Below are positions 1 to 64,000 of a stretch of DNA of 64,000 nucleotides, in pieces. Within the stretch, counting starts at the first letter, position 1, and every line of letters starts with the position of its first letter. Origin of the DNA: an uncultured bacterium (GTDB lineage: Bacteria > Planctomycetota > UBA1135 > GCA-002686595); NCBI GenBank assembly GCA_905480285.1, contig CAJQPT010000136.1, forward strand, positions 1 to 64,000, read 5' to 3'. The translations under genes were made by a program, and so were the position numbers. Under the pieces are notes generated by a model. That model saw nothing but the letters and a program-made list of their open reading frames with translations. It had not been told where the DNA came from and did not search any database.

Positions 1-118
1 GCCTCCAATTCCCCCTGCTTCAGCTCCGAGAATTTGTCCGCTCTGCGAGAATGCGAACCCCTTCAGGGCGAACAGGCCTGCTCCCGGCGTCGCAAGCTCC
101 CTTCTCGGCAAGTACCCG
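1..118. other. Short upstream region, no feature seen
   Basis: This stretch precedes the secreted protein that starts at 119. I see no promoter box, ribosome binding site or reading frame that I can support. The end of any gene to the left lies outside the window. Confidence 0.3.
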
Positions 119-2305
119 ATGAATCCCATGCTCAACAAGGCTCTCGTCACGACGACTCTCTCCGTCCTCCTCGGCGGCTCCGCCCTCGCTCAGGCCACCA
201 CGCTCCAGGCCAACCCCGCGGCAAACAACGGGCAGAGCATCAACGGCGTCGGGCTGTTCTTCGACGTGGAGAGTCTCGTCGGCACGCGCATCACGCACCT
301 GACCACCGCCTCAAGCACATCCCTTGGAGCGACCTTTCGTATCGAGGTCCTCACGCGCCCAGGTTCAGTCCTGGGCAATCCGGGACCCGGTCAGAGCCTG
401 AGCGGTTGGACCTCCCTCGGCGTGGCCACCGGGAGACAGAACTCGACCGACGGGTCACTTCCGTCCGAGGTGATCGACATCCCAGACATCGAGGTCCCCT
501 GCAACGGTGTGGTCGGGGTCGCCGTCGTCTTCGTCGATACGAGCGTCCAGTACTTCGGCACCGGGCCGGCTCCCCTTCAGACCTTCACGGACGGGGTGCT
601 GACGCTCACGACGGGCGACGCCCGGAGCATTCCCTTCAGCACTGGCAGCCCCTGGCTCAGCTCCCGTGGACTTGTCGGGGAGCTGATTTACGAGGAGGTC
701 AGAGAGCCGGGCCGGCTCTTCATGCGAAAGACGTTCGGCGGCTTCACGGACATCTCAACGACGGGTACGCCCCTGAGCCTCGGCGACGACGAGGAGAGGG
801 ACATCTTCACCGCTGTGGGAAACAGCGTGTTCGGCTCGGGCAACGTGAGGATCGGCAGCAATGGAGGCGTCCGCTTCCCCGGCGCCACGGTGGGAGCCGA
901 TTTGTTCCCCGGCAACCGCCCTCTACCCAGCATCAGCGCCTTCAACGGGGCCGTCGCCCTCCTGCCTTTCTGGGACGACATCGATACCCAGTCCGGGTCC
1001 GTGGGGCAGATCTACTGGCAGCAGGATTGCTGCGAGCTGATCATTCAGTGGGACGACGTCGGCTTCTACAACGGGGCGCCGTCAGAGCGGGCCACCTTCC
1101 AGCTCACGGTGTACGCCAATGAGGACGTCCTCGCACAGTTCGCTTACCGCGACGTGGAGGGCGCACGTGCAGGCGGTGGTGAGTCCGCCACCATCGGGTT
1201 TCAGGCCGGCGGTTTGAGCGAGACCTTCCAGTACTCCTTCGACGCCAGATCCGCGGTGGACAACTTCACCAACATCGAGATCGTCCAGTCTCCGGCTCTC
1301 ATCTTCGACAACACCCTCCCCGGGGCCTACGTCGACATCTCGTCCACCGGCACGCCCCTGAACCTCGCGGACGACGAGTCGATCGACATCGTCACGACGA
1401 TCGGCAACGAGCTGCTGAACGCCGGCGTCGTGCGCGTCGGGAGCAACGGGGGCCTGCGCTTCGCGGGCAGCAGCCCGGACCTCGGCCCCGGCAACCAGCA
1501 GATCCCAAGCCTCATGGCCTTTGGCGCCGAGCAAGCGCTCCTGCCGTTCTGGGACGACATCAACACCGACTCGGGCCAGGGGGGGCAGATCTACTGGGAA
1601 GAGATCGGCACGAGCTTGATCGTGCAGTGGGACCGCGTCGAATTCTTCGGGTCGGGCAGCACGCAGACAGCCACCTTCCAGGTCCAGGTGCACGCCGCCG
1701 GGCCCACCTACGCCCAGTTCCTCTACGAGGATGTGAGCGGAGCGCGAGCGGCCAATGGCGGCTCGGCGACCGTCGGCTACCAGGACCCTTCCACCGGAGG
1801 CGGATCCACTGTCAGCTTCGACAGCCCGATTATTCAGGATGGCTCGGTCTGGTCGCTGACGACCCGCCAACCCGATGTCGGGACGAGCTATTGTGGCCCT
1901 GCTAACGTGAACTCCACCTTCGGGAGCGCGCAGATCACCGCCAGCGGGAGCCGCTCTGCCGCCTGTGACACCCTTGTCCTGACCGCCTCGGTGCTGCCCG
2001 CCAACACCTTTGGCTTCTTCCTTGTCTCGCGGGACACGGGCTTCGCGGCGAGTCCCGGTGGGTCCCAGGGCAACCTGTGCTTGAGCGGCTCGATCGGCCG
2101 CTCCGTGGGGCTGGGCATCCTCAACTCGGGTCCAAGCGGCACCATCTCAACGCCCGCACTCCTGAGCGCGCTCCCCACCCCCACAGGTGCGGTCTCGGCG
2201 CTCCCGGGGGACACCTGGAACTTCCAGGCATGGTTCCGGGACAACCTGAACGGGACGACGACCTCGAACTTCACCGACGCCGTTCAGGTCAAGGTCGGAC
2301 TCTGA
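119..2305 (+). CDS. Secreted two-repeat protein with C-terminal SYC module
   Basis: A 728-residue exported protein. It starts with a signal peptide (residues 1-25, ending in SALAQ). After an N-terminal domain come two homologous repeats at about residues 195-390 and 400-560. Each carries the series DIS(T/S)TGTPL, GSNGG(V/L)RF, LLPFWDDI and QIYW, which resembles the nidogen-like or choice-of-anchor beta folds of secreted proteins. A last domain (about 595-728) opens with SYCGPANVNSTFG and recurs in the haem protein encoded at 9045-9866. The ATG at 119 is used because it directly precedes the signal peptide. I infer a surface or adhesive structural role. No catalytic motif is visible and the specific function is unknown. 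Confidence 0.85.
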   Translation: MNPMLNKALVTTTLSVLLGGSALAQATTLQANPAANNGQSINGVGLFFDVESLVGTRITHLTTASSTSLGATFRIEVLTRPGSVLGNPGPGQSLSGWTSLGVATGRQNSTDGSLPSEVIDIPDIEVPCNGVVGVAVVFVDTSVQYFGTGPAPLQTFTDGVLTLTTGDARSIPFSTGSPWLSSRGLVGELIYEEVREPGRLFMRKTFGGFTDISTTGTPLSLGDDEERDIFTAVGNSVFGSGNVRIGSNGGVRFPGATVGADLFPGNRPLPSISAFNGAVALLPFWDDIDTQSGSVGQIYWQQDCCELIIQWDDVGFYNGAPSERATFQLTVYANEDVLAQFAYRDVEGARAGGGESATIGFQAGGLSETFQYSFDARSAVDNFTNIEIVQSPALIFDNTLPGAYVDISSTGTPLNLADDESIDIVTTIGNELLNAGVVRVGSNGGLRFAGSSPDLGPGNQQIPSLMAFGAEQALLPFWDDINTDSGQGGQIYWEEIGTSLIVQWDRVEFFGSGSTQTATFQVQVHAAGPTYAQFLYEDVSGARAANGGSATVGYQDPSTGGGSTVSFDSPIIQDGSVWSLTTRQPDVGTSYCGPANVNSTFGSAQITASGSRSAACDTLVLTASVLPANTFGFFLVSRDTGFAASPGGSQGNLCLSGSIGRSVGLGILNSGPSGTISTPALLSALPTPTGAVSALPGDTWNFQAWFRDNLNGTTTSNFTDAVQVKVGL

Positions 2306-2763
2306 CCGCGACGGCGGGCCTCCGGCCCTTTGAACAGTCGGCCGATAGGTCCGCTCAAGGGATCACCGAGAGGGCCACTGAAGGGCCCGCTGCCCCAGTC
2401 CGGGTGGCGGGCCTGCTCTGTTCGCTGGGGTCCTCTCGCCGCAGCCCGCCCCCAGCGGATCAGGGGCCTCGCGACCCCATCGAGCCCCCTGCCCCCCCGC
2501 TCCCTCTGGCAGCCCATACGGCTCAGTCACCCCTGCGGACGCGGGACGCGTGGGTCGTGGTATCCGTGCTTCCAAGGGGCACCGACGATCACCGCCAGAC
2601 CGCCAGTGATTGGAGTGGCGAGGTGGGCCCAGTTGGACCCGGCGACCATGGCGGCGCCAGGCGCGGTTCTTCCAGGCGCCGTCGCTCTCGCCCGAGTGAC
2701 GTCCGTCGAACCGGTCTGACCGAAGGTTCAGCGAGTGCAGGGAGGCACTGGGTGCGGCCTGAA
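2306..2763. other. 458-bp intergenic region between convergent genes
   Basis: This separates the secreted protein gene from the convergent kinase gene. It holds a degenerate 12-bp tandem repeat at 2348-2395. No convincing gene is seen. The frames open here lack family resemblance and mostly mirror neighbouring genes. I see no clear terminator hairpin with a T tract. Confidence 0.5.
2348..2395. repeat. Degenerate 12-bp tandem repeat, four units
   Basis: Four 12-base units run end to end with the loose consensus GGnCCnCTnAAG. They lie 42 bases after the stop of the secreted protein gene. The similarity is imperfect, but it matches the period and style of clearer arrays elsewhere in the window. 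Confidence 0.4.
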
Positions 2764-4218
2764 TCAGGCAGCCCCGATGGGCGCGGGCTCCTGGGCGAGC
2801 TCGGGCTGCGGCTCCGTGGAGCAGGGGGACGGGCGGACCCAGCTCAGCGATACGCCCCCGGCGGCACAGGCCCGCGCGAGCTCGGCCCGAAGATCGGGCT
2901 GGGCCATCTCGATGGCGCAGTGCACCGCCGCCGCACGGCCTGCTCGGATGGTCCCGAGCGCTCCTATTGCCGAGTCGAAGACCCATACCCTCGCGGCGGT
3001 CTCCTGGCCGAGGCGATCGATCCGCAGTCGAGCGCGACGGGGATCCCCGTCGATCAGGATGACCGGATCGGCTGCCGCGGGAGCCGAACGAATGCTGATG
3101 CACGCTCGGGTGCCGAGGCCAGCAGCGCTCTGCACTCGGAGCCCCGCCCCGACCTCCGACAGGGCCAGACGAAGGCTCGCGGTGCCGAGCCCCGTGGACT
3201 GCGGCATACCAACTCCGGGCAGCGCCCCCGACGGGGCATCAGACCGGAGATCAGACCGCCGAGCGCCAAGGCCCCCGTCGAGGAAGACCTTCAGCGCTGC
3301 AGGCGCCATCCCGTCTCCGTCGTCGGCGACGACCACGTCGAGATCAAGCCCCAGCTCGGCGGCACCTCGCTGATCGACCTCGACCGTCACGCTGCCGGGC
3401 CCCCTCGCTCCTCGCGAGGCGGCCTCCAGCGCGTTGGTGAGGAGGTTGCGAATGGCTCGAGCCATGGCGTTCCTGGGAGCGAGGATGTAGAGCGAGCCCT
3501 TGCACCTCACACGCAGCGCAGGCGGACCGCTGGCGCCACCGCGGGCGGCCGCCGTGGCCGCCTTGGCCTCCTCCAGGAGGAGATCCTTGAGCTTGATGAG
3601 GGTGGGGTGGGGCACCCGCTGGGAGCTCTCCGCGCCGAGCGCTGCTTGAGCGAGTTCACGGGCCGAGGACAGAGCCTCGAGCACGCGCCCGCCGTCCTCC
3701 TCTCCGTCTCGCGTGGCATAGAGCACGGCCCGCGTCAGTTCGTTGCGCAGATCGTGAGCCGCGGCTGCGGCGTTCCGGCCCTGCGCCGCGGCCCTCTCTG
3801 CCCGTCGCAAGCGCTCACGAGCGGCTCGTCGGGCCCCCATGGCAGCGGCCAGCGACCCCACCTCCAGGAGGGTCTTCCTGGGCGGCAGCGCCCCCTGGGG
3901 CGCTGCGACGACCAGCTCACCGCCGTCGACATGAATGGTGGCCTCGTCGCTCCCCGAGCCACCGCACGGCTCGACCCCGGAGCTCACCTCCAGGATCCCC
4001 TGCCGACCGCTGGCCTTGACGAGGGCTCTCTCACACGGAAATGCGAGGTCAAAGTCACCCTCTCGGCCCACAGGTCGCCACCCGAGGCGTACCAGACCGA
4101 GGCGGGCAGCGGTCTCTGTCCACGCCTCATCTGCCTCCGGGTCGACCTCGCCGTCGATGGAGCTGGAGCCAAACGGCAGCGAGAGCCATTCGGTCAGGGG
4201 TGTCCAGGGCAGCCTCAC
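2764..4218 (-). CDS. Sensor histidine kinase-like protein with receiver-like tail
   Basis: A 484-residue protein, probably cytoplasmic because no membrane segment is visible. The middle holds a histidine kinase core. The H-box is AAHDLRNELT with the likely phosphorylated His. The N-box is RAIRNLLTNALEAA, G1 is VVADDGDGMAP, and the G2-like region is GLGTASLRLAL. These support ATP binding and autophosphorylation. The last 110 residues start with VILIDGDPRR, like the acidic pocket of a response regulator, but where the phospho-acceptor Asp is expected I read VHCAIEMA with no Asp. The start is GTG at 4218. The N-terminal 130 residues are an unrecognised sensor region. No partner regulator gene lies next to it. 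Confidence 0.75.
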   Translation of the reverse strand: MRLPWTPLTEWLSLPFGSSSIDGEVDPEADEAWTETAARLGLVRLGWRPVGREGDFDLAFPCERALVKASGRQGILEVSSGVEPCGGSGSDEATIHVDGGELVVAAPQGALPPRKTLLEVGSLAAAMGARRAARERLRRAERAAAQGRNAAAAAHDLRNELTRAVLYATRDGEEDGGRVLEALSSARELAQAALGAESSQRVPHPTLIKLKDLLLEEAKAATAAARGGASGPPALRVRCKGSLYILAPRNAMARAIRNLLTNALEAASRGARGPGSVTVEVDQRGAAELGLDLDVVVADDGDGMAPAALKVFLDGGLGARRSDLRSDAPSGALPGVGMPQSTGLGTASLRLALSEVGAGLRVQSAAGLGTRACISIRSAPAAADPVILIDGDPRRARLRIDRLGQETAARVWVFDSAIGALGTIRAGRAAAVHCAIEMAQPDLRAELARACAAGGVSLSWVRPSPCSTEPQPELAQEPAPIGAA

Positions 4219-4398
4219 CCTCGCGAGTCTGCCTGCTTGGGAGGCCCGATAGAAGCCTCAGGGACTCGATCCTTCGACCAGTGGGGCAACCTCGGTTACG
4301 CCGCCGGAACACACCCCGAGGGGCCTCCGTGCGCGACACCCCGCCGCCGTGGCGAAAAGTCGAGTCAGTGCCCCGTATGAACCGTGTCTGACCGTGCT

Positions 4399-4412
4399 GA
4401 GAGCACTATTAT
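4399..4412 (+). promoter_or_regulatory. Candidate -10 promoter element
   Basis: GAGAGCAC is followed directly by TATTAT. The same 11-base string GAGAGCACTAT occurs on the minus strand at 15711-15721 upstream of purM, there running into TATCTT. No good -35 box is seen. If it is used, the leader of the HEAT-repeat gene would be about 220 nt. Confidence 0.3.
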
Positions 4413-4534
4413 GGGGCGCGTCGTGGGAGTGATCCCGCGGCGTGGAGTTGGGCTCGCCCTTGGCACGGCCCTTGCTCCTCCGTGGGTCACCGCCGGAGTT
4501 CTCCTCCCGCCCCGGCCTCACAACTTGACCCAAG

Positions 4535-4550
4535 CGTCGAGCGCTCGACG
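4535..4550. promoter_or_regulatory. Perfect 16-bp palindrome, possible operator
   Basis: CGTCGAGCGCTCGACG is its own reverse complement. It lies about 85 bases before the ATG of the HEAT-repeat gene, right after a TTGACC string at 4525-4530. It could be a binding site for a dimeric regulator. No second copy was found by eye. Confidence 0.25.
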
Positions 4551-4635
4551 ACCCGAACGGGTCCCGGAGCGTGGCTGCGTGAACCCGAACCGATTGATCA
4601 CCGAGATCCGCAAGATCGACACGATCCAGTCAACC

Positions 4636-6771
4636 ATGAAGAACCAGATGCTCGTTAGCGCCCTCGTTGCAGTCGGCGCGCTCTGCCTCCCCGCGACCTC
4701 CTTCGGTCACGGCGGCACCTACCGGGGCCCCGGTGACACCGTTCCGCCCGGTGGCGGCGGTGGCGGTGGCGGAGGCGGCGGCCCTGCCTCCCCCGGCCCG
4801 TCCGGCCCCTCGGCCCCCGGTCCGTCCGGTCCCTCGACCCCGGGCCCCGCCTCACCTGGCGCCCCCGCGGCGGGCCCGACGCAATCTGGCCCCACCTCGG
4901 GTGGGCCGGTGGCGATCGGCCAGGACTTTTCGATCTGGGACTTCTGGTGGGGCTTCAACAAGGAGCCGTACCTCAACCTTCGTTCCAAGGTTCGCAGCGG
5001 CAACGTGCAGTCCGGTGGCGACGACTTCTTCCTCGGCCGCGGTCAGGCCGAGCAGGTCAAGGACACGCTCCGCCCGACCCCGGACATGATCCGGAACGAG
5101 GTCGTCCCCGCCCTCAAGCTGGCCCTCGAGAAGGAGCGCCAGAACGACATCATCACTGGCTCGCTCATCGCTCTGGCGAAGATCGGCGACACCCAGGACT
5201 CCGACGGGACCTCCGAGTTCCAGGAGATCTTCGCGGGCTTCCTCGACAACGGTGAGCAAGAGATCTCCGAGACCGCGACCCTCGCGCTCGGCATCCTCGC
5301 GGACGATCGGACGGTCCCCATGCTCGTCTCGCTGATGCGCGACGACCCCGTGGCACGCAAGCTGGTGGGCAAGGAAGTCCCGATGCGCACGCGGTCCTTC
5401 GCCGCGTATGGCCTCGGGCTTGTGGGCTACCGGACGAGCGACAACGCCGTTCGCCAGACCATCGTCGAGCACCTCGTGGACATCCTCGAGATGCCCGACT
5501 TCGCTCAGCCGGACATCAAGGTTGGCGCGATCGCGTCGCTCGGGCTCATCCCGCTTGATTGGGACAGCGAGGCCGCTGCTGATGAGGCCGAGGGCAATGC
5601 TGCCACAGCCGCCAACAGGGCTGCGCTGCTCCGCTATCTCATCACTCGAATGAACGCGGACACCCGCGGCGAAAAGGGCGGCTTCGAGCAGTTCCGTGTG
5701 CGTTGCCAGGTCCCGATCGCTGCCGCGCGTCTCCTCGCGTCGCACGAGACCGAGGTCCCCGAGGCCCAGCTTGGGCTGCGCGGCGAGGTGATCAACCAGC
5801 TCCTCTCGCTCGTGGCCAAGAACTCGAAGGAGAAGACCGTCGAGGTCCTCCAGTCGAGCACGGTCGCCCTCGGAATGATCGGTAACGCCGAGAGCGGCGA
5901 CACCGAAGGCGCCAAGCAGAACAAGGACATCTTCGACGAGCTGAAGCGGATCGCCAAGGATTCCGCCGACAACCAGACCGAGTACTTCGGGCTGATGGCT
6001 CTGGCCCAGATGGGCAGCCGTCCGGGCTCCGCCGGCGACAAGCGTGGCCTCCAGCCCATGGCCCAGAAGGAGCTCATGAGCGCCCTCGGGAGGGGTAAGG
6101 GCCAAAAGAAGCCGTGGGCTGCGATGTCCCTCGGGGTCTTCGGCAACGCTCTCCTTGAGAACGACGGAACGCTGGACACCACGGTGCTCTCCGCCGTGCG
6201 CGACGCCGCCCGCAAGGGTGATCGTCCCGCCGAGGCTGGCGCCTACGCGGTGGCTCTCGGCCTTATGAAGGACACCGTGTCCGAGGATCTCCTTCTCGAG
6301 CGACTGGAGTACTTCAGCCAGGACGACACTCGCGGTTACATCGCGGTGGGTCTGGGCCTCATGGAAGCCAACAGCTCCATCGAGCGTTTGAACGAGATCA
6401 TCAACAAGTCCAAGTTCCGGCCTGACCTCCTCAAGCAGGCGGCAGTCGGTCTCGGTCTTCTCGGGGATAAGTCCGCGGTGAAGGGTCTGGTCGAGATGCT
6501 CCGGACCGCCAAGGGTCTCTCGGCCCAGGCCGCCATCGCGAGCGCGCTCGGGACGATCGGTGACGCGAACTCGGTGGCGCCGCTTGTGGCCATGCTGAGC
6601 GACACGACCATCACGGACACCGCACGCGGGTTCGCGGCGGTGGCGCTCGGGATCGTCTGTGACAAGCAGGACCTGCCCTGGAACACGCCGATCGCGAAGA
6701 ACACCAACTATCGCGCGAACGTCTCCACGCTGACCAACGGCATCGGAACGGGCATCCTGGACATCCTGTGA
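4636..6771 (+). CDS. Secreted HEAT-repeat protein, paralogue 1
   Basis: A 711-residue exported protein. The ATG at 4636 is chosen because it opens a clean signal peptide (MKNQMLVSALVAVGALCLP, cleavage near TSFGH). A low-complexity Gly run and a Pro-Gly-Ser linker of about 50 residues follow, then the motif FWWGFNKEPYLNLR. The rest is a long series of HEAT-like helical repeats with recurring phrases such as LALGILADD, ALGLVGY, AVGLGLLGD and ALGTIGDAN. The C-terminus LPWNTPIAKN...GILDIL matches the next gene, so the two are tandem paralogues. Such repeats usually form scaffolds for protein binding. I infer a periplasmic or surface role. A strong terminator follows at 6811-6849. Confidence 0.85.
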   Translation: MKNQMLVSALVAVGALCLPATSFGHGGTYRGPGDTVPPGGGGGGGGGGGPASPGPSGPSAPGPSGPSTPGPASPGAPAAGPTQSGPTSGGPVAIGQDFSIWDFWWGFNKEPYLNLRSKVRSGNVQSGGDDFFLGRGQAEQVKDTLRPTPDMIRNEVVPALKLALEKERQNDIITGSLIALAKIGDTQDSDGTSEFQEIFAGFLDNGEQEISETATLALGILADDRTVPMLVSLMRDDPVARKLVGKEVPMRTRSFAAYGLGLVGYRTSDNAVRQTIVEHLVDILEMPDFAQPDIKVGAIASLGLIPLDWDSEAAADEAEGNAATAANRAALLRYLITRMNADTRGEKGGFEQFRVRCQVPIAAARLLASHETEVPEAQLGLRGEVINQLLSLVAKNSKEKTVEVLQSSTVALGMIGNAESGDTEGAKQNKDIFDELKRIAKDSADNQTEYFGLMALAQMGSRPGSAGDKRGLQPMAQKELMSALGRGKGQKKPWAAMSLGVFGNALLENDGTLDTTVLSAVRDAARKGDRPAEAGAYAVALGLMKDTVSEDLLLERLEYFSQDDTRGYIAVGLGLMEANSSIERLNEIINKSKFRPDLLKQAAVGLGLLGDKSAVKGLVEMLRTAKGLSAQAAIASALGTIGDANSVAPLVAMLSDTTITDTARGFAAVALGIVCDKQDLPWNTPIAKNTNYRANVSTLTNGIGTGILDIL

Positions 6772-6810
6772 GCCCTGGCCGCCCCAGCGGCGGCACAAGG
6801 ACTCCTTCAA

Positions 6811-6849
6811 ACGGCCCCGGTCGCTCACTGAGCGCCGGGGCCGTTTTTT
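6811..6849 (+). terminator. Rho-independent terminator
   Basis: A 10-bp stem (ACGGCCCCGG at 6811-6820 with CCGGGGCCGT at 6835-6844) is extended by an inner 4-bp stem (CGCT with AGCG) and followed by a run of six T. It lies 40 bases after the stop of the HEAT-repeat gene and isolates it from its paralogue. Confidence 0.9.
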
Positions 6850-6992
6850 GTGCGCCGAGAGAGCATGCCCCGCGCTCCCCCTGCCCGCCCCGCAGGTTGC
6901 CGGAGGCCTCTCGCCGTCCAGCCCCTCATGCCCTTCGCCCCAAAACGCGGCTGGGGCCCGACCCTAATCCAGTGACAAGGCCACAACGGCCG

Positions 6993-6998
6993 TATATT
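6993..6998 (+). promoter_or_regulatory. TAnnnT box 8 nt before ATG (leaderless-type promoter)
   Basis: TATATT is separated from the ATG at 7007 by GCCCGCGG. Transcription starting about 7 nt after the box would begin at the start codon. A weak GTGACA lies at 6972-6977. Confidence 0.5.
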
Positions 6999-7006
6999 GC
7001 CCGCGG

Positions 7007-9022
7007 ATGATGACGCCCAAGAGTGACCGGCCCCCCACCGGCCGCGTAGCGAGGGCTCTGCGCGCCGCAGCCGTGGCCGTGGCGCTGATCGGCCCCGCGG
7101 CCTCGAGCCCGCAGCTGCTTTCCCCTCCTCGGGGAACGCTCGGCCCTGGGACAGGTGAGTCCACGGACGGCGGGCCGGGCGACCGCACACCCGTCTCCGC
7201 TGCGCGTGCCCAACCCTGGCGCACCTGGTGGGAGTTCAATCAGGACCCCTATCTGGTGAGGATGCGTGCGCCTGCGGCGCTCCCCGTTCGCTCCCGGCCG
7301 CTCGGGCTCCAGCGACCCCTTCGCAACCCACGGCGTCCGGACCAAGCGACCACCTACCAGGAGGTCTATCCGGCCTTGCTGACCGCCCTGGCCACCACGC
7401 GAGATGTGGACCTCCAGGCCTCCTGCCTCCTCGCGCTGGCGAAGATCGGGCCGCCTCCCGAAGCGATCTCCAAGGCCCTCGAGTTCCCCCCGCTTGCCGA
7501 GGCCCTCCTGCCCTTCATCCGCGCCGCCAACGAACGCGTCCGCGACCTGGCCGTCCTCTCCCTCGGCATCTCGGGAGACGCGAGCGTTGCCCCGCTCCTC
7601 GCCTCCATCGCGCGCGATCAACCGGAAGGCCGCAAGGCGATCCGCGGGGGCAAGATCGACCGCCGCACACGCGCCTTCGCAGCCCATGCGCTCGGTCTCC
7701 TTGGGGCATCCACGCCGCGCCGGGCGGAGCGAGCCCTGATCGAACATGAGCTGAGGTTGATCGCCGCAGAGAACCACGACACGGCGGACCTGGTCGTGGC
7801 CGCTGTCATCGCGCTCGGCTGGTGCCCGCTCCCCGTGCAGGTCCAACCTCAGGGAGAACCAGCGATCCCTGGGGGCCGGGAGGCCACCATTCGGGCGTTG
7901 CTGGAGTTGGACGATCGTCGTGGCGTCGACTTCCGGGGACGCGCCCAGCTCCCGGTCGCGGTGGCACGCCTCCTGGCGGCCCCCCTTGAACCGCTCCCCG
8001 CCGAGGCTGGCCTTCAGGCCTCCGTGCGGCTCTTCGAGCTCCGCCACGAGCTCGTCGCTAGGTTCTCCGCGCGCCTCCACGGCCCGCGGCCTGAGAAGCT
8101 CGCGGTGGTCCGCGAGGGGCTGGCCCAGGCACTCGGCCTCCTCATCCTGGACCAGGCCACCCCCGCGGACACCGCGGCCATCGCGGCCCTCACGGCCGTG
8201 GCCATCGACGGACAGGAGACCGAGGCGCTGCTCAGCATGATCGCGCTGGCGAGGGTTTGCGGCCGGGCTTCGCTCGACCGCGGGCAGACAGCACGGGACA
8301 TTCGCAGGACCCTCACCCGCCTGGCTATCGAGGGCAGCTCCCTTCGACAAGCCTCTGCCCTGCTCGCCCTCGGCGTCGCCGATGACCGTGGACAGTCCAC
8401 CGGGCAGGCCCCGGCCCTCGGCACCCGCTCGTTCCTCGCTCGCCGCGCCGCCAAGGGCTCCCCCGCCCAGGCCACGGCGGCGACGATCTCACTGGGCCTC
8501 ACGGGCGACCGGGAAGGCGCCGCCGCTGCACGGGCCGGATTGACCACCGGGAACTTCGCGGACCGCGGTGCCCGGGCCCTGGCGGTCGCCATGCTCGTGG
8601 ATGGGCCGGGGCTCGAGACGATCCGCACCGAGCTGCGCAGCCCCCTCTACCGCCCGTACCTCACCCGGGACTTCGCCACAGCGCTCGCGCTGGTGGGCGA
8701 CACGCAGCTGGTCCCGCTCCTCATCGGACGCCTGGTCAACGCGAACTTCATCCCGGAGAGGATTGCGGCGGTCCAGGCCTTCGAGTGGAGCACAGACCCC
8801 GAGGCCGCGTCGGCGCTACTGTTCGTGTTGACAGAGCCGCACCTCGGCACCAAGCAGATCGACGACACCAGCCGGGCGTTCGCGGCGTCAGCGCTCGGCA
8901 ACCTCTGCAGCCAGGATCCCCTGCCCTGGAACGCCCGCATCGCGCTGGACGTGGTCTGGAACGCAGCGCCGCCGTCCCTCACGGATGCGAGGAACGGCGG
9001 CGGAGTGCTGGACGTGCTTTGA
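7007..9022 (+). CDS. Secreted HEAT-repeat protein, paralogue 2
   Basis: A 671-residue protein related to the preceding gene. A basic, hydrophobic N-terminus (AAAVAVALIGPAAS) acts as the export signal. After a Pro-Gly-Thr-rich linker comes TWWEFNQDPYLVRMR, matching FWWGFNKEPYLNLR in paralogue 1. HEAT-like repeats follow (AVLSLGISGDA, AHALGLLGA, ALLALGVADD, TISLGLTGDREG). The ends also match: LPWNARIALDV...GGVLDVL. The Gly-rich tract of paralogue 1 is missing. The start is ATG at 7007 or the adjacent ATG at 7010. There is no Shine-Dalgarno; instead TATATT lies 8 nt upstream. I infer a scaffold function, with diversification after tandem duplication. Confidence 0.85.
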   Translation: MMTPKSDRPPTGRVARALRAAAVAVALIGPAASSPQLLSPPRGTLGPGTGESTDGGPGDRTPVSAARAQPWRTWWEFNQDPYLVRMRAPAALPVRSRPLGLQRPLRNPRRPDQATTYQEVYPALLTALATTRDVDLQASCLLALAKIGPPPEAISKALEFPPLAEALLPFIRAANERVRDLAVLSLGISGDASVAPLLASIARDQPEGRKAIRGGKIDRRTRAFAAHALGLLGASTPRRAERALIEHELRLIAAENHDTADLVVAAVIALGWCPLPVQVQPQGEPAIPGGREATIRALLELDDRRGVDFRGRAQLPVAVARLLAAPLEPLPAEAGLQASVRLFELRHELVARFSARLHGPRPEKLAVVREGLAQALGLLILDQATPADTAAIAALTAVAIDGQETEALLSMIALARVCGRASLDRGQTARDIRRTLTRLAIEGSSLRQASALLALGVADDRGQSTGQAPALGTRSFLARRAAKGSPAQATAATISLGLTGDREGAAAARAGLTTGNFADRGARALAVAMLVDGPGLETIRTELRSPLYRPYLTRDFATALALVGDTQLVPLLIGRLVNANFIPERIAAVQAFEWSTDPEAASALLFVLTEPHLGTKQIDDTSRAFAASALGNLCSQDPLPWNARIALDVVWNAAPPSLTDARNGGGVLDVL

Positions 9023-9044
9023 GCCGCTGAGGCGGCCGGCGGGA

Positions 9045-9866
9045 TCAGAAGACCGCGCCCGCGGTGATCCAATCGCGGATCACGGTGACATCGCCTGCGA
9101 AGGTGCCGCCGAAGGGCATCTGGGACCCGCAGGAGGGCGTCGGATTCGCGAGCTTGTCGTAGAGCAGGCTGTTCTGGAAGTCCCCGGGGATCACGTAGAT
9201 GCTGCCCTGGCAGTTGAAGCTCGTTGAAGCCGCGTTCACCAGCGAGGCATAGGCGGAGGCCGCGTCCTGTCCCATGTTCAGGCCACCGAACGAACCGTGG
9301 CAGATGACGCACTCCGGAGCGTTGATGTTCGGCTGCGTGAGCATCGGGTAGATGTCCTGGCTGAACGTCGGGCCAGCGCTGTCGAACGTGAGCTCGAGGC
9401 CGGGGCTGAAGTTGGAGGTGACCGAGCCCCCCGCCGCGTCCCGGTGCCAGAACTGGAAATTCACCGTATCCCCCGGGAGCGCCGCATAGTTGCCCGTTGG
9501 CGAGGGCAGCGCCGTGACGTCAATGCTCAGGCTGACCGAGCCCGTCGAACCGGATGAGACGATGTTGCCGGCGTAGCGGCCGATGTTCCCCGAGATGCAG
9601 AGATTGCCCGATGAGCCGCCGGGGCCCGGGATGAAGGCCTGCGTCTGGCTGGTTACGAAGTAGCCAAAGGCGTTGAGCGGCAGCGAGCTGCACGCGAGCG
9701 TCACATCGTTGAGCGCCACATCGGTACTCCCTGTGGCCGAGATGACGGAGGGCCCGCCTGTGGAGTTCGAGTTGGCGGAGCAGTACGAGCTTCCGATCTG
9801 GGCAGAGGCGGAGCCGGCCAGGGCGAGCAGCGCGAGCGCAGTGGTGGAGAACGCGGTGGCGGTCAT
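9045..9866 (-). CDS. Secreted SYC-module protein with CxxCH haem-binding domain
   Basis: A 273-residue exported protein. The ATG at 9866 opens a signal peptide (MTATAFSTTALALLALAG, then SASAQ). Residues about 28-165 form the module that starts SYCSANSNSTGG and also contains GSSGNLCISGNIGRY and GDTVNFQFWHRD. The same module ends the protein at 119-2305. The C-terminal part (about 170-273) contains ECVICHGSF, a single CxxCH haem site, a later QMPFGG that may supply the Met ligand, and DWITAGAVF at the end. That layout fits the cytochrome-c-like domain common in planctomycete surface proteins. The carrier module N-terminal to a haem domain suggests an anchored or surface electron-transfer role, which is inference. 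Confidence 0.8.
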   Translation of the reverse strand: MTATAFSTTALALLALAGSASAQIGSSYCSANSNSTGGPSVISATGSTDVALNDVTLACSSLPLNAFGYFVTSQTQAFIPGPGGSSGNLCISGNIGRYAGNIVSSGSTGSVSLSIDVTALPSPTGNYAALPGDTVNFQFWHRDAAGGSVTSNFSPGLELTFDSAGPTFSQDIYPMLTQPNINAPECVICHGSFGGLNMGQDAASAYASLVNAASTSFNCQGSIYVIPGDFQNSLLYDKLANPTPSCGSQMPFGGTFAGDVTVIRDWITAGAVF

Positions 9867-10011
9867 ATGAGTCAATGCGGGTAGTAGCGTGAACGGCGAT
9901 GGGGCGCCCTGTGAGACGAAGCGGCAGGCGACCCGGTTCCATGGCGACCGAGCGAGCTTCCAAAGAATAGCCCGCTGGATCGGCCACGGCACCGCAGGTT
10001 GAACCTGCGTC

Positions 10012-12390
10012 TCAGACCGCGACTTCGGACCGCAAGCGAGAGGCCACCATGGGCCTCCGCGAGGATCCAGAGCGTGCAAAGCGCCACACCCCGAGCAGAG
10101 CGAGCGCAAGGAGGACCCCAGCCGCGGACGCTGTGATCTTCGCGCGAGACAGCGCTGCGGAGGCGACGGCCCCCCGACTCGCCGCCCGATCCACCTCGAT
10201 CACCAGCCGCTCGAGGGTGCCCTCAGCGAGCCGCCCCATGCCCTCAGCGCTCGCGGCTGCTTGTAGATCGCGGAGCCTGGCCCCGGCGAGCCTGTCAGCG
10301 CCCACCACGAGCGCCAGGTCGACCACAAGGCCCAGGAGCGCGAGATCTGCGCCGTGTTCCGCCATGGCAACCTCGGCCGCCTCAAGGGCGCCCTGGGGAT
10401 CGCCACCAGCCCAGACGAGGTACGCACGGAGATAGGCGGCGGAGACAGGGTCCGCCACCACCTCGGCAGCCTCCGACGCCCCCAGGAGGTCGCCCTTCCT
10501 CGCCAAAGAGGTGGATGCGGCGATCCGGCTGGCGTCCTCTGGCCTCGCGGCGGCCACCGCCAGCCTGACCGGCGCCTCGCCGCGCCGATTGAGCGCCTCG
10601 ACCCTGGCCTCCGCCGCCGCGATCGAGCGCGCCTGGAGGGCCTCCAGATTCGACCGCTGGTCGCGAAGCTCGGACGTCGTCATCCCCGGCGCCACCACCT
10701 GCCAGGCGCCCTCAAGCTCCAGCGGGGGGAGCAAATCGCCCAGCCCGCCGATCAGGGGAGCCCCCAAGGACCCGAAGGGCCGCGTCGCCGGAGTCGGCAC
10801 GTCGCCGCCGCGTCGTGCGTGGAGGGTGAGATTCCGGGAGAACGGCACCCTGAAGATCGAGACCGGCGCCCCGAAGGCCTCCACGATCGCGCCAGCGATC
10901 CCCTGCACGACCGGGTCGTCCACGCCGAACCCTCCGACGTTCACGGTGAGCCAGCCGCCATCCCGAAGCCGATGATGGATCAGCTCGAAGGCCTCGATGC
11001 TCGCGAGGTGAGGAGGCACCTCCATGTTGTTGGCGTAGGCATCGACGATGACTTGATCGTAGGAGCCGGTCTCGAGCACGAGGGCAACTCGCCCGTCCAG
11101 CCCGCCCACCACGGTCCGCCCCGGGCTCGTCGTGTCGAGCTCGAAGTGCTCCACCGCGAGCTCCACCACGGTGGGATCCAGCTCGACGCCCGTCACGGCG
11201 AGGTTGGTCTCGGGGGCGATGATGCCCTCGAGGACACGGACCGCTGAACCACCACCAAGGCCGACAATGAAGACGGCCCAATCCGAGGGGGGCGCGCCCT
11301 GTTCCCGCGTCGACCACCCGTAAGGAAGCGCGAAGTGGTTGTAGTAGAAGCCCCCGGGGAGGAGGCCCGGGTTGGGCGCCCAGACGCTCTGGAACGAGTC
11401 GAGGCTCTCGTTGACCTGCAGCTTGCGCAGCCTGGCGTCGCCCTCCCCCGTCTCGGTGACCCGAAGACTCTGGTAGGCCGATTCGGCCTGTGCCAGCGTC
11501 AGCTCACCAGGGGCACCGGGGGCCCTGGTTGCCCCGGAGACCGCAGACGCCGTCGCGGTCGCGCCGAAGGCAAGCACGAGGCCGACCAGCCCCCCTGCCC
11601 CGCGGGCCTCTGCGGAGCGCCGAGCCGTCGAGCGCACCACCAGACCGCACGTGAAGAGCACAAGACCCGCGGTCAGGAACGTCCACGTCGTCCCCAGCAC
11701 AGGCACGAACAGGTGGGTGGTCCCGAAGGTGCCGCCAAGGCTCCCCAGCGTCGAGGCGGCCAGCACATGCCCGCCCGCGTGTCCTGCGGCGTCGCCGCGC
11801 TGGCGCTGGAGGCTCTCCACCGCGAGCGGGCACGCGCATCCAAGGCATGCCGCAATGGGGAGGAACAGCACGAGCGCTGATGCGAGGCTGCCCCACACGA
11901 GCAACCTGGAGGCTCCGGCCAGCGCGACCCCGTCCGGCATGAAGAGGCCAGCGACCACCGGTGTCATGGCCGGGAGGGTCGCAGCGAGCATCGAGCCCAG
12001 CAGCAGCACGGCACCCAGGCGAGCCAGAGGAGTGGGCCCGCTGGCGAAGCGGGCTCCCAGGGTGTAGCCGACGGCGAGCGCCGCGAGCACGACGCCGATG
12101 ACGTTGGTCCAAACGCTGCTGGAGGCGCCGAACCAGGGGGCCAGGAGCCTCACGGCGCCCAGCTCGACCACCATGGTGGCGCCCCCGGCGAGGGCCACCA
12201 CCAGGAGCAGGGCGACGGGAGTCATCCCCCGGCGCGCGCCGGCATTCATGTCGCCGTCGACGGAGCCTTCAGCGGAGCCTTCAGCGAAGCCTTCAACGGA
12301 GCCTTCAACGGAGCCGTCAACACCTGGGCCGACGCCCCCCACCGGAGCGGCGTCAGCGAGTGCGTCAACCTCTGCAGGTTCGGGGGCCAT
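10012..12390 (-). CDS. Membrane protein with spermidine-synthase-like methyltransferase domain
   Basis: A 792-residue protein of the fused transporter/spermidine-synthase-like type. After a low-complexity N-terminus of about 50 residues (built by a 12-bp repeat), the first half is several membrane segments starting TPVALLLVVALAGG and including RLLAPWFGASSSVWTN, a typical family phrase. The middle has a Rossmann fold: FIVGLGGGSAVRVL binds the nucleotide part of the substrate, VELDPTVVELA supplies the acidic residue, and VDAYANNMEVPPHL aligns with the catalytic loop. The C-terminal part is helical and ends with one more membrane segment near ASAAGVLLALALLG. True polyamine synthesis is unproven for this class. 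AAGGAG lies 4 nt before the ATG. The gene lies 12 nt behind the hydrolase-like gene, so they are probably co-transcribed. Confidence 0.8.
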   Translation of the reverse strand: MAPEPAEVDALADAAPVGGVGPGVDGSVEGSVEGFAEGSAEGSVDGDMNAGARRGMTPVALLLVVALAGGATMVVELGAVRLLAPWFGASSSVWTNVIGVVLAALAVGYTLGARFASGPTPLARLGAVLLLGSMLAATLPAMTPVVAGLFMPDGVALAGASRLLVWGSLASALVLFLPIAACLGCACPLAVESLQRQRGDAAGHAGGHVLAASTLGSLGGTFGTTHLFVPVLGTTWTFLTAGLVLFTCGLVVRSTARRSAEARGAGGLVGLVLAFGATATASAVSGATRAPGAPGELTLAQAESAYQSLRVTETGEGDARLRKLQVNESLDSFQSVWAPNPGLLPGGFYYNHFALPYGWSTREQGAPPSDWAVFIVGLGGGSAVRVLEGIIAPETNLAVTGVELDPTVVELAVEHFELDTTSPGRTVVGGLDGRVALVLETGSYDQVIVDAYANNMEVPPHLASIEAFELIHHRLRDGGWLTVNVGGFGVDDPVVQGIAGAIVEAFGAPVSIFRVPFSRNLTLHARRGGDVPTPATRPFGSLGAPLIGGLGDLLPPLELEGAWQVVAPGMTTSELRDQRSNLEALQARSIAAAEARVEALNRRGEAPVRLAVAAARPEDASRIAASTSLARKGDLLGASEAAEVVADPVSAAYLRAYLVWAGGDPQGALEAAEVAMAEHGADLALLGLVVDLALVVGADRLAGARLRDLQAAASAEGMGRLAEGTLERLVIEVDRAASRGAVASAALSRAKITASAAGVLLALALLGVWRFARSGSSRRPMVASRLRSEVAV
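12261..12320. repeat. 12-bp tandem repeat, five units, in frame
   Basis: Five direct units with consensus CGGAGCCTTCAR (plus strand) differ by one or two bases each. They lie inside the minus-strand membrane protein gene and encode repeated tetrapeptides of the GSVE/GSAE type just before the first membrane segment. Confidence 0.9.
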
Positions 12391-12402
12391 GGAACTCCTT
12401 GC

Positions 12403-13698
12403 TCAGCCGTCCGACTCGCCGCCACCGGAAAGGTCCGGCAGGTAGTACTGCTTCGACGCCACGAAGACCCGGCCCGGGTCCACCTTGCCGGCGTAGAGCA
12501 TGTCGAGGAAGACCCGGAAGCTGCGCTCAAACTGATCCTCGTAGCGCTTCCCGTTGGCGATCACCACCACCGGCCGGCTCATGTCAACGATGGCGTCGGA
12601 CAGGTAGAGCGTGGCCTCCGTGAGGCCCGTGCCATTGAGCGTGATCGTGTTCTCCTCGCGGTTCACCTCGACGTCAACCCTGACGCCTTCGACGTCCGGC
12701 AGGCGGGGCACCTGCAGCCAGTAGGCGTTGGTCGGGAAGGTCGCCCCCGGAATGAGCGTGAACGAGGTCGGGTAGCTGTTCCGCTTGAGCCCAGCCATCC
12801 ACTCGATGATCCCGCTCTCACCACCGCTGGTGGCCAGGGTGACGCCCGTCAGGCCAGCCTCCTTCGCTCGCTCCTCGAAATCTGTCGCCTTGCTGCCGCC
12901 GCCTGAGATCAGCACGGGAAGGTGCTTGAGATTCTCGACAGGGATACCTTCGCCCGCATCGGCCGCCCAGCAGAACGCGCCGGCGAAGCGGCTGGGGAAC
13001 ATGTTCGCGATCGCGAGCGCGGCCTCTCCGCCAAGCTGGCGTCCGCCAATGAACACGCGATCGAAGTCGATCGCGTAGATCTCAGAGACGTTGCGGAGGG
13101 TGAGCATCACCGCCGTCAGGCCCTCGATCTCGGACCACTTACCCGAGTCCCCGGGCATCTTCGGGCAGGCGATGATCGTGGACTCCCGCAGGGCGCCGTT
13201 CACCCAGTTATTGGTGATGTGGGCCTTGGGGTTCTCGCCCTCCTCTGGGAGGGTGATGATCAGCGGGTACGGGCCGGACTTGGCTCTGTACTTCGCGGGC
13301 GACCAGAGCGCGTACTCCACGGTGCCCCGTGCCCCGTTGTCGACGGTGCGCTCACTCACCTTGCCGGCCCCTCGCTTGGGCTGCTTCCTGTCGAACTTGT
13401 TCGACAGGTAGATCATGGCCCCGAGATCCTCGGGGCTCGCCAGCAGCGTCGTCCCCTTCAGCTTGCGGTTCTTGTCGTTGAGCTTGCCCAGCTCCTCGCG
13501 GATGTCGGCCTTGGCCTCCATCTTGCCCTTGCCGTCAGCGATCGCCTCGTACCAGTCCGACACCTTGCCAGAGACCTTCTTGAGGTCCTTGTCGGTGAGC
13601 AGGCGGTCCGCGGCGGACGAGACGAGGGGCGATGCGGCCGCGGCCACCGCCAGCATGAGGCCGACCGAGGCGGTGCGAAGGAGTTTGTGGTGCTGCAT
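12403..13698 (-). CDS. Secreted alpha/beta-hydrolase-like protein without serine nucleophile
   Basis: A 431-residue exported protein with a signal peptide at residues 1-29 (LMLAVAAAASPLVSSA). A helical, charged region (30-90) is followed by a hydrolase-like fold: PYPLIITLPEEG resembles the oxyanion-side strand, FDRVFIGGRQLGGEAALAIA takes the position of the nucleophile elbow, and FAGAFCWAAD follows as in esterases. In active enzymes the elbow reads GxSxG. Here it reads GRQLG, with Gln where Ser belongs. The C-terminal third has Ig-like strands around VEVNREENTITLNG. I infer a catalytically dead binding protein. It probably shares a transcript with the downstream membrane protein gene. Confidence 0.7.
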   Translation of the reverse strand: MQHHKLLRTASVGLMLAVAAAASPLVSSAADRLLTDKDLKKVSGKVSDWYEAIADGKGKMEAKADIREELGKLNDKNRKLKGTTLLASPEDLGAMIYLSNKFDRKQPKRGAGKVSERTVDNGARGTVEYALWSPAKYRAKSGPYPLIITLPEEGENPKAHITNNWVNGALRESTIIACPKMPGDSGKWSEIEGLTAVMLTLRNVSEIYAIDFDRVFIGGRQLGGEAALAIANMFPSRFAGAFCWAADAGEGIPVENLKHLPVLISGGGSKATDFEERAKEAGLTGVTLATSGGESGIIEWMAGLKRNSYPTSFTLIPGATFPTNAYWLQVPRLPDVEGVRVDVEVNREENTITLNGTGLTEATLYLSDAIVDMSRPVVVIANGKRYEDQFERSFRVFLDMLYAGKVDPGRVFVASKQYYLPDLSGGGESDG

Positions 13699-13841
13699 GA
13701 ACAGGAGACAGATCCGTCAAAGGCGCGGGAGAGAAGAGGCCAGCGCAGCGCTCGCCAAGGCGCGCCGCGGACCCGATGGATTCTAGTGTGCGAGAGGGGG
13801 AGGGGTTTCAGGCCCATTCCACGGAATCGGCGCCCAAGGGC

Positions 13842-14561
13842 TCAACGTCGGCCCCGAAGGGCGGCGAGCGACGCCAGAGCGTGCCCTCGGAGCGCCCATG
13901 GACAGCTCTCCGGCGGGTCCCCGCGGTCCAGCTGGTGCCCGAACAGGCGGGCGGCCTCGAGCGCGTCACCCGCCAGCAGCGCCTTGAGCCCAAGGATCTG
14001 TCCTCCATCGGTGCTCCCCATGACGAGCGCCCGTCCCAGGGAGGCTCGCTCACCGCTCTCATCCCCGAAGCCCGCCGCCAGGATCGCCCGCCGCTGCACG
14101 ACGGCCAGCCGATCCCCTTCGCCGAGTTCGGGCTCGCGGAGAAGCGCCATCAGCAACCCATCCGCAACCGCATACGCGTCGAGGGCGCTTTCGCCCCTCG
14201 CGTCCGCGGGAGCCGACCGACGCAGGGCGCCCTCGGCGCAGAAGGCGCTCCAGACCGCGTTCGCCCGCGAATGCAGCGCCAGCGCCAGGCCGACAGCGGA
14301 GGGCCCATCCCAGGCGTCCATTCGCGCCATGAACTGGTCAAAGCCCTCCTGGAGCAGCGCCGCCTCCTCCTGACCGTCGAGTGCCGGACCCTTCAGGGCG
14401 TCGATCAACTGCTCGATGGCCGCGGGCTCGTCGACACCCCGGCCTGCGCCCGCCTCCTGCCCGACGACAACCGCGCCGGCGGTCAGCGCCCCCGCAACGG
14501 CCACCAGCCCAGCCACCCAAGAGCGCCCACGAGCCACGGGGCCGGTCACCGTCACGCCCAC
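13842..14561 (-). CDS. Hypothetical helical membrane-anchored protein
   Basis: A 239-residue protein that I do not recognise. It starts with GTG at 14561 and overlaps the end of purM by 10 nt, so it is probably translated from the purM transcript. One N-terminal membrane segment or signal (WVAGLVAVAGALTAGAVVVG) is followed by an Ala- and Leu-rich helical body with pairs such as GLALALHSRANAVW and LLAGDALEAARLFG that look like tetratricopeptide-type helices. No catalytic motif is visible. Confidence 0.6.
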   Translation of the reverse strand: MGVTVTGPVARGRSWVAGLVAVAGALTAGAVVVGQEAGAGRGVDEPAAIEQLIDALKGPALDGQEEAALLQEGFDQFMARMDAWDGPSAVGLALALHSRANAVWSAFCAEGALRRSAPADARGESALDAYAVADGLLMALLREPELGEGDRLAVVQRRAILAAGFGDESGERASLGRALVMGSTDGGQILGLKALLAGDALEAARLFGHQLDRGDPPESCPWALRGHALASLAALRGRR

Positions 14562-15601
14562 CGGACGACCCCGGCGTCGCCCGCGGCCTCGACGGTCTGC
14601 CCGATCCGGATGGCCTCCTCGCCCTGGGAGGCGAGGTGCGCCTCAACGGCCTCGAGATCCGCGTCGTCCACGAACAGGACCATGCCAATCCCCATGTTCA
14701 GGGCCTGGTACGCCTCGTCACGGTCGATGCGAGCGGCGTCCACGATCATCTTGAACAGCGGCGGGACCTCCCAGCTCGCAAGGTCAATGACCGCATCGCA
14801 ACTGCCCAGGATTCGCGGCACGTTGTCGATCAGGCCCCCGCCGGTGATGTGGGCGAGGCCCGGCAGCTTGTCCTCCTGCAAGAGCGGCCAGAGCAGCTCA
14901 AGGTAGCTCCTGTGGGGAGCGAGCAAGGCCTCCCCGAGGGTGACCCCGCCGAGGGCTTCGGGGCGGTCCTCCACGGTCAACCCCAGGCGCTCGAAGAGCA
15001 CCTTGCGGGCCAGAGAGTAGCCATTGGTGTGCAGGCCGCTGGACCTGAGCCCGATCAGCGTCTGCCCGGGGCGGACGCGAGAGCCATCCAGCACCTTGTC
15101 GCGGGCCACGGACCCGACGATGAAGCCCACCAGGTCAAAGTCCCCGTCGCCATAGAGCCCCGGCATCTCCGCCGTCTCGCCCCCGAGCAATGCGAGTCCG
15201 TTGTCTCGACAGGCGTCCGCGCAGCCCCGAACCAGGCTCGCGACGACGTCCGGCTCCAAGCGTCCAGTCCCGACGTAGTCGAGGAAGAAGTGAGGCCGGG
15301 CTCCTTGAACGAGAATGTCGTTGATGCAGTGCTGCACGAGGTCTCGACCAACGCTGTCGTGGATCCCGCAGAGCTTGGCCACCTCCAACTTGGTGCCGAC
15401 CCCATCGGCGCTCGCGACGAGGATGTGCCCTCCGCAGTCCACCCGGTCAAGGTCGAAGAGGCCTCCAAAGAGCCCCATGTCAGACAGCACGCCCGGGGTG
15501 AAAGTGGAGCGGACGGCGTCCTTGGCCGCGCCAAGGGCGGCGTCCTGCGCGGCGATATCAACGCCAGCGTCCTTGTAGGTGATCGGTGCGGGTTCGGACA
15601 C
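14552..15601 (-). CDS. purM: Phosphoribosylformylglycinamidine cyclo-ligase
   Basis: PurM closes the imidazole ring: it converts formylglycinamidine ribonucleotide to aminoimidazole ribonucleotide using ATP in purine synthesis. The 349-residue product starts at GTG 15601 (VSEPAPITYKDAGVDI), which matches the usual PurM N-terminus. An ATG 36 codons upstream would add an unrelated tail. Family signatures seen are LVASADGVGTKLEVA, HDSVGRDLVQHCINDILVQG, LALLGGETAEMPG, TNGYSLARKVLFE and HITGGGLIDNVPRIL. The length is normal. It precedes an overlapping hypothetical gene and runs divergently from dxr. purC lies about 37 kb away, so the pathway genes are dispersed. Confidence 0.95.
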   Translation of the reverse strand: MSEPAPITYKDAGVDIAAQDAALGAAKDAVRSTFTPGVLSDMGLFGGLFDLDRVDCGGHILVASADGVGTKLEVAKLCGIHDSVGRDLVQHCINDILVQGARPHFFLDYVGTGRLEPDVVASLVRGCADACRDNGLALLGGETAEMPGLYGDGDFDLVGFIVGSVARDKVLDGSRVRPGQTLIGLRSSGLHTNGYSLARKVLFERLGLTVEDRPEALGGVTLGEALLAPHRSYLELLWPLLQEDKLPGLAHITGGGLIDNVPRILGSCDAVIDLASWEVPPLFKMIVDAARIDRDEAYQALNMGIGMVLFVDDADLEAVEAHLASQGEEAIRIGQTVEAAGDAGVVRWA

Positions 15602-15707
15602 GTGTGGTGCGAAGGCGAGGCGCGGCACAGGGCCGGCGGAGTTCGGGGCGGGACGATGGCCCAGGCGGCCGAGGGGAGCTCGGATCCGGGATCCGCGCTG
15701 AGCGCAC

Positions 15708-15721
15708 AAGATAGTGCTCTC
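15708..15721 (-). promoter_or_regulatory. Candidate -10 promoter element of purM
   Basis: On the minus strand GAGAGCAC runs directly into TATCTT, repeating the GAGAGCACTAT string seen at 4399-4409. No convincing -35 box is visible. Confidence 0.35.
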
Positions 15722-15821
15722 CGCGGCCCCCTCCTACACCCAGATCGCCTCCTCCGATCGGATGGACGAGGATTCACCTCAGGCGCCCGCCCGGCTACTG
15801 CTTTCGGGGTCGCGGTCTGGG

Positions 15822-15827
15822 TATCAT
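15822..15827 (+). promoter_or_regulatory. Candidate -10 box of the dxr operon
   Basis: TATCAT lies about 75 bases before the TTG start of dxr, in otherwise GC-rich sequence. A matching -35 is not clear. Confidence 0.3.
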
Positions 15828-15902
15828 CCAGGCCCGGAAGCGCGCTGACCTCCTCGCGCGACCCCGCCCACGATCACGCCGCTCCCGGATCCCAGAGCCA
15901 CC

Positions 15903-17096
15903 TTGACCAAGCGCCTCCTCGTCCTCGGCAGCACCGGCTCCATCGGGACCCAGACCCTCGACCTGGCCGCTTCGGCGCCGCCGGAGGCCCCCCTGGAGGT
16001 GGTGGGCCTCGCCGCGGCCAGCTCCTGGCAGACCGTCCTTGAGCAGGTACGCGAATATCGCCCCTCCCTCGTGAGCATGGCGGACCCCGAGGCCGCGGCG
16101 AAGCTCCGGGCGGCGTTGGGCCCCGAGGTCGAGGTGCTCGTCGGCGAAGCTGGGCTCCTCGATATGATCGCGCACGCGGACTTCGACGTGGCCATCCACG
16201 GCATCGTCGGAGCTGCCGGCCTCAGACCCTCAGCCGCGGTGCTCGAGCGCGGCAAGACCCTGGGATTGGCGAACAAGGAGTCCATGGTGATCGCTGGCGA
16301 CCTGCTCTTCCAGCTGGCGGAGCGCCATGGAGCCGAGATTGTCCCGGTGGACTCGGAGCACTCCGCGGTCTTCCAGTGCCTGCGGGGCGAACGGCTCGAC
16401 GAGGTCCGGCGCGTCCACCTGACCGCCAGCGGAGGCCCGTTCCGGACGAGGACCCTGGAGGAAATACACGGGGCAACGCCGGAGGAGGCCCTTGCCCACC
16501 CCAACTGGGACATGGGCCCCAGGGTGACGATCGGGTCCGCGACCCTCATGAACAAGGCCCTTGAGGTCATCGAGCTCCACCACCTCTTTCGCCTCCCGGC
16601 AGAGAAGATCCATGTGGTCGTCCATGCCCAGTCCATCGTCCACTCGATGGTCGAGTTCACCGACGGGTCGGTCATGGCCCAGCTCGGCCCGCCCGACATG
16701 CGCGGGCCCATTCACTACGCCATCCATCATCCCGAGCGCGGCACCGCTGACCTCGAAGGCTTCAGCTTCGAACGTTTCGCCCAGCTGACCTTCGAGGAGC
16801 CCGACCTGCAGCGCTTTCCGGCCCTCGGGCTGGGCTTCCGGGTGATCCAGGACGGAGGCACCGCGGGCGCGGTGCTCAATGCGGCAGACGAGATCGCCGT
16901 GGAGGCGTTCCTTGAACGACGGATCTCTCTGGCCCAGTTGGTAGAGGTGTCTGCCGCGGCCCTCGATGCCCGCCCCGCCTCTCAGGGCGCCTCAAGTCTC
17001 GATCAACTGCTCGACGCAGACGACTGGGCCCGGGATTTCGCGCGGGACTATATCGCGAGCCTCTGCGCCGAAGCGACTACCACCAAGACCCCATGA
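15903..17096 (+). CDS. dxr: 1-deoxy-D-xylulose 5-phosphate reductoisomerase
   Basis: Dxr makes 2-C-methyl-D-erythritol 4-phosphate with NADPH, the first committed step of the MEP isoprenoid pathway. The 397-residue product has normal length. The N-terminal GSTGSIGTQTLDL binds NADPH. GLANKESMVIAG, VPVDSEHSAVFQCL, LTASGGPFR and the MNKALEVIE block hold the substrate and metal sites. Translation appears to start at TTG 15903 (TKRLLVLGSTGSIG); no in-frame ATG fits upstream. The TGA stop overlaps the ATG of the protease gene by 4 nt, so dxr and the protease form the usual dxr-rseP pair. Confidence 0.96.
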   Translation: MTKRLLVLGSTGSIGTQTLDLAASAPPEAPLEVVGLAAASSWQTVLEQVREYRPSLVSMADPEAAAKLRAALGPEVEVLVGEAGLLDMIAHADFDVAIHGIVGAAGLRPSAAVLERGKTLGLANKESMVIAGDLLFQLAERHGAEIVPVDSEHSAVFQCLRGERLDEVRRVHLTASGGPFRTRTLEEIHGATPEEALAHPNWDMGPRVTIGSATLMNKALEVIELHHLFRLPAEKIHVVVHAQSIVHSMVEFTDGSVMAQLGPPDMRGPIHYAIHHPERGTADLEGFSFERFAQLTFEEPDLQRFPALGLGFRVIQDGGTAGAVLNAADEIAVEAFLERRISLAQLVEVSAAALDARPASQGASSLDQLLDADDWARDFARDYIASLCAEATTTKTP

Positions 17097-18946
17097 ACCC
17101 CGCCGATCTCCTCAACGTCCTCCAGGTAGTGCTGGGCATCGGACTCGTCATCTTCGTCCACGAAGCCGGCCACTTCATGGCAGCTCGGTGGTGCGGAGCG
17201 CGGGTCGAGGTCTTCTCCCTGGGATTTGGGCCACGGCTCTTCGGGTGGAAGAGGGGCGACACCCTGTTCCAGATCGCCGCCGTGCCGCTCGGCGGCTACG
17301 TCAAGGTGGCGGGCGAGTACAGCGACGGCCTCGGCGGAACGCCCGAGCCAGGAACCCTCGCCACGCTCAGCGTGCCCCAACGCTTCCTGTACTTCTCCGG
17401 GGGCGTGATCATGAATGTGATCTTCGCGCTCGTGGTCCTGCCCCTGGTGATGCTGGCCGGCCTCCCAGCGCTCCAGCCCCTCATCGGCGCCCCCACACCG
17501 GGCATGCCGGCCTGGGAGGCGGGGCTCCCCGCGGGGACGGTGATCCTCGAGGTCAACGACACCCAGATTGTCGACTTCGAACACCTGGTCACCGCCGTCG
17601 CGCTCAACGGAAGCGAGGACGCGACGCTCCGGATTCAACGACCTGAAGAGACGCCGGAGTCGATCACCCTCACACCTCGCTTCGACGAGAACCTGGGCTT
17701 CTTCCGCCTTGGCCTCCCGGCCGGTCGATCACCCGACCAGCGACTCGTGGTGAGCCCCGAGGGGCCCGCGGCTGCGGCGGGCCTGACGAACGAGGACCGT
17801 CTGATCGCCGTGATCGGCCAGCCCACCACCCTGCGCCTCGAGGAGCAGCTACGAAGGGCCATGGACGGGCGAGCGCCGATGGCTCTAAGGGTGCAAGGCG
17901 CCGATGGCTCCACCCGTGAGTTGCGCGTTGAGCCGCGGATGGAGACCCTGGAGTTCAAGCGTATCGGCATCGGTGCCCTGTCCTCGAGCATCGACGCCAT
18001 CCGCAGTACTGGCCCAGCCGCCGGCCTCGTGGAGCGCCTTGGCATCGAGGCTGGGGATCGAGTCATCGCGGTCGCGGGTGTCCCCGTCTGGGGGCTGGCC
18101 TCCATCCGTGACGGCCTCTTGACCGTCGAGGCTGGCGAGACCCTCTCGGTCACCGTGCGCCGCGGCGGTGAGCTGCTCACCCTCGAGGCGCTGGCTGAGA
18201 TCCCGCCCGTGCTGCTCCTGGGTGACCTTGCGCTGGAGGTGGTGGAAGGAACCTCAAGGATCGCGGTCTCGGCGGGTTCCCCGGCGGAGGCCGCGGGCAT
18301 TCTGGATGGAGACCAGATCATCTCCGTGAACGGTCAGGCGACCGACAGCTGGCCGATCATGCTGGAGACCATCCAGCGCGAGGTTGCCACGGGCCGCACG
18401 CTGCAGCTCGAGGTGTGGCGCGACACGCAGGCGGGCGAGCCCATGAAAGAGCTCGTCATTCAACTCGACGCTGCGCCCGTGACCCTCCCGAACTACGGCG
18501 TGCAGCTCGACGCTGCCCGGACAATCCTGAAGGCCGACGGCCTGGGCGAGGCCATCTCCGACGGGTTTGGTGCCACTCAGCGCTTCCTTGTCGACGTGTG
18601 GCTGCAGCTCAAGAAGATGCTCTTCAGCGACGAGATCTCCACCCGCAACCTCGGGGGGATCATCTCCATCAGCGTCATCTCCTTCGACACGGCCAGCCAG
18701 GGCCTCCCCAAGCTGTTCTTCTTCCTGGCGATCCTCAGCATCAACCTGGCGATCCTCAACCTGCTCCCCATTCCCATCCTGGACGGGGGCCACCTGCTGT
18801 TCCTGCTCATCGAGGGCATCAAGGGCTCGCCGGTCTCCGAGCGCACCTTCGGCTACAGCCAGGTCGTCGGGATGGTGATGATCATGTCGCTGATGGTCTA
18901 TGTGACCTATCAGGACATCGTCCGCTGGTTCATCGAGCCGCGCTGA
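17093..18946 (+). CDS. rseP: M50 site-2 metalloprotease with four PDZ domains (RseP type)
   Basis: A 617-residue inner-membrane zinc protease that cleaves within the membrane, typically anti-sigma factors or leftover signal peptides. HEAGH at residues 23-27 supplies two zinc ligands, and NLLPIPILDGGHLLF near 550-565 supplies the third (LDG motif). Between them are four PDZ-like units with the family rhythm of GxPAxxAGL and GDxIxxVNG: about 125-195, 215-280, 300-370 and 385-450. E. coli RseP has two and is about 450 residues. ATGA overlap with dxr implies coupling. A possible substrate is the ECF-sigma/anti-sigma pair at 29-31 kb, but nothing in the sequence shows this. Confidence 0.93.
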   Translation: MNPADLLNVLQVVLGIGLVIFVHEAGHFMAARWCGARVEVFSLGFGPRLFGWKRGDTLFQIAAVPLGGYVKVAGEYSDGLGGTPEPGTLATLSVPQRFLYFSGGVIMNVIFALVVLPLVMLAGLPALQPLIGAPTPGMPAWEAGLPAGTVILEVNDTQIVDFEHLVTAVALNGSEDATLRIQRPEETPESITLTPRFDENLGFFRLGLPAGRSPDQRLVVSPEGPAAAAGLTNEDRLIAVIGQPTTLRLEEQLRRAMDGRAPMALRVQGADGSTRELRVEPRMETLEFKRIGIGALSSSIDAIRSTGPAAGLVERLGIEAGDRVIAVAGVPVWGLASIRDGLLTVEAGETLSVTVRRGGELLTLEALAEIPPVLLLGDLALEVVEGTSRIAVSAGSPAEAAGILDGDQIISVNGQATDSWPIMLETIQREVATGRTLQLEVWRDTQAGEPMKELVIQLDAAPVTLPNYGVQLDAARTILKADGLGEAISDGFGATQRFLVDVWLQLKKMLFSDEISTRNLGGIISISVISFDTASQGLPKLFFFLAILSINLAILNLLPIPILDGGHLLFLLIEGIKGSPVSERTFGYSQVVGMVMIMSLMVYVTYQDIVRWFIEPR

Positions 18947-18949
18947 CCC

Positions 18950-19939
18950 ATGGGCTCAGCGTCGCCGCCGATGCAGGGGCCGCCGGTCGTCGCCATGGGG
19001 CGACTGATCCGGGTCGCGCTCTTCCCGTCCGCCATCAGCGACCTCTTCGTCGGGATCGCCATCGCTCACGTCCTGGACTGGCCGTCCACGGTCCTGCCCT
19101 GGCTCTTGATCCCCGCCAGCCTCGGGGTCTACCACGGGGCCATGGCCCTGAACGACTGGGCCGACCGAGAGGACGACGCTCGCACCCGGCCGGATCGCCC
19201 CATCCCCTCCGGCGAGATCCCCGCAGGTCTCGCGCTGTTCACGAGCCTGGTCCTTCTTCTTGGAGGCCTCATGTGGGCGGGGGCCGCTGGGGCCTTCGCG
19301 GGCGTCTGGATGCTCGCCGTCGCCGCGCTCGCGGTCCTCTACGATCTCATCGGCCGGGGCCCCTTGCTTGGCCCAACGCTCCTTGGGCTCTGCCGGGCCG
19401 GCAACCTCGGCGCTGGCCTCATGTCCCCGTGGCTGGTCGGGTCCACCGAGCAACCACGGCTCGAGCTGCTCTGGCTTGCGGCTCTCTACGGCAGTCACGT
19501 GTTCTTCATCTCCAGGCTCGGGAGACTTGAGGACGACGAGGACGACGCTCCGCTCGCCGCCCGCCCCACCAACGCGCTGCGCGGGATCACCATCACGCGG
19601 CTCCTGATCCCCGTGATCGGGCTCGCGGTGCTGGGCGCCGGAGCCTCCGGCGGCCCTCCGTCGGGGCCCCTGAGCCTCGGGCTGCTGCTCGCCGCGATCC
19701 TTGCCGCGCGCGGTGGCTACCTGAGCCTCTCGACCATGAGCGAGGGGGCCAAGGCCGGCTGGGACCGGGCCGCGGTCGGTCGCGCCACCGGTCAGAGCCT
19801 CCGCGGCCTCCCGATGTTCACCGGAGCGATCGCCAGCCTCGGCCTCTTCCTCGGCCCGACCTGCCTGCCCGCCCTGCTCTGGGGCCTGTTTGGCGCCTGG
19901 CTCTCCGGCAAGCTCCGCGCCCGCTTCCCGCTCACCTGA
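18950..19939 (+). CDS. UbiA-family prenyltransferase (EboC-like)
   Basis: A 329-residue integral membrane protein with about eight hydrophobic segments. The first aspartate motif LNDWADREDDARTRPDRPIP fits the Mg-binding NDxxDxxxD of UbiA enzymes, which attach prenyl chains to aromatic or other acceptors. The PDRPIPSG phrase is typical of UbiA proteins that act outside quinone synthesis, such as EboC. The second motif is seen as YLSLSTMSEGAKAGW, where the usual Asp pair is weak. It starts 3 nt after the protease stop and overlaps the convergent CCA-transferase gene by 8 nt. The substrate is unknown. Confidence 0.75.
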   Translation: MGSASPPMQGPPVVAMGRLIRVALFPSAISDLFVGIAIAHVLDWPSTVLPWLLIPASLGVYHGAMALNDWADREDDARTRPDRPIPSGEIPAGLALFTSLVLLLGGLMWAGAAGAFAGVWMLAVAALAVLYDLIGRGPLLGPTLLGLCRAGNLGAGLMSPWLVGSTEQPRLELLWLAALYGSHVFFISRLGRLEDDEDDAPLAARPTNALRGITITRLLIPVIGLAVLGAGASGGPPSGPLSLGLLLAAILAARGGYLSLSTMSEGAKAGWDRAAVGRATGQSLRGLPMFTGAIASLGLFLGPTCLPALLWGLFGAWLSGKLRARFPLT

Positions 19940-21389
19940 GCTGGTCCCTGGCCCAATCCATGGCCCCGGCACGACTCTCGAACGCTCCCCCGAGGCTCGC
20001 GAGCTGAACCCGTCGGAGCAGGGCACCGAGCAAGGGGCCCCGGGGCACCCCGAGATCCTGCAGGTCGCCAGCGCTCAGCGTCACCGGGGAGACGGGGGCC
20101 CCGGCGTCTAGCTCTTCAAGTTGGCCTAGCACCACCCGGAGCGCTCCAGCGGCGCCTGCGTTCACGAGGGTCGCCTCGAGGACCAGAGCGAGCTGCGCAG
20201 CGGCAGCGCGGGTCGGGCGCCGCCAGAGCTGAATCAAGCGACCGCGAGCCTCAGCACCCTGGGGCGAAGCAAGGGCTGAAAGAGCCTCGGACCCGGGACG
20301 GCCGACCAGCGACCGGAGCTCCAGGCTCCCGATGGTCACCTCCGTGACCACCCTTCGCTCCTCTCGACTGCAGCGCAGCGCGTCGAGGGACTCGACAAGG
20401 CTCAGCGTGGAGGGTCCTTCATCCCCGGCTTCGGGCTCGCACTCGAGCGGGCCGAAGAGCACCGACAGCCCGATTTCCCAGCGCAGCTGCCGAGCGGGCT
20501 CCCCGTGCCCTGCGCCGGCGGCTCCCGCAATCGCCTCCATCGCAGTGGCCTCATTCTCAGTCGTCTCCTTCACTCCCGCCGCGCCCGCATCCCCCCAATT
20601 CACCCCGAGGGCGGCCAGCACTCCGAGCCGGGCCTCAACCTCCACGACTGTTCCCATCGGGGGCAGCACCAGCTCCGCGTGGCCCCCATCCACGAGGACA
20701 CGCACGGCGCGGTGAGCGCGGTCAGCGAGCAGGATCTTCTGCAGCTCATCTCGAACTCGCTCGGCGCTCACGCCCGTGAGCGCCGAGCGCTCCGCCTGCG
20801 CGGCAGCGAGGAGGCCCGGGGCGGGCTGAAGATCGAGGGCCGCGTGGAAGCGCGCCATCCGCAGGATTCGAAGCCCGTCCTCCCGGAACCGGCCGGCGGG
20901 GTCGCCCACGGCGCGCAGGACGCCACTCTTGAGGTCAGCCAGCCCCCCCGCCGGGTCGCGGATCTCCCCGGACAACGGGTCGAGGTAGAGCGCGTTGCAG
21001 GTGAAGTCGCGCCGCTCGGCGTCCTCCTCCGGCGCCGCGGCGTACACGACCTCGTCGGGGCGGCGACGGTCGGAGTATCCACGCTCCCTCCGGAAGGTGG
21101 CGAGCTCCACCTCCTCGCCCCCCAGCACCACCACGATGATCCCAAAGCTCTTCCCGACCGCCACGGTGCGATCAAACAGCGCCTCGACCTCCTCGGGTCG
21201 AGCTGCGGAGACGAGATCCACATCCTTGATTTCCCGGCCGAGCAGCAGGTCTCGGACGGCCCCGCCGACGATCCACCCACGGTGGCCGCCGCGCTCCAGG
21301 GTCCGGCAGATCCCCGTCGCGAGCCCCGCCCAGCGTTCTGGCAGCAGAGAGACAAGGTCTGTAGGCGGCTTGTTGAGCTCATCCGACAT
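19932..21389 (-). CDS. cca: CCA tRNA nucleotidyltransferase (poly(A) polymerase family)
   Basis: This enzyme adds or repairs the CCA end of tRNAs from CTP and ATP, a class II nucleotidyltransferase in the cytoplasm. WIVGGAVRDLLLGREIKDVDLV contains the GGxxRD motif and the DxD metal ligands. RRDFTCNALYLD, FREDGLRILRMARF and the following neck helices (SAERVRDELQKILL) complete the core in about 280 residues. The C-terminal 200 residues are helical and divergent, with an acidic Glu/Ala-rich insert. The ATG at 21389 (MSDELNKPPTDL) fits the family and has TACGAT 9 nt upstream. The frame is open for 141 codons more, but that part has no family resemblance. CCA-adding versus poly(A) polymerase cannot be told apart here. 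Confidence 0.9.
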   Translation of the reverse strand: MSDELNKPPTDLVSLLPERWAGLATGICRTLERGGHRGWIVGGAVRDLLLGREIKDVDLVSAARPEEVEALFDRTVAVGKSFGIIVVVLGGEEVELATFRRERGYSDRRRPDEVVYAAAPEEDAERRDFTCNALYLDPLSGEIRDPAGGLADLKSGVLRAVGDPAGRFREDGLRILRMARFHAALDLQPAPGLLAAAQAERSALTGVSAERVRDELQKILLADRAHRAVRVLVDGGHAELVLPPMGTVVEVEARLGVLAALGVNWGDAGAAGVKETTENEATAMEAIAGAAGAGHGEPARQLRWEIGLSVLFGPLECEPEAGDEGPSTLSLVESLDALRCSREERRVVTEVTIGSLELRSLVGRPGSEALSALASPQGAEARGRLIQLWRRPTRAAAAQLALVLEATLVNAGAAGALRVVLGQLEELDAGAPVSPVTLSAGDLQDLGVPRGPLLGALLRRVQLASLGGAFESRAGAMDWARDQLR

Positions 21390-21398
21390 GGCCCCTGA

Positions 21399-21404
21399 AT
21401 CGTA
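21399..21404 (-). promoter_or_regulatory. TAnnnT box 9 nt before ATG of cca
   Basis: Minus-strand TACGAT is 9 nt from the ATG at 21389. This matches the pattern seen before seven other genes in the window. Confidence 0.4.
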
Positions 21405-21650
21405 CGCCCTTGATGCCCCGACTTCCCCATGGGTCCCCCGGAGCCGCGACTCCAGGGGGGGGATTCTGGGCGCCGCGCCCCCAACATTGCCCGCCATCGG
21501 ATGGCTCTCTTCGGGGGAGCCTTGATCGCCGCGCCCCCAATCCGGCAAGTTGATGACCTCGCCTGCAAGGGCTGCTCCAGGTGGCCCCTCGCATGAGTGT
21601 CCCTGGAGTGAGACCGCCACCAGCAAGGGACCTCGGACCCGAGCCCCACC

Positions 21651-22247
21651 ATGGAACCCGTCCGCATGGATCCAGCCCGCCAAGACAGCAGCCCCCCGGC
21701 CGCAACGGAGCCGACCCACTCGTCCTCCATGCGTGGCGTCCCCGCGGGGCTGCTGGTTGGCGCGATTGCCCTCCTGGTCATCCTCGTCTCCCTCCCACGA
21801 TTCCACGCCCACGCACTGGACGCGAACCGAGCCGACGCCCGAATCACGCTCGACGTCCTTGGCTCCGAGGCCTTCAGTTCAGACTTGCCCGGAGAACTGG
21901 GCCTCGCGGACGGGCCCGGCGCCCTGATTCAGCTGGTGGCGGCCACCCCCTCCCTCGACCACCGATTCCCGGACGCACGACCGTCCGAGGACGCGGGCCA
22001 GTTCCTTCATCACGGGTACCGTGTGGATACGGGTTTTGTCCTGGAGGGCATCCAGTCATGGCCAGCCCTGGTGACCTGGCCTGACACCTACACCGAGTCC
22101 GGCGACGCGGCCTTCGCACTCACGCGGGACGGCCGCCTGTTCGGGCACACCAATGGCGGCCTCTGGTCCGGCGGCGAGAGCGCGCTGCGGACCGTCGACC
22201 TCTCCGACGAGGGCTGGACCCTCCTGCGCCCGGCCCGGGCCGACTGA
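21651..22247 (+). CDS. Hypothetical single-pass membrane or exported protein
   Basis: A 198-residue protein that I do not recognise. A polar N-terminus of about 30 residues precedes one hydrophobic segment (AGLLVGAIALLVILVSL, about 32-48). This membrane placement, followed by a helix (ALDANRADARITLDVL), resembles pseudopilin-like planctomycete proteins. The outer domain has aromatic, Gly-rich phrases (GYRVDTGFVLEG, WPDTYTESGDAAFALTRDG, GHTNGGLWSGG) that suggest a small beta domain. No enzyme motif is visible. A 15-bp tandem repeat begins directly after its TGA. Confidence 0.55.
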   Translation: MEPVRMDPARQDSSPPAATEPTHSSSMRGVPAGLLVGAIALLVILVSLPRFHAHALDANRADARITLDVLGSEAFSSDLPGELGLADGPGALIQLVAATPSLDHRFPDARPSEDAGQFLHHGYRVDTGFVLEGIQSWPALVTWPDTYTESGDAAFALTRDGRLFGHTNGGLWSGGESALRTVDLSDEGWTLLRPARAD

Positions 22248-22322
22248 GTCCACCCGAGCTCAGGCCACTCGAGCTCAGTTCACTCGAGCTGAGTCCACTC
22301 CAGCTGGGTTCACACCAGCTGG
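22248..22322. repeat. 15-bp tandem repeat, five units, directly after a stop codon
   Basis: Five 15-base units with consensus GTYCACTCGAGCTSR follow the stop at 22245-22247 without a gap. Each unit has an AGCT centre. The array lies between convergent genes. Confidence 0.9.
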
Positions 22323-22419
22323 GTCCCCGCGACATGAGCCCCTCCCGACGGCGGCGGAGCTCACCGGCCCCCAAGGTCACTCAAGGCTCGACCTGGTGCG
22401 CGAGACCCAGCCAGAGAGG

Positions 22420-22476
22420 CTCAGCGCGCGGGGCTCAGCCCGGGGGACTCAGCGCGCGGGGAACTCAGCGCGGAGC
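22420..22476. repeat. 14-16-bp degenerate tandem repeat abutting a stop codon
   Basis: Four copies of CTCAGCGCGCGG-like sequence start at 22420, 22434, 22448 and 22464. The last includes the stop codon (TCA on the plus strand) of the minus-strand lipoprotein gene ending at 22465. Confidence 0.75.
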
Positions 22477-25400
22477 CCTGGTTTCCAGGTGGTCGACGAA
22501 CTCGTTGAAGCCGCGGGCACGGAGCCCCTCATATAGACCCTCAAGCCGACGCTGCGGCGCACCCAGGGCCCAACAACCACCGGTCAAGCACGTGGTGTCG
22601 GCCTGGTCCTGACGCTGCAGGAGCGAGGCCGCGTCCTTCAAGACCTGGTCGGGATCCATGGGGCCCGCGTAGACGCAGGCCAGGTCCCCCTCCGCATCGA
22701 GCAGAAAGCCGAGCGGCAGCGGCATCTGCTCGAAGGGGGCCATCGTCCTGCCCAGGATGAGGTCCAACAGCAGCCGCTCTGTCTTCCCAGCTCTCCCGGA
22801 CCGTTCGCCGAGACCGAGAGCCACCGACGCCGCTCGTGCCGCGTCCGTTGCTCGAACGCCATCCAGCGCGAGCGCGAAGACCGGCAGGCCAGCCTTCTGG
22901 AGCGAGGCGAGGTAATGCTGCGACGCGGGAACCGCGCTGGACCAGAAGACCAGGAACAGCCCTCTGTCTCTGCAGAGCTCGTCCGCCCGTCGAGTCGGCC
23001 CTTCGAACGACGGTAGCCTCCACGCGCCCAAAGGGAACTCGGCGTGCATCGGCACCCGAGTCCTCGGCGGGCCAGCTGCACCGCCTCGAATCACCGGCGC
23101 CACCGGCGACGTCAGCGCGGGCAGGGAGCTCCCCTGTCGATACCGCCTCTTGACCACTCCCGCCCCCCTCTCGAGGCGCCACGAGGACCCGGCCAGCGGC
23201 TCCCCCGCCGCCGACTTGAAGGTCTCTTCGACACCATCGGGCCACTGCACGGCGACCTCCGAGGCGGCGGGCGGGATCTCGCCCTCACCAAGGCCGAAGA
23301 AGGCCTCGGGCGGCGAAGAGCCAAGGAAGCCGTCCCCCGCCACGATGCGGCAGCTGCGGGGAACTCCGCCAACCACCAGCGACACCAGCGCACCGATCCC
23401 GTCGCGATTCAGCCCCGATTGCTGGAGCCTGAACGAGACCGAGCTGCCCTCTGAAGCCCGCCCCTGGAAGACCCGCAGAATGGGCGCGGTTCGGTTTCGG
23501 AAGACGAGGTCGAGACGACCGTCGTGATCCAGATCACCGACCGCCAGTGACCGCCCGTCATCCGGCATGCCCAGGCCACTGGCGAGCGAGACGTCCTCGA
23601 AGCGAAGCCCACCTCGATTCAAGTAGGCGAAGGTGCGCTCCCGCGCGTTCCAGTCCTGCCTGCCGAACTGAGAGAGCTGCGAGATCACGGACCACGCGCC
23701 GAGGTACGCGTCCAGACGTGCGGGGTCGGGGTCGCCGGCGAGCGGAGTCGACCCCACGACACGGCGCCAGAAGAAGCTCTGCAGATCCGGTCCCCGCCGG
23801 CCGCTCAAGAATCCGTTGGGCACGACGATGTCGGGCAGCCCGTCTCGATTCCAATCCACGAAGCGCGATCCCCAGGCCCACCCGCCCGGCGCCGCCCCGG
23901 TCATCATCGTGAGGTCCTGGAACTGACCACCACCCAGCCCACGGAAGATCGAGTTCCCCCTGGCATGCCGAACGAACTCCTCCCGCACCTCGACGGACGT
24001 CCCGGGAAGGAACCGAGGGTCGCGGGTCACCCGGCCGCCGGCCGCCGAGAACATGTTGCTCACGATGAGGTCCCGGATCCCGTCCAGGTCCGCGTCCGCG
24101 AGGCTCAGGCCCATGCCGGCCGCCTTGTCCGTGAGCGGCCCATCCGGCGCGGGTTGAAAGCGACCGCCCTCCGCGAGGTACAGGTTGTTGCGGCCGAAGT
24201 CGTTCGCCACGTAGAGGTCCAGGTCGCCATCTCCGTCGACGTCGTCGAAGACCGAGACCATGCTGAACCGGTCATTATCGACATCGAGCCCGACCGCCCG
24301 GTTATCGGAGCGGAAGCCTCGCCGCTGCGCCGCCTCCGGGTCCGCCGTCAGGTTGCGCCAGAACACGTTGGGCGCACCATTCACCGCGTCGTGGTACGGG
24401 GTTGGCGCGGCCGGCCCCTCGCCACCCGCGCGGAAGTAGCGCGTGTCATAGAGGTCGAGGTCTCCATCGGCGTCGACGTCAGCCGCCGAGATTGAATACA
24501 CCCGCGCGGACCCCCCATTGGAGAGGACGCTCCGCTCGGTGAAGCGGCCCGCCCCGTCATTCCACGCCACCACCACGTCGGGACCGAGTCCGAGCACCAC
24601 GTCACGCGAGCCGTCCCCGTCGAGATCCGCGATCAGGACCCCGCCAGTCCCCTCGAGCCAATCCAAGCCGCGCCCGGCGCCTTCCTCGCTGAAGGCGCCG
24701 CCAGTATTCATCCAGACCAGGTTCGGCTGGCCCGCAGCCCTCGCCACCACAACGTCATCCCAACCGTCCCCGTCGAGGTCGCCCACCGCGACGCCGTGCA
24801 TGGCCGTCAAGATGTCGCCGATCGGTGCGAGGGAGTCTGTTCGTCCGGCGGCTTGAAGCGCGCCGAGGCCCAGACTCCTCGGGTCGTCCACCTCGCGGGT
24901 TGCTGCCCCGGCCAGGACGGTGCCGGTCACGTCGCGAAAGGGAGGATCGAGGGTCGATCGGCTCGTGCGCTCAACCGTGATGGAGGAGATTCTCGCGCGC
25001 TTCCCGAGCAGCCAGGTCACATCCATGAAGACGTCCCGCTGCTCCCGCGCCCCTGCCGATCCCTCGTCAGGATCGGTTCCCGTGCGCAGATGCACCCGCG
25101 TTCGCCCGATCGGATCCGCTCCCGCCTCGGGCCGCGGCGCGACCACGTCGGTCACGGTCGCTTCGACCACCACGTCCCCGGCGGCTCCTGGGATCAGCAG
25201 GCGCCCTTGGATCCAATCCAGCAGCGCCCCCCCGTCCAGCGGCGCCACGCCACCGTCTGACGAGGGGATCGTCCCTGAGAGATCACGCGTCACCAACCTT
25301 CGCAGTGCGGCGGAGTCGCCGCCCCGGGCCAGGTGACCAGCGACGTCCTTGAGCAGCCGCTCCGCCGAGCTCGCGAGGAGTTCACCCGGCCAGGGGTCGG

Positions 25401-25716
25401 CCTGCAGGCCGGGGTTGATGGCCGACGCAATCTGGTCGAAGTCGCCCCTCCGGGCCGGCCCCTGGGCCCGGATGATCTGAGGATCGCCGACGCCCGCCAC
25501 GGGCTCCTGACCGGGCCCCCGATCGGGCTCCTGGCCGGACTCCTGGCCGGGCGACTGGGCCGTGCCAAGCGCCAGCCGCCCGGCGCCCTCGGACGAGGCA
25601 CCGCTCGAACTCCCCGTCGCCCCGCCGCTCGCAGAGGTTGCCGGAGGACCCTCATCGGCGCATGAGCCAGCGAGGCAGAGGAGGGCCAGGGAGGCGCCTA
25701 TGCGGTGCAACAACAT
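22465..25716 (-). CDS. FG-GAP/ASPIC-UnbV lipoprotein with thioredoxin-like tail
   Basis: A 1083-residue exported protein. LCLAGSC near residues 14-20 is a lipobox, so it is probably lipid-anchored. A low-complexity linker (about 25-75) and a helical region precede FG-GAP/VCBS repeats (about 280-680) with calcium-loop phrases DLDGDGWDDV, DVDADGDLDLYD and DVDGDGDLDLYVAND that predict a beta-propeller. An ASPIC/UnbV domain follows (about 750-840; RDGIGALVSLVVGG, VQWPDGVEE). The last 170 residues look like a thioredoxin/peroxiredoxin fold (LFLVFWSSAVPASQHYLASL...GFLLDAEGDLACVYAG), but SSAVPAS occupies the place of the active CxxC. A role in binding surface polymers or proteins is inference. TAGACT lies 7 nt before the ATG. 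Confidence 0.85.
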   Translation of the reverse strand: MLLHRIGASLALLCLAGSCADEGPPATSASGGATGSSSGASSEGAGRLALGTAQSPGQESGQEPDRGPGQEPVAGVGDPQIIRAQGPARRGDFDQIASAINPGLQADPWPGELLASSAERLLKDVAGHLARGGDSAALRRLVTRDLSGTIPSSDGGVAPLDGGALLDWIQGRLLIPGAAGDVVVEATVTDVVAPRPEAGADPIGRTRVHLRTGTDPDEGSAGAREQRDVFMDVTWLLGKRARISSITVERTSRSTLDPPFRDVTGTVLAGAATREVDDPRSLGLGALQAAGRTDSLAPIGDILTAMHGVAVGDLDGDGWDDVVVARAAGQPNLVWMNTGGAFSEEGAGRGLDWLEGTGGVLIADLDGDGSRDVVLGLGPDVVVAWNDGAGRFTERSVLSNGGSARVYSISAADVDADGDLDLYDTRYFRAGGEGPAAPTPYHDAVNGAPNVFWRNLTADPEAAQRRGFRSDNRAVGLDVDNDRFSMVSVFDDVDGDGDLDLYVANDFGRNNLYLAEGGRFQPAPDGPLTDKAAGMGLSLADADLDGIRDLIVSNMFSAAGGRVTRDPRFLPGTSVEVREEFVRHARGNSIFRGLGGGQFQDLTMMTGAAPGGWAWGSRFVDWNRDGLPDIVVPNGFLSGRRGPDLQSFFWRRVVGSTPLAGDPDPARLDAYLGAWSVISQLSQFGRQDWNARERTFAYLNRGGLRFEDVSLASGLGMPDDGRSLAVGDLDHDGRLDLVFRNRTAPILRVFQGRASEGSSVSFRLQQSGLNRDGIGALVSLVVGGVPRSCRIVAGDGFLGSSPPEAFFGLGEGEIPPAASEVAVQWPDGVEETFKSAAGEPLAGSSWRLERGAGVVKRRYRQGSSLPALTSPVAPVIRGGAAGPPRTRVPMHAEFPLGAWRLPSFEGPTRRADELCRDRGLFLVFWSSAVPASQHYLASLQKAGLPVFALALDGVRATDAARAASVALGLGERSGRAGKTERLLLDLILGRTMAPFEQMPLPLGFLLDAEGDLACVYAGPMDPDQVLKDAASLLQRQDQADTTCLTGGCWALGAPQRRLEGLYEGLRARGFNEFVDHLETRAPR
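25502..25561. repeat. Degenerate 12-bp tandem repeat, five units, in frame
   Basis: Units like GGCTCCTGGCCG repeat with period 12 inside the start of the lipoprotein gene. They encode Gly-Gln-Glu/Ser-Pro tetrapeptides in the linker after the lipobox. Confidence 0.7.
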
Positions 25717-25723
25717 CCCCCGG

Positions 25724-25729
25724 AGTCTA
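25724..25729 (-). promoter_or_regulatory. TAnnnT box 7 nt before ATG of the lipoprotein gene
   Basis: Minus-strand TAGACT is 7 nt (CCGGGGG) from the ATG at 25716. There is no spaced Shine-Dalgarno. Confidence 0.45.
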
Positions 25730-25775
25730 GCGCGCCAGACCGCCAGACCCAGGCACCAGACCGCATCGGCGGGAC

Positions 25776-27548
25776 TCAGGCGATCGAGGGACCGAACCAG
25801 ATCCAGAGCAGGCAGTGGAGACCGGTCCGCAGCACCCGGTCGGACTCGGAGCGGTAGACCCGCTTCATGACCGGGAGCAAGACCTCTGCGTGACCCATTC
25901 GCACGGCCCGATCGGAGGCGTAGAGCCGCTCATACGGCGACCGTGAAGGATCGTCCAGCACGTCGACCAGCGCCTCAAGCGACTCCAATTCCATGTCCTG
26001 CCAGATGAAGGAGATCAGGTCGAGACGCTTCATCGCGTCCTCCTCCACCAGGAGCCGGTCCCGCAGGACCTCACGGGACGCTGACCCCGCGTTGAACGCC
26101 TGACCCACGCACCATCGGAACCCGGAGACCCCCCGGATGGGGTTCTCGCCCACAAGGTCCCCCGCGCGCAGGAGAAACTCGCCGCTCTCCCTGCCGGGAA
26201 TGGCGCCCATCGCTTGAAGGGCCGACGTCAAGATCTCGCCCCTGCGGGCGCCAGCCAGCTCCGCCTCGTACACGGCGGCCACGAGGTTGCGGGCCTGGTC
26301 ATTGGCGGCCGTCCAGCCGTCCATCTGGTCCCGCATGGCGCGCATACCCAGCCCGCGGTCCACGACGGTGCCCCCGAGGAGCCCCATCAGGAACGCGCGC
26401 CCTTCCTCGTCGCGCCGGGCCAGCAGCCCCTTGAGGGCCACTTCACGGACCTTGGCCTCCTCATCCATGAGGGCGCGCTGGGCCCACTGCACCACGTCCG
26501 CCAGCTGGTCCAGGGAGCGCTCCGCCGCGAACTCCGCGTCGAAGTCCAGAATGCGCTCCAGGGTCTGGGAACGCTCACCGCCATCCACGGAGGTCGCGGC
26601 GAGGACGTAGGTGTCGTCGACCAAGCCAGCCCGCAGAAGGGCCTCGGAGGCGTGATGCCTCGGCATTCGCTGGTCGTGGGCGAGCAGGTCCATCAAGCGC
26701 TGTCGCGAGTCCCCGAGCCCAAGCCTCGCCGCCGGCGCGATGAGATACGCCTCATGCCGAAGCAGGAGGCCGTCCGTCTCCTCGGTGAGCCCCAGGAGCA
26801 TCGCGGCGACCCCGGGATCCTCGACGGCGGCCACCAGAGGCGCAGCGGCATCGATCACCGTGGACTCGATGTAGTCGCCCACCCGCTCCGCCCGTGCCAC
26901 CCACTCCGGGAGCGCCGAGGCGAGGCGATTCACGTCACAGGCCGCCATGGCGGAGAGCACGCGCTGCACGTGCACCTCCAAACGGAACCCCGACAAGGAA
27001 GCGGCGAGCGGGTCGAACAGCTCCGGAGCGGGGTGCTTCAGGAGCACCAGGACGGCGTCGCCGCGCTGGGACTCCTTGGAGCTACGCAGGGCCTCCAGAG
27101 CGATCGGTACGCCCCAGTCATCCTCCGCGAGCGCGCAGACCGCGAGGACGTTCCGCGCCACGCCCTCGCGCCACTGATCCTTGGTTGCTGATTGGAACAG
27201 TCGCCTGAGCGGTTCCGCCGCCTCGTCCCCAAGGCTCGCCAGGACCGCCGTGGCGCGACGCTTTGGCTCCAGGAGTCCGGTATCGAGCTTCGAGGTCAGC
27301 ACCTCAGGCAGATCGCTGGTGTCGGCCTCGAAGGGGGCACCAAAGGCGCACTCCGCGAGGAGCGGGGCGATGCGCTCGTCGGCCTCGTATTGGGCCTCGA
27401 CGCTCCACCCGCTGTCCTCCGTCGGTCGCTCCGAGCCCCTCCAGGCGAAGAACGCGATGACCCCGACCAGGACCAGCGCTGCGATCACACCGACCCGCCC
27501 TGAGGACCCCGGCCTCTGCAGGCGCGCGCTATCGGCCCTGGGATTCAT
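25776..27548 (-). CDS. Membrane-anchored helical (HEAT-like) repeat protein
   Basis: A 590-residue protein with one N-terminal membrane segment (residues 18-36, VGVIAALVLVGVIAFFAW). The rest is helical with repeat-like phrases: RATAVLASLGDEAAEPLRRL, QRGDAVLVLLKHPAPELFDP, KVREVALKGLLARRDEEG. These fit HEAT-type solenoids facing the periplasm. The start at 27548 (MNPRADSARL) leaves a 20-nt overlap with the TolC-type gene, so the two are probably one operon. The specific function is unknown. It may be a scaffold for the export channel encoded just upstream. Confidence 0.7.
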   Translation of the reverse strand: MNPRADSARLQRPGSSGRVGVIAALVLVGVIAFFAWRGSERPTEDSGWSVEAQYEADERIAPLLAECAFGAPFEADTSDLPEVLTSKLDTGLLEPKRRATAVLASLGDEAAEPLRRLFQSATKDQWREGVARNVLAVCALAEDDWGVPIALEALRSSKESQRGDAVLVLLKHPAPELFDPLAASLSGFRLEVHVQRVLSAMAACDVNRLASALPEWVARAERVGDYIESTVIDAAAPLVAAVEDPGVAAMLLGLTEETDGLLLRHEAYLIAPAARLGLGDSRQRLMDLLAHDQRMPRHHASEALLRAGLVDDTYVLAATSVDGGERSQTLERILDFDAEFAAERSLDQLADVVQWAQRALMDEEAKVREVALKGLLARRDEEGRAFLMGLLGGTVVDRGLGMRAMRDQMDGWTAANDQARNLVAAVYEAELAGARRGEILTSALQAMGAIPGRESGEFLLRAGDLVGENPIRGVSGFRWCVGQAFNAGSASREVLRDRLLVEEDAMKRLDLISFIWQDMELESLEALVDVLDDPSRSPYERLYASDRAVRMGHAEVLLPVMKRVYRSESDRVLRTGLHCLLWIWFGPSIA

Positions 27549-29175
27549 CGCCCGCAAGCTCCTGGCGCAGGATGTCCGTCTCTTCACCGAGCGTGCCGCG
27601 CGCACGATCGAACGCCACCAGGCTCTTGGCGTACTCCGCGCGCGCCGCGCTACGGTTCGACGCCGCCTCGATCAGCGTCTGCTGGAATTGGAGGACCTCG
27701 AAGGTCGTCGTGAGGTCGGCCTCGAAGCGCTGCTGCTCGGCCTCCAGCTGTCGCTTGGCAAGCTCGAAGCTCTGCTCCGAGGCCCGCACCGCCTGAGCCC
27801 GATAGCGAACATCCCGGAGGGTTCGACGGATCTCGGCCAGCGCGTTCACCTCGGCTTCTTCGAGGGTGATCTGGCTCCCGCGGACCCGCTCTCGGGCCGC
27901 CCGCTCCGCGTTGGACGCTGTGCGGTTCTGCAACGGCATGTTGTAGTCCAGCCGCGCGGCGTACCGCGGGAAGTCGAACTCCAAAGTCTCGCTGAGGGCA
28001 TCCGTGAAATCAGCGTTGAAGGAGCCTGAGGAGGCGTCCAATCGCAGGTCAAGACCGTAGAGCCGCTCCGACTCTGCCCGGGTGAGCCGGATCCGAGCAG
28101 CGTCGACGTCCAGCCTGGAGGTCCGGAGGTCCGGGCGCTTGCCGAGGGCCACCTGAAACGCGTCCTGCCAGTCCGGCAAGGCCAGATCCTCAGGCGCAGC
28201 CACGGGCAATGGGGTCGTGGCCTGAATCCGCTCGCCCCAGAGCGAGGATGCCTCGTCCCGCACGATCAGGCGCTTCAGGTCATCGCCCCTCTGGGCGAGG
28301 TTGTTCTGGGTCTGCAGCAAGGTCTCTGTCCGGGTTGCGACTTCGGTCTGAGCCTGAAGCACATCAACCTCCGTGCCATCGCCCGCCCTGAGCCGCGCTT
28401 CCTCCCGCTGAATCTGCTCCTCTCCGAGCTTCAGGGCAGCCTCCGCCACCTCGAGCTGCTGGCCCGCGGCCACGAGCTCCCAATAGGCCACCTCCACGTC
28501 GTGGATCAAGCTCTGCCGGGCCTGACGGCGCTCCTCGACTCTCCGGCGCTCCGTGAGTTCGGCTTCCCTCTGGTTGGAGGTCGCGTACTCCTCCCCGGCA
28601 CCGCGCATCAGGGGCTGGACGTACGAGACGGCCAGGTTGCTGCTGTACAGCTCCGGAGCGTTGGCGAACGAGTTGTCGGTGACGTTCAAGCCCGAATCGA
28701 AGTGGAATCCAAAGCTCCCGCCGGTCCCAAGGGGGCGGCTGAGGTCCAGGTTCAACCGGGAGTCCTGGCTGGACACCACGTCGCCGCCGAACAGCGACGA
28801 GCTACCCACCGAGTCGGAGTCCGCAAACTGACCGTTCGCGTCAAAGACCCAGTCGAAGGCTCCCCACGTCGAGAGAGCTTCGAAGCGCGCCACCTCGGCC
28901 TCCACCTCGGCTCGCTCCAGGCCGAGGTTGTCCGTGAGTCCAAGGCCGAGGGCCTCCTCCAGGGAGATCGACCGCTCATAGTCGCCGTCGAGGTCGCCAA
29001 CCGCCCGCTGGCTCGAGAGGCTCGGGGGCGCGGCTTCTTCAACCGACGCCTGCTCCGCGTTGGGGTCGTCGGGATCGGCGGGGTCGAGAGGGACCTGCGG
29101 CGCCGAGATCGCAGGCGCAGCTCCCAGCAAGATCGCGGCCACCTGGCCCAGTCGTCGTTGGCTCGTTCGCATCAT
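27529..29175 (-). CDS. TolC-family outer membrane efflux protein
   Basis: A 548-residue exported protein with signal peptide 1-25 (AAILLGAAPAISA). Two tandem outer-membrane-efflux halves form the trimeric barrel and coiled-coil tunnel of TolC proteins. The first half has long coiled stretches (RRRVEERRQARQSLIHDVEVAYWELVAA) and the second has LTRAESERLYGLDLRLDASSG and AEIRRTLRDVRYRAQAVRAS. TolC family members export drugs or proteins together with an inner-membrane pump. No pump or adaptor gene is adjacent. The downstream membrane repeat protein overlaps by 20 nt. TATCGT lies 8 nt before the ATG pair at 29175/29172. Confidence 0.88.
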   Translation of the reverse strand: MMRTSQRRLGQVAAILLGAAPAISAPQVPLDPADPDDPNAEQASVEEAAPPSLSSQRAVGDLDGDYERSISLEEALGLGLTDNLGLERAEVEAEVARFEALSTWGAFDWVFDANGQFADSDSVGSSSLFGGDVVSSQDSRLNLDLSRPLGTGGSFGFHFDSGLNVTDNSFANAPELYSSNLAVSYVQPLMRGAGEEYATSNQREAELTERRRVEERRQARQSLIHDVEVAYWELVAAGQQLEVAEAALKLGEEQIQREEARLRAGDGTEVDVLQAQTEVATRTETLLQTQNNLAQRGDDLKRLIVRDEASSLWGERIQATTPLPVAAPEDLALPDWQDAFQVALGKRPDLRTSRLDVDAARIRLTRAESERLYGLDLRLDASSGSFNADFTDALSETLEFDFPRYAARLDYNMPLQNRTASNAERAARERVRGSQITLEEAEVNALAEIRRTLRDVRYRAQAVRASEQSFELAKRQLEAEQQRFEADLTTTFEVLQFQQTLIEAASNRSAARAEYAKSLVAFDRARGTLGEETDILRQELAGDESQGR

Positions 29176-29183
29176 CTGCGCAC

Positions 29184-29189
29184 ACGATA
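29184..29189 (-). promoter_or_regulatory. TAnnnT box 8 nt before ATG of the TolC-type gene
   Basis: Minus-strand TATCGT is 8 nt (GTGCGCAG) from ATGATG at 29175. The geometry is identical to the box before the HEAT-repeat gene at 7007. Confidence 0.5.
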
Positions 29190-29244
29190 AGCGCTGGGGG
29201 CCACGAGGCGTCAGGCCAGCGGGCAGTTCACACCAGGCAAACGC

Positions 29245-30453
29245 CTACAGTTCCTGAACGACCTGGTTCCAGCGTCGAACGAAGGCATCCCCGGGGGCGA
29301 CCCCAAGGGCCTCCTCCGCGATCATTCGAAGCCAGTCGTCTGCCCTCAGCTGCGGCAGGCGCGCGTCCGGGGCTGGCGCCGCGAGCCCCAGCTCGAAGGC
29401 CCGCCGGAGGGTCCTTGAGGCCAAGAGGGCCAGGGGCCCTGGAGGCGCGCTGTCCACCGCCGCCTTTGCCACCACCAGCGTCTCTCCCACCTGCTCGAGC
29501 GCATCTTCAAGCCCGCTCCACGCTCCACCCTGCTGAACCTCGTCCAGCAGCCACTCCGCACGGAGGATGGAGACAATGAGCGTTTCAATGCCCTCGAGGC
29601 CCTCGCTTCCCTGGTCGGTGGCCGCCGAGTCAAGCCCGGTGAACCTCAGCAACGCCGCGCCTGTTGGTGTCGAAGGCGCGGGCACATCTGCCTCCAACGC
29701 GGCCTTGACCTGTCCGAGTCGAGCCCGAGCGCCTTCGAAGTCTGCGTCGGCCTGCAGCCAGGCCTCGGCGTCATCCAGGTCCCACCAGTTGGAGCCGCCC
29801 ACCACGATGAGAGGCTCCTCCTCCGCGGGGAACTCCTCATCCAGGGCCACCTCAGGTGCCGGATCGAGGGTGAAGCGCACGCCGCCCGGACCCGGCTCGG
29901 CGAGCAGGTGCCACGCCACGATGGGGACGATGGTCACCTGGACCACCAGCGCCGCGACAGCGACCCGCAACAGCACCGAGTCGCGCAGGCGGTCCGCGCA
30001 GAACTCGAGCAGCACTCCCAGGTCACCGCGGCGACGCAGATCCTCTCGCGTCGTCCTGGAGAGGACCCTCCGAACCACACGGCGAGCCTGTAGCTCTGAG
30101 CCCAGGGGCTGCCCCTGCCTCAGAGCATCAGCGCACAGCGCCTTCAGCCCCTCCAACTCGGAGACCTCTTCGAGCTCTCGCGGGTCAACGAATCCGTCCA
30201 GGTCCGCGGCCCGCCCCGAACCGGAACCACCGGCCTCGGAACCGCCGGCCTCGGAGCCCGACGCGCCTGCCATTGACGAGCCTGCCATTGACGAGCCTGT
30301 CATCGACGCGCCTGTCATCGACGCGCCCTTCCCTGACGCCGCAACGTCCGACCGCTCCCCCTCGAGGCCAGCTCCCCGCCCCTGGCCAAAGGCCCGGTCG
30401 ATCGCGCGCTCCGTGGCCTCGGATTCTAGGCCCCTCTGATCTCCAGCGCTCAT
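29245..30453 (-). CDS. Putative membrane anti-sigma factor
   Basis: A 402-residue protein whose ATG overlaps the ECF sigma gene by 4 nt, the usual place of an anti-sigma factor. Residues about 40-80 are a low-complexity Ser/Gly/Met tract made by 15-bp repeats. A cytoplasmic helical domain (85-155) follows, then one membrane segment (about 160-184, VAVAALVVQVTIVPIVAW) and a periplasmic helical part of about 215 residues. I do not see the zinc-binding HxxxCxxC of ZAS-type anti-sigma factors; Cys residues at about 107 and 152 are isolated. The anti-sigma role rests on context and topology. Confidence 0.6.
   Translation of the reverse strand: MSAGDQRGLESEATERAIDRAFGQGRGAGLEGERSDVAASGKGASMTGASMTGSSMAGSSMAGASGSEAGGSEAGGSGSGRAADLDGFVDPRELEEVSELEGLKALCADALRQGQPLGSELQARRVVRRVLSRTTREDLRRRGDLGVLLEFCADRLRDSVLLRVAVAALVVQVTIVPIVAWHLLAEPGPGGVRFTLDPAPEVALDEEFPAEEEPLIVVGGSNWWDLDDAEAWLQADADFEGARARLGQVKAALEADVPAPSTPTGAALLRFTGLDSAATDQGSEGLEGIETLIVSILRAEWLLDEVQQGGAWSGLEDALEQVGETLVVAKAAVDSAPPGPLALLASRTLRRAFELGLAAPAPDARLPQLRADDWLRMIAEEALGVAPGDAFVRRWNQVVQEL
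30224..30334. repeat. 15-bp tandem repeats, two adjacent arrays, in frame
   Basis: Two units of GAACCRCCGGCCTCG (30224-30253) are followed by five units of GACGMGCCTGYCATY (30260-30334). They encode the GSEAG and MTGAS/MAGSS pentapeptides in the putative anti-sigma factor. Confidence 0.85.
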
Positions 30454-31097
30454 GCCTGCATCCCTCCGCTTGCGGAGCCACCGCGGGCGCGCAGGGCCTC
30501 CTCGACCCGCTCGCGCTCCTCGAGCGCCTCACGTACCCGGGCCACAGCGCTGTGCATTCTGGACTTCACCGTTCCAAGCGGGATCTCAAGCGCCTCGGCG
30601 ATCGCCTGGTACGGGAGCTCCTCGACCACAGCCAGGTCAAAGACCGCCCGGTGCCCCTCAGACAGCGACGCCACGGCGTCACGCACCACCTGGGCGCTCT
30701 CTCGCTGGAGCATCCCCTCGTCAGGCGCAGCGGGTCGACGATCCAGACGATGATCGGTGTGGACCTGGGCATCCGCGAGGTCTCCCGCAGGACCAGGCCC
30801 AGCGCCCCGCGTACGGCGCAGCCGATCAATCCACACGTTCCTGGCCACGCGGAATGCGTAGCCAGAGAACTGCCCACGCACGTCATAGGACGTGGCGGCG
30901 GAGCTGGCGGCGGAGCGGAACAACTTGAGGAAGGTCTCCTGTGCGAGATCCTCGGCCTCGGCGCGCGAGGCGCCCAGGCGGACAAAGTAGGAAAGGAACG
31001 TGCGGGTTTCGGATCGAACGAAGTCCTCGAACGGGGCAGGCCTCCCGGCCCGAAGCGCCGCGAGGGGGTCCTGCGTGCCGTCCCAGGAGTCCTTCAC
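30450..31097 (-). CDS. ECF-type RNA polymerase sigma factor
   Basis: A 215-residue sigma-70 family factor of the extracytoplasmic-function group. Region 2 is at about residues 25-95 (FVRLGASRAEAEDLAQETFLKLF, FRVARNVWIDRLRR) for core binding and -10 recognition. Region 4 is at about 140-195 (LSEGHRAVFDLAVVEELPYQAIAEALEIPLGTVKSRMHSAVARVREAL), a helix-turn-helix for the -35. It overlaps tsaE by 4 nt and the putative anti-sigma gene by 4 nt. Position inside a housekeeping operon means its level follows that of the repair and metabolic genes upstream. Confidence 0.93.
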   Translation of the reverse strand: MKDSWDGTQDPLAALRAGRPAPFEDFVRSETRTFLSYFVRLGASRAEAEDLAQETFLKLFRSAASSAATSYDVRGQFSGYAFRVARNVWIDRLRRTRGAGPGPAGDLADAQVHTDHRLDRRPAAPDEGMLQRESAQVVRDAVASLSEGHRAVFDLAVVEELPYQAIAEALEIPLGTVKSRMHSAVARVREALEERERVEEALRARGGSASGGMQA

Positions 31098-31759
31098 GGC
31101 CCCTCAACGCCCGGGAGTGATCCCGGTTCACCACCTTCCTCGGAAACCCGCGCGGCCCCACCCCCAGCGGCCTCTTCGATGAGCTCGTCCGAGGGCCTGA
31201 GGGCTTCGATCAAGGCGTCAATCCTGGCCCCGAGCCCCCCATGGGGCCCCTCAGCCCCTCCTGACACGACGCCCTGCGCGCTCGATGGGGTCGCCTCGCC
31301 CGTTCGGCTCAGGGAGACCCAACGGGTCTGTGGCGTGTCGTGCCTCAGCTGGATGGCCAGCCTCGGGCTGGGGAGCCACCCCTCGATACGACCGGCCCAC
31401 TCCACCACCGAGACCCCGTCGTCCCCGAGAAACTCGTCGGCCCCGTCCGCCAAGAGCGCCTTCTCGCGTCCCTCCATCCAGGCGTCGAAGTGGAACAGCG
31501 GAAGCCGCCCCCCGTCGTGCTGCTGCATCAGGGTGTACGTCGGGCTCGCGACCCCGTCCTCGATTCCCAGCCCCCGGGCGAAGCCTCGAACAAAGGTCGT
31601 CTTACCCGCCCCCAGATCACCGTCGAGGGTCAGCACCAGGCCTCCCCAGGCCAGCTCCCCGAGCACCCGTCCAAGCTCCTCCGTCGCCTCGGCGGTGAGG
31701 CTCCTGAATCGTCGCGCCATGGCGCCATCCTGACCTTCAGCCACGCGGAGCTCCACCAT
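31094..31759 (-). CDS. tsaE: tRNA threonylcarbamoyladenosine biosynthesis ATPase
   Basis: TsaE is the small ATPase that works with TsaD and TsaB to put the t6A modification on tRNAs. LDGDLGAGKTTFVRGFARGLG is the Walker A loop, SPTYTLMQQHDGG the switch region, and VSVVEWAGRIEGWLPS the conserved EW motif. The family is about 150 residues. The 221-residue product carries an extra C-terminal tail of about 60 residues rich in Gly, Pro and Ser with no recognised domain. The start at 31759 is favoured by GGGAGG 8 nt upstream; a second ATG at 31720 is also possible. It overlaps thiL by 23 nt and the sigma gene by 4 nt. Confidence 0.92.
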   Translation of the reverse strand: MVELRVAEGQDGAMARRFRSLTAEATEELGRVLGELAWGGLVLTLDGDLGAGKTTFVRGFARGLGIEDGVASPTYTLMQQHDGGRLPLFHFDAWMEGREKALLADGADEFLGDDGVSVVEWAGRIEGWLPSPRLAIQLRHDTPQTRWVSLSRTGEATPSSAQGVVSGGAEGPHGGLGARIDALIEALRPSDELIEEAAGGGAARVSEEGGEPGSLPGVEGP

Positions 31760-32657
31760 GGATCCAACCTCCCTCCCCCGGACGCCACGGGGAGCGCCCT
31801 TCCGGGGAGCTGATCCAGAGCCCGCTCCCCTCGGTCACCACCCCGATCCGGCTCCACGGGGCGACCCCATCGGTCCCCAGCTTTTCCTCGGGAAGACAGG
31901 CCAGCAGCTCATGGTCCTCGCCGTCGTGGAACGCGTGAGCGAGCGCCGGGCGCCCGTCCACCGCGGCTGCGCGCTCGGCGTCCGGGTGAACGGGCACCGC
32001 CGACGCCTCCACCTCGATCGCGACCCCCGAGGCCCGAGCCATCCGGAAGAGATCCAGGGCGAGTCCGTCGCTGACGTCCATCATCGCCGTCGCGCCCGCG
32101 CGGACCAGGGCCCGGCCCTCGGGCAGCCGGGGCACTGGCCGCAGGTGCCGACCTGAGGCGAGGCTCCCTCCGAGCGGCCCCGTCACGACCACCGCCTGCC
32201 CGCGGAGCGCCCGGTCCCGACCCACGGGCAGGCCACCCCCCTCGAGGTATCCCAGGGCGCTCACCGACAGGCCCGCCGGCCCGGGCGCCTGGGACAGGTC
32301 TCCTGCCACGAGCTCCGCGCCATGGGCTACGGCCGCGGCACGGGCACCGAGAATGACCTGCCGCAGGTCCTCCTCGGACCAGCTAGCCGGCGCCCGGACC
32401 GCGAGGGTGACCGCGCTCGGGACGGCCGCCGTCGCGGCGAGGTCAGAGAGGGTGCGGAGCACCGCCTTGGCACCTGCCGCTTGTCGGTCCACCTCAGGCG
32501 TGAAGTGGGTCCCCTCCACGCACTGATCAGCGCAGATCACCGGCCTCCCCCCGAGCTCAGGCAAGACGGCCGCATCGTGTCCCCGGGAACCCGAGAGGCC
32601 CTGTGGCCAGGGCTGCTCCGCGAGCCAACGGTGCAGGTTGTCTTCGCTCCAGCTCAT
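31737..32657 (-). CDS. thiL: Thiamine-monophosphate kinase
   Basis: ThiL phosphorylates thiamine monophosphate to thiamine diphosphate with ATP. The 306-residue product is of family length. Signatures: GHDAAVL near residue 26, DQCVEGTHF, ATAAVPSAVTLAV, ELVAGDLSQAPG, VVTGPLGGS, MMDVSDGLALDL and FHDGEDHELLACL. The first metal loop normally reads GDD; here it is GHD, a notable change at a Mg ligand, while the Asp of DVSDGL and of VEG are kept. It is 9 nt behind a small membrane protein gene. ThiE, which makes the substrate, is encoded two genes upstream. Confidence 0.93.
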   Translation of the reverse strand: MSWSEDNLHRWLAEQPWPQGLSGSRGHDAAVLPELGGRPVICADQCVEGTHFTPEVDRQAAGAKAVLRTLSDLAATAAVPSAVTLAVRAPASWSEEDLRQVILGARAAAVAHGAELVAGDLSQAPGPAGLSVSALGYLEGGGLPVGRDRALRGQAVVVTGPLGGSLASGRHLRPVPRLPEGRALVRAGATAMMDVSDGLALDLFRMARASGVAIEVEASAVPVHPDAERAAAVDGRPALAHAFHDGEDHELLACLPEEKLGTDGVAPWSRIGVVTEGSGLWISSPEGRSPWRPGEGGWIHGGAPRG

Positions 32658-32666
32658 GCGTGCACC

Positions 32667-33047
32667 TCAATACACCCAGGCAAGGAGCACACGGCCCGTG
32701 ACCGCTCGCCGATCCACCCAACCCTCCTGGGCCGAGTCGAATCCCTCGCACGCAGCGCAGTCGGAGCTGCACCAGATCCGCGCGCCGTCATCGCGACTCG
32801 CGGAGACGACAACGAGGTGTAGGTTCCCATCGGCGCCTCGAACCAGCACCGAATCCCCCGGCGCCACCTGCGCTGGTCGCAGATCCACCACCAGCCGATC
32901 TCCAGCCTCGAATCGCGCCACCGGGCAGCAGCGATCGGTCGGCACCGTGAGCACCTCAAATCGGTAGCCAAGGTAGCCCACCCCAGCCAACGCGAGGACC
33001 ATCGTCCAGCGGCGGAAGCGCCTCAGCCATCGACGCTGCGGGCTCAC
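32667..33047 (-). CDS. Small membrane protein, signal-peptidase-like fold without catalytic residues
   Basis: A 126-residue protein between thiE (4-nt overlap) and thiL (9-nt gap). It has one N-terminal membrane segment (WTMVLALAGVGYLGYRF). The following phrases, VPTDRCCPVARFEAGD, APGDSVLVRG and GWVDRRAVTGRVLLAWV, line up in order with boxes of type I signal peptidases (the substrate loop, the GDxVxV strand and the closing GxV strand). The nucleophile Ser and the Lys base are absent. CCP and CSSDCAAC are four or more Cys that might bind metal or form disulfides. The relation to S26 peptidases is inference from pattern. Confidence 0.5.
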   Translation of the reverse strand: MSPQRRWLRRFRRWTMVLALAGVGYLGYRFEVLTVPTDRCCPVARFEAGDRLVVDLRPAQVAPGDSVLVRGADGNLHLVVVSASRDDGARIWCSSDCAACEGFDSAQEGWVDRRAVTGRVLLAWVY

Positions 33048-33796
33048 CGCTTCGCCTCATCGCTGGGCATGAACGTCGCCGCTGCAGCGGCCACCAGGTC
33101 ATCCACCCTCTGGGGCAGGCCAGGGCTAGCCGCCCTCTCCTCCTCGGCGCGCACAGCGTCCGGCCCTGCCGCGTTGACCCCGGCCAGCTGACCCCAGACC
33201 GAGCCGATGGCAGCCGCGCCCGCGGCGCCTGTCCCGCGAAGGCGCGGGAGGGACGCCGGGTTCACGCCGCCGAGCGCCCACACCGGCAGCGGGCAGGCCG
33301 CGCAGAACTCCCGGAGCCCTTCCGGTCCGAGGATCCCAACCTCCACGTCCTTGGAGTGCGGCGCGAAGACCGGGGCGTGCATGGCGTAGTCCGCGCCCTC
33401 CCATCGATCTGGCCCGTCCCCCTGATGGGTGGAGACTCCAAGGGTCACCTTGTCGCCGAGAACGCGGCGAGCCTCCGCCGCTGAGAGTGAGCCCCCCGCG
33501 AGGTGCACACCGTCTGCCGCCGTGGCGCCCGCGAGGTGAACGCGGTCGTGGATCCCCAGCCAGGCCCCCGGGGCCTCACGGTCCAGCAGCGCCCGCGCCT
33601 CAAGCGCCAACTCAAGGAACGGGCCGTCCTCAAGGAAAGGCTCGCGGAGCACCAAGCCGGACCCGCCGGCGCGGACGACCTCTCGGAGCCTGACCGGGAA
33701 CGACGCGAGCTCATCCCCAGCGGCGCTCCCTGGCGCGCCCCGGGTGAGGGTGCCAGGCGAGAGGACCAGCATGCTCGGGGGCAACCTCCGATGCAT
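33044..33796 (-). CDS. thiE: Thiamine-phosphate synthase family protein
   Basis: ThiE joins the hydroxymethylpyrimidine and thiazole halves to give thiamine monophosphate; TenI relatives act on the thiazole. The 250-residue product shows the TIM-barrel landmarks GIHDRVHLAGATAADGVHL, GVSTHQGDG, DYAMHAPVFAPHSK, PVWALGGVNPASL and GAAAIGSVWG. Several canonical ThiE residues (for example GxSxH, seen here as GVSTH, and GPVFxTxTK, seen here as HAPVFAPHSK) are partly changed, so TenI-like activity is possible. The extra C-terminal 40 residues are helical. The ATG at 33796 shares one base with the stop of the upstream gene (TGATG). Confidence 0.82.
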   Translation of the reverse strand: MHRRLPPSMLVLSPGTLTRGAPGSAAGDELASFPVRLREVVRAGGSGLVLREPFLEDGPFLELALEARALLDREAPGAWLGIHDRVHLAGATAADGVHLAGGSLSAAEARRVLGDKVTLGVSTHQGDGPDRWEGADYAMHAPVFAPHSKDVEVGILGPEGLREFCAACPLPVWALGGVNPASLPRLRGTGAAGAAAIGSVWGQLAGVNAAGPDAVRAEEERAASPGLPQRVDDLVAAAAATFMPSDEAKR

Positions 33797-35907
33797 CACT
33801 CCTCCAGCTCGATCAGGTACCCGAGGTCCCGGAACAGCGTCCGGTAACGGGCCAAGCTGGTCTTGCTCTTCAGCTGCACCGCGTTGCCATCGAGCTTGCC
33901 CTTGATGAACGGGCGCACCCCGGCGTCTCGCGCGAAGCGGCCCAGGATCCCCGAGTCTTGCGCCCTGATCACATGGTCCGCGCCGAGGAGCAGCAGCCCG
34001 GACTTCGACGCCCAATCACGGATCGACTGGAGGACGTTTCGGGGCACCGGGGTACGCGCGTTGAAGGTCAGGATCTCCTTCATCTTGGTGAGCGTCATGC
34101 CCTCCACGAGCCCTCGATGGACGCTCTTCTCGTTGATCCTGAACTGCTTCAGCGCGCCGTCCTTCGTGCGCTCGGTGAACCGGTCCAGGTCGTGGGTCAA
34201 GACCGCGTCGTCCCCGTCAGAGAACAGGACGATCTCGAAGTCAGGCGTCACCACGAGGCGGCCGATCCCGAAGGTCTCCTCCTCGGGGGTGTCCACGCCG
34301 AGCACCCGCGCCCCGCTGCGGGTGAGCCGCATCGCCACCGGGTGCCCCTTGTCGTCGTAGCCGAGGTCAACGAGCCCCAGGAGGTACAGGCGCTTGCGAA
34401 CCCACCCAACGAGGTTCCAGGCGAGCCGCTGGAGATCCTCCGTGGCCCCGGCGCCTGCAGCGCCCCTGGCGGCGATCATCTCATCCACCTCGAGCACAGC
34501 GAGCTGAGAGAGGTACGCGTTGCGAGCCAGGAACGGGAGGTACATCACGTCGTACCAGACCCCCACCTCCAGGCGCTTCATCAGCGTCGAGAGGATGCGG
34601 CGCATGGCCGGGTGGTGGATCGACTCATGAGCCTCATCGAGCTCGAACGTGATGTACTCGAAGAGCCCGGCCAGCTTGGTGTCGAGGTCCTGGGACTCCC
34701 AGTCCCGGCCGGCGGCCGTGAGCTTGAAGGTCCGCTCGCCCGTCACCTCAATCAGCCCCACAGAGCGCGAGAACCTGAAGATGAACTGCAGCACCTCGCC
34801 GCGCTCCAGCTCTCGCCCCGGGTTCGGGATGAGCTCGGTGAGGATCCGCTTCTCGGTCGTCTTGAAGATCTCTCCCTTGACCGTGAAGCGCACCGCGTGA
34901 TCGATGATGTAGGCGAGGAAGCGCGAGATGTTCGCCATCAGGTCCACGCCGAGCGCCGCCTCGTCGTGGGGCGCGTCCGGGTCGGAGGGCACGGCCACGC
35001 GCTTGAACCATGCCAGCGTGACCTCGTTGAACACGATCAACGTGTCATCCTCGTGCTGGATCCCATAGCGCTCCAGCTCCAACCTTGCGGTGGTGCCGAC
35101 CAAGGACTCCTCCAGAATCTTCGCCCAGCGGCGCTGGTTCCAGTGGGGCAGGTCCGTCTCCATGCGCTCGAAGAAGCGCCTGGGGAGCATGCCGCCAAAC
35201 TCGAGGACTGTCTTCCCGACGAGGTCCCGGAGCCCCTCCGGCAGACGCTCCACCCGGGCGACCGAGGCCGGCTCCTTGGCGTACATCTTGAACATCTCAC
35301 GGAGCCGCGAGGGCGACATGGGACGCTCCACCTCGGGCCCCGCATACCGCTCGTCAAGGTGCCCCTTGAGCGTGATGGTGACCGCGTTGGCCCTGGCCTT
35401 CTCCGCGATCTCCTGGAGCAGGAGCGCGTCTGCAAGCTCTCCGGGGAGGGCGAAGTACTCCCCTTCTGGGTTCCCCTCGCGGAAGACCATCGCGGCGCGC
35501 TCGAGATCGCCGAGGACCTCCGCCTCCGAGGCCCCGCCGAGGATGGAGAGCACGGTCTTGCGCTCCATCCGGTGCCGTGGCGCCAAGAGCAAGGCCTCCA
35601 CCACGGCCTGGTGGGTCTCTCCCATGGCCAGCTTGCGCTCGACGGCGCGCTCGGGCTCGCACATCCAGCCCTCGAGGGTGGTCCGCAGCTCCCCGACTCT
35701 TGCCGGCGATTCGCTGAACTCGCCGCCGGACCAGAACTCGAAGGGCTCCCGCAACTGGGCCTTCTTCAGCCGCTTGAGCGCCGCGCTGACGGAGAGATCT
35801 CCGCGCACGGAGCGGCGGGGGACCGTCCCACTGGAGGTCCTGTTCTGGCTGCGCACAGAACGCTTGGTCACACCAGAGGAGTCGGGTTCAGGGGATCGCG
35901 CCGTCAC
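33796..35907 (-). CDS. XPB-companion protein with helicase-associated N-terminal-type domain
   Basis: A 703-residue protein overlapping the XPB gene by 4 nt. About residues 560-700 match the domain found at the N-terminus of XPB helicases and in their bacterial neighbours: GIGRLVVTPDFEIVLFSDGD, FRINEKSVHRGLVEGMTL, ILTFNARTPVPRNVLQSIRDWA. The rest is helical with winged-helix-like stretches (ALLLAPRHRMERKTVLSIL, FSRSVGLIEVTGERTFKLTAAG). No helicase motor motifs are present. A paired gene of this type next to XPB is known from actinobacteria. I infer a regulatory or DNA-binding partner of the helicase, perhaps recalling TFIIH subunits. Confidence 0.75.
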   Translation of the reverse strand: MTARSPEPDSSGVTKRSVRSQNRTSSGTVPRRSVRGDLSVSAALKRLKKAQLREPFEFWSGGEFSESPARVGELRTTLEGWMCEPERAVERKLAMGETHQAVVEALLLAPRHRMERKTVLSILGGASEAEVLGDLERAAMVFREGNPEGEYFALPGELADALLLQEIAEKARANAVTITLKGHLDERYAGPEVERPMSPSRLREMFKMYAKEPASVARVERLPEGLRDLVGKTVLEFGGMLPRRFFERMETDLPHWNQRRWAKILEESLVGTTARLELERYGIQHEDDTLIVFNEVTLAWFKRVAVPSDPDAPHDEAALGVDLMANISRFLAYIIDHAVRFTVKGEIFKTTEKRILTELIPNPGRELERGEVLQFIFRFSRSVGLIEVTGERTFKLTAAGRDWESQDLDTKLAGLFEYITFELDEAHESIHHPAMRRILSTLMKRLEVGVWYDVMYLPFLARNAYLSQLAVLEVDEMIAARGAAGAGATEDLQRLAWNLVGWVRKRLYLLGLVDLGYDDKGHPVAMRLTRSGARVLGVDTPEEETFGIGRLVVTPDFEIVLFSDGDDAVLTHDLDRFTERTKDGALKQFRINEKSVHRGLVEGMTLTKMKEILTFNARTPVPRNVLQSIRDWASKSGLLLLGADHVIRAQDSGILGRFARDAGVRPFIKGKLDGNAVQLKSKTSLARYRTLFRDLGYLIELEE

Positions 35908-37778
35908 TCTACGTCGCCCTCGGGAAGGCTGGCTGGAGTCTGGGTGCCGGACTCCGCGGCGCCAGGAGCCGCATCGTCCGGATCCACGCCCTCAGCGTGG
36001 ATGATTTCGTACGAGTACCCCTGCTCCGTCAGGAACAGCTGCCGCTTCTCGGAGAAGTCCTGATCCCGGGAGCCCAGGGTCACCACCGAGTAGAAGGTGG
36101 CGCCGCTCCCGTCCGATTTGGGTCGGAGGACTCGACCGAGGCGCTGAGCCTCTTCCTGCCGGGATCCAAAGGTCCCGGAGACCTGGATCGCCACCGAGGC
36201 GTCCGGGAGATCCACGGCGAAGTTGCCCACCTTCGAAAGCACGAGGAGCTGAAGCTCCCCGTCGCGGAAGGCGGTGTACAGGCGCTCGCGCTCGGCGTTG
36301 GGCGTGCGGCCGGTCAAGAGCGGCGCGTCGAGCTCCTGCGCGAGGGCACGGAGCTGGTCCAGGTACTGACCGATCACGAGCACCCGCTCGCCATCGTGCT
36401 GCTCGACCAGCGACCGGACCACCGGAAGCTTGGCAGGGTTCTCCGAGGCCCTGCGGAACTGTTGCCGGGGGGGCGCCGCCGCGTACGAGCGGCGGTCCGC
36501 GTCGGAGAACGCCACCCGAACCTCGACGCAACGGGCCTCGGCGATGAACCCCTGCCCCTCGAGCACCTTCCAGGGCACGTCGTAACGCTTGGGTCCGATG
36601 AGGCAGAAGACCTCCTCCTCCTTGTTGTCCTCTCGGACCAGGGTCGCGGTCAGGCCCAATCGACGGCGGGCTTGGAGCTCGGCAGTGACGCGGAAGATCG
36701 GCGCAGGCAGCAGGTGGACCTCGTCGTAGACAACGAGCCCCCAGTTCTCTGACCGGAAGACCTCGAAGTGCTCGAACTCACCGGACTTCGATCTCCGCCA
36801 GGTCATCATCTGATACGTACTGATGGTGACCGGGCGTAGGTCCTTGGTCTCGCCGGTGTACTCCCCGACGTCTTCCGGCCGCAGTTCGGTCTTGTCCAGC
36901 AGCTCCTCCTTCCACTGACGAACGGCCACCGTGTTGGTGGTTAGGATCAGCGTCTTCGCTCCCACGAGGCTCATGACGGCCATTCCCGTGACCGTCTTTC
37001 CGGCGCCGCAGGGAAGGACCACCACCCCGCTCCCGCCCATCACCGTGCCCCCAGCGTGGAACGCCTCGGCGGCCCCGCGCTGATAATCACGGAGGCCAAA
37101 GGGCTTGCCCGAGAGCGTCACCTCCTTGAACTGAATCTCGAGGGGGTCCCCCTCCAGATAGCCCCCACGATCATCGACCGGGTAGCCGATGCGAATGAGC
37201 TTCTGCTTGAGGTCCCCGCGCTCGATACCCGACACGAACGCGCGCGGACCCTCGGGGCTCTCGACCACATTGCAAAGCGCTCGGAGGGCCTTGTGCGCCA
37301 GCACCTCTTCCAGGAGCCCCGCCTCGCCCCCGAGGAGCTCGAACTCGCCAGGGCCGTCTGTCGCACGCTCGATCCGCAGCAGGCCGTAGCGCCCGATCCA
37401 GCCGCGGATCTCGTCCACCACGCTCCCCGGCACGGGGACGCAGGCGTACCGAAACAGCACCTCCTCGATCTCCGCGGCGCTGATCCCCACGGCCGCAGCG
37501 TTCCACACCGAAACGGGCGTCACGCGGTAGGTGTGGAGGTAGTCCGGGCTCTTCTCGAGTTCCGCGAACACGCTCAGCTCGTCTCGGGCAGCCGTGAAGA
37601 GCGGGTGCTCCTCGGTGACAGGGTTCCCGTCAGCGTCCCGCTCGGGGCGACCGTCGGCGTCGACCCGCGCCCGCACCGTGTGCAGCATCAGCGTCCGGTC
37701 GCCCTGGACGATGAGCGGATTGGTGGGCAGCGGCGCCTGGAGCGGCGCCCCGCCGTCTGCGAATCGAGCCTCCGTCAC
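35904..37778 (-). CDS. XPB/Ssl2-type DNA helicase (SF2)
   Basis: A 624-residue 3'-5' DNA helicase of the XPB family, whose eukaryotic member opens DNA in nucleotide excision repair and transcription. The N-terminal damage-recognition-type domain is present (residues 20-130; NPLIVQGDRTLMLHT, YLHTYRVTPVSVWNAAAVG). The motor shows Walker A LPCGAGKTVTGMA (about 255), DEVH in VVYDEVHLLPAP (about 347), GLTATLVRED containing the XPB-specific RED motif (about 378), and motif VI QRLGRVLRP (about 548). It overlaps the tandem uvrA gene upstream and its companion gene downstream by 4 nt each, so all three are translationally coupled. A repair role with UvrA is inference. Confidence 0.93.
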   Translation of the reverse strand: MTEARFADGGAPLQAPLPTNPLIVQGDRTLMLHTVRARVDADGRPERDADGNPVTEEHPLFTAARDELSVFAELEKSPDYLHTYRVTPVSVWNAAAVGISAAEIEEVLFRYACVPVPGSVVDEIRGWIGRYGLLRIERATDGPGEFELLGGEAGLLEEVLAHKALRALCNVVESPEGPRAFVSGIERGDLKQKLIRIGYPVDDRGGYLEGDPLEIQFKEVTLSGKPFGLRDYQRGAAEAFHAGGTVMGGSGVVVLPCGAGKTVTGMAVMSLVGAKTLILTTNTVAVRQWKEELLDKTELRPEDVGEYTGETKDLRPVTISTYQMMTWRRSKSGEFEHFEVFRSENWGLVVYDEVHLLPAPIFRVTAELQARRRLGLTATLVREDNKEEEVFCLIGPKRYDVPWKVLEGQGFIAEARCVEVRVAFSDADRRSYAAAPPRQQFRRASENPAKLPVVRSLVEQHDGERVLVIGQYLDQLRALAQELDAPLLTGRTPNAERERLYTAFRDGELQLLVLSKVGNFAVDLPDASVAIQVSGTFGSRQEEAQRLGRVLRPKSDGSGATFYSVVTLGSRDQDFSEKRQLFLTEQGYSYEIIHAEGVDPDDAAPGAAESGTQTPASLPEGDVE

Positions 37779-40700
37779 CGGGCCTGCCCCCTCTTCTTCT
37801 TCGGCGGCGTCCCCGCCGTCTGCTGCCCCGACACCTGCTGCCCCGCGGGCGCGGTCTTCACGCTGGCCTTGACCTTCGTCTTGCGAGATGGAGATCGCTT
37901 CTTGCCGGATGCGCCCTTGGCCACGCGGCGTTTTCCGGAGCCAGCCCCCGCGGCCCGCACCAGCCAGCGACCCGTCACCGAGGCCTTGTCTCCCGCGAGC
38001 TCCGCGGGGGTCCCTGAGGCAATGATCTGCCCGCCGGCCTCACCGCCCTCCGGGCCCAGTTCCACCAGTCGGTCGCAGATCTCCAGGAGCTCGGTGTGAT
38101 GCTCGATGACGACCACGGCGTTGCCCCTTCGAACGAGCCGTCCAAGACAGCGCGCGAGGTGTTCGACATCCGTGGCGGCCAAGCCCGTGCTCGGCTCGTC
38201 GAGCACCAGCACGCTGCGCTGCGCGACCCCGGAGGGAGAGTCCGCCCGCCACAGCTCCGAGGCGAGCTTGATGCGCTGGGCCTCGCCCCCGGAGAGGGTG
38301 GTCGAGGATTGGCCGAGCGACATGTACCCCAGGCCGACGTCATGCAGCGTGGCGAGGATCCGCCGCGGCGCGGGGGCGGCCCCGAAGAATTCGAGGGCCT
38401 CGTCCACGCTCATGGCGAGCACATCCGCGATGGACTTGCCGCGGTAGCGCACCTCGAGGACCTCGGGCTGATAGCGAGACCCATCGCACTCTTCACAGGT
38501 GAGCCAGAGGTCCGAGAGGAACTGCATCTCCACCAGGGTGGACCCGCGCCCGTCGCATCCAGCGCAGCGCCCCTTGGTGGAATTGAACGAGAAGTTCGAG
38601 GGCGTGAAGCCCTTCATCCGAGACTCGGGCGTCTTGGCGAACAGCTCCCGCAGATGCGGCATCAGCTCGACGTAGGTCGCCGGAACGCTGTGGGGCGTTC
38701 GCCCGATGGGCGTGGCGTCGACCACCGCGAGCCGCGTCCCTTCGGGCACCTTCGCGCTCTTCCACCGACCCGCAGCCGACTCCCCGCGTATCGCCGGGAC
38801 GAGGGCATCCAGGACGAGGGTGCTCTTACCGCTCCCCGAAGGCCCACAGACCCCGAGCAGTTCCCCGAAGCGAACCTCCAGGTCCACCCCTCTCAGATTG
38901 TGCTCGCGGGCCCCCTTCAGCTGAACCGTGGCGTCGCCTGACCCGAAGGCGTCCACGAGCGCCTGCTGGCGCGCCGCCTCCAGCTCAGCGTCCTCGCCCG
39001 CAGCGTCCACGGCGAGAATCGCCGCGAGATCGACCTCGCCCCGCAGGTACCGTCCGGTCCCAGAGGTCGGGTGAGCCCGGATCTCCTCCGGCCCACCTGC
39101 GGCCACCACCTCGCCGCCGAGGACTCCCGCCCCCGGTCCCATGTCAACAATGTGGTCGGCCCGCCCCATCAGCTCGGCGTCGTGCTCCACCACCAGCACC
39201 GTGTTCCCCGCGTCGCGCAGGTCCTCCAACGCGCCGGCCAGCTGGTCGATATCCCGCGGGTGGAGGCCCACCGTCGGCTCATCGAGGACGTAGCACACCC
39301 CCACGAGCTCCGACCCGAGGCTCGCTGAGAGCCGGACGCGCCGCGCCTCTCCACCGGAGAGCGTCGAGGTTGAACGATCCAGGGACAGGTAACCCAGTCC
39401 GACGCGCTCCAGGAGCGCGAGCCGGGAGCGCAGCTCGCTGAGGACCTGGTCCATGGCGGACGCCACGTTCTTGCGGAGCTTCAGCGCGCCCAGCCAGAGA
39501 AGGGCCTCCTCGACGGTCATGCCGAGCACCTGCGGGATTCGCTTTCGGCCCACGAGCACGCTCCGGAAGGCTGGCGCCAGCCGCTCCCCGTGGCAGACCG
39601 GACAGGTCTGCCGGGTCATCACGCGCTCCAGAATCCCGGCCCACTCGGGGTCGTCCGTCTTGGCGTGCCAGGCGTCGATGTGTCCGCAGAGACCGCTCCA
39701 CTCCGACGTGTACTCCTGGTCGAAGTCGAAGTTGCGCATCTGCTTGGAGACGTGCACCTCGTAGCTCCCCCGCGCCCCAGCGCCACGCAGCAGGAGCGCT
39801 TGGTGCTTGGCGCTGAGCTTCTCCAGGGGCTTGTCGAGGTTCACCCGATGCGACCGGGCGACGGTCCGAAGCAAGGTCTCGTAGTAGCCCTTGCCCTTGA
39901 CCAGGTACCGGCCCAGCTTGCCACCTATGGCCCCGTCGGTGAGAGGGCGCGTGGGGTCCGTGATGAGCTTCTCGGGGTCCGCCCGGAAGATCGACCCCAG
40001 ACCGTCGCAGCTCTGGCAGGCCCCGACGTGAGTGTTGAACGAGAAGTGACGTGGCTCGAGCTTGGCCCCGAGCTGGAAGCCGCAGGTGGTGCAGGCGCCG
40101 TGGGTGCTGTATTCGATCCGCGCTCCGCCCTTGACCAGCACGGACACACGGCCGTGGGACGCCGCTGCCGCCTGCTCCACGGCGTCCGCGATTCGAGCCC
40201 GTGCCGCGGTCGAGAAGCTCACGCGATCGACCACGAGGTCCACCGCCTCGGCGTCATCAAAGGGGAGCGCCTCAGCGTCCAGGCGGTACTCCTCACCGTC
40301 GATCATCACCCTGACAAACCCGGCCGCCGTCCAGTTGGGCAGCAGGGCTCGCAGGCGCTCGGGCACGGACTCTGCGCTGTTGCCCAGCTTCACGGCGTGG
40401 CCGAGGACCGGCGCGAGGATCCATCCCTTGGGCTTCCCGTCCAGTTCGCCCGTGGTCTTGAGGATCTCACGCGTGACCTTGCCAGGGTCCGCAGGACGCA
40501 GGGGCTCGCCGTGCTCGGGGCACCGGGCTTCGCCAGCCCGGGCATAGAGCACCCGCAGTTGATCGTGGATCTCCGTCGTCGTGGCCACCGTGGACCGCGG
40601 ATGCCCCCGCACCGTGGAGGCCTCCACCGCGACAGAGGGGCCGAGGCCCTCGATACGCTCCACCGGCGGCTTGTCCTTGGTCCCCAGGAACTGTCGCGCG

Positions 40701-43700
40701 TAGGTGGAGAGGGACTCCACGAAGCGGCGCCGCCCCTCGGTGTAGATCGTGTCCAGCGCGAGGGAGGACTTCCCTGAGCCGGAAGGCCCTGTGATCACCG
40801 TGAGTGACCCGCGCGGAATAGCGACGTCCACGCCCTTCAGGTTGTGGGTCCTGGCGCCCTGGACGAGCAGCTCCGTCGGCTGGCGCACCCCGCGCGAGCG
40901 CGGCAGCGGGCGGGTCTTCAGGCGCCGACGGTCCGTGAGCTCACGCAGCGCCTCGCCCGTGGGCGTGTCCTGCACAGCGAGCTCCTCCGGGCTCCCGCAT
41001 CCGAGCACCCGGCCGCCACCCTCGCCGCCCTCCGGGCCGAGATCCACCAGGTGATCCGCGGCCTGGATCAGCTCCAGGTTGTGCTCGATCACGAGCACCG
41101 TGTGCCCCTTGTCCACCAGGCGCTGCAAGGCGCCGACCAGCCGCCCGACGTCCTCCATGTGAAGCCCGGTCGTGGGCTCATCCAGGAGGAAGAGCGTGTG
41201 CCCGTTCGGCCGCCGCGACAGGTGTGTCACGAGCTTGATGCGCTGCGCCTCCCCACCCGAGAGCGTCGGCGAGGGCTGGCCGAGGGTCAGGTAGCCGAGC
41301 CCCACATCCATCATCAGGCCGAGGGGCCGGCGCAGCAGAGGGTGGTCCTCGAACAGCTCGTGTGCCTCCTCCACCGTCATGGCGAGCACGTCGGCGATCG
41401 ACCGCTCGCGGTAGCGAACGTCGAGGGTCTCCTCCTGGAAGCGCCGCCCGCCGCACTCCTCACAGGGCACGGTGACCGGGCTCAGGAACTGCAGCTCCAT
41501 CACCTTCACGCCCGCCCCGAGGCACTCCTCGCAGCGGCCGCCGGCCACGTTGAAGCTGAAGCGTGACTTGGTGTACCCCCGCATCTTCGCCTCCGCGAGG
41601 CTCGCGAAGAGCTCGCGGATCGGCCCCAGAATCTTGGTGTAGGTGGCCGGGTTCGATCGCGGCGTTCGCCCGATCGGCGACGCGGTGATCGAGATCATCT
41701 CATCGATGTGCTCGAGGCCGAACACGGCGTCATGGGGCCCGGGATCCGGCGTCTCCCGCTCGAGGTGCCGGAGCACGGCACGCTTGAGGGTACGCTCCAC
41801 CAGCGTCGACTTGCCCGACCCCGAGACGCCGGTCACGGCGGTCAATGTGCCCAGGGGAATGCGAGCGTCGACCCCCTTGAGGTTGAACGCGGAGGCGCCG
41901 CGGATCTCGAGGAACTCGCCGCTGCCGGAGCGCCGCTCCTCGGGCGCAGGGATCACAATCTCCCCGCGCAGCAGCCGGCCTGTCGGCGTGTCAACGCCGG
42001 ACCTCGCGACCTCGGAGGGCGGTCCTGAGGCGACGATCTCCCCGCCGCGGCTGCCCGCCGAAGGTCCCACGTCGATGAGCCAATCTGCGCTCCTGAGGGT
42101 GGACTCGTCGTGCTCGACGATCACGACGCTGTTCCCAGCGTCACGCAGGTTCGCGAGCGCCCCCAGCAGCCGGTCATGGTCCCTCGCGTGGAGGCCAATC
42201 GAGGGCTCATCCAGCACGTAGAGCACCCCCTGGAGCCCCGCGCCAAGCTGCGCGGCGAGGCGGATTCGTTGCGCCTCCCCTCCGGAGAGCGTGTCCGCAC
42301 CCCGGTCGAGCGTCAGGTACCCAAGCCCCACATCCACGAGGAACCGCACCCGCCGCTCGATCTCGAGCAGTAGGTCACGGGCGATGCGCCCCTGGCGCTG
42401 AGTCGTCTCCGCCGAGCTCAGGCGCTCCACGAGCTCTGAGACCGGTCCTGACGTCAGATCCGCGAAGCGCAGCCCGCCGAAGCGGACGTGCCGGGCGAAG
42501 AGGTTGATCCGTGAGCCGTCGCACTCCGTGCAGACCTGCTCGGACAGGAAGCGCTCCACCATCTTTCGGCGCGAGCCCTTCGCCAGGGCGCGCCGGAGGT
42601 TCCCCAGGACGCCGTGGAACACTCGGTTCCAGCTGCCCTTGCCACGCGAACGCTGACCGTTCCACTTGAACGCGTCCCGATAGCGCTTCTCCCCCGTGCC
42701 CTCGAGCACCGCCCTTCGCGCTCCTCGAGACATCTCGGCCCAGGGCGTGTCCAGGTCGAAGCCCGCCGACTCACCCACCCGCTCCAGGAACTCGAAGTCC
42801 ACGTTTGGGAAGAGCAGCCCGTTCCCTGCGGCCTTGGTGACCGCGAGGGCTCCCTCTCGCAGGGTGAGTGCCGGGTCGCGGATCACCGCCGCCTCGGACG
42901 GCGCCTTTAGCACGCCGAGCCCACCGCACGCGCCGCATGCCCCGTGCGGTGAGTTGAAGGAGAACAGTCGGGGCTCAAGCTCAGGGAGCTCACGACCGGT
43001 CTCCGGGCAGACCCGCTGGGTGGACCAGGTGCGCTCTCCCTCCTCACCGATCGCAACCACCTCGCCGCCACCCAGGTCCAGCGCTTGCTCAACGGCGTCC
43101 CGCAGGCGACCGGGCTCGCCTGCGTCGGGCTTGAGCCGGTCCACAATGACCTCGACCGTGTGACGCTTGTAGCGCTCGAGCTCCGGCGCGTCCTCCAGTC
43201 GAACGATCTCTCCGTCCACCCGCGCGCGCACGAAGCCGCGGCGCTGGAGGTCCTGGAAGAGCGCGCGGAACGAACCTTTGCGGTCCTTGATCAGGGGCGC
43301 CGCCACGACGAGCTTGCGCCCTGCGTGGGCGGCGAGCAGCTCCTGGACCACAGCCTCTGGTGTCCGGGACTCCACCGGCAGATCGCACCAGGGGCTGTGC
43401 GCGACTCCGGCCCGTGCGTAGAGGACTCGGAGGTGATCCACGACCTCCGTCAGCGTCCCGACGGTGGAGCGATTGCCACGGGCGATGCTCTTCTGATCCA
43501 CGGCGATGGCCGGGGAGAGCCCCTCGATCGAGTCCACGTCCGGCTTCTGCAAGCCGCCGAGGAACTGGCGGGCATAGGCGGAGAGCGTCTCGAGGAAGCG
43601 CCGCTGCCCCTCGCGGAAGAGCGTGTCGAAGGCGAGGGAGGACTTGCCGGAACCGGACACGCCGGTCACGGCGACGAGGGCCCCCCGAGGCAGCGTCACG

Positions 43701-43795
43701 TCCACCGAGCGCAGGTTGTTCTGCCTCGCGCCCCGGATCACGATCTCGCCCGCGTCGGACCCGGAAGTCGTGGGAGCTGCGGGTCGAGAAGGCAT
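37775..43795 (-). CDS. uvrA: Tandem-duplicated excinuclease ABC subunit A
   Basis: UvrA is the damage-sensing ATPase of nucleotide excision repair. This 2006-residue protein is two full UvrA copies in one chain. Copy 1 (1 to about 970) has Walker A at about 45 and 657 and LSGGEAQRI signatures at about 501 and 843. Copy 2 (about 970-1955) has Walker A at about 1003 and 1653 and signatures LSGGEARRV at about 1478 and LSGGEAQRI at about 1830. The C-terminal zinc finger is intact in both copies (CEECLGAG...CEECGG and CAGCDGRG...CEECDG). The first zinc finger is intact in copy 2 (CTTC...CQSC) but reads CPET...CGAC in copy 1. A Lys/Arg-rich tail of 50 residues follows. Start at ATG 43795 gives the usual [12 protein letters not shown] opening. 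Confidence 0.95.
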
Positions 43796-43981
43796 CGGGT
43801 CGTGGGCGTGCTGGGTGGAAGCGCGAGGCAGCGCGCAGGTCGTAAGGGCGCGCCCCGCCGACTTGTCGACGAGGGAGGGGCCCCGGAGACTTGCCTCGGG
43901 CGTACTGAAGCCGATCAGGATACCAGCCGGCGTCGTGGGCACCAGCCGCCCGAGGCCGGCGAAATGCCGCAGCAGCCCCCT

Positions 43982-44005
43982 CAGCCGACCCTGCAGCCGA
44001 CCCTG
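43982..44005. repeat. 12-bp direct duplication
   Basis: CAGCCGACCCTG occurs twice in tandem, followed by a decayed third copy and preceded by similar CAGC-rich sequence. Confidence 0.6.
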
Positions 44006-44030
44006 CCCGACTCAGCCCCACCCCGCAGGG

Positions 44031-44078
44031 AACAAAATGGACGGGTCCCGGCCCCTTCTTGGGAACCCGGACCCGTCC
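44031..44078 (-). terminator. Rho-independent terminator of the peroxiredoxin gene
   Basis: GGACGGGTCC (44039-44048) pairs with GGACCCGTCC (44069-44078). Read on the minus strand, the stem is followed by ATTTTGTT. It lies 47 bases after the peroxiredoxin stop. Confidence 0.8.
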
Positions 44079-44125
44079 ACCGGGTCAAATCGGCCCCTGG
44101 TGGGTCCGATGGGCCTCTCCTTCGC

Positions 44126-44725
44126 TCAGAGGGAGGAGGCGTGCTCCTGGAGGTAAGACTTGACGCCTTCGGGGGTCGCCTGCATGCCGGCCTTACCGGG
44201 CTGCCAGTTGGCGGGGCAGACCTCGCCGTTCTCCTCGTGGAACTGAAGCGCGTCCACCATGCGGACGAGCTCGTCCATGCTGCGGCCGAGGGGCAGGTTG
44301 TTGTGGGTGGCGCTCTGGACGACCCCGTCCTTGTCGATCAGGAAGGTCGCGCGGTAGCTGAAGCCAGAGGCCTCGTGCACGACGTCGTAGGCATCGGAGA
44401 CCTTCTTGGCGTCGTCCGCGATGAGGGCGTACTGGAGCGCACCGATACCGCCGTCGTCGATGGCGGTCTCGCGCCACTTCGCGTGGGTCTCGGCGTCGTC
44501 CATGCTGACGCCGAGGATGACCGTGTTCTTGTCCGCGAGCTCGGCGCACTTGTGATCAAGGGCGATGAGCTCCGAGGGGCAGACGAAGGTGAAGTCCTTC
44601 GGATAGAAGACCAGCGCGACGTACTTGCCGGCGTAGTCGGAGAGGCTGATCTCCTTGGTGGTGCCGTCGGGCATGACGGCGGGCGCGGTGAACGCAGGAG
44701 CTTTCTGGTTGATGAGCGAAGCCAT
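44126..44725 (-). CDS. Typical 2-Cys peroxiredoxin (AhpC/Prx1 type)
   Basis: A 199-residue cytoplasmic peroxidase that reduces hydrogen peroxide and organic peroxides using thiols. The peroxidatic Cys lies in FYPKDFTFVCPSE (about residue 49) and the resolving Cys in GEVCPANW (about 169). FLIDKDGVVQ and a C-terminal helix with YLQEHASSL complete the fold. The length is exactly that of the family. It stands alone with its own terminator. No AhpF-like reductase gene is nearby, so the electron donor is probably thioredoxin. The start at 44725 (MASLINQKAPAF) is the only sensible one. Confidence 0.97.
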   Translation of the reverse strand: MASLINQKAPAFTAPAVMPDGTTKEISLSDYAGKYVALVFYPKDFTFVCPSELIALDHKCAELADKNTVILGVSMDDAETHAKWRETAIDDGGIGALQYALIADDAKKVSDAYDVVHEASGFSYRATFLIDKDGVVQSATHNNLPLGRSMDELVRMVDALQFHEENGEVCPANWQPGKAGMQATPEGVKSYLQEHASSL

Positions 44726-44901
44726 GACTTGTGTCTGGGTTGGAGCGAAGGGCCTCCTCCGGACAGGGCGCCGAAGGGTCCCCGCGGAAGGACGAGGCGC
44801 AGTATTCTGCGGCAGGAGGACCCCGGCTCAAGGCTCAGGGACCGGGAATGTCCCCGGCGAGAGCCGCTGGTTATCGCTGTCATGGGCGCGAGGCCCGGTC
44901 C

Positions 44902-45837
44902 TCAGCCCTCCAGGCGGGACCCCATCGGCTCCCACAGCCCCGGCGCGCAGGCGAGGATCTCCCCTCCCCGAAGCCAGCGCTCACCGCCGCTGAAGTCCCG
45001 CACCACGCCCCCGGCCTCCCGGACCAGCAGCGCGCCCGCGGCCACGTCAAAGGGCGAGAGGTGCAGCTCCCAGAACCCATCCAGCCGTCCCGCCGCGACG
45101 TACGCCAGGTCAAGCGCGGCCGAGCCCAGCCACCGCAGCCCACGGACGTCGTAGAAGAAGCGGCCGAAGTTCTCGAGATTCGAATTGGCGAGCTCGCCGC
45201 GGCGGTACGGGAACCCCGTGGCCAGGATGGCCTCGGAGAGGTCCGTCGTGGCGCTGACCGAGAGGCGCGCGGGCCCTCCGGCCCCCTCTAGCAGCCACGC
45301 GCCCGCGCCCTGTGCCGCAACAAAGGTCTCCCCAAGCCGCGGCGCATGCACGACCCCAAAGATCGGGACCGCCCCGCGATAGAGCGCGAGGGAGACGCTG
45401 AACATCGGGATGCCGTGGACGAAGTTCACCGTGCCGTCCAGGGGGTCCAGAAACCAACGGAGCCCCTCAGACGCCTCGTCGGACGTCTCCTCCTCCGCCT
45501 CGATCGCGGCCCCGTCGTCCAGGGCTCGAAGACGCTCTACCACCAGACGCTCCGCGCCGAGGTCCGCGGCCGTCACAAGATCTCTCCTGGACGACTTCCT
45601 CCCCACCTCAGCCCCGGGGATCTGACCGAGCAGGTCCAGGTGGAGCTTCCCGGCGGCGACCACGGCGGCCACCGCCGCCTCGACGGACTGCCGGGAAATG
45701 GGAGCAGCAGCGGAGCCCGCCGAGTCGCAAGGGGCCGCAGCTGAAGCCGCTGAAGCGCCCCCCTGGGAGGTCTGCTCCGTCCCCTCGGGGCCGCCCAGGG
45801 CGGCCCAGGCTGCCCGCGGGAGGTCGCCGCCGCGCAT
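44902..45837 (-). CDS. Inositol monophosphatase family protein
   Basis: A 311-residue Mg-dependent sugar-phosphatase-type enzyme. The metal motifs are all seen: EAEEET, WFLDPLDGTVNFVHGIP and SPFDVAAGALLVREAGG (usually WDxAAG). GETFVAAQGAGAWL and ALDLAYVAAGRLDGF are also typical. Members dephosphorylate inositol phosphate, histidinol phosphate, 3'-phosphoadenosine 5'-phosphate or fructose bisphosphate; the substrate cannot be told here. An Ala/Ser-rich N-terminus of about 45 residues precedes the fold. The ATG at 45837 shares its A with the TGA of the upstream peptidase gene, so translation is coupled. Confidence 0.9.
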   Translation of the reverse strand: MRGGDLPRAAWAALGGPEGTEQTSQGGASAASAAAPCDSAGSAAAPISRQSVEAAVAAVVAAGKLHLDLLGQIPGAEVGRKSSRRDLVTAADLGAERLVVERLRALDDGAAIEAEEETSDEASEGLRWFLDPLDGTVNFVHGIPMFSVSLALYRGAVPIFGVVHAPRLGETFVAAQGAGAWLLEGAGGPARLSVSATTDLSEAILATGFPYRRGELANSNLENFGRFFYDVRGLRWLGSAALDLAYVAAGRLDGFWELHLSPFDVAAGALLVREAGGVVRDFSGGERWLRGGEILACAPGLWEPMGSRLEG

Positions 45838-47615
45838 CACCTCGTCTCTCCCCCGCCCTTCCAGCCGGCGAACGCGACACAGATATCGTCCTGCATGGGC
45901 TTCCACGCCGCGGTGTTCACGCCGTCCACGAGGGGATAGCCCACGAGAATCGAGAAGACCACCTCGGCGCCCCCCACGGTCTCCGCCACGCCGGAGAGCC
46001 CACTGGCCCCCTTCACCCAGCCGGTCTTGGCCCGCACCCGCCCCTCCGCGACCGTCCCGCGCATGCGGCTGACCAGCTTCCCAGAGCGGCCGGCCACTGG
46101 CAGCGAGTTGAGGATCGCTCCGCGCATCTCTCCCCCCTGGTGGATCACCGCCGCCACCAGCGCCGACAGCTGCTGGGTCGTGGCACGGTTCGCCTTGGAC
46201 AGTCCCGAACCGTCCACCTGCACCAGCGGCCGCACGTTGAGCCCCAGCCGCTGCAGCGCCTCGCGCACCGCCTTCGCCCCAGCCTCCCGGGTACCTGCGC
46301 CGCTCACGGACGCCCCGGTCGCGAGGAAGAGCTGATCGGCCACGGCATTGTTCGAGTCGAGCAGGATGGCCTCCATGACCGACGAGATCGGCGTTCGTAT
46401 GGTGTGCACGAGCCGAGCGCCCTCAACGGACACTCCCTCCGCTCGCCGGAACCCGCCCGAGACCTCGATCCCGCGGCGGGCGAGGCCTCCCACCAGCGCG
46501 TGGCCGAAGAGCTCCACCGGGTCGGGGTGACTGAATTCGGCCGTGTACGGTCGCGCGTCGGCGCGGATCTTGCCCCTCACGGTGACACCGCTCGCGTTGG
46601 CTCCGACGTTGACGACCACGCGCTTCCCAGAGGTCTGAACGGTCCCCTTGCGCGTCAGGCCGTGATCGCGGGGCCTGAGCACAACGCTGGCCCGCTCTCC
46701 CTCACTGGTGGGGGTCACCGTCGCACGAAAGCACCCGCCGTTGGCCGTGAAGCCTGCCGCGAGGGCGCAATAATCTCGCCAGTACTGCTCCTTCGCAGGC
46801 CACCTGGGGCCCGGACCAGGCTTCAGCCAGCCGCCCTCGTCCAGCACAAGCGCCCCGGCCACGCGCTGGATCCCTGCCCCGATCAGCGCTTCCGCGAGGG
46901 GGTCCAGCCATGGGTCGAGCGCCCCGTCCCCGTCCCGTCGGTGAAGGGGATCGCCCCCCGCCACTACCACGAGGTCCCCCTCCAGCACGCCGCCCCCGAT
47001 CTCCCCGACCGCCAGGAATGGGGTCACGAACGCGCCATCGGCGCCAAGCACCGCGAGCCCAGCCGCGGCGGTCATGAGCTTGAGGTTGGAGGCCGGGACC
47101 AGCGGGTGCTCGGCGAGTCGCTGCACGAGGATCCTGCCCGTACTCGCGTCGATCGCCATGACCGACACCGTCGTATTCGCCCCGTGCACCTTGCCCTTGG
47201 TGGCCTTTCGCGCCCGGTCGAGGGCCTTGGCAACAGCACTCTCCACCGCGCGAGTCAGCCCATCATCAAGCGCAACGGCGTCGTCTCCAGCTTGGTCCCC
47301 AGCTTGACCGCCGCCGGCTTCGTCCGCCGTGGGCGACTCCGCGAAGCGCCCGACGGCCTCACCGCCCAGCTCCGGGGCAGGCGTCCGCGAGGGGTCGGCG
47401 CTGCTCCCCGTTCCTGGGGTCCCGGCTTCCCGGCTCGGGCCCTCCGCGTCCAGGGGCGGTCGCGGAGTGAGCGTGTCGAAGGAGACCGGATCCAGGTCGC
47501 CCAGATTCCCCCCTCCGGTGGCGGCAGGGTCCGGAGTCGGTGCAGTACCGGGCGACTGGTCTGCGCAACCACAGAGGGCCAGCGACGCAGCGAGGAACAG
47601 GTCATGAAGGCGCAT
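45837..47615 (-). CDS. dacB: D-alanyl-D-alanine carboxypeptidase/endopeptidase (S13, DacB type)
   Basis: An exported serine peptidase that trims or cuts peptidoglycan cross-links. The 592-residue product begins with a lipobox (SLALCGC, about residues 10-16) and a Pro/Gly-rich linker of about 80 residues. Catalytic motifs: SNLK (SxxK, in VPASNLKLMTAA), SNN (SxN, in LLDSNNAVADQL) and KTG (in RVRAKTGWVKGASGLSG). The large insertion between the first two motifs is typical of S13 enzymes. The chosen start at 47615 gives the lipoprotein signal. It overlaps the phosphatase gene by one base. The presence of such an enzyme indicates a peptidoglycan wall. Confidence 0.92.
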   Translation of the reverse strand: MRLHDLFLAASLALCGCADQSPGTAPTPDPAATGGGNLGDLDPVSFDTLTPRPPLDAEGPSREAGTPGTGSSADPSRTPAPELGGEAVGRFAESPTADEAGGGQAGDQAGDDAVALDDGLTRAVESAVAKALDRARKATKGKVHGANTTVSVMAIDASTGRILVQRLAEHPLVPASNLKLMTAAAGLAVLGADGAFVTPFLAVGEIGGGVLEGDLVVVAGGDPLHRRDGDGALDPWLDPLAEALIGAGIQRVAGALVLDEGGWLKPGPGPRWPAKEQYWRDYCALAAGFTANGGCFRATVTPTSEGERASVVLRPRDHGLTRKGTVQTSGKRVVVNVGANASGVTVRGKIRADARPYTAEFSHPDPVELFGHALVGGLARRGIEVSGGFRRAEGVSVEGARLVHTIRTPISSVMEAILLDSNNAVADQLFLATGASVSGAGTREAGAKAVREALQRLGLNVRPLVQVDGSGLSKANRATTQQLSALVAAVIHQGGEMRGAILNSLPVAGRSGKLVSRMRGTVAEGRVRAKTGWVKGASGLSGVAETVGGAEVVFSILVGYPLVDGVNTAAWKPMQDDICVAFAGWKGGGETR

Positions 47616-47868
47616 CGGGCGCGCAGTGTGCCGAACCTCGCCCCGGGAGTCGCCCATCAAGCGCCGTGGGGCATCAGCTCGGACCAATCTCCCGATGGGC
47701 TGGGAGCCTCAGCGGCATCGTTTCAGCCACCTGGTCACGGCCAAGTGATCCAGCCACGTCGCCCCAGCGACAGAGACTCCAGCCGCAGAGGCTCAATCCT
47801 CCAGGCCCGTCGCCGGCAGGGGCCCGCGACGGCTGGGGAGGTGACCTTCAAAGGAAGCCCCGCAGCCA
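47616..47868. other. Intergenic region upstream of dacB
   Basis: About 250 bp between two minus-strand genes. No gene, repeat or clear terminator is visible; the dacB promoter is presumably here. Confidence 0.35.
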
Positions 47869-49545
47869 TCAGAGCTGGGCGCCATCGATCAGCTCAAGCG
47901 CCGTCACCAACGCCTCCAGCTGAAGCGCCTCGCGCCTCGCCGAGGGCCCCAGGCCCGCCTGGTCAGGCGGTGCCAGCTGGATCAAATGGTCCGGCTCCAG
48001 ACCCCGGGCCTGAAAGTGCTCGCAGGGCTCGAGCATGCCGCCAGCGCCCCCGACCTTGAAGAGCGACCCGTCCGGCCCGCGGAGGGCCGTGACCGCCAGC
48101 TCCGCGCCCACGGTCCGCTCCCCCACGAGCCGCGCCCCCCCGATGGCCCTCATCGAACAGGCGAGGATCTCACCGGAGCTGGCGGTGCCTTGATCCACGA
48201 GCACGAGCAAGTTGCGGGGGAGCACACAGGGAACCTCGACGCGCACCTGCTGCGCCGACCATCGCTCCAGGATCGGAATGAACCCCCAGCGGGTTCCCTC
48301 GCGCACGGCCCGAACCTCATGGGGGATCAACGGGAACTCCTCCGGCAAGAAGAAGCTGAGCATCGTCCCCAGATCCAACCACCTGCCCCCGTGATTCTGG
48401 GTCAGGTCCACCACCCAGTCCTCGTAGGGCCCGAGCTCCTCCATCACGGCCCGCAGCCGCTCGAGCAGCTGCTCGTCCCGCTCGGCCGGGACGGCTCCAC
48501 CGGGCCAGTCGGTTCGCTCGAAGTCCCCCATCCGCAGGTACCCGACCCGACGCCCGCCAGGTGAGGTCAGGACCTTCGCCTCGAGACCGTACTCGCGCGC
48601 CAGCGCCCCCTCGACGCCCCCGACGGGCGCGGCGGACCTCAGGATCTGCCGTCGCCGGAGGCGCTGCGCCTCGGCCTCGACGTTGACGGACCAGGCGCGG
48701 CGCGGCAAGGGCACCTCCGGGTCGAGGATCCGGGCCAGCCGCCGCGGTCCAAACGGTCCCTCGTACTCGTCCTTGTCGGGCTCCCATACTCTCCCCGCGT
48801 TCCGAAACAACCCGAGGGTGACGCCCTCGCCGTCCAGCGTCCCCGACACCTGGACGCATGACCCCAGCGCCCCATCAAGCAGCAGCATGGCGCCGTGGGG
48901 GGACCTCACCGAGACACCTTCCACCGTATCGAGGGTCATCCAGCGCATGGGAGCGCCGGAACCGGCTCGAGAGGTGGCGCTCCGGGCCAGCAGGCGAGCG
49001 CTCGCTGCTCGCTCCCCCGCCGCCACCTTGTCCCCGATCCCGTCCAGCCACCCATCGAGCGCCTCCGCGAGTCCTGCCGGGGTCCGAACGGACTCGGCGG
49101 GGAGCGCCAGCCAGACCTCCCCATCGGCGACCGTCACCGCGCAGCGCTCTGGCGTCGCCAACGGTCCGCTCCAGAATCGCTCCGAGGCGACAAGGGAGGC
49201 GTGCGGGTCGTCAAGGTCCGCGGCCATGCGGCGGAGCACTCCATAGAAGTCCTCGGGACTGGACGCGGCGATGGCCTCCGCGCGATGGTCCTCTCGCAGC
49301 GCCGTCAGGGTCGTCTCCGACGACGACATGCCCCCGAACTCATCCTCGATGAAGTCGAGATAGGCGTCCACGGTGGCCGAGCGAAGACGGTCATCGAGGA
49401 CGCCCTCGTCCAGGGATCGACAGGAGCCAAGGACGAGCAGGGTGAGCAGGAGACGCAACCCGGCGCAGGCGACGGGTCGCCTGCGTTCAAGGGGCGGCGC
49501 CGACGGCGCCCTGCCAGGCGCGTCAGCCCGGTCAGCCCGCGGCAT
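47869..49545 (-). CDS. S41 family (tail-specific) protease-like lipoprotein
   Basis: A 558-residue exported protein. Start ATG 49545 gives an N-terminus with LLLTLLVLGSC, a lipobox near residue 35. The C-terminal half has the S41 core: RRVGYLRMGDFER, WVVDLTQNHGG and LVLVDQGTASSGEILACSMRAIGGARLVGERTVG. The Ser in TASSGE is the nucleophile. The catalytic Lys usually sits about 25 residues later (KTxG); here the place reads ERTVG, so the Lys may be replaced by Arg. The N-terminal half is helical and family-like (DAYLDFIEDEFGG). It overlaps galE by 14 nt. Protease activity is likely but not certain. Confidence 0.78.
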   Translation of the reverse strand: MPRADRADAPGRAPSAPPLERRRPVACAGLRLLLTLLVLGSCRSLDEGVLDDRLRSATVDAYLDFIEDEFGGMSSSETTLTALREDHRAEAIAASSPEDFYGVLRRMAADLDDPHASLVASERFWSGPLATPERCAVTVADGEVWLALPAESVRTPAGLAEALDGWLDGIGDKVAAGERAASARLLARSATSRAGSGAPMRWMTLDTVEGVSVRSPHGAMLLLDGALGSCVQVSGTLDGEGVTLGLFRNAGRVWEPDKDEYEGPFGPRRLARILDPEVPLPRRAWSVNVEAEAQRLRRRQILRSAAPVGGVEGALAREYGLEAKVLTSPGGRRVGYLRMGDFERTDWPGGAVPAERDEQLLERLRAVMEELGPYEDWVVDLTQNHGGRWLDLGTMLSFFLPEEFPLIPHEVRAVREGTRWGFIPILERWSAQQVRVEVPCVLPRNLLVLVDQGTASSGEILACSMRAIGGARLVGERTVGAELAVTALRGPDGSLFKVGGAGGMLEPCEHFQARGLEPDHLIQLAPPDQAGLGPSARREALQLEALVTALELIDGAQL

Positions 49546-50560
49546 AGCCGGCCGGGTGCTCCGAATGGAAGGCCCACGCGTCCCGGATGACATCGCGGAC
49601 GTCTCCCCTCGCGGGGCGCCAGCCGAGGACATCGAACGCCCGCGACCCGCCCGCGACCAGCATGGCTGGATCCCCCTCACGCCGCGCCACGATCTCCGCC
49701 GGGATCTCGTGGCCCGTGATCTCGCGCGCGGCCTCGATGATCTCCATCACGGTGAAGCCGTTGCCCGTGCCGAGGTGACACTCGAGATCACCCCGTCCAG
49801 CCTGCAGGTGAGACAGCGCCCGCAGGTGCGCGTCCCCAAGGTCGTCCACGTGGATGTAGTCCCGGATGCAGGTGCCGTCGCGGGTCTCGTAGTCGTCTCC
49901 GAAGACCATGATCTTCTCCCGCTGGCCGAGCGCGACCTCGAGGACCAGGGGAATCAGGTGCGTCTCAGGGCTATGGTCCTCCCCGATCCCGCCTGCGGTG
50001 GCTGCCCCCGCCGCATTGAAGTAGCGCAGGGCGGCATAGCGCATGCCGTAGGCCCGGGAGTAGTCCCGCATCATGTGCTCCATGTGGAGCTTGGTGCGGC
50101 CGTAGGGGTTGATCGGGTCCTGGGGGTGATCGTCCGGGATGGGCACCTCCCGGGGCTCGCCGTAGGTGGCGCAGGTGGAAGAGAAGACGATGTCGGTCAC
50201 GCCTGCTGACCGCATCTCCTCGAGCAGGTTCCAGGTGTAGTGCACGTTCTCCCGGTAGTAGATCGCCGGGTCCGTCACCGACTCCCCCACGTAGCACTTG
50301 GCGGCGAAGTGGATCACCGCCGAGGGCCGGTGGGCCTCGAGCGCTGCGGCGATCGCCTCACGGTCCCCGAGGCTGCCCACCACCAGAGGCGCGCTGATGG
50401 CCTCCGCGTGCCCGGTCGAGAGGTCATCGAAGACCGAGACCTCCACCCCGCGCCGCTGAAGCAGCGCGACGCAGTGACTGCCGATGTAGCCAGCGCCTCC
50501 GACGACGAGGACAGGGCCCTTGGGCTGGGTGAGATCGACGGCGCTGGTTTCGGGAGTCAT
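49532..50560 (-). CDS. galE: UDP-glucose 4-epimerase
   Basis: GalE interconverts UDP-glucose and UDP-galactose with bound NAD. The 342-residue product has the Rossmann motif VVGGAGYIGSHCV, FDDLSTGHAEAI, VIHFAAKCYVGESV, SSTCATYGEP (catalytic Ser/Thr), NPYGRTKLHMEHMMRDY (YxxxK) and RDYIHVDDLGDAHLRAL. These and the length are canonical. It overlaps aroA upstream by 4 nt and the S41 gene by 14 nt. It supplies UDP-galactose for surface polysaccharides. Confidence 0.96.
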   Translation of the reverse strand: MTPETSAVDLTQPKGPVLVVGGAGYIGSHCVALLQRRGVEVSVFDDLSTGHAEAISAPLVVGSLGDREAIAAALEAHRPSAVIHFAAKCYVGESVTDPAIYYRENVHYTWNLLEEMRSAGVTDIVFSSTCATYGEPREVPIPDDHPQDPINPYGRTKLHMEHMMRDYSRAYGMRYAALRYFNAAGAATAGGIGEDHSPETHLIPLVLEVALGQREKIMVFGDDYETRDGTCIRDYIHVDDLGDAHLRALSHLQAGRGDLECHLGTGNGFTVMEIIEAAREITGHEIPAEIVARREGDPAMLVAGGSRAFDVLGWRPARGDVRDVIRDAWAFHSEHPAGYAAG

Positions 50561-51987
50561 GACGAACAGAGCCTACCCCCCGCGACGGCCAGATCCTTCC
50601 AGAACCCAGGCCATGACTTGCGGACGCAGCCCGGTTCGAGGCACACGATTCGCGCCTCAAAGAGGGAGAGGAGGGCCCCGAAGAACACCATCCTGTGATC
50701 GCCCTCGGGGTTCAGTTGAAGCGCCTCCCTCCGCCCTCCAGGCGCGGGCGGCTCATCGCTGATCGTGAGCGACGCGCTTCCCTGCTCGACCCCGAGCCCG
50801 AGCGCACGCAGCCCGGTCGCGAGGACCGAGATCCGGTCACACTCCTTACCCGGGAGGGTCTCGAGTCCAGTCAACGCAGAGCCGCCGAGACCGCGAAGGG
50901 CCACAAAGGCCGCGACCGCCGCGAGCACGGGTGCGAGGTCGGGGAACGGCCCGCAGTCGATCCGCGCCCCGCGACTCGGTGTCCCCGTCGCCACCAGGCG
51001 ATCGCGCCCGCTGCCCTCGACGGAGCACCCGAACGCCTGGAGACAGGGGACGATGGCCACATCCGGCTGCAGCGAGCCCGTCCCGATCCCATCAACCCAG
51101 GTCCTCTCCCCACCCGTGAGCACGCCAGCGGCGAGGGCCACCGCAGCCGCGCTCGCGTCCGGCTCACAGGCGAAGGGCGACGCGGGCGCGGTCAGGGGCC
51201 CGCGGATGGTGAAGAGTGTCCCGGCCTCCCCAGCGGTGTCCGAAGCCAGCGCCTCGGCCCGAACGGAGCCCCCGAACCGGCCCAGGACCCCGACCGTCAT
51301 GTCCACGTAACCACGGCTGGGGATCGGCCCAAGCACCCGCAGCCGGCGCTCGCCCGCGTGGGACGCCATGGCCAGCAGGAGCCCGCTGACCTCCTGGCTG
51401 GAGACAGGGTGACGCAGCTCCACGGAGTCCCGCGGCGTCGCGGCGGTGAAGAGGGCCGGCCAGCGATCCGGGGCGCCCGCGGGCTCGACCCCCGCACCCG
51501 CCCCGCGCAGGGCTTCAAACAGCGGCCCGCTCGACCGCGAGCTCAGGGTCCCCGCGGGCACGACCTCGGAGCCGCTGCCCTCGGGACGCGCCAGGGCTCC
51601 GAGGGCCGAGAACAGTCGAGCGCAGGTCCCTGACTCTCCGGGCTCCAACCGGGCCCATGGCCTGGCGGCGCCCTCCGGCGAGGGCGGATCGCCCACGATC
51701 TGGCCCTCACCACCGCTTCGCAGCAGCGCCGCTGCCAGGGGATCGTCCGGTCGTTGTCCTTCGGGGAAGCGCGCGCCAAGGGCCCTCGCGCAGCGCAGGG
51801 CCCCGACCACATCGTCCGACGACGGCAGGCCTCCGAGCCGGGTGAGGCCCCTTGCCACCGAGGCCGCTGCGAGGATCCTCTGCGCCATCGACTTCGAGCC
51901 GGGCACCCGCACGGGCCCCGCGATGACAGACCCCTCGAGGAAGCCCGCAGCGCGGGCGAGGAGCGGGTCAGTGCGGTCAGGGTTCAA
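50557..51987 (-). CDS. aroA: 3-phosphoshikimate 1-carboxyvinyltransferase (EPSP synthase)
   Basis: AroA joins shikimate 3-phosphate and phosphoenolpyruvate in the shikimate pathway to aromatic amino acids. Signatures: VRVPGSKSMAQRILAA (usually PGSKSxSNR), SSDDVVGALRCARALG, LEPGESGTCARLFSAL (usually GNAGTAMR), VSSQEVSGLLLAMA, PDLAPVLAAVAAF, GKECDRISVLATGLRALG (usually KETDRI) and EGDHRMVFF. No ATG precedes the conserved KSM, so a non-ATG start is needed. TTG at 51987 (MNPDRTDPLL) gives 476 residues; TTG at 52017 is an alternative. The much longer frame opposite purC is a shadow. Confidence 0.92.
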   Translation of the reverse strand: MNPDRTDPLLARAAGFLEGSVIAGPVRVPGSKSMAQRILAAASVARGLTRLGGLPSSDDVVGALRCARALGARFPEGQRPDDPLAAALLRSGGEGQIVGDPPSPEGAARPWARLEPGESGTCARLFSALGALARPEGSGSEVVPAGTLSSRSSGPLFEALRGAGAGVEPAGAPDRWPALFTAATPRDSVELRHPVSSQEVSGLLLAMASHAGERRLRVLGPIPSRGYVDMTVGVLGRFGGSVRAEALASDTAGEAGTLFTIRGPLTAPASPFACEPDASAAAVALAAGVLTGGERTWVDGIGTGSLQPDVAIVPCLQAFGCSVEGSGRDRLVATGTPSRGARIDCGPFPDLAPVLAAVAAFVALRGLGGSALTGLETLPGKECDRISVLATGLRALGLGVEQGSASLTISDEPPAPGGRREALQLNPEGDHRMVFFGALLSLFEARIVCLEPGCVRKSWPGFWKDLAVAGGRLCSS

Positions 51988-52064
51988 GGTGCGATAGAGG
52001 GGGGCCTGAGTGCCCAAGGCTAACGTTCCCGGACCCGGGATTCGCGGTCCGGCTCCGCCTTGCC

Positions 52065-52070
52065 TATCGT
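52065..52070 (+). promoter_or_regulatory. TAnnnT box 7 nt before ATG of purC
   Basis: TATCGT is separated from the ATG at 52078 by TCTCCCC, which is not a ribosome binding site. Confidence 0.5.
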
Positions 52071-52077
52071 TCTCCCC

Positions 52078-52980
52078 ATGACTGACGTCTATCTGGGCCG
52101 TGAGGACCGGCCAACGGGCCTCGAGCAGATCGCCTCGGGCAAGGTGCGAGACATCTACGGCCTCGATCCTGACCATCTGCTCTTCGTGACCACGGACCGC
52201 GTCTCCGCCTTTGATGTGGTGATGGACGAGGGCGTCCCCATGAAGGGCAAGGTGCTCACCGCCATCGCGGCCCACTGGTTCGAGCGGACCCGTGACCTGA
52301 CGCCAAACCACCTCGTGAGCACCTGCGTGGATGACGCCGAGGGGCTCGACGAGTCCTGGAAGGAGCGGCTGCGCGGTCGCGTCATGATCGTGCGCCGCGC
52401 CAAGCCAGACCCCATCGAGTGGGTCGTGCGTGGGCATATCGCGGGGTCGGGCTGGAAGGAGTACCGGCAGTCCCAGACGATCTGTGGCATCCCGCTGCCT
52501 GCCGGCCTCTCCCTTGCCGAGGAGCTGCCAGAGCCGATCGTGACCCCCACCACGAAGCACGAGGCCCACGACCGACCGCTGACCCCCGACCAGGCCCGGG
52601 ACCTCGTGGGTGAGGATCGATGGGAGCACGGCAAGGCCCTCTGCCTCGCGCTCTTCGAGCGGGGCCGCCAGCAGCTCGCGCCGCTCGGCCTACGCCTCGC
52701 GGACACCAAGTTCGAGCTTGGCGTTCGGGACGATGAGCCCCTCTTGATCGACGAGGCCCTGACCCCTGACTCCTCACGCATGTGGGACGAGGGCGACTAC
52801 CGGGTGGGGATCAGCCCGCCCAGCTTCGACAAGCAGATCCTTCGGGACTGGCTCGAGACCCTCGACTGGGACAAGGAGTACCCCGCGCCACCGCTCGACC
52901 CCACCATCGTGGCGCGCGTAACGGCCCGCTACCTCGAGGTGTGCGAGCGAATCACCGGAGAAGAGCTCGTCCCCGCCTGA
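52078..52980 (+). CDS. purC: Phosphoribosylaminoimidazole-succinocarboxamide synthase
   Basis: PurC condenses carboxyaminoimidazole ribonucleotide with aspartate using ATP in purine synthesis. The 300-residue product is of the longer bacterial/yeast type. Motifs: ASGKVRDIYGLDPDHLLFVTTDRVSAFD, MKGKVLTAIAAHWFE, VVRGHIAGSGWKEY, LADTKFELG, LLIDEALTPDSSRMWD and KQILRDWLE. Start ATG 52078 follows TATCGT by 7 nt, with no Shine-Dalgarno; upstream in-frame codons are not family-like. It is transcribed divergently from aroA. A 12-bp repeat array lies 26 bases after the stop. Confidence 0.96.
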   Translation: MTDVYLGREDRPTGLEQIASGKVRDIYGLDPDHLLFVTTDRVSAFDVVMDEGVPMKGKVLTAIAAHWFERTRDLTPNHLVSTCVDDAEGLDESWKERLRGRVMIVRRAKPDPIEWVVRGHIAGSGWKEYRQSQTICGIPLPAGLSLAEELPEPIVTPTTKHEAHDRPLTPDQARDLVGEDRWEHGKALCLALFERGRQQLAPLGLRLADTKFELGVRDDEPLLIDEALTPDSSRMWDEGDYRVGISPPSFDKQILRDWLETLDWDKEYPAPPLDPTIVARVTARYLEVCERITGEELVPA

Positions 52981-53006
52981 GAAGCCACCGCGGCGGCTCG
53001 GAGGCC

Positions 53007-53078
53007 CAGCAGAGAGTTCAGCAGAGCGTTCATCAGAGAGTTCAGCAGGGCTTTCAGCAGGGATCCCAGCAGGAGACC
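53007..53078. repeat. 12-bp tandem repeat, six units, intergenic
   Basis: Six units of CAGCAGAGNGTT/CAGCAGGGNNTT type run head to tail between purC and mtnA. Each unit contains one or two CAG trinucleotides. No coding frame is supported across it. Confidence 0.9.
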
Positions 53079-53220
53079 GGCTCGAAGACCCGTCCGAAGG
53101 CCGCCCGCTGCCGGGTGCCCCATTCGCCCGTGGCCACCTGTGCCCACCCATGGCCACCCGCAAGCCGAGCGAGGTCAAGACCGGGCCCCCCCCTCCGGGG
53201 CAGGGGCCCGTCCAACGGGA

Positions 53221-53226
53221 TAGGCT
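53221..53226 (+). promoter_or_regulatory. TAnnnT box 6 nt before ATG of mtnA
   Basis: TAGGCT is 6 nt (CTGTCT) from the ATG at 53233. No ribosome binding site is present. Confidence 0.4.
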
Positions 53227-53232
53227 CTGTCT

Positions 53233-54306
53233 ATGAACGCCAAGATCGAACTCCCCTTCGAGACCCTCTCGTGGATCGGCAATCTGGACGGTCACGTCCA
53301 GATGCTCGAGCAGACCCGGCTCCCGCTCGAGGAGGTGCAGCTCGAGGTCAGGACGGTCTCGGAGATGGTGGACGCCATCTACCGGCTCGCCGTTCGAGGG
53401 GCCCCTGCCATCGGCGTCGCCGCTGGCTACGGGATGGTGCTGGGCATCCGCTCCGCTGGTCCGGGCGAGGTCCTCGAGGTCGCCCGCGCGACCAAGAGCA
53501 CCCTCGACGCCTCGAGGCCGACCGCGGTCAACCTCAGCTGGGCCACCGCTCGGATTCTCAGGCACCTCGAGGGCCTGGAGGGCGCCGATGACGCGGCCCT
53601 CAAGCAGGCCACGCTCGACGAGGCCCGCGCCATCCAGGAGGGTGACGAGGACACCTGCCGGCGGATGGGCGAGCACGGCGCGACCCTGATCCAGGACGGC
53701 TGGACACTGCTCACCCACTGCAACGCAGGGGCCCTCGCGACGGCCGGAATGGGGACGGCCCTCGCGCCGATCTACACCGCCCATGCGCAAGGCAAGCGGG
53801 TGGCCGTCTTTGCCGACGAGACGCGCCCGCTCCTTCAAGGGGCGCGGATCACGTCCTGGGAGCTCATGAAGGCCGGGGTCGAGGTCCGGCTGATCACCGA
53901 CGGCATGGCCGCGCGAGTGATGGGCGAAGGGAAGATTGACGCGGTCTTCGTCGGCTCCGACCGGATCGCCCGCAACGGGGATGTGTGCAACAAGATCGGC
54001 ACCTACGGGGTGGCGATCTCGGCCCACCACCACAACGTCCCCTTCCACGTGGTCGCGCCACTCTCCACCGTCGACCCCTCGCTCGCCAGCGGCGACCTGA
54101 TTCCCATCGAGGAGCGGCCCGCCGAGGAGATCACGGAGGGGTTCGGCAACCGCACCGCCCCAAGGGACGTCCAGGTCTACGCGCCCGCGTTCGACGTGAC
54201 CCCGGCCGCGCTGGTGACCTCCATCATCACCGAGGTCGGCATCGTCGAAGCACCGGACACCGCGAAGATGGAGCGCGCGCTCAGGGAGGGCGGCGTTTCC
54301 TTCTGA
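53233..54306 (+). CDS. mtnA: S-methyl-5-thioribose-1-phosphate isomerase
   Basis: MtnA isomerises 5-methylthioribose 1-phosphate to methylthioribulose 1-phosphate in the methionine salvage pathway. The 357-residue product has family length. [36 protein letters not shown] (catalytic Cys), [38 protein letters not shown] (catalytic Asp) and [12 protein letters not shown] are all present. The eIF2B-like ADP-ribose-1-phosphate isomerase relatives lack this full set. No other salvage gene is adjacent; the enzyme may also act on related sugar phosphates. Confidence 0.95.
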
Positions 54307-54466
54307 GGCATCAGCAGGCCCGCAGCGAGAGCGACGCAGGCCCTGGACGCAGCCGCCTCACCCTCACGCCAGACCTCCTCAAGCGGACGGGCCGGGAAGT
54401 TCGAAAGGAGTCACGGGAGCGCCCGAGCAGCGGCGCCCGTCCCCGTGCCCTCGATCCAGCCCGCCT

Positions 54467-54676
54467 ATGAGCCCCAAGAAAGACGACCCCGCCGGCGACA
54501 CGCCCACCAAGGCCACGAAGCCCGCGACCAGCAAGCCGGATCAGATGGAGCCCGAGGTCCTGGAGTTCATCCAGGCCATCGACGACTACAAGCGCATCCA
54601 CGGTCGCCCGTTTCCCTCCTGGACCGAGGTCCTCGAGATCATCCGGAACCTCGGCTACGAGCGCTCCGAAGCGTGA
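54467..54676 (+). CDS. Small conserved hypothetical protein
   Basis: A 69-residue protein. After a Lys/Thr/Pro-rich N-terminus (25 residues) comes a compact helical unit: [19 protein letters not shown], then [15 protein letters not shown] recall this DYKRxxxRPFPxWxEVLEIxxxLGY pattern as a widespread small protein in planctomycetes and some other bacteria, with no known function. The length and helix-turn-helix look suggest nucleic acid or protein binding, which is inference. The ATG at 54467 has no visible ribosome binding site. It may be transcribed with mtnA, 160 nt upstream. Confidence 0.8.
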
Positions 54677-54683
54677 GCGCCGC

Positions 54684-55937
54684 CTAGGCGTAGATCGGCC
54701 TGCGGGAGGTCAGCTCCGCCACCGCGCCCGCGACTCGCTTGATCGTCGCCTCATCCTCGGGTGCCCTCAGGATCTCCCCGATCCAGCCCGCGAGGTGACC
54801 CATGTCCGTCACGTCAAGCCCCCGGGTGGTGATCGCGGCGGTCCCCAGCCGCACCCCGGAGGCCTCCATGGGAGGACGCTCGTCAAACGGGATGAGGTTC
54901 TTGTTGCAGGTGATGTCGACGCGGTGGAGCGCGTCCTCCGCCGCGGCACCGGAGAGCCCAACGCTGCCGACGTCCACGAGCATCACGTGGTTATCGGTGC
55001 CCCCCGAGACGATCCGGATCCCCGCCTCCACGAGCCCGTCCGCGAGGGCCGAGGCGTTCGCCACCACCTGCGCGGCGTAGGCCTTGAAGGAGTCCTGCTG
55101 GGCCTCCCGGAAGGCGATGGCCTTGGCCGCGATCACGTGCATGAGCGGCCCCCCCTGCCCGCCAGGGAAGAGCGCGCTGTTGATCTTCACGATGCGCTCC
55201 TTGGGGCACAGGATCATGCCCCCGCGCGGCCCGCGCAGCGTTTTGTGGGTGGTGAGGGTGACCACGTCCGCGTGGGGGACGGGGCTCGCGTGCGCGCCCC
55301 CCGCCACGAGCCCGGCGATGTGCGCCATGTCCACCATGAACAGCGCGTCCACCTCGCGGGCGATGTCGGCGAAGGCGGCGAAGTCGATGGGGCGCGAGTA
55401 CGCCGACGCGCCGGCGATGACGAGCTTCGGCCGGAGCGCGAGCGCCTGCTCCCGAATCTTGTCCAGGTCGAGCCGCTCGGTGTCCGGCTCCACCCCGTAG
55501 CTGTGGAAGTCGTAGAAGACGCCGCTGAAGTTCTTGGTGTGCCCGTGCGAGAGGTGCCCGCCGTGATCCAGTGACATGGCGAGGACCTTGTCACCAGGGT
55601 CCAGCATGGACATGAACGCCGCCATGTTGGCCTGGGTGCCGCTGTGTGGCTGCACGTTGGCGCGCTCCGAGCCGAAGAGTTCTCGGGCACGGTTGCGGGC
55701 CAGGTCCTCGACCTCGTCGACAAACTCGCAGCCGCCGTAGTAACGCCGGCCGGGATAGCCCTCCGCGTACTTGTTGGTCAGCGCGGTCCCCATGGCGGCC
55801 ATCACCTCCTCCGAGGCGTGGTTCTCGGAGGCGATCAGCTCCAGCTGCTGCTCCTGACGATCTTCCTCCCGGGCGATGGAGGCCCACACGGCGTCGTCGG
55901 TCTTCGTGGTGTTCGGGGCGGGGCTTTGGAGAGTCAT
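54684..55937 (-). CDS. glyA: Serine hydroxymethyltransferase
   Basis: GlyA converts serine and tetrahydrofolate to glycine and methylene-tetrahydrofolate with pyridoxal phosphate. The 417-residue product is of exact family length. LIASENHASEEVMAAMGTALTNKYAEGYPGRRYYGG, QPHSGTQANMAAF, DMAHIAGLVAGG and VVTLTTHKTLRGPRGG (the Lys binds the cofactor) are canonical. Start ATG 55937 is preferred; an ATG 29 codons upstream adds an unrelated tail. TATGCT (minus strand, 55969-55974) lies 31 nt upstream and may be its -10 box. Confidence 0.97.
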   Translation of the reverse strand: MTLQSPAPNTTKTDDAVWASIAREEDRQEQQLELIASENHASEEVMAAMGTALTNKYAEGYPGRRYYGGCEFVDEVEDLARNRARELFGSERANVQPHSGTQANMAAFMSMLDPGDKVLAMSLDHGGHLSHGHTKNFSGVFYDFHSYGVEPDTERLDLDKIREQALALRPKLVIAGASAYSRPIDFAAFADIAREVDALFMVDMAHIAGLVAGGAHASPVPHADVVTLTTHKTLRGPRGGMILCPKERIVKINSALFPGGQGGPLMHVIAAKAIAFREAQQDSFKAYAAQVVANASALADGLVEAGIRIVSGGTDNHVMLVDVGSVGLSGAAAEDALHRVDITCNKNLIPFDERPPMEASGVRLGTAAITTRGLDVTDMGHLAGWIGEILRAPEDEATIKRVAGAVAELTSRRPIYA

Positions 55938-55968
55938 CGGCGCAGGAGTGGGTTGAGGGCGAGCGCGC

Positions 55969-55974
55969 AGCATA
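55969..55974 (-). promoter_or_regulatory. Candidate -10 box of glyA
   Basis: Minus-strand TATGCT in GGGCCTATGCT lies 31 nt before the glyA ATG. The context GGGCnTATGCT resembles GGGGCTATGCT before the sulfatase gene. It would give a short leader. Confidence 0.35.
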
Positions 55975-56045
55975 GGCCCGGCTGGCAGGCGATTCCTCCC
56001 CGATCTCGGCGATGCGACCGACACGGGGCGTGCATCCTCAAATTG

Positions 56046-56084
56046 CGCAGGGCGCTCGGTCGCAGGGCGACCGAGCGCCCTGCG
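56046..56084 (-). terminator. Perfect 18-bp hairpin, probable terminator
   Basis: CGCAGGGCGCTCGGTCGC (56046-56063) pairs perfectly with 56067-56084 around an AGG loop. It lies 26 bases after the stop of the minus-strand YwqK-repeat gene and is followed on that strand by only a short AATTT, so the terminator assignment is likely but not ideal. Confidence 0.65.
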
Positions 56085-56110
56085 TGAGCACCGAGGGCCG
56101 CGCAGCGACC

Positions 56111-57400
56111 TCAGCCGCCGAGGGGTTCTCCCTGCGCGTCGTACTCGTCCAGGGGATCCACCACGGCCACCCCGTCCTGGGCCGCGGGCTGCGGCGCGGT
56201 GTCAGCCGCCCAGGCCGCGGCCTGAGCCACGCCCGCCTCATCCAAGCCGTTGGCCCTGCGGTCCGCTGTGTAAACACCCGAGAGGTCGGCCACCAGCTGC
56301 CCCGCTTGGTCCCAGAAGGCCCAAGGGCCCTCCCGGAGGCCGTTCATGGAGACGCCGATCTGCTTGCGCCGGCCATTCGGCCACCACTCCTGCTGCAGAC
56401 CGTTGGAGACCTGGCCCTCAACCACGCTGATCACCTTCGGTGATCCGTCCTCGAACCACTGCCGCAGGACTCCCGTGCGCTGGCCAGACTCGTGAGAGAC
56501 CATCATGAACAGCTGGCCGTTGGGGTGCCACTCGCGGACCACCCCAGTGACCTTGCCCGCCTCCCAGCTCGTGATCAGATGGCGGCTCCCATCGTTGTGC
56601 CAGTGCCGCCCCTCCCCGACCTGGGCGCCGTTCTCCCAGATCTTCTCGTACATAGGCTGCCCGCTGGGCCACCAAGCACGCTCCGTGCCGTGTTGCTTAC
56701 CCGCCACGAAGGGAAGGACATGGGCATCGGAGCCATCCTCGTGCCACCCCGTCATGGAGAGGACCTCGCCGTCGTCTGAGTGCTCCCCCGATCGAAGCAG
56801 CTGACCGCTCGGGCTGAACCCCTGATGGAGCCCAACCGGCTTGCCGCCGACGTATTCGCCCGTGACATAGACCTCACCGTTTGCATGCCAGCGCACGTGG
56901 AGGCCGACCGCCTCACCGTCCACGAACGAACCCTTGAAGGACTCCTTGCCGCCCTCGTGCCACTCCGCCCAGTCTCCGACCTTTTCGCCGCCCTGGTACT
57001 GGCCCTGCAGCTTCTTGTCGCCGTTGGGGAACCAGGCCTGGGTCGGGCCGGTCAGCGCGCCGTCTGAGTACTGGTACCGGGCGGCCTCGAGGTCGTTGTT
57101 GTGGTACTCGACCCACTCCCCGATCTCCCGGCCCTGGGCGTCGTACTGGCCCTTCTTCTGGACCTTCCCGGAGGCGTCCCACCAGGTCCGCGGCCCCACA
57201 AACTGGCCGTAGAGGGTGGTGCCTTCGGATTTCTTGGCCCGCTTCAGCTGCGGATTGTGCCACTCGACCACGACGGTGGCCTCGGAAGTGCTGACCTCCT
57301 CACCACCTGAACAGGCGCCCAGGAGGGCCCCCGTGAGGGCAATGCCGGCCCATACGCCGGTGCGGAGGGGTGAGATCGAGGCGAGTGCGGAACGCTTCAT
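56111..57400 (-). CDS. YwqK/MORN-repeat lipoprotein
   Basis: A 429-residue exported protein. The lipobox LLGAC lies near residues 26-30. The rest is a run of about 13 repeats of 20-25 residues with the pattern G..W.(E/W)WHxNGxxxxxGxYxxGxxxG, for example GDWAEWHEGGKESFKGSF and GVVREWHPNGQLFMMVSHE. This is the MORN-like repeat of YwqK-type antitoxin-fold proteins, which form extended beta sheets. No toxin gene is next to it, so a structural or binding role at the cell surface is more likely. TAGAAT lies 6 nt before the ATG. Confidence 0.85.
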   Translation of the reverse strand: MKRSALASISPLRTGVWAGIALTGALLGACSGGEEVSTSEATVVVEWHNPQLKRAKKSEGTTLYGQFVGPRTWWDASGKVQKKGQYDAQGREIGEWVEYHNNDLEAARYQYSDGALTGPTQAWFPNGDKKLQGQYQGGEKVGDWAEWHEGGKESFKGSFVDGEAVGLHVRWHANGEVYVTGEYVGGKPVGLHQGFSPSGQLLRSGEHSDDGEVLSMTGWHEDGSDAHVLPFVAGKQHGTERAWWPSGQPMYEKIWENGAQVGEGRHWHNDGSRHLITSWEAGKVTGVVREWHPNGQLFMMVSHESGQRTGVLRQWFEDGSPKVISVVEGQVSNGLQQEWWPNGRRKQIGVSMNGLREGPWAFWDQAGQLVADLSGVYTADRRANGLDEAGVAQAAAWAADTAPQPAAQDGVAVVDPLDEYDAQGEPLGG

Positions 57401-57406
57401 GCCCGA

Positions 57407-57412
57407 ATTCTA
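57407..57412 (-). promoter_or_regulatory. TAnnnT box 6 nt before ATG of the YwqK-repeat gene
   Basis: Minus-strand TAGAAT is 6 nt (TCGGGC) from the ATG at 57400. Confidence 0.5.
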
Positions 57413-57641
57413 GCCCGCCGGAGGGCTCGTCAGAAGCAGTTGCCCCCAGTGTCCCGACATCGACCAGGATCCGGCGCCCGACGCTTCGCCACCAATACCC
57501 CTCGCCTCCCTGAGCTCGCCCGGCCGAAGTCGCCATGCAGCCGCAGAGACCACTCCGCCTCAGTGGCCCTCCCGCCGCTGGGGGCCGCCGGCTGCTTCGT
57601 GCTCACCCGGAAGGGTCCATCGCGTACGGAGCCGGTGGGGC

Positions 57642-57647
57642 TATGCT
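57642..57647 (+). promoter_or_regulatory. TAnnnT box 10 nt before ATG of the sulfatase-like gene
   Basis: TATGCT is 10 nt from the ATG at 57658 and would give a leader of only a few bases. It supports that start over in-frame codons further upstream. Confidence 0.45.
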
Positions 57648-57657
57648 CCCACGAGTC

Positions 57658-59235
57658 ATGATCCAGCCCCAAACCCAAGGTCAAATGGCCCCTGACGCCC
57701 ACCCTTCACGCACCCCGTCGATCACCACCGCGGCCGTCCTCCTCGGGCTCCTTGGCCTCGCCAGCTGCGGCGAGCCCCAGCCGGCGCCGCGTCCCAACGT
57801 GATCCTGATCACCCTCGACACGGTCCGGGCGGACTTCCTGTCGTGCTACGGGTCCACCAGCGGGGCGACGCCGGCGGTCGACCAGCTCGCCGCGGCGGGG
57901 ACGCTCTTCGAGGACGCTGCCAGCTCTTCGGGGCTCACCCCGGCGTCACACGCCACGATCCTCACCGGCAACTTTCAGTACAACCATGGCCTCAGGGTCC
58001 TCGCGGCGGAGAGCGGGTTCAAGCTCGACCCCGACAACGAGACCCTGACCACGGCCTTCAAGGCCGCCGGCTACCGGACGGCCGCGATCCACAGCGCGTT
58101 CCCGGTCTCGGCCTTCTTCGGCTTCGACGAGGGCTTCGACGAGTTCGAGTCCTTTGACGCGACCCTCAAGAAGAAGAAGAACGACACCAAGGTGGGCTGG
58201 GACGTTCGGAGCTATCAACGGCGATCCGACGAGACGACCCGCATGGCCACGGAGTGGCTGAAGGGGGCCGCCGGGGGCGACCAGCCGTTCTTCCTATGGC
58301 TCCACTACTGGGACCCCCATGACCCGGTGAAGCTCCCCGACGCGGAGGACTTCGAGCGGCTCCGCTATGACCCAGGTACGGGCGAGCTTCAGGACCAGCA
58401 AACCCTGGAGTACGCCGTGGAGGTTCGTTATCAGGACGGGAACCTCAAGACGCTGCTGGACGTCATCGACGAGACCGGCCTCGCGGACGACACCCTCGTC
58501 GCCCTGACCGCCGATCACGGCCAGGGGCTCACCGATGGCATGCGCAAGCATCGCTGGGGCATGCACCGCATGCTGTACCGCGAGCAGACGCACGTCCCTT
58601 TCATTGTCCGCGGCCCGGGCGTTCCGGCAGGCGCAAGAGTTGCGGACCAGGTCAGGACCGCGGACCTGGCTCCGACGCTGCTCGACTACGCCGGCCTGAG
58701 CCCGTTCACCGATCCGGTGGACGGCGTCAGCCTCCGGCCCTGGATCGAGGGCGAAGGCGCAGGCGACCTCACCGCCTATGGGGAGCAGATCAACGGCTAC
58801 GACCACAACGCAGGGATGCGCAAGTTCCGCCCCGACGCCGCGTTCCTCTATATGGTCTCCGACGGGGAGTGGAAGCTCATCTACAAGCCCCACATGCCGT
58901 CCGCCAGCGAGCTGTTCCACGTGGGCATCGACCCCCTCGAGGAACGCAACGTGATCGCCACCAACCCCGAGATCGTGAAGGTCCTGCTCGCGGATCTTGC
59001 GGAGCGAAACCCATGGGTGACCGCGCCGTTCCCTGTCACGGCCACCGGCGCCGGCGGGGCCATCGCAGGCCCGGACCTGAGCGTGCTCGGATACTCCGCC
59101 GCGGAGGTGGAGGGCAGCGGAGACTGGTGGTGGACCTGCCCTGAGCACACCGACGTCCACGCAGAGCGCAGGGGCCGCTGCGAGGTCGACGGCTGCGAGC
59201 GAATCATGATCTCCATGGGTCGCTGGTCGGATTAG
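57658..59235 (+). CDS. Sulfatase-like lipoprotein with C-terminal metal-binding motif
   Basis: A 525-residue exported protein with lipobox LLGLASC near residues 32-38. The alkaline-phosphatase/sulfatase fold is clear: NVILITLDTVRADFLSCYG gives the metal-binding Asp, TADHGQGLTD the second metal site, and PFIVRGPGVPAGARV and TADLAPTLLDYAG the closing strands. The active-site motif (C/S)xPxR of sulfatases is replaced by SGLTPASHATILTG, with Thr in place of the Cys/Ser that becomes formylglycine and His for Arg, so classic sulfatase maturation is not expected. The last 35 residues contain WTCPEHTDVHAERRGRCEVDGC, similar to the CPMHP...CPxCGM heavy-metal-binding tail. A phosphoesterase or transferase role is possible. 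Confidence 0.85.
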   Translation: MIQPQTQGQMAPDAHPSRTPSITTAAVLLGLLGLASCGEPQPAPRPNVILITLDTVRADFLSCYGSTSGATPAVDQLAAAGTLFEDAASSSGLTPASHATILTGNFQYNHGLRVLAAESGFKLDPDNETLTTAFKAAGYRTAAIHSAFPVSAFFGFDEGFDEFESFDATLKKKKNDTKVGWDVRSYQRRSDETTRMATEWLKGAAGGDQPFFLWLHYWDPHDPVKLPDAEDFERLRYDPGTGELQDQQTLEYAVEVRYQDGNLKTLLDVIDETGLADDTLVALTADHGQGLTDGMRKHRWGMHRMLYREQTHVPFIVRGPGVPAGARVADQVRTADLAPTLLDYAGLSPFTDPVDGVSLRPWIEGEGAGDLTAYGEQINGYDHNAGMRKFRPDAAFLYMVSDGEWKLIYKPHMPSASELFHVGIDPLEERNVIATNPEIVKVLLADLAERNPWVTAPFPVTATGAGGAIAGPDLSVLGYSAAEVEGSGDWWWTCPEHTDVHAERRGRCEVDGCERIMISMGRWSD

Positions 59236-59326
59236 CCCCCAGGAGATCCAAGGCGCCAGCCGCTTCGTCGCCCTCCCTCGCTTCAGCCCGCCCTCACCAA
59301 CCAACACGCCGCCTCCCACGCACGCC

Positions 59327-60190
59327 ATGAAGCCCCTGCTCAAGTTCCTCCTCAAGCCCCTCGTCATCGTGGGCCTCGGGGTGATCGCCCTGATCGCTGC
59401 CGGTATCGTCACCGTCCCACCCGCAGCCAAGGCAGCGGTCGAGAAGGGCTCAGCGTTCGCCTTCGGCGTCCCTGCCACCCTGGGGTCCATCAAGGCCTCA
59501 CCCGGCCTGACCACGACGACGCTCGGCTTCTCCGACTACGAGATCCAGAGCCCGGAGGGCTTCGAGGCGCCGCTGCTCACGTTCGGACGCTTCGAGGTCG
59601 GCGTCGGGACACGCTCCCTGGTCGGCCCGGTCAAGGACCTGGGCGTCCTCGAGATCCAGGACGTCGAGCTGACGATCCTCCAGAACGGACTACGGAGCAA
59701 CCTCGCCCCCGTGATCGAGCAGGTCCGCAGCCTCGCGCAGAGGTCCAACGAGGCCGCGCAAAGCAAAGGCGCGTCGGATTCAACGGCCGAGGCTGAGGTG
59801 GCCGGAGGCCCCGGGCCGCGCATCCGCGTGGGACGGGTCAAGATCAGCGGGATTCGAGCGCGCCTCAAGGTGGACGGGATTCCAGGGGTGAAGCCGGTGG
59901 ACGAAGCCGTGGAGCTCCCGGCGCTCGAGCGCGACTGGACCGACGCGTCGGGTGAGGACGGGTTCACGGTGGCCGACCTGGGAGCGCGCCTCCTGGAGGA
60001 CATCGAGATCAGCGCCCTCGACGGCCTACGGGGCCAGGTCCCCGATGAGGTCATCGAGCTCGTGGAGAAGGGCCTCCAGGGTGGCATGGACCAGATCTTG
60101 GACCAGGCGACAAAGTCCCTGGAAGGGGAGCTTGGAGAGCAGGCTGGCGAGCTACTCGATCTGGGCAAGGGCCTGCTCGGCGGGCGCTAG
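59327..60190 (+). CDS. Hypothetical membrane-anchored AsmA-like protein
   Basis: A 287-residue protein with one N-terminal membrane segment (PLVIVGLGVIALIAAGIVTV, about residues 11-30). The outer part has a repeated beta pattern that recalls AsmA/DUF748-type envelope proteins: GVPATLGSIKASPG, YEIQSPEGF, LGVLEIQDVELTILQNG and RIRVGRVKISGIRARLK. The last 60 residues are amphipathic helices. AsmA-like proteins act in lipid or outer-membrane traffic, but this is a distant likeness. It ends in a 4-nt overlap with the convergent giant gene. Confidence 0.65.
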   Translation: MKPLLKFLLKPLVIVGLGVIALIAAGIVTVPPAAKAAVEKGSAFAFGVPATLGSIKASPGLTTTTLGFSDYEIQSPEGFEAPLLTFGRFEVGVGTRSLVGPVKDLGVLEIQDVELTILQNGLRSNLAPVIEQVRSLAQRSNEAAQSKGASDSTAEAEVAGGPGPRIRVGRVKISGIRARLKVDGIPGVKPVDEAVELPALERDWTDASGEDGFTVADLGARLLEDIEISALDGLRGQVPDEVIELVEKGLQGGMDQILDQATKSLEGELGEQAGELLDLGKGLLGGR

Positions 60191-63100
60191 ACCGCGCCCG
60201 GTAGCGGCGCCGGCTCAGGATCACCATCAGCGCCGTAGTCGCCAAGCAACCAAACCTGCCGCCGGTAGTTCCGGATGTCCAGCAGGGTCAACGACTGCGT
60301 GGCACGCAGCGCGACCACCTGCTCGGTCGTGCGCGATGGGTGCCGGAGCGCCGACGCGAGCCGCTCCTCGGCCGCCAGGCGATCGGGGCTCCCGGTCCCC
60401 GAGAGCGCGCTCACAAGGCAAGCTCGGGCCCCGTCGACGTCCGCCGCCACCACCCGCCACGCCGTCCGGCGAAGCCGTCTCCGCGCCTGACGTCGCCGCC
60501 AAGCGAGGTCCGAGGCCTCCGGCGACGCCCCGTCAGCCGGTGAGCGGTCCAGCCGCTCCCCGGGGCCCTGGGGCAGCGCGCCCCCCGCCAGCGCAGCCCT
60601 CGTCACACGCTGCTCTCCCCCGCTCGTCCACCAGCGCCGGAACGCCAGCCGGAGTCGGAGGCGAGGTCGAGCCGAGGGACGCTTGGCCCCGTGCAGCAGC
60701 GCGTCCACCACCGTGTCCACCAGCACCTCCTCTCCGAACAGCGCGGAGCGAACTCCATCCGCATCCGAGAGCACGTACAGGTAGAGGCACCGCAGGCTCT
60801 CGGCGTCCACCGTGGGATCCACCCCCAGCCGCGCAGCGAGCCTGTCCTTGAGCCCACCAAGCAGCGACGCCGCGAGACGGGCGACGTCCCGGCCGGCCCG
60901 TCGGCGCAGGCTTCGCAGCAGCCGAATCGACGTCGGGTCGGCCCCCAGGAACCGGGCGTCGGCGAGCGCCGCGGAGGGCTGCGCGCGCCAGGGAACGCCC
61001 GCCCCCGCCAGGCCCGCGCTCGATTCCGCTGCGCCCATGGAATCCGACGATGCTGCCGGGAGCGTCACCCCGTGGTACTCCGGGTCGAGGATCGCCCGCA
61101 GCTCCATCGCTGCAACGGCCGCGGGGCCCCGCATACGCTGGATTTTCCGCGCTGCCACGTCGAAGCCAGCCTCGTGATCGGGGCCAGACTCAAGGGCCAC
61201 GCCTGGACGGCGGATCACTCGCACGGCCTTGATCAGGCGCCCGAAGCCTGCAGCGAGGAGCCGCGACATGACCAGCCCGAGGCGCAGAGGGAGCACCACG
61301 ACCCTCCCACCCTGCAGCCAGTCCTCGTAGAGGCTGCGAAGGTTCAGGACCCGGGACTCCAGCGGCAGCAGATGAAGGGGGTAGGTCCCGAACACAGAGC
61401 GCACGAGCGCCCTGCGATCGCGCCGCATCTTGTCGGCAACCGCCGTGCCGAAGCGCCGCTCGATCTCCCCGTCACGGCCAGCGTGAGCGTCCAGGAAATG
61501 CAGCACGGTGAAGGCCGTCGTCAGCTCCCCCGCACGAAGCTCCAGCCGGCGCTTTCCGCCTCCCTCGTCTCCGTCGTCTCCGCCGTGGAGCGCGTCGCCA
61601 TCGGCGCCTCCTCGCCCCTCTGCCTCATCCCCCTGGGCCGCGCCGTCAAGCCATCGGCGGTGCGCGGCTCGCTCCCCTTCGCTGGCCCGCTCCAGGTCAG
61701 ACTCAGGAATCGCGTGAGCGTTGTACTCGACGATCAAGCGCGCCGCGCGAGTCTCCAGTGACCGGCTGATGGCATGGAACCAGAGGTAGGGACCCCGAAC
61801 CAACGTCCGTCGGCGCTCGAGGTCAAGGCTCTGCATCCATCGCAGGCGGGAGGCCGTGACGCGGCCAGAGGCGCCCGCGAACCGGCGCACGGCGAGGTTC
61901 CCGAGGAGCTGGCTGGTCGCCCGGGTATCGGTGTGGGCGAGCAACGCCCCATCCAGCTGATCCCGATAGAGGAGCAGGGCGCGAGCCACGTGATCGAAGC
62001 CATCCCCGCCCGAGCGGAGCGGTTCCCCGCTCTGGAGAAACTCCTTCAACCCGGAGTGAAACCGCCGCCCGTCCGCCTCAACCAGCGCGTCGCTCTCACC
62101 CCGAAGCGCACGCTCGGGCCGAAAGACCCGATCCCGAAGGAAGCTGGCGTCCTCGTCATGGCGCCGGGCCTTGAGGCTGTCCATCAGGTAGAGGAACTGC
62201 GCTCGTGCCACCTTCTCGTGAAAGGTCGTCGTGTCCCGCGCCATTCTCTGGAGCCATGACCCGATCGCGAGGAGCACGAGGCAGCTGCCCCCGAGCACAT
62301 AGAAAGCGGTCCCGACCACCCCGGAGATGAGGCGAATTACCGCGAAGCTCTTCAGCTCAGCGTCGCCTTCGGGGTCCAGCGCCATGAGCGCCAGCTGCAC
62401 GCCGAGGAAGGGGATCCCGAACAGCAGGAGGCGGACGGCGGGGCGTGAGGTGCGCGCCACGAGGGCAGACCCGATCCGCCCGACCACCTCACCTGGCGTG
62501 AGGGTGCCGTGGAGGTCGGCCCACCACAGGACCCGGCGGAGCGCTCGATGGAGCCCCGCCGCCAGGACGTGCACACTGCGGGAGACATGCTCGGCCGCTG
62601 CGGCGCCGAGCGCGTCGGGGGCCGCCCAGGAGCCGAGCCCCGGCAGCCACCTGAGGGGCGACAGGGCCACCAATCGGGCCGCCCGCGCGAGCCGCTCCAC
62701 CGTGCTCGAACCGAGCTGCTCCACCAGCTCCTCCCCGCTGACCTCGGACAGCTGACGCAGGAGATCTTCCGCCAGCGGGAGTCGGTGACGACGGCGTCCC
62801 GGGTCCCCTGACGGGGCCGCCGCGGTGCGCTCGAGTGCTCCCTCAAGGACCTCAGCCCTCGCCGCCTCGAGCACCTCTCGTGCCGCAAGGTCTCCGGACG
62901 TATGGGCCTCGTGAAACCACGCGTCCAGCGAGCGTCGCAGGGATGAGAGCCCGCGGCGCAGCGCGGCGTCGCGACGCCAGACCTCGCGCTGCTCTGCCGG
63001 CGTCGGAAAGAGGATGACCTCCATCTCCAGCGCCGCGGCATGGCGTCGAACCACGCGGTCCAAACCACGGAGGAGGAACCCGAGCGCCCGCACGAACCAG

Positions 63101-64000
63101 ATGACGGGCCGCAACGCACGCAGGTAGGCACCCAGCCTCGCCAGTCGCAGCAGCCGCAACAGACGACTGGCCTGACCGGCCTCGCCCACCAGGCCGTCCA
63201 GACCGCTGATCAGTCCAAACGGAAGCGCCGGGAGGAAGTCGGTCCAGATATGCCGGCGTAGCCAGAGGCGGCGCCGGCTCACGAAGGCCAGCTTCACGCC
63301 GAAGTCCACCAGCAAGAAGCCGCAGATGAGCGTGTCGACCGCGGTCATGGCAACGTCAGGGAGGCCCAGGTCGACGACCCCAACTGCCCGGGCCACCTCG
63401 AGCACCAGAAGCACCAGGACCCCGAGGATCGAGGCCACGACCATCCGCTCCCAGAGCGCCACGCGGCCCTCTCCGAAGCGGGTCTCAAGCTTCTGCTGCA
63501 AGCGCTGCTCCACGAGCTCGCGCTCGACCCGGCGCAGCCTCCGAGCGAGCCTCGCGCGGTCCCGACCGGGTTCAGCCTCGAGCTCCGCAAGGTGCCAGAG
63601 CAAGGCGTCCTCAGCCTCCCTCAAGACGCCGACGCACTCCGCAGAGGTGGCCTCGCCGGTGAGCAGAATGGCGTCGTCCGCGTGATCGACCATGCGCCCG
63701 GCCATCGCGGTTCGCAGGTCAGCATCCAGCCGGCCCGCAGCGGCGTGGCTCGCCAGCGACCGACGCAGTTCGGCACGCGTGATGCTCACCTCGTCTGGCG
63801 CCTGACCCTCCTCGAATGTCTGGCGCTCCGGGTCGTTCGTCCAGGCCCCTGAGTCACCGGCCTGGGCCCCCGAGGCGTCAATCTGGGTCTCCGAGAGCTC
63901 GCCCTGCCGAACGCGGGCGTCTGCGGACCGGCGCGGATCCGAGGGAGACCCCGATGCCGCCTGCCCGACCCGAACGCCAGCGAGCAGGAACTCCTCGACT
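60187..64000 (-). CDS. Giant membrane protein with voltage-sensor-like N-terminal part (5' end probably outside window)
   Basis: From GTG 63789 the product has 1200 residues. The frame stays open to the right edge with coding-like codon use (about 80% G/C at third positions over 68 codons), so the gene probably starts outside. After a helical N-terminus come four hydrophobic stretches (about 116-238): the second is VDTLICGFLLVDFGVKLAFV and the last is RLLRLLRLARLGAYLRALRP. That order, with regularly spaced Arg in the last, recalls the S1-S4 voltage sensor of cation channels. No pore or selectivity filter follows. Two more membrane segments lie at about 450-510. The remaining 690 residues are Arg-rich, helical and unrecognised, ending near SLTLLDIRNYRRQVWLLGDY. 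Confidence 0.65.
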   Translation of the reverse strand, partial: VEEFLLAGVRVGQAASGSPSDPRRSADARVRQGELSETQIDASGAQAGDSGAWTNDPERQTFEEGQAPDEVSITRAELRRSLASHAAAGRLDADLRTAMAGRMVDHADDAILLTGEATSAECVGVLREAEDALLWHLAELEAEPGRDRARLARRLRRVERELVEQRLQQKLETRFGEGRVALWERMVVASILGVLVLLVLEVARAVGVVDLGLPDVAMTAVDTLICGFLLVDFGVKLAFVSRRRLWLRRHIWTDFLPALPFGLISGLDGLVGEAGQASRLLRLLRLARLGAYLRALRPVIWFVRALGFLLRGLDRVVRRHAAALEMEVILFPTPAEQREVWRRDAALRRGLSSLRRSLDAWFHEAHTSGDLAAREVLEAARAEVLEGALERTAAAPSGDPGRRRHRLPLAEDLLRQLSEVSGEELVEQLGSSTVERLARAARLVALSPLRWLPGLGSWAAPDALGAAAAEHVSRSVHVLAAGLHRALRRVLWWADLHGTLTPGEVVGRIGSALVARTSRPAVRLLLFGIPFLGVQLALMALDPEGDAELKSFAVIRLISGVVGTAFYVLGGSCLVLLAIGSWLQRMARDTTTFHEKVARAQFLYLMDSLKARRHDEDASFLRDRVFRPERALRGESDALVEADGRRFHSGLKEFLQSGEPLRSGGDGFDHVARALLLYRDQLDGALLAHTDTRATSQLLGNLAVRRFAGASGRVTASRLRWMQSLDLERRRTLVRGPYLWFHAISRSLETRAARLIVEYNAHAIPESDLERASEGERAAHRRWLDGAAQGDEAEGRGGADGDALHGGDDGDEGGGKRRLELRAGELTTAFTVLHFLDAHAGRDGEIERRFGTAVADKMRRDRRALVRSVFGTYPLHLLPLESRVLNLRSLYEDWLQGGRVVVLPLRLGLVMSRLLAAGFGRLIKAVRVIRRPGVALESGPDHEAGFDVAARKIQRMRGPAAVAAMELRAILDPEYHGVTLPAASSDSMGAAESSAGLAGAGVPWRAQPSAALADARFLGADPTSIRLLRSLRRRAGRDVARLAASLLGGLKDRLAARLGVDPTVDAESLRCLYLYVLSDADGVRSALFGEEVLVDTVVDALLHGAKRPSARPRLRLRLAFRRWWTSGGEQRVTRAALAGGALPQGPGERLDRSPADGASPEASDLAWRRRQARRRLRRTAWRVVAADVDGARACLVSALSGTGSPDRLAAEERLASALRHPSRTTEQVVALRATQSLTLLDIRNYRRQVWLLGDYGADGDPEPAPLPGAV

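Follow-up and report, generated by a model that had tools for sequence, protein, structure and literature searches.

A planctomycete gene unit linking uvrA to an XPB helicase and to a companion that looks like TFIIH subunit p52

Results

Gene arrangement at the locus

In a 64-kb stretch of planctomycete DNA, here called the window, the genes for a double-length UvrA, an XPB helicase and a companion protein form a head-to-tail run on the minus strand, and the predicted structure of the companion looks like TFIIH subunit p52/Tfb2, the part of human TFIIH that holds XPB. On balance, we favour the reading that XPB and this p52-like companion make up a translocase working with UvrA in one nucleotide-excision-repair unit.

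The uvrA open reading frame, the first of the unit, spans 37775-43942; its likelier start is the ATG at 43795 (gene at 37775..43795). It is followed by the XPB gene (35904..37778, 624 aa) and the companion gene (33796..35907, 703 aa). The preliminary description had reported a tandem with 4-nt overlaps, and both junctions, uvrA stop/XPB start at 37775..37778 and XPB stop/companion start at 35904..35907, indeed read GTGA on the minus strand. A thiE-like gene (Pfam TMP-TENI; 33044..33799, minus strand, start GTG 33799 or ATG 33796) comes after the companion, whose stop is overlapped by its start. It is probably on the same transcript, and is outside the proposed complex.

The overlaps alone mean little, because 6 of the 23 same-strand ORF pairs of the window (mechanical ORF set) have a 4-nt overlap, the uvrA-XPB, XPB-companion and companion-thiE junctions among them, and an overlap was discarded as evidence of special coupling by itself. 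What stands above chance in the triad is the conserved gene order, not the overlaps. A promoter or terminator splitting uvrA from the helicase gene, named beforehand as an argument against one unit, was not recognised between 31500 and 45000: a scan covering sigma-70-type sites gave no promoter, and neither of the two terminator-like sites (3.7 expected by chance) lay at a uvrA-XPB-companion junction.

The 624-aa protein scored 792.6 bits against NF045503 (cut-off 610), with helicase and RED motifs (Walker A, DExH, RED, QxxGRxxR) at residues 258, 352, 382 and 545 and, judged by family score and motifs, is XPB (ERCC3/Rad25). Its N-terminal Helicase_C_3 domain (37275..37634, minus strand, residues 49-168) is the predicted partner of the companion clutch.

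Both UvrA halves exceeded the TIGR00630 cut-off of 729.8 (40976-43744, 1158.8 bits; 37994-40870, 951.6 bits). Two PF17760 (UvrB-interaction) and two PF17755 (insertion/DNA-binding) stretches were found, the better of each in the first half (minus strand, 43055..43363, residues 194-296, and 42560..42892, residues 351-461, respectively). The Walker A and LSGGE motifs each occur four times. By these family, motif and domain features the protein is a UvrA. With two UvrA halves in one chain, it resembles the UvrA of NCBIfam NF001885 (PRK00635; 1809 positions), presumably a model of chlamydial UvrA; it differs in its linkage to XPB and in its score, 1237.5 bits against a cut-off of 3054. Coupling to a double-length UvrA had been called undescribed. 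The double-length UvrA itself is of a known kind. In a search of mostly open-access literature, preprints excluded, no paper describing uvrA-XPB-companion was found.

Conservation of the gene order

The gene order was counted in 74 planctomycete loci, 34 from the order to which the window belongs and 40 chosen by hand to spread over families, the latter from XPB-bearing genomes among 120 of 246 genomes. Seven loci with less than 3 kb upstream were left undecided, and two with uvrA about 3 kb upstream (L080 and L140) were scored as unlinked. In 38 of the 67 decidable loci, from 15 of 35 families, uvrA was directly upstream of XPB, with a 4-nt overlap in 27 of the 38 (start codons chosen mechanically); in the other 29, XPB had no adjacent uvrA. 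The companion was downstream of XPB on the same strand, with a profile match of 66 to 886 bits, in 72 of the 74 loci. In L127 it started 1 kb past XPB, and L122, where the sole other match was upstream at 20 bits, was scored as companion-less. Conversely, XPB was present in 89 of 91 companion-bearing genomes, the remaining two cases being contig-edge fragments. On these sequence counts, XPB and the companion are a pair. Conservation of the whole order in close relatives had been proposed as a check, and the order held well beyond them.

On an XPB tree of 73 of the 74 loci, with 31 of 70 inner branches drawn open, the uvrA-XPB linkage was clustered (7 changes versus 22 in shuffles). An adjacent uvrA was found at none of 28 non-planctomycete XPB loci (L036-L063 minus L058, plus the archaeal L064), L036 having just 0.2 kb of upstream sequence. 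In one genome, G049, no full-length XPB was found and thiE directly followed uvrA. This fits the pairing of XPB with the companion, and going by this genome XPB seems dispensable.

Over much of the order, the unrelated genes imp, thiE and thiL are conserved as neighbours of the triad too. It is possible that imp-uvrA-XPB-companion-thiE-thiL is simply an old syntenic block with no joint function, XPB and the companion working elsewhere. The frequency of 4-nt overlaps in the window fits such a block, as do imp with thiL beside the triad in L116, L126, L131 and L147, and the loci L113, L123, L124 and L149, where uvrA is missing and imp immediately precedes XPB. Against it, the triad survived with none of the window's flanking genes found in L137, L142 and L146 and, less surely as the contigs end early, in L120 and L136. 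Two further observations on the UvrA proteins, given below, also speak against a passive block.

The companion looks like p52/Tfb2

The companion contains one Helicase_C_3 domain (residues 551-665), within which the clutch-like domain was placed at residues 551-637 (33997..34257, minus strand), and no other Pfam match at E up to 0.001. Helicase_C_3 was present in all 56 companions of a set made of the window protein and 55 of 96 listed; a later set held 50 of those 56, and another combined the window protein with 22 of 23 taken from named records. The XPB N-terminal-type domain that the preliminary description had given this protein was therefore there, and what had been missed was the p52 likeness of the predicted structure.

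AlphaFold models were made of the planctomycete companion (pLDDT 65) and of a Paenibacillus relative (pLDDT 82). When both were compared with the PDB by Foldseek, ranks 1-17 were p52/Tfb2 chains, ahead of XPB; 8ebt_D, 7o4i_2, 7zs9 and 6trs are annotated as such, and the others we take to be p52/Tfb2 from chain letter and length. The planctomycete model gave 8ebs_D at E 7.4e-9 and the crystal structure 6trs_A at 1.9e-7. The Paenibacillus model gave 7zs9_2 at 1.2e-10, 8ebu_D at 1.3e-10 and 6trs_B at 1.4e-9, with XPB at 2.1e-6 and the first non-TFIIH protein at rank 39 (2.0e-3). These predicted structures favour a p52-like architecture for the companion.

In VIA-align, the Paenibacillus model matched p52 9pd3_D with Z 13.3 over 370 residues (rmsd 18.7; 1-456 onto 35-461). 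As a rigid body the p52 match was loose, with TM 0.12-0.35 and rmsd 14-30 A over long alignments, and the superposition was tight in the clutch only, a fold that is also XPB's own. For each of the two models XPB had the highest VIA Z, the planctomycete clutch aligning with the XPB N-terminal domain at Z 15.6 and rmsd 1.2 over 92 residues; the XPB N-terminal domain and the p52 clutch are described as having the same fold (PMC6422496). The p52 alignments of the planctomycete model ended at residue 639, and the C-terminal module therefore lies outside their coverage.

Sequence support for p52 was weak and came from the clutch domain together with the stretch that precedes it. A companion profile matched XPB at 1.4e-6, yeast TFB2 at 0.0012 and human p52 at 0.019 among PDB sequences. 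Of 56 companions, 8 matched Pfam Tfb2 (PF03849) with E no higher than 0.1, the best at 5.7e-4. A six-frame Tfb2 scan at E up to 1 matched 13 of 61 genomes, the window's own genome not among them, and also 6 of 14 control genomes; by coordinates, the 15 matches listed were divided among the companion gene (10), XPB (2) and other places (3). The best score listed was 18.4 bits against a gathering score of 34.5, which none of the 61 genomes exceeded, and for this reason the protein is called p52-like and not a filed family member.

When the clutch was left out of the profile, p52 was not found; the matches were MarR/ArsR-type and other small domains, at E 0.019 and worse. This result suits the reading, in our opinion an unlikely one, of the companion as a winged-helix DNA-binding regulator with a borrowed XPB-type domain and a convergent likeness to p52, as does the predicted WYL-like C-terminal end of the Paenibacillus relative (Z 9.6 to BrxR). 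However, p52 came ahead of those folds by several orders of magnitude in both models, and 6tru, the N-terminal half of p52 alone, still aligned over 220-228 residues, although its Z of 8.0-8.9 is near the winged-helix background.

Loss of the proposed XPB-companion interface was considered for the reduced pair of G055 (L096) and rejected, as both proteins keep the Helicase_C_3 core (1-81 and 1-83). What is missing is some 100 residues ahead of the motor in XPB, and the C-terminus in the companion.

Domain loss in XPB-linked UvrA proteins

Both insertion domains were absent in 10 of the 38 linked UvrAs (families f2, f5, f8 and f24), and one linked UvrA of family f4 was without one of the two; the linked copy of L125 was cut by a contig end. 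The UvrB-interaction domains were kept by the linked UvrAs, weakly so in f5. In that family, the UvrA-type protein of 7 genomes reached 203-233 bits against the TIGR00630 cut-off of 729.8, and was linked to XPB in 6 of them and on another contig in G060. The six linked proteins had no insertion domain, no LSGGE and, in the second half, no Walker A, the last a difference from NF001885 UvrA, so by its sequence the f5 protein falls short of the UvrA feature set; f5 had no free second UvrA.

The idea that loss of the insertion domain is exclusive to linked UvrAs was rejected. Among 25 unlinked UvrAs, which are those of the fetched loci and no census (fragments in L148, L155 and one of L167 dropped), two had no detected insertion domain (G087 and G158), and in G076 none was detected in one half. 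Nor was a free second UvrA a rule for domain loss: G063 carries such a copy although both insertion domains are retained in its linked UvrA, and f5 has lost the domains with no free copy.

On a UvrA tree of 57 rows, from which some close relatives, L125 and low-scoring fragments were omitted, 17 free UvrAs, including copies of f2, f4, f8, f11 and f24, grouped without any linked copy (SH-aLRT 91). The places of f5 and f8 are unsure because of long inner branches, and those of f2 and f24 because of longish end branches. This separate grouping and the loss of insertion domains in several linked copies are the two observations that count against a syntenic block without joint function.

In this loss the linked UvrAs resemble an E. 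coli UvrA without the insertion domain, which is reported to lose global repair more than Mfd-directed repair and to stay functional under the direction of the translocase Mfd (PMC3025350). A translocase need not be what makes up for the missing domain, because activity on short duplexes has been reported for Bacillus stearothermophilus UvrA that lacks it (work cited in PMC3025350).

Other repair genes and defence systems

Family cut-offs were exceeded by uvrB in 40, uvrC in 35 and mfd in 39 of the 41 genomes searched. The earlier suggestion to look for uvrB, uvrC, uvrD and mfd elsewhere in the genome was followed, and the window's own genome had uvrB, uvrC and mfd, with uvrD represented by two pcrA/uvrD-like genes below the family cut-off. 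Because all three genes score above the cut-off in most genomes, XPB does not appear to replace UvrB, as the preliminary description had thought it might. That XPB stands in for UvrB or UvrD in these bacteria is very improbable: the adjacency of uvrA is all that favours it, and it is opposed by these counts, by the two pcrA-like genes and by the UvrB-interaction domains of the linked UvrAs.

The presence of mfd also bears on a rather doubtful reading, by which XPB and its p52-like partner act mainly in transcription, opening promoters or removing stalled RNA polymerase, with the link to UvrA providing a second pathway of transcription-coupled repair in addition to that of Mfd. Eukaryotic XPB-p52 acts in both transcription initiation and repair (PMC6422496), the companion has winged-helix-like parts in the predicted models, and Mfd-directed repair depends less on the domain that some linked UvrAs have lost. 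On the other side, most of these genomes already carry mfd, and no sequence pointer to RNA polymerase was found.

The triad was also considered as an anti-phage defence system and rejected, as no single PADLOC system was matched by all three proteins. The companion gave no match, XPB gave 79.3 bits to PbeA, and UvrA matched mad3 with 477.1 bits across six stretches and other entries with lower scores.

Discussion

In the mechanism that we propose for UvrA, XPB and companion as one repair unit, the companion would be a bacterial relative of TFIIH subunit p52, and its C-terminal clutch-like domain would pair with its homologue at the N-terminus of XPB, the arrangement of human TFIIH. By analogy with p52, the companion may bind XPB and stimulate its ATPase, thus holding and tuning a dsDNA translocase. 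This motor would work with the UvrA from the same message, a covalent dimer, most likely by opening or scanning DNA at a candidate lesion and helping to place UvrA; UvrA would then load UvrB in the ordinary way, with UvrC next. The link to UvrA, with the presumed contact and hand-over of damage, would join bacterial and eukaryotic repair routes in one unit and bear on the origin of TFIIH.

More tentatively, a bacterial XPB-p52 counterpart dedicated to UvrA could have taken over lesion search or opening, so that UvrA can drop its damage-recognition domains, the altered UvrA of f5 being the sole one there, and a relative of the TFIIH motor would already have served UvrABC. Whether damage sensing by UvrA can be replaced by a translocase is a question for which the linked copies lacking insertion domains offer a natural test.

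The function of bacterial XPB is still called elusive in a 2026 review (PMC13024598). A 2012 article (PMC3353954) states that homologues of p44 and p52 had not been found in bacteria and that XPB probably works there outside any complex of the TFIIH kind. A p52-like companion would give bacterial XPB a regulator of the TFIIH type, and the planctomycete unit hints that TFIIH may have a forerunner or cousin in bacteria.

As in the eukaryotic XPB-p52(-p8) module of TFIIH (PMC6422496), XPB is accompanied by a partner in which, going by the predicted structures, winged-helix-like parts may precede a clutch homologous to the XPB N-terminal domain, and the predicted Paenibacillus structure also aligns with the C-terminal region of p52. 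Unlike that module, the bacterial pair is encoded by two genes in a unit with UvrA, and its contact is a predicted one; and unlike p52, some companions stop at the clutch, namely that of L096 and, among four compared from f6, those of L087, L090 and L095. Archaeal XPB-Bax1 likewise has a dedicated excision-repair partner, but Bax1 is described as an XPG-like nuclease (PMC7672443), whereas Helicase_C_3 is the companion's only Pfam match at E up to 0.001. The proposed role is similar to the loading of UvrA by Mfd, in which a DNA translocase reduces the need for damage recognition by UvrA itself (PMC3025350). Mfd is, however, a different helicase with its own gene in these genomes. The XPB of Mycobacterium tuberculosis, a 3'-5' helicase in vitro, is likewise a bacterial XPB with a short N-terminal domain, and the gene next to XPB in actinobacteria is presumably the same companion.

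Gene order around XPB

The uvrA–XPB–companion arrangement is real and conserved. In the window, the three genes lie on the minus strand: uvrA (37775-43795) encodes a double-length chain with two complete sets of motifs and domains, the XPB gene (35904-37778) a protein that contains the XPB motifs and exceeds NCBIfam's bacterial-XPB cut-off, and the companion gene (33796-35907) a 703-aa protein whose sole Pfam match is Helicase_C_3, a domain type also present at the XPB N-terminus. The tandem with two 4-nt overlaps reported in the preliminary description was confirmed, with GTGA at both junctions, and a thiE-like gene, itself overlapping, lies downstream of the companion gene. As 4-nt overlaps are frequent in the window (6/23 same-strand gene pairs), they are weak as proof. 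Upstream, 330 nt separate uvrA from the end of a peroxiredoxin gene. No publication describing the arrangement was found in a literature search without preprints and most subscription papers.

XPB-type matches were obtained in 61 genomes, and loci were returned for 30, all from the window's family; uvrA preceded and the companion followed XPB in 30/30. A wider set comprised 74 XPB loci, 34 from the window's order (other families plus 11 loci from the window's family) and 40 across the phylum. There, uvrA was directly upstream of XPB (linked) in 38, not in 29, and 7 were undecidable. Of the conserved order looked for in related planctomycetes, the uvrA–XPB step was thus found in 38 of 67 decided loci, with at least one linked case in 15 of the 35 families having a decided locus, and the 4-nt overlap at the uvrA/XPB junction recurred in 27/38 linked loci. 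Within the order, uvrA was linked in 27 loci, not linked in 3 and undecided in 4; the figures outside it were 11, 26 and 3, respectively. On the XPB tree, linkage required 7 changes vs 22 in shuffles, as a small number of gains and losses would produce. For 28 XPB loci from outside planctomycetes (Paenibacillus, Spirochaetes, others and one archaeon), no uvrA was found within the stretch covered, which at L036 is 0.2 kb upstream only. Two XPB copies were seen in some planctomycetes (G063, G123, G166); in G063, only one of the two copies is linked to uvrA.

The order may partly be mere synteny, as imp (inositol-monophosphatase gene), thiE and thiL stand beside the triad across much of the order and, in part, in certain further families; however, the triad is kept without these flanks at L137, L142 and L146, and at L120 and L136 as far as the contigs reach. 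At L113, L123, L124 and L149, imp adjoins XPB with no uvrA in between. On the UvrA tree, 17 free UvrAs, encoded elsewhere than beside XPB, form a group that contains no linked copy (SH-aLRT 91); they include second UvrAs of families f2, f4, f8, f11 and f24, from genomes also having a linked copy. Four unlinked UvrAs (f6, two of f7, f33) branch among linked ones, as relocation of uvrA or loss of XPB would lead one to expect.

XPB and its companion form a pair

XPB and the companion are a pair. The companion gene is downstream of XPB on the same strand in 34/34 loci of the order and 38/40 others; in a profile search of these 40, none was found at L122 and L140. Companion matches in the 74-locus set ranged from 66 to 886 bits, the weakest requiring caution. 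Among genomes with a companion match, 89/91 also have XPB, the two exceptions being fragments at contig ends, and a match (E up to 1e-45) was absent from 31/120 XPB genomes, in part because of divergence. In G049 (f6), in which no full-length XPB was found, uvrA is directly followed by thiE (L151, G049:C97) with little sequence in between, so that XPB and companion are missing together. Outside planctomycetes, the companion follows XPB in fourteen Paenibacillus loci and in L037, L044 and L047; a recognised companion was absent beside XPB in several Spirochaetes and in Hydrogenedentes, Zixibacteria and Chthonomonadaceae loci. At L036 (Hydrogenedentes) and L038 (Chthonomonadaceae), other large genes follow XPB, AddB-like and RecD2-like by eye from their first residues only.

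The companion resembles p52

A profile of 23 companions matched, among PDB sequences, human XPB (1.4e-6), yeast TFB2 (0.0012) and human p52 (0.019), and the Pfam Tfb2 model matched 8/56 companions at E up to 0.1. In the L112 companion, this match (377-560) begins well upstream of Helicase_C_3 (start 494). Scanning 61 genomes in six frames with Tfb2 gave sub-threshold matches only, in 13 genomes and not in the window's own; by coordinates, 10 of 15 fall within the companion gene, 2 within XPB and 3 elsewhere, and 6/14 control genomes had matches at an equal sub-threshold level. The N-terminal half alone had no p52 match by sequence.

Predicted structures gave a clearer indication of p52 likeness than sequence. 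With the window companion model (pLDDT 65, pTM 0.44), Foldseek ranks 1-17 were p52/Tfb2 chains, and the better-folding model of the Paenibacillus thermotolerans companion (L055; pLDDT 82, pTM 0.72) retrieved these chains again, at lower best E-values. Chains 8ebt_D, 7o4i_2, 7zs9 and 6trs are named p52/Tfb2 by the search tools; the remainder we take to be so from chain letter and length. VIA-align matched residues 1-456 of the L055 model to 9pd3_D 35-461 (Z 13.3, 370 residues, rmsd 18.7). Rigid superposition on p52 was poor (TM up to 0.35), although p52 has been portrayed as modular and flexible (PMC7708078). The companion clutch (the domain shared by p52 and the XPB N-terminus) superposed best on XPB itself (Z 15.6), and the N-terminal half alone aligned with p52 fragment 6tru at Z 8.0-8.9, near the common winged-helix level; the protein is therefore termed p52-like and not a Tfb2 member. 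That it is p52-like in nature is highly probable.

In human TFIIH, the XPB N-terminal domain and its homologue in p52, the clutch, form a pseudo-symmetric pair through which p52 recruits XPB (PMC6422496), and with Chaetomium thermophilum proteins p52 is sufficient to enable the XPB ATPase (PMC7708078). Bacterial XPB and companion likewise carry one clutch-type domain each, and in the most reduced pair (L096) the domain core is kept in both proteins while other parts are lost. The bacterial proteins may thus form the same clutch contact as human XPB–p52.

A WYL-like domain, of a type known from regulators that in some cases bind single-stranded DNA, was noticed at the end of the Paenibacillus companion (L055:11689-13455, residues 521-589) and in companions of two second XPB copies, L128 (weak match) and L150.

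Linked UvrAs and the insertion domain

Family cut-offs were passed among 41 genomes by uvrB in 40, uvrC in 35 and mfd in 39, and by all three in the window's own genome, which rules out XPB as their replacement and contradicts the earlier suggestion that it may stand in for UvrB. An anti-phage defence system was also rejected, no system being matched by all three triad proteins.

Linked UvrAs of f2, f5, f8 and f24 (10/38 linked loci) have no detectable insertion domain, the damage-recognition domain, in either half, and that of f4 has lost one of two; UvrB-interaction domains are retained in all five families, weakly in f5. Another UvrA is encoded elsewhere in f2, f4, f8 and f24; f11 also has one, yet its linked copy keeps the insertion domains. 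Among 25 unlinked UvrAs in the fetched loci, 2 show no insertion domain and a third has it in one half only. By raw counts that ignore kinship, loss is commoner among linked UvrAs, not confined to them.

In f5, no second UvrA was found in seven genomes searched (E up to 1e-50), and the altered UvrA scored 203-233 bits in all seven against a cut-off of 729.8; it adjoins XPB in six and is on another contig in G060. As f5 genomes are 87-90% complete, a second uvrA could have been overlooked in one; in all seven this is unlikely. The six linked proteins (L078, L079, L081, L083, L085, L088) are asymmetric and double-length, and a motif search found neither LSGGE nor, in the second half, a Walker A, where CxxC motifs are kept; the signature reads LSLGE in two proteins inspected. 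uvrB and uvrC are kept in four f5 genomes tested.

Escherichia coli UvrA without residues 290-400 is described as discriminating damage poorly, with global repair hit harder than Mfd-directed repair, and a Bacillus UvrA without the insertion domain as active on short duplexes (PMC3025350). Since such an E. coli UvrA still serves Mfd-directed repair better, domain-free linked UvrAs would be expected if a translocase brought them to the lesion, and delivery of this kind may apply here. A working link of the XPB–companion pair to UvrA is reasonably probable; the hand-over mechanism is put forward with more doubt than confidence.

At L158 (G087:C34), two UvrA-type genes lie side by side, the second without insertion domain, with no XPB within the stretch covered. 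Besides the triad's UvrA, the window's genome encodes a diverged long one (L154, G000:C97:1-4352; L155, G000:C320) with insertion domains and no detectable UvrB-interaction domain; G007, G016 and G046 carry similar genes.

Follow-up and report, generated by a model that had tools for sequence, protein, structure and literature searches.

The window, the whole 64,000-nucleotide stretch of DNA analysed here (G000:C136:1-64000), belongs to a fragmented planctomycete genome that is 84% complete, and its contig ends at 67767. The reading frame at 60187-63999 on the minus strand was confirmed to be present, with its stop at 60187. The window end truncates the gene, and on contig C136 the frame stays open for 1582 codons, past any plausible start. 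The probable start, inferred from sequence comparison, is a GTG at contig position 64497 (L002:4497-4495), outside the window, which would give a protein of 1436 amino acids. This codon was preferred because the close relatives L005 and L007 show GTG-ACn at the equivalent position. Residue numbers refer to the 1436-residue protein throughout (Table 1). The original prediction for this locus, a giant protein with a channel-like voltage sensor and no pore, had called for homologues and for the true 5' end in the adjoining sequence; full-length relatives were indeed found, and the adjoining sequence supplied the probable GTG start.

Table 1. Location of the gene and of the predicted features of its product in the window.
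Feature	Position	Strand	Basis
Gene of the predicted voltage-sensor protein, part in the window (residues 167-1436 and stop)	60187..64000	minus	ORF, contig extension, conserved start context, full-length homologues
Pre-S1 helix, cytoplasmic, Arg-rich, residues 303-344	63466..63591	minus	AF2 helices; charge count
Voltage-sensor domain S1-S4, residues 345-478	63064..63465	minus	Ion_trans, PDB profile matches, hhalign, channel-VSD model, Foldseek
S1; E367 near outer end	63385..63465	minus	Hydropathy, column counts
S2; D388, position 395, D398	63283..63348	minus	Column counts; D-x6-F-x2-D spacing as in planctomycete K+ channels
S3; D420, P426	63190..63246	minus	Column counts; K+-channel alignment
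S4 and extension; R445, R448, R451, R454, R470, R477-G-L-D480	63064..63171	minus	Column counts, Arg-run test
Helical linker S4-TM5, cytoplasmic, residues 479-667	62497..63063	minus	AF2, conservation
TM5-TM6 two-helix membrane hairpin, residues 688-748	62254..62436	minus	Hydropathy, AF2 helices, loop lengths and charges
Putative effector: all-alpha cytoplasmic domain of orphan fold, residues 749-1436	60190..62253	minus	AF2, Foldseek, family libraries, VSD-less relatives

Two divergent genes lie upstream of the gene, one coding for a small membrane protein, the other for an M18-like peptidase; downstream it is flanked by convergent genes for a DUF748-like protein and a sulfatase. These four neighbours are conserved within the genus only and offer no functional clue. 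Elsewhere on the minus strand of the window lie genes for a 2055-residue double-length UvrA (37775-43942), in which the UvrA interaction domain and the DNA-binding domain are each present twice in one chain, for a putative lipoprotein built of MORN_2 repeats (56111-57400), and for an FG-GAP repeat protein of 1083 residues with an ASPIC/UnbV domain (22465-25716).

One round of homology search, restricted to Planctomycetota genomes, returned full-length relatives of approximately 1150-1430 amino acids (the L013 protein, at about 1205, is a compact one), and 73 sequences were aligned as a family. Matches were present in 57 of 154 genomes of the order and in 76 of 392 across Planctomycetota, the latter count including a few matches of the voltage-sensor domain (VSD) alone to ordinary channels. 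A search with the non-VSD part of the protein found 62 of the 392 genomes, including a few with weak matches only to VSD-less or doubtful proteins. The family is present in about 60 of the 392 sampled genomes. Its distribution is patchy, and in the family-level group of the window's own organism only two genera have the full-length protein. A match in L137 was rejected as false since it resembles a GrpE-type coiled coil.

The predicted voltage-sensor domain

Family profiles were used because searches with the single sequence were weak: the window protein alone falls below the Pfam cut-off for Ion_trans (E = 0.12) and gives only a weak match in the PDB (E 2.5). Pfam Ion_trans matches 13 of 18 relatives, with a best E-value of 1.5e-7, and a search of genomes found members above the curated 25-bit cut-off in G025, G006, G009, G029 and G007. 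The matches span only profile positions 4-126, approximately, of 241, which correspond to S1-S4 without S5-P-S6. When the family profile was compared with all PDB sequences, all 47 matches up to E = 1 were voltage-gated channels, the best being Kv3.1 (5.8e-5). The same profile also picks out planctomycete K+ channels of 240-400 amino acids with TVGYGD or TIGYGD filters. An hhalign comparison of the family with nine of these channels gave a probability of 98.9% and an E-value of 4e-17, and the alignment covers S1-S4 only. Furthermore, an HMM of the channels' S1-S4 matches 72 of the 73 family members (E < 1e-3) and none of 730 locally shuffled copies. This last control is not independent of the hhalign test, as both use the nine channels that the family profile had found; the Ion_trans and PDB-profile evidence is independent of that comparison.

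An AlphaFold2 model of residues 303-800, built with 73 sequences, reached a pLDDT of 85.4 and a pTM of 0.61. Its top Foldseek match in the PDB was the isolated KvAP sensor 1ORS, with a probability of 1.00 and a TM-score of 0.65 on the target. The E-value was only 0.25, because the sensor makes up approximately one quarter of the model, and we count this match as supporting, not as decisive. Profile searches and structure prediction both came out in favour of the sensor that the original prediction had read from the sequence. Neither of the two outcomes that would have refuted it occurred: the model forms a four-helix S1-S4 bundle, and the homologues have no clear unrelated fold, S1-S4 of Ion_trans being the only known domain in them. 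The sequence evidence identifies residues 345-478 as a true voltage-sensor domain (S1-S4) of the K+-channel type.

The charges expected of a sensor are conserved in the alignment. In S1, the position of E367 is acidic (E or D) in 65 of 73 relatives. Position 388 in S2 is aspartate in all 73, and position 398, which is the acidic counter-charge in the second span originally noted as VDFG, is D or E in 70 (D in the window protein). At position 395 of the charge-transfer centre, 58 relatives have phenylalanine, and the window protein and 14 other relatives have leucine. S3 carries D or E at position 420 and proline at position 426 in every relative. The D-x9-D and D-x5-P spacings match those of the aligned planctomycete K+ channels.

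The Arg-rich helix RLLRLLRLARL, likened to S4 in the original prediction, corresponds to residues 445-455. Arginines are placed at steps of three residues (R445, R448, R451 and R454), followed by the invariant R470 and R477-G-L-D480. Conservation as arginine is 58/73 for R445, 67/73 for R448 and 73/73 for R451. The longest run of R or K at three-residue steps averages 4.4 over the 73 relatives versus 2.0 in shuffled versions of the same segments; in the window protein the run is 4 (shuffle p = 0.016). The arginine spacing is beyond chance in both the protein and the family.

The chain beyond S4

The layout after S4 agreed with what had been described from the sequence: a helical region, two more spans (around 688-706 and 721-748) and then 688 residues. 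Approximately 190 cytoplasmic helical residues separate S4 from TM5, and this linker carries an ADLHG motif in which D661 and G664 are invariant. The hairpin loop is short and acidic, with a median of about 9-17 residues, and TM6 extends as a long cytoplasmic helix. From the pre-S1 segment onward, where the mean net charge across the family is +4.3, the charges along the chain run +4.3 inside, -0.8 outside, +2.8 inside, -1.1 outside, +2.6 inside, +3.0 inside and -0.8 outside. The topology, with the N-terminus, linker and C-terminal domain inside, fits the positive-inside rule.

The absence of a pore, also part of the original prediction, held for every known type that was sought. A TxGYGD-type filter was found in 0 of the 73 relatives, an HMM of the pore half of K+ channels matched 0 of 73, and the AF2 model has no pore helix between TM5 and TM6. 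The family thus fails the criterion for voltage-gated channels, an S5-P-S6 pore with selectivity filter, having no filter, no match to the pore model and too short a loop. There is no canonical pore in the family, although it remains possible that the hairpin builds one of a novel type.

Confidence was high for the model of the cytoplasmic part. AF2 of residues 482-1436 gave an all-alpha model with a pLDDT of 87.9 and a pTM of 0.88. Foldseek comparison of this model with 350,542 PDB chains produced no match at E <= 0.001, the best probability being 0.21 with a TM-score below 0.15, and no Pfam, NCBIfam, PADLOC (defence) or PHROGs (phage) family was found for the domain. A designed diiron protein matched by the effector profile in the PDB (E 0.007) was rejected as compositional, since the match lies in a helical region. 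The motifs of this part of the chain include D661-L-H-G, LDGAxLHxSDxKTTEQLLGN, GPYLWFxFIT, DRRxxxREIFGT, ARKIxRMRxP and LRAxxDPEYxG. None of the catalytic motifs looked for in the 73 relatives (HCx5R, Walker A, GGDEF, kinase loop) is conserved. Among the residues that do not vary are D857, Q863, W906, R1028, R1117, R1121, D1138 and Y1141. One may speculate that the invariant set of Arg, Lys and Asp residues binds an anionic ligand or a partner; the activity of the domain is unknown.

Two kinds of relatives indicate how the protein is put together. The uncharacterised planctomycete proteins L113 (574 amino acids; 375-2096, minus strand), L134 (526 amino acids; 589-2166, plus strand) and L136 (2-1360, minus strand; cut by the contig end) consist of hairpin and cytoplasmic domain, without VSD and without linker domain. 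They share with the family D857, Q863, W906-F907, R1028, D1138 and Y1141. On the other hand, L141 of another planctomycete (ORF 504-1796, plus strand, 431 amino acids) has the family-type pre-S1 helix, the VSD and an RGMD motif after S4, but differs in possessing S5-P-S6 with a TGGFGD filter and in lacking the effector. It matches the family profile with E 4e-32 and Pfam Ion_trans with 5.9e-19, and in a VSD tree it falls inside the pore-less family with a support of 0.79, its inner position being unresolved. From these proteins it follows that sensor and output can be separated and that recombination has brought them into different arrangements. L141 is possibly an evolutionary intermediate between a channel and the pore-less sensor; it is a single case, and the direction of change is not settled.

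There is no family-wide conservation of gene neighbours. In 17 genomes of one family-level clade (f6), however, a gene for a single-span membrane protein lies directly before that of the VSD protein, and in most of those genomes with a long enough flank it is itself preceded by an ECF sigma factor gene. In L122 (6788-11982) the stop codon of the sigma factor gene and the start codon of the following gene overlap as ATGA, with approximately 34 bases between the second and third genes. The three genes form one operon in this clade. The single-span protein (c3) is a putative anti-sigma factor, an assignment that rests on position and topology only; its matches to Pfam RskA_C (E 0.037) and to the PDB are unconvincing, and its presumably periplasmic part is conserved and of no known family. 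The sigma operon was not found beside the gene in the window's genus, and no homologue of the putative anti-sigma factor was detected in the window's genome, in a search without positive control.

Proposed voltage control and its alternatives

We consider it probable that the family consists of bacterial membrane proteins whose channel-type S1-S4 sensor governs another part of the same polypeptide that is not a channel. In such a mechanism, a change in membrane potential would move the S4 arginines R445, R448 and R451 past the acidic charge-transfer centre of S2 and S3. The continuous S4 helix, together with the invariant R470 and the RGLD480 segment, would carry this motion, by way of the helical linker, into the TM5-TM6 hairpin and cytoplasmic domain, and so switch the activity of the 690-residue domain. 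The VSD with its conserved charges, the lack of a canonical pore, the separable hairpin-plus-cytoplasmic module, the positive-inside topology and the sigma linkage of one clade can be taken as established at the level of sequence. Movement of S4 with voltage and the role of the cytoplasmic domain as output are inferred, and there are no functional data. The sensor fused to a non-channel effector that the original prediction proposed is the best reading, but the role of the cytoplasmic domain as a voltage-controlled effector remains an inference. Against the preferred reading speak the leucine at position 395 of the window protein and 14 other relatives, the weak Foldseek E-value, the Ion_trans E-value of the window protein, the lack of a conserved catalytic motif and the failure to find the sigma operon next to the gene in the window's genus.

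An unorthodox voltage-gated channel or transporter, in which TM5 and TM6 oligomerise to a new pore and the cytoplasmic domain serves as gate or assembly platform, would explain why the VSD is joined to exactly two further spans, the number found in channels, and why TM6 lies within a very long helix as in some two-span channels. The relative L141, which joins a family-type VSD to a real pore, also fits. This reading nevertheless seems unlikely, given the hairpin loop of 9-17 residues without modeled pore helix, filter motif or match to the pore model, the approximately 190 cytoplasmic residues from S4 to TM5, which are unlike a short S4-S5 linker, and the occurrence of the hairpin module without VSD. 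If instead the VSD itself conducted protons as in Hv1, with the remainder being regulatory, the VSD without pore and the acidic S1 residue E367 would fit, but the S4 signature RxWRxxR occurs in only three of the 73 relatives and not in the window protein, which makes this highly improbable.

It is also conceivable that the protein is a membrane scaffold with the VSD as an inherited anchor that has lost voltage sensing. The replacement of the aromatic plug by leucine, seen in the window protein as well as 14 relatives, and the wide retention of only three S4 arginines, could be read that way. We regard this as quite doubtful because exactly the voltage-sensing charges, needless for an anchor, are kept throughout the phylum: D388, P426, D/E420 and R451 in every relative, D/E398 in 70 and R448 in 67.

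Voltage control of a non-channel partner, the preferred reading, has precedents in eukaryotes. Voltage-sensing phosphatases (Ci-VSP, TPTE family) likewise have a pore-less S1-S4 in front of a cytoplasmic domain, with S4 running straight into a linker, whereas they contain a PTEN-like phosphatase with an HCx5R loop and no extra membrane hairpin. Membership is not met: HCx5R occurs in three of 73 relatives, which is at chance, and there is no phosphatase family or fold match. In the eukaryotic sperm Na+/H+ exchanger SLC9C1, a VSD acts via intracellular helices after S4 on a non-channel partner within the same polypeptide, as we propose for the family, but a 13-span exchanger stands in front of the VSD and a CNBD is present as well; none of 18 members had a Pfam match to an exchanger domain or CNBD. 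From what the sequences reveal, the family would work like both, as proposed, yet belongs to neither, their defining domains not being met.

Prokaryotic 6-TM K+ channels (KvAP, planctomycete Ion_trans) have a VSD that is homologous to that of the family, with the same acid and arginine positions; these channels have S5-P-S6 with TVGYGD, and the pore-less family has none. A second channel-type VSD exists in the window's genome besides that of the pore-less protein, in an ordinary Ion_trans channel encoded at G000:C65.

According to a 2023 review, known prokaryotic VSDs are all accompanied by a selective pore (PMC10377628). A 2024 review names VSP, SLC9C1, TMEM266 and Hv1 as pore-less VSD proteins, all eukaryotic (PMC13095418), and non-channel VSD proteins are described as all eukaryotic elsewhere too (PMC12332018). 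In open-access text we found no papers on VSDs in planctomycetes. We incline, by a little, to the view that no earlier prokaryotic example is known of a voltage sensor running a protein other than a channel, and that here a K+-channel-type VSD acts through a two-helix membrane module on what an all-helical cytoplasmic domain of new fold does, with one clade tied to an ECF sigma/anti-sigma pair, i.e., to voltage-linked gene regulation.

A pore-less VSD joined to a domain of orphan fold across Planctomycetota would bring into bacteria an architecture reported only from eukaryotes. The pore-bearing and VSD-less relatives provide natural intermediates for the recombination of sensors and outputs. 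The family is a candidate case of a bacterial protein, not a channel, that membrane voltage controls directly, and it would make directly testable the standing question of whether bacteria have a dedicated sensor, other than a channel, for their membrane potential.
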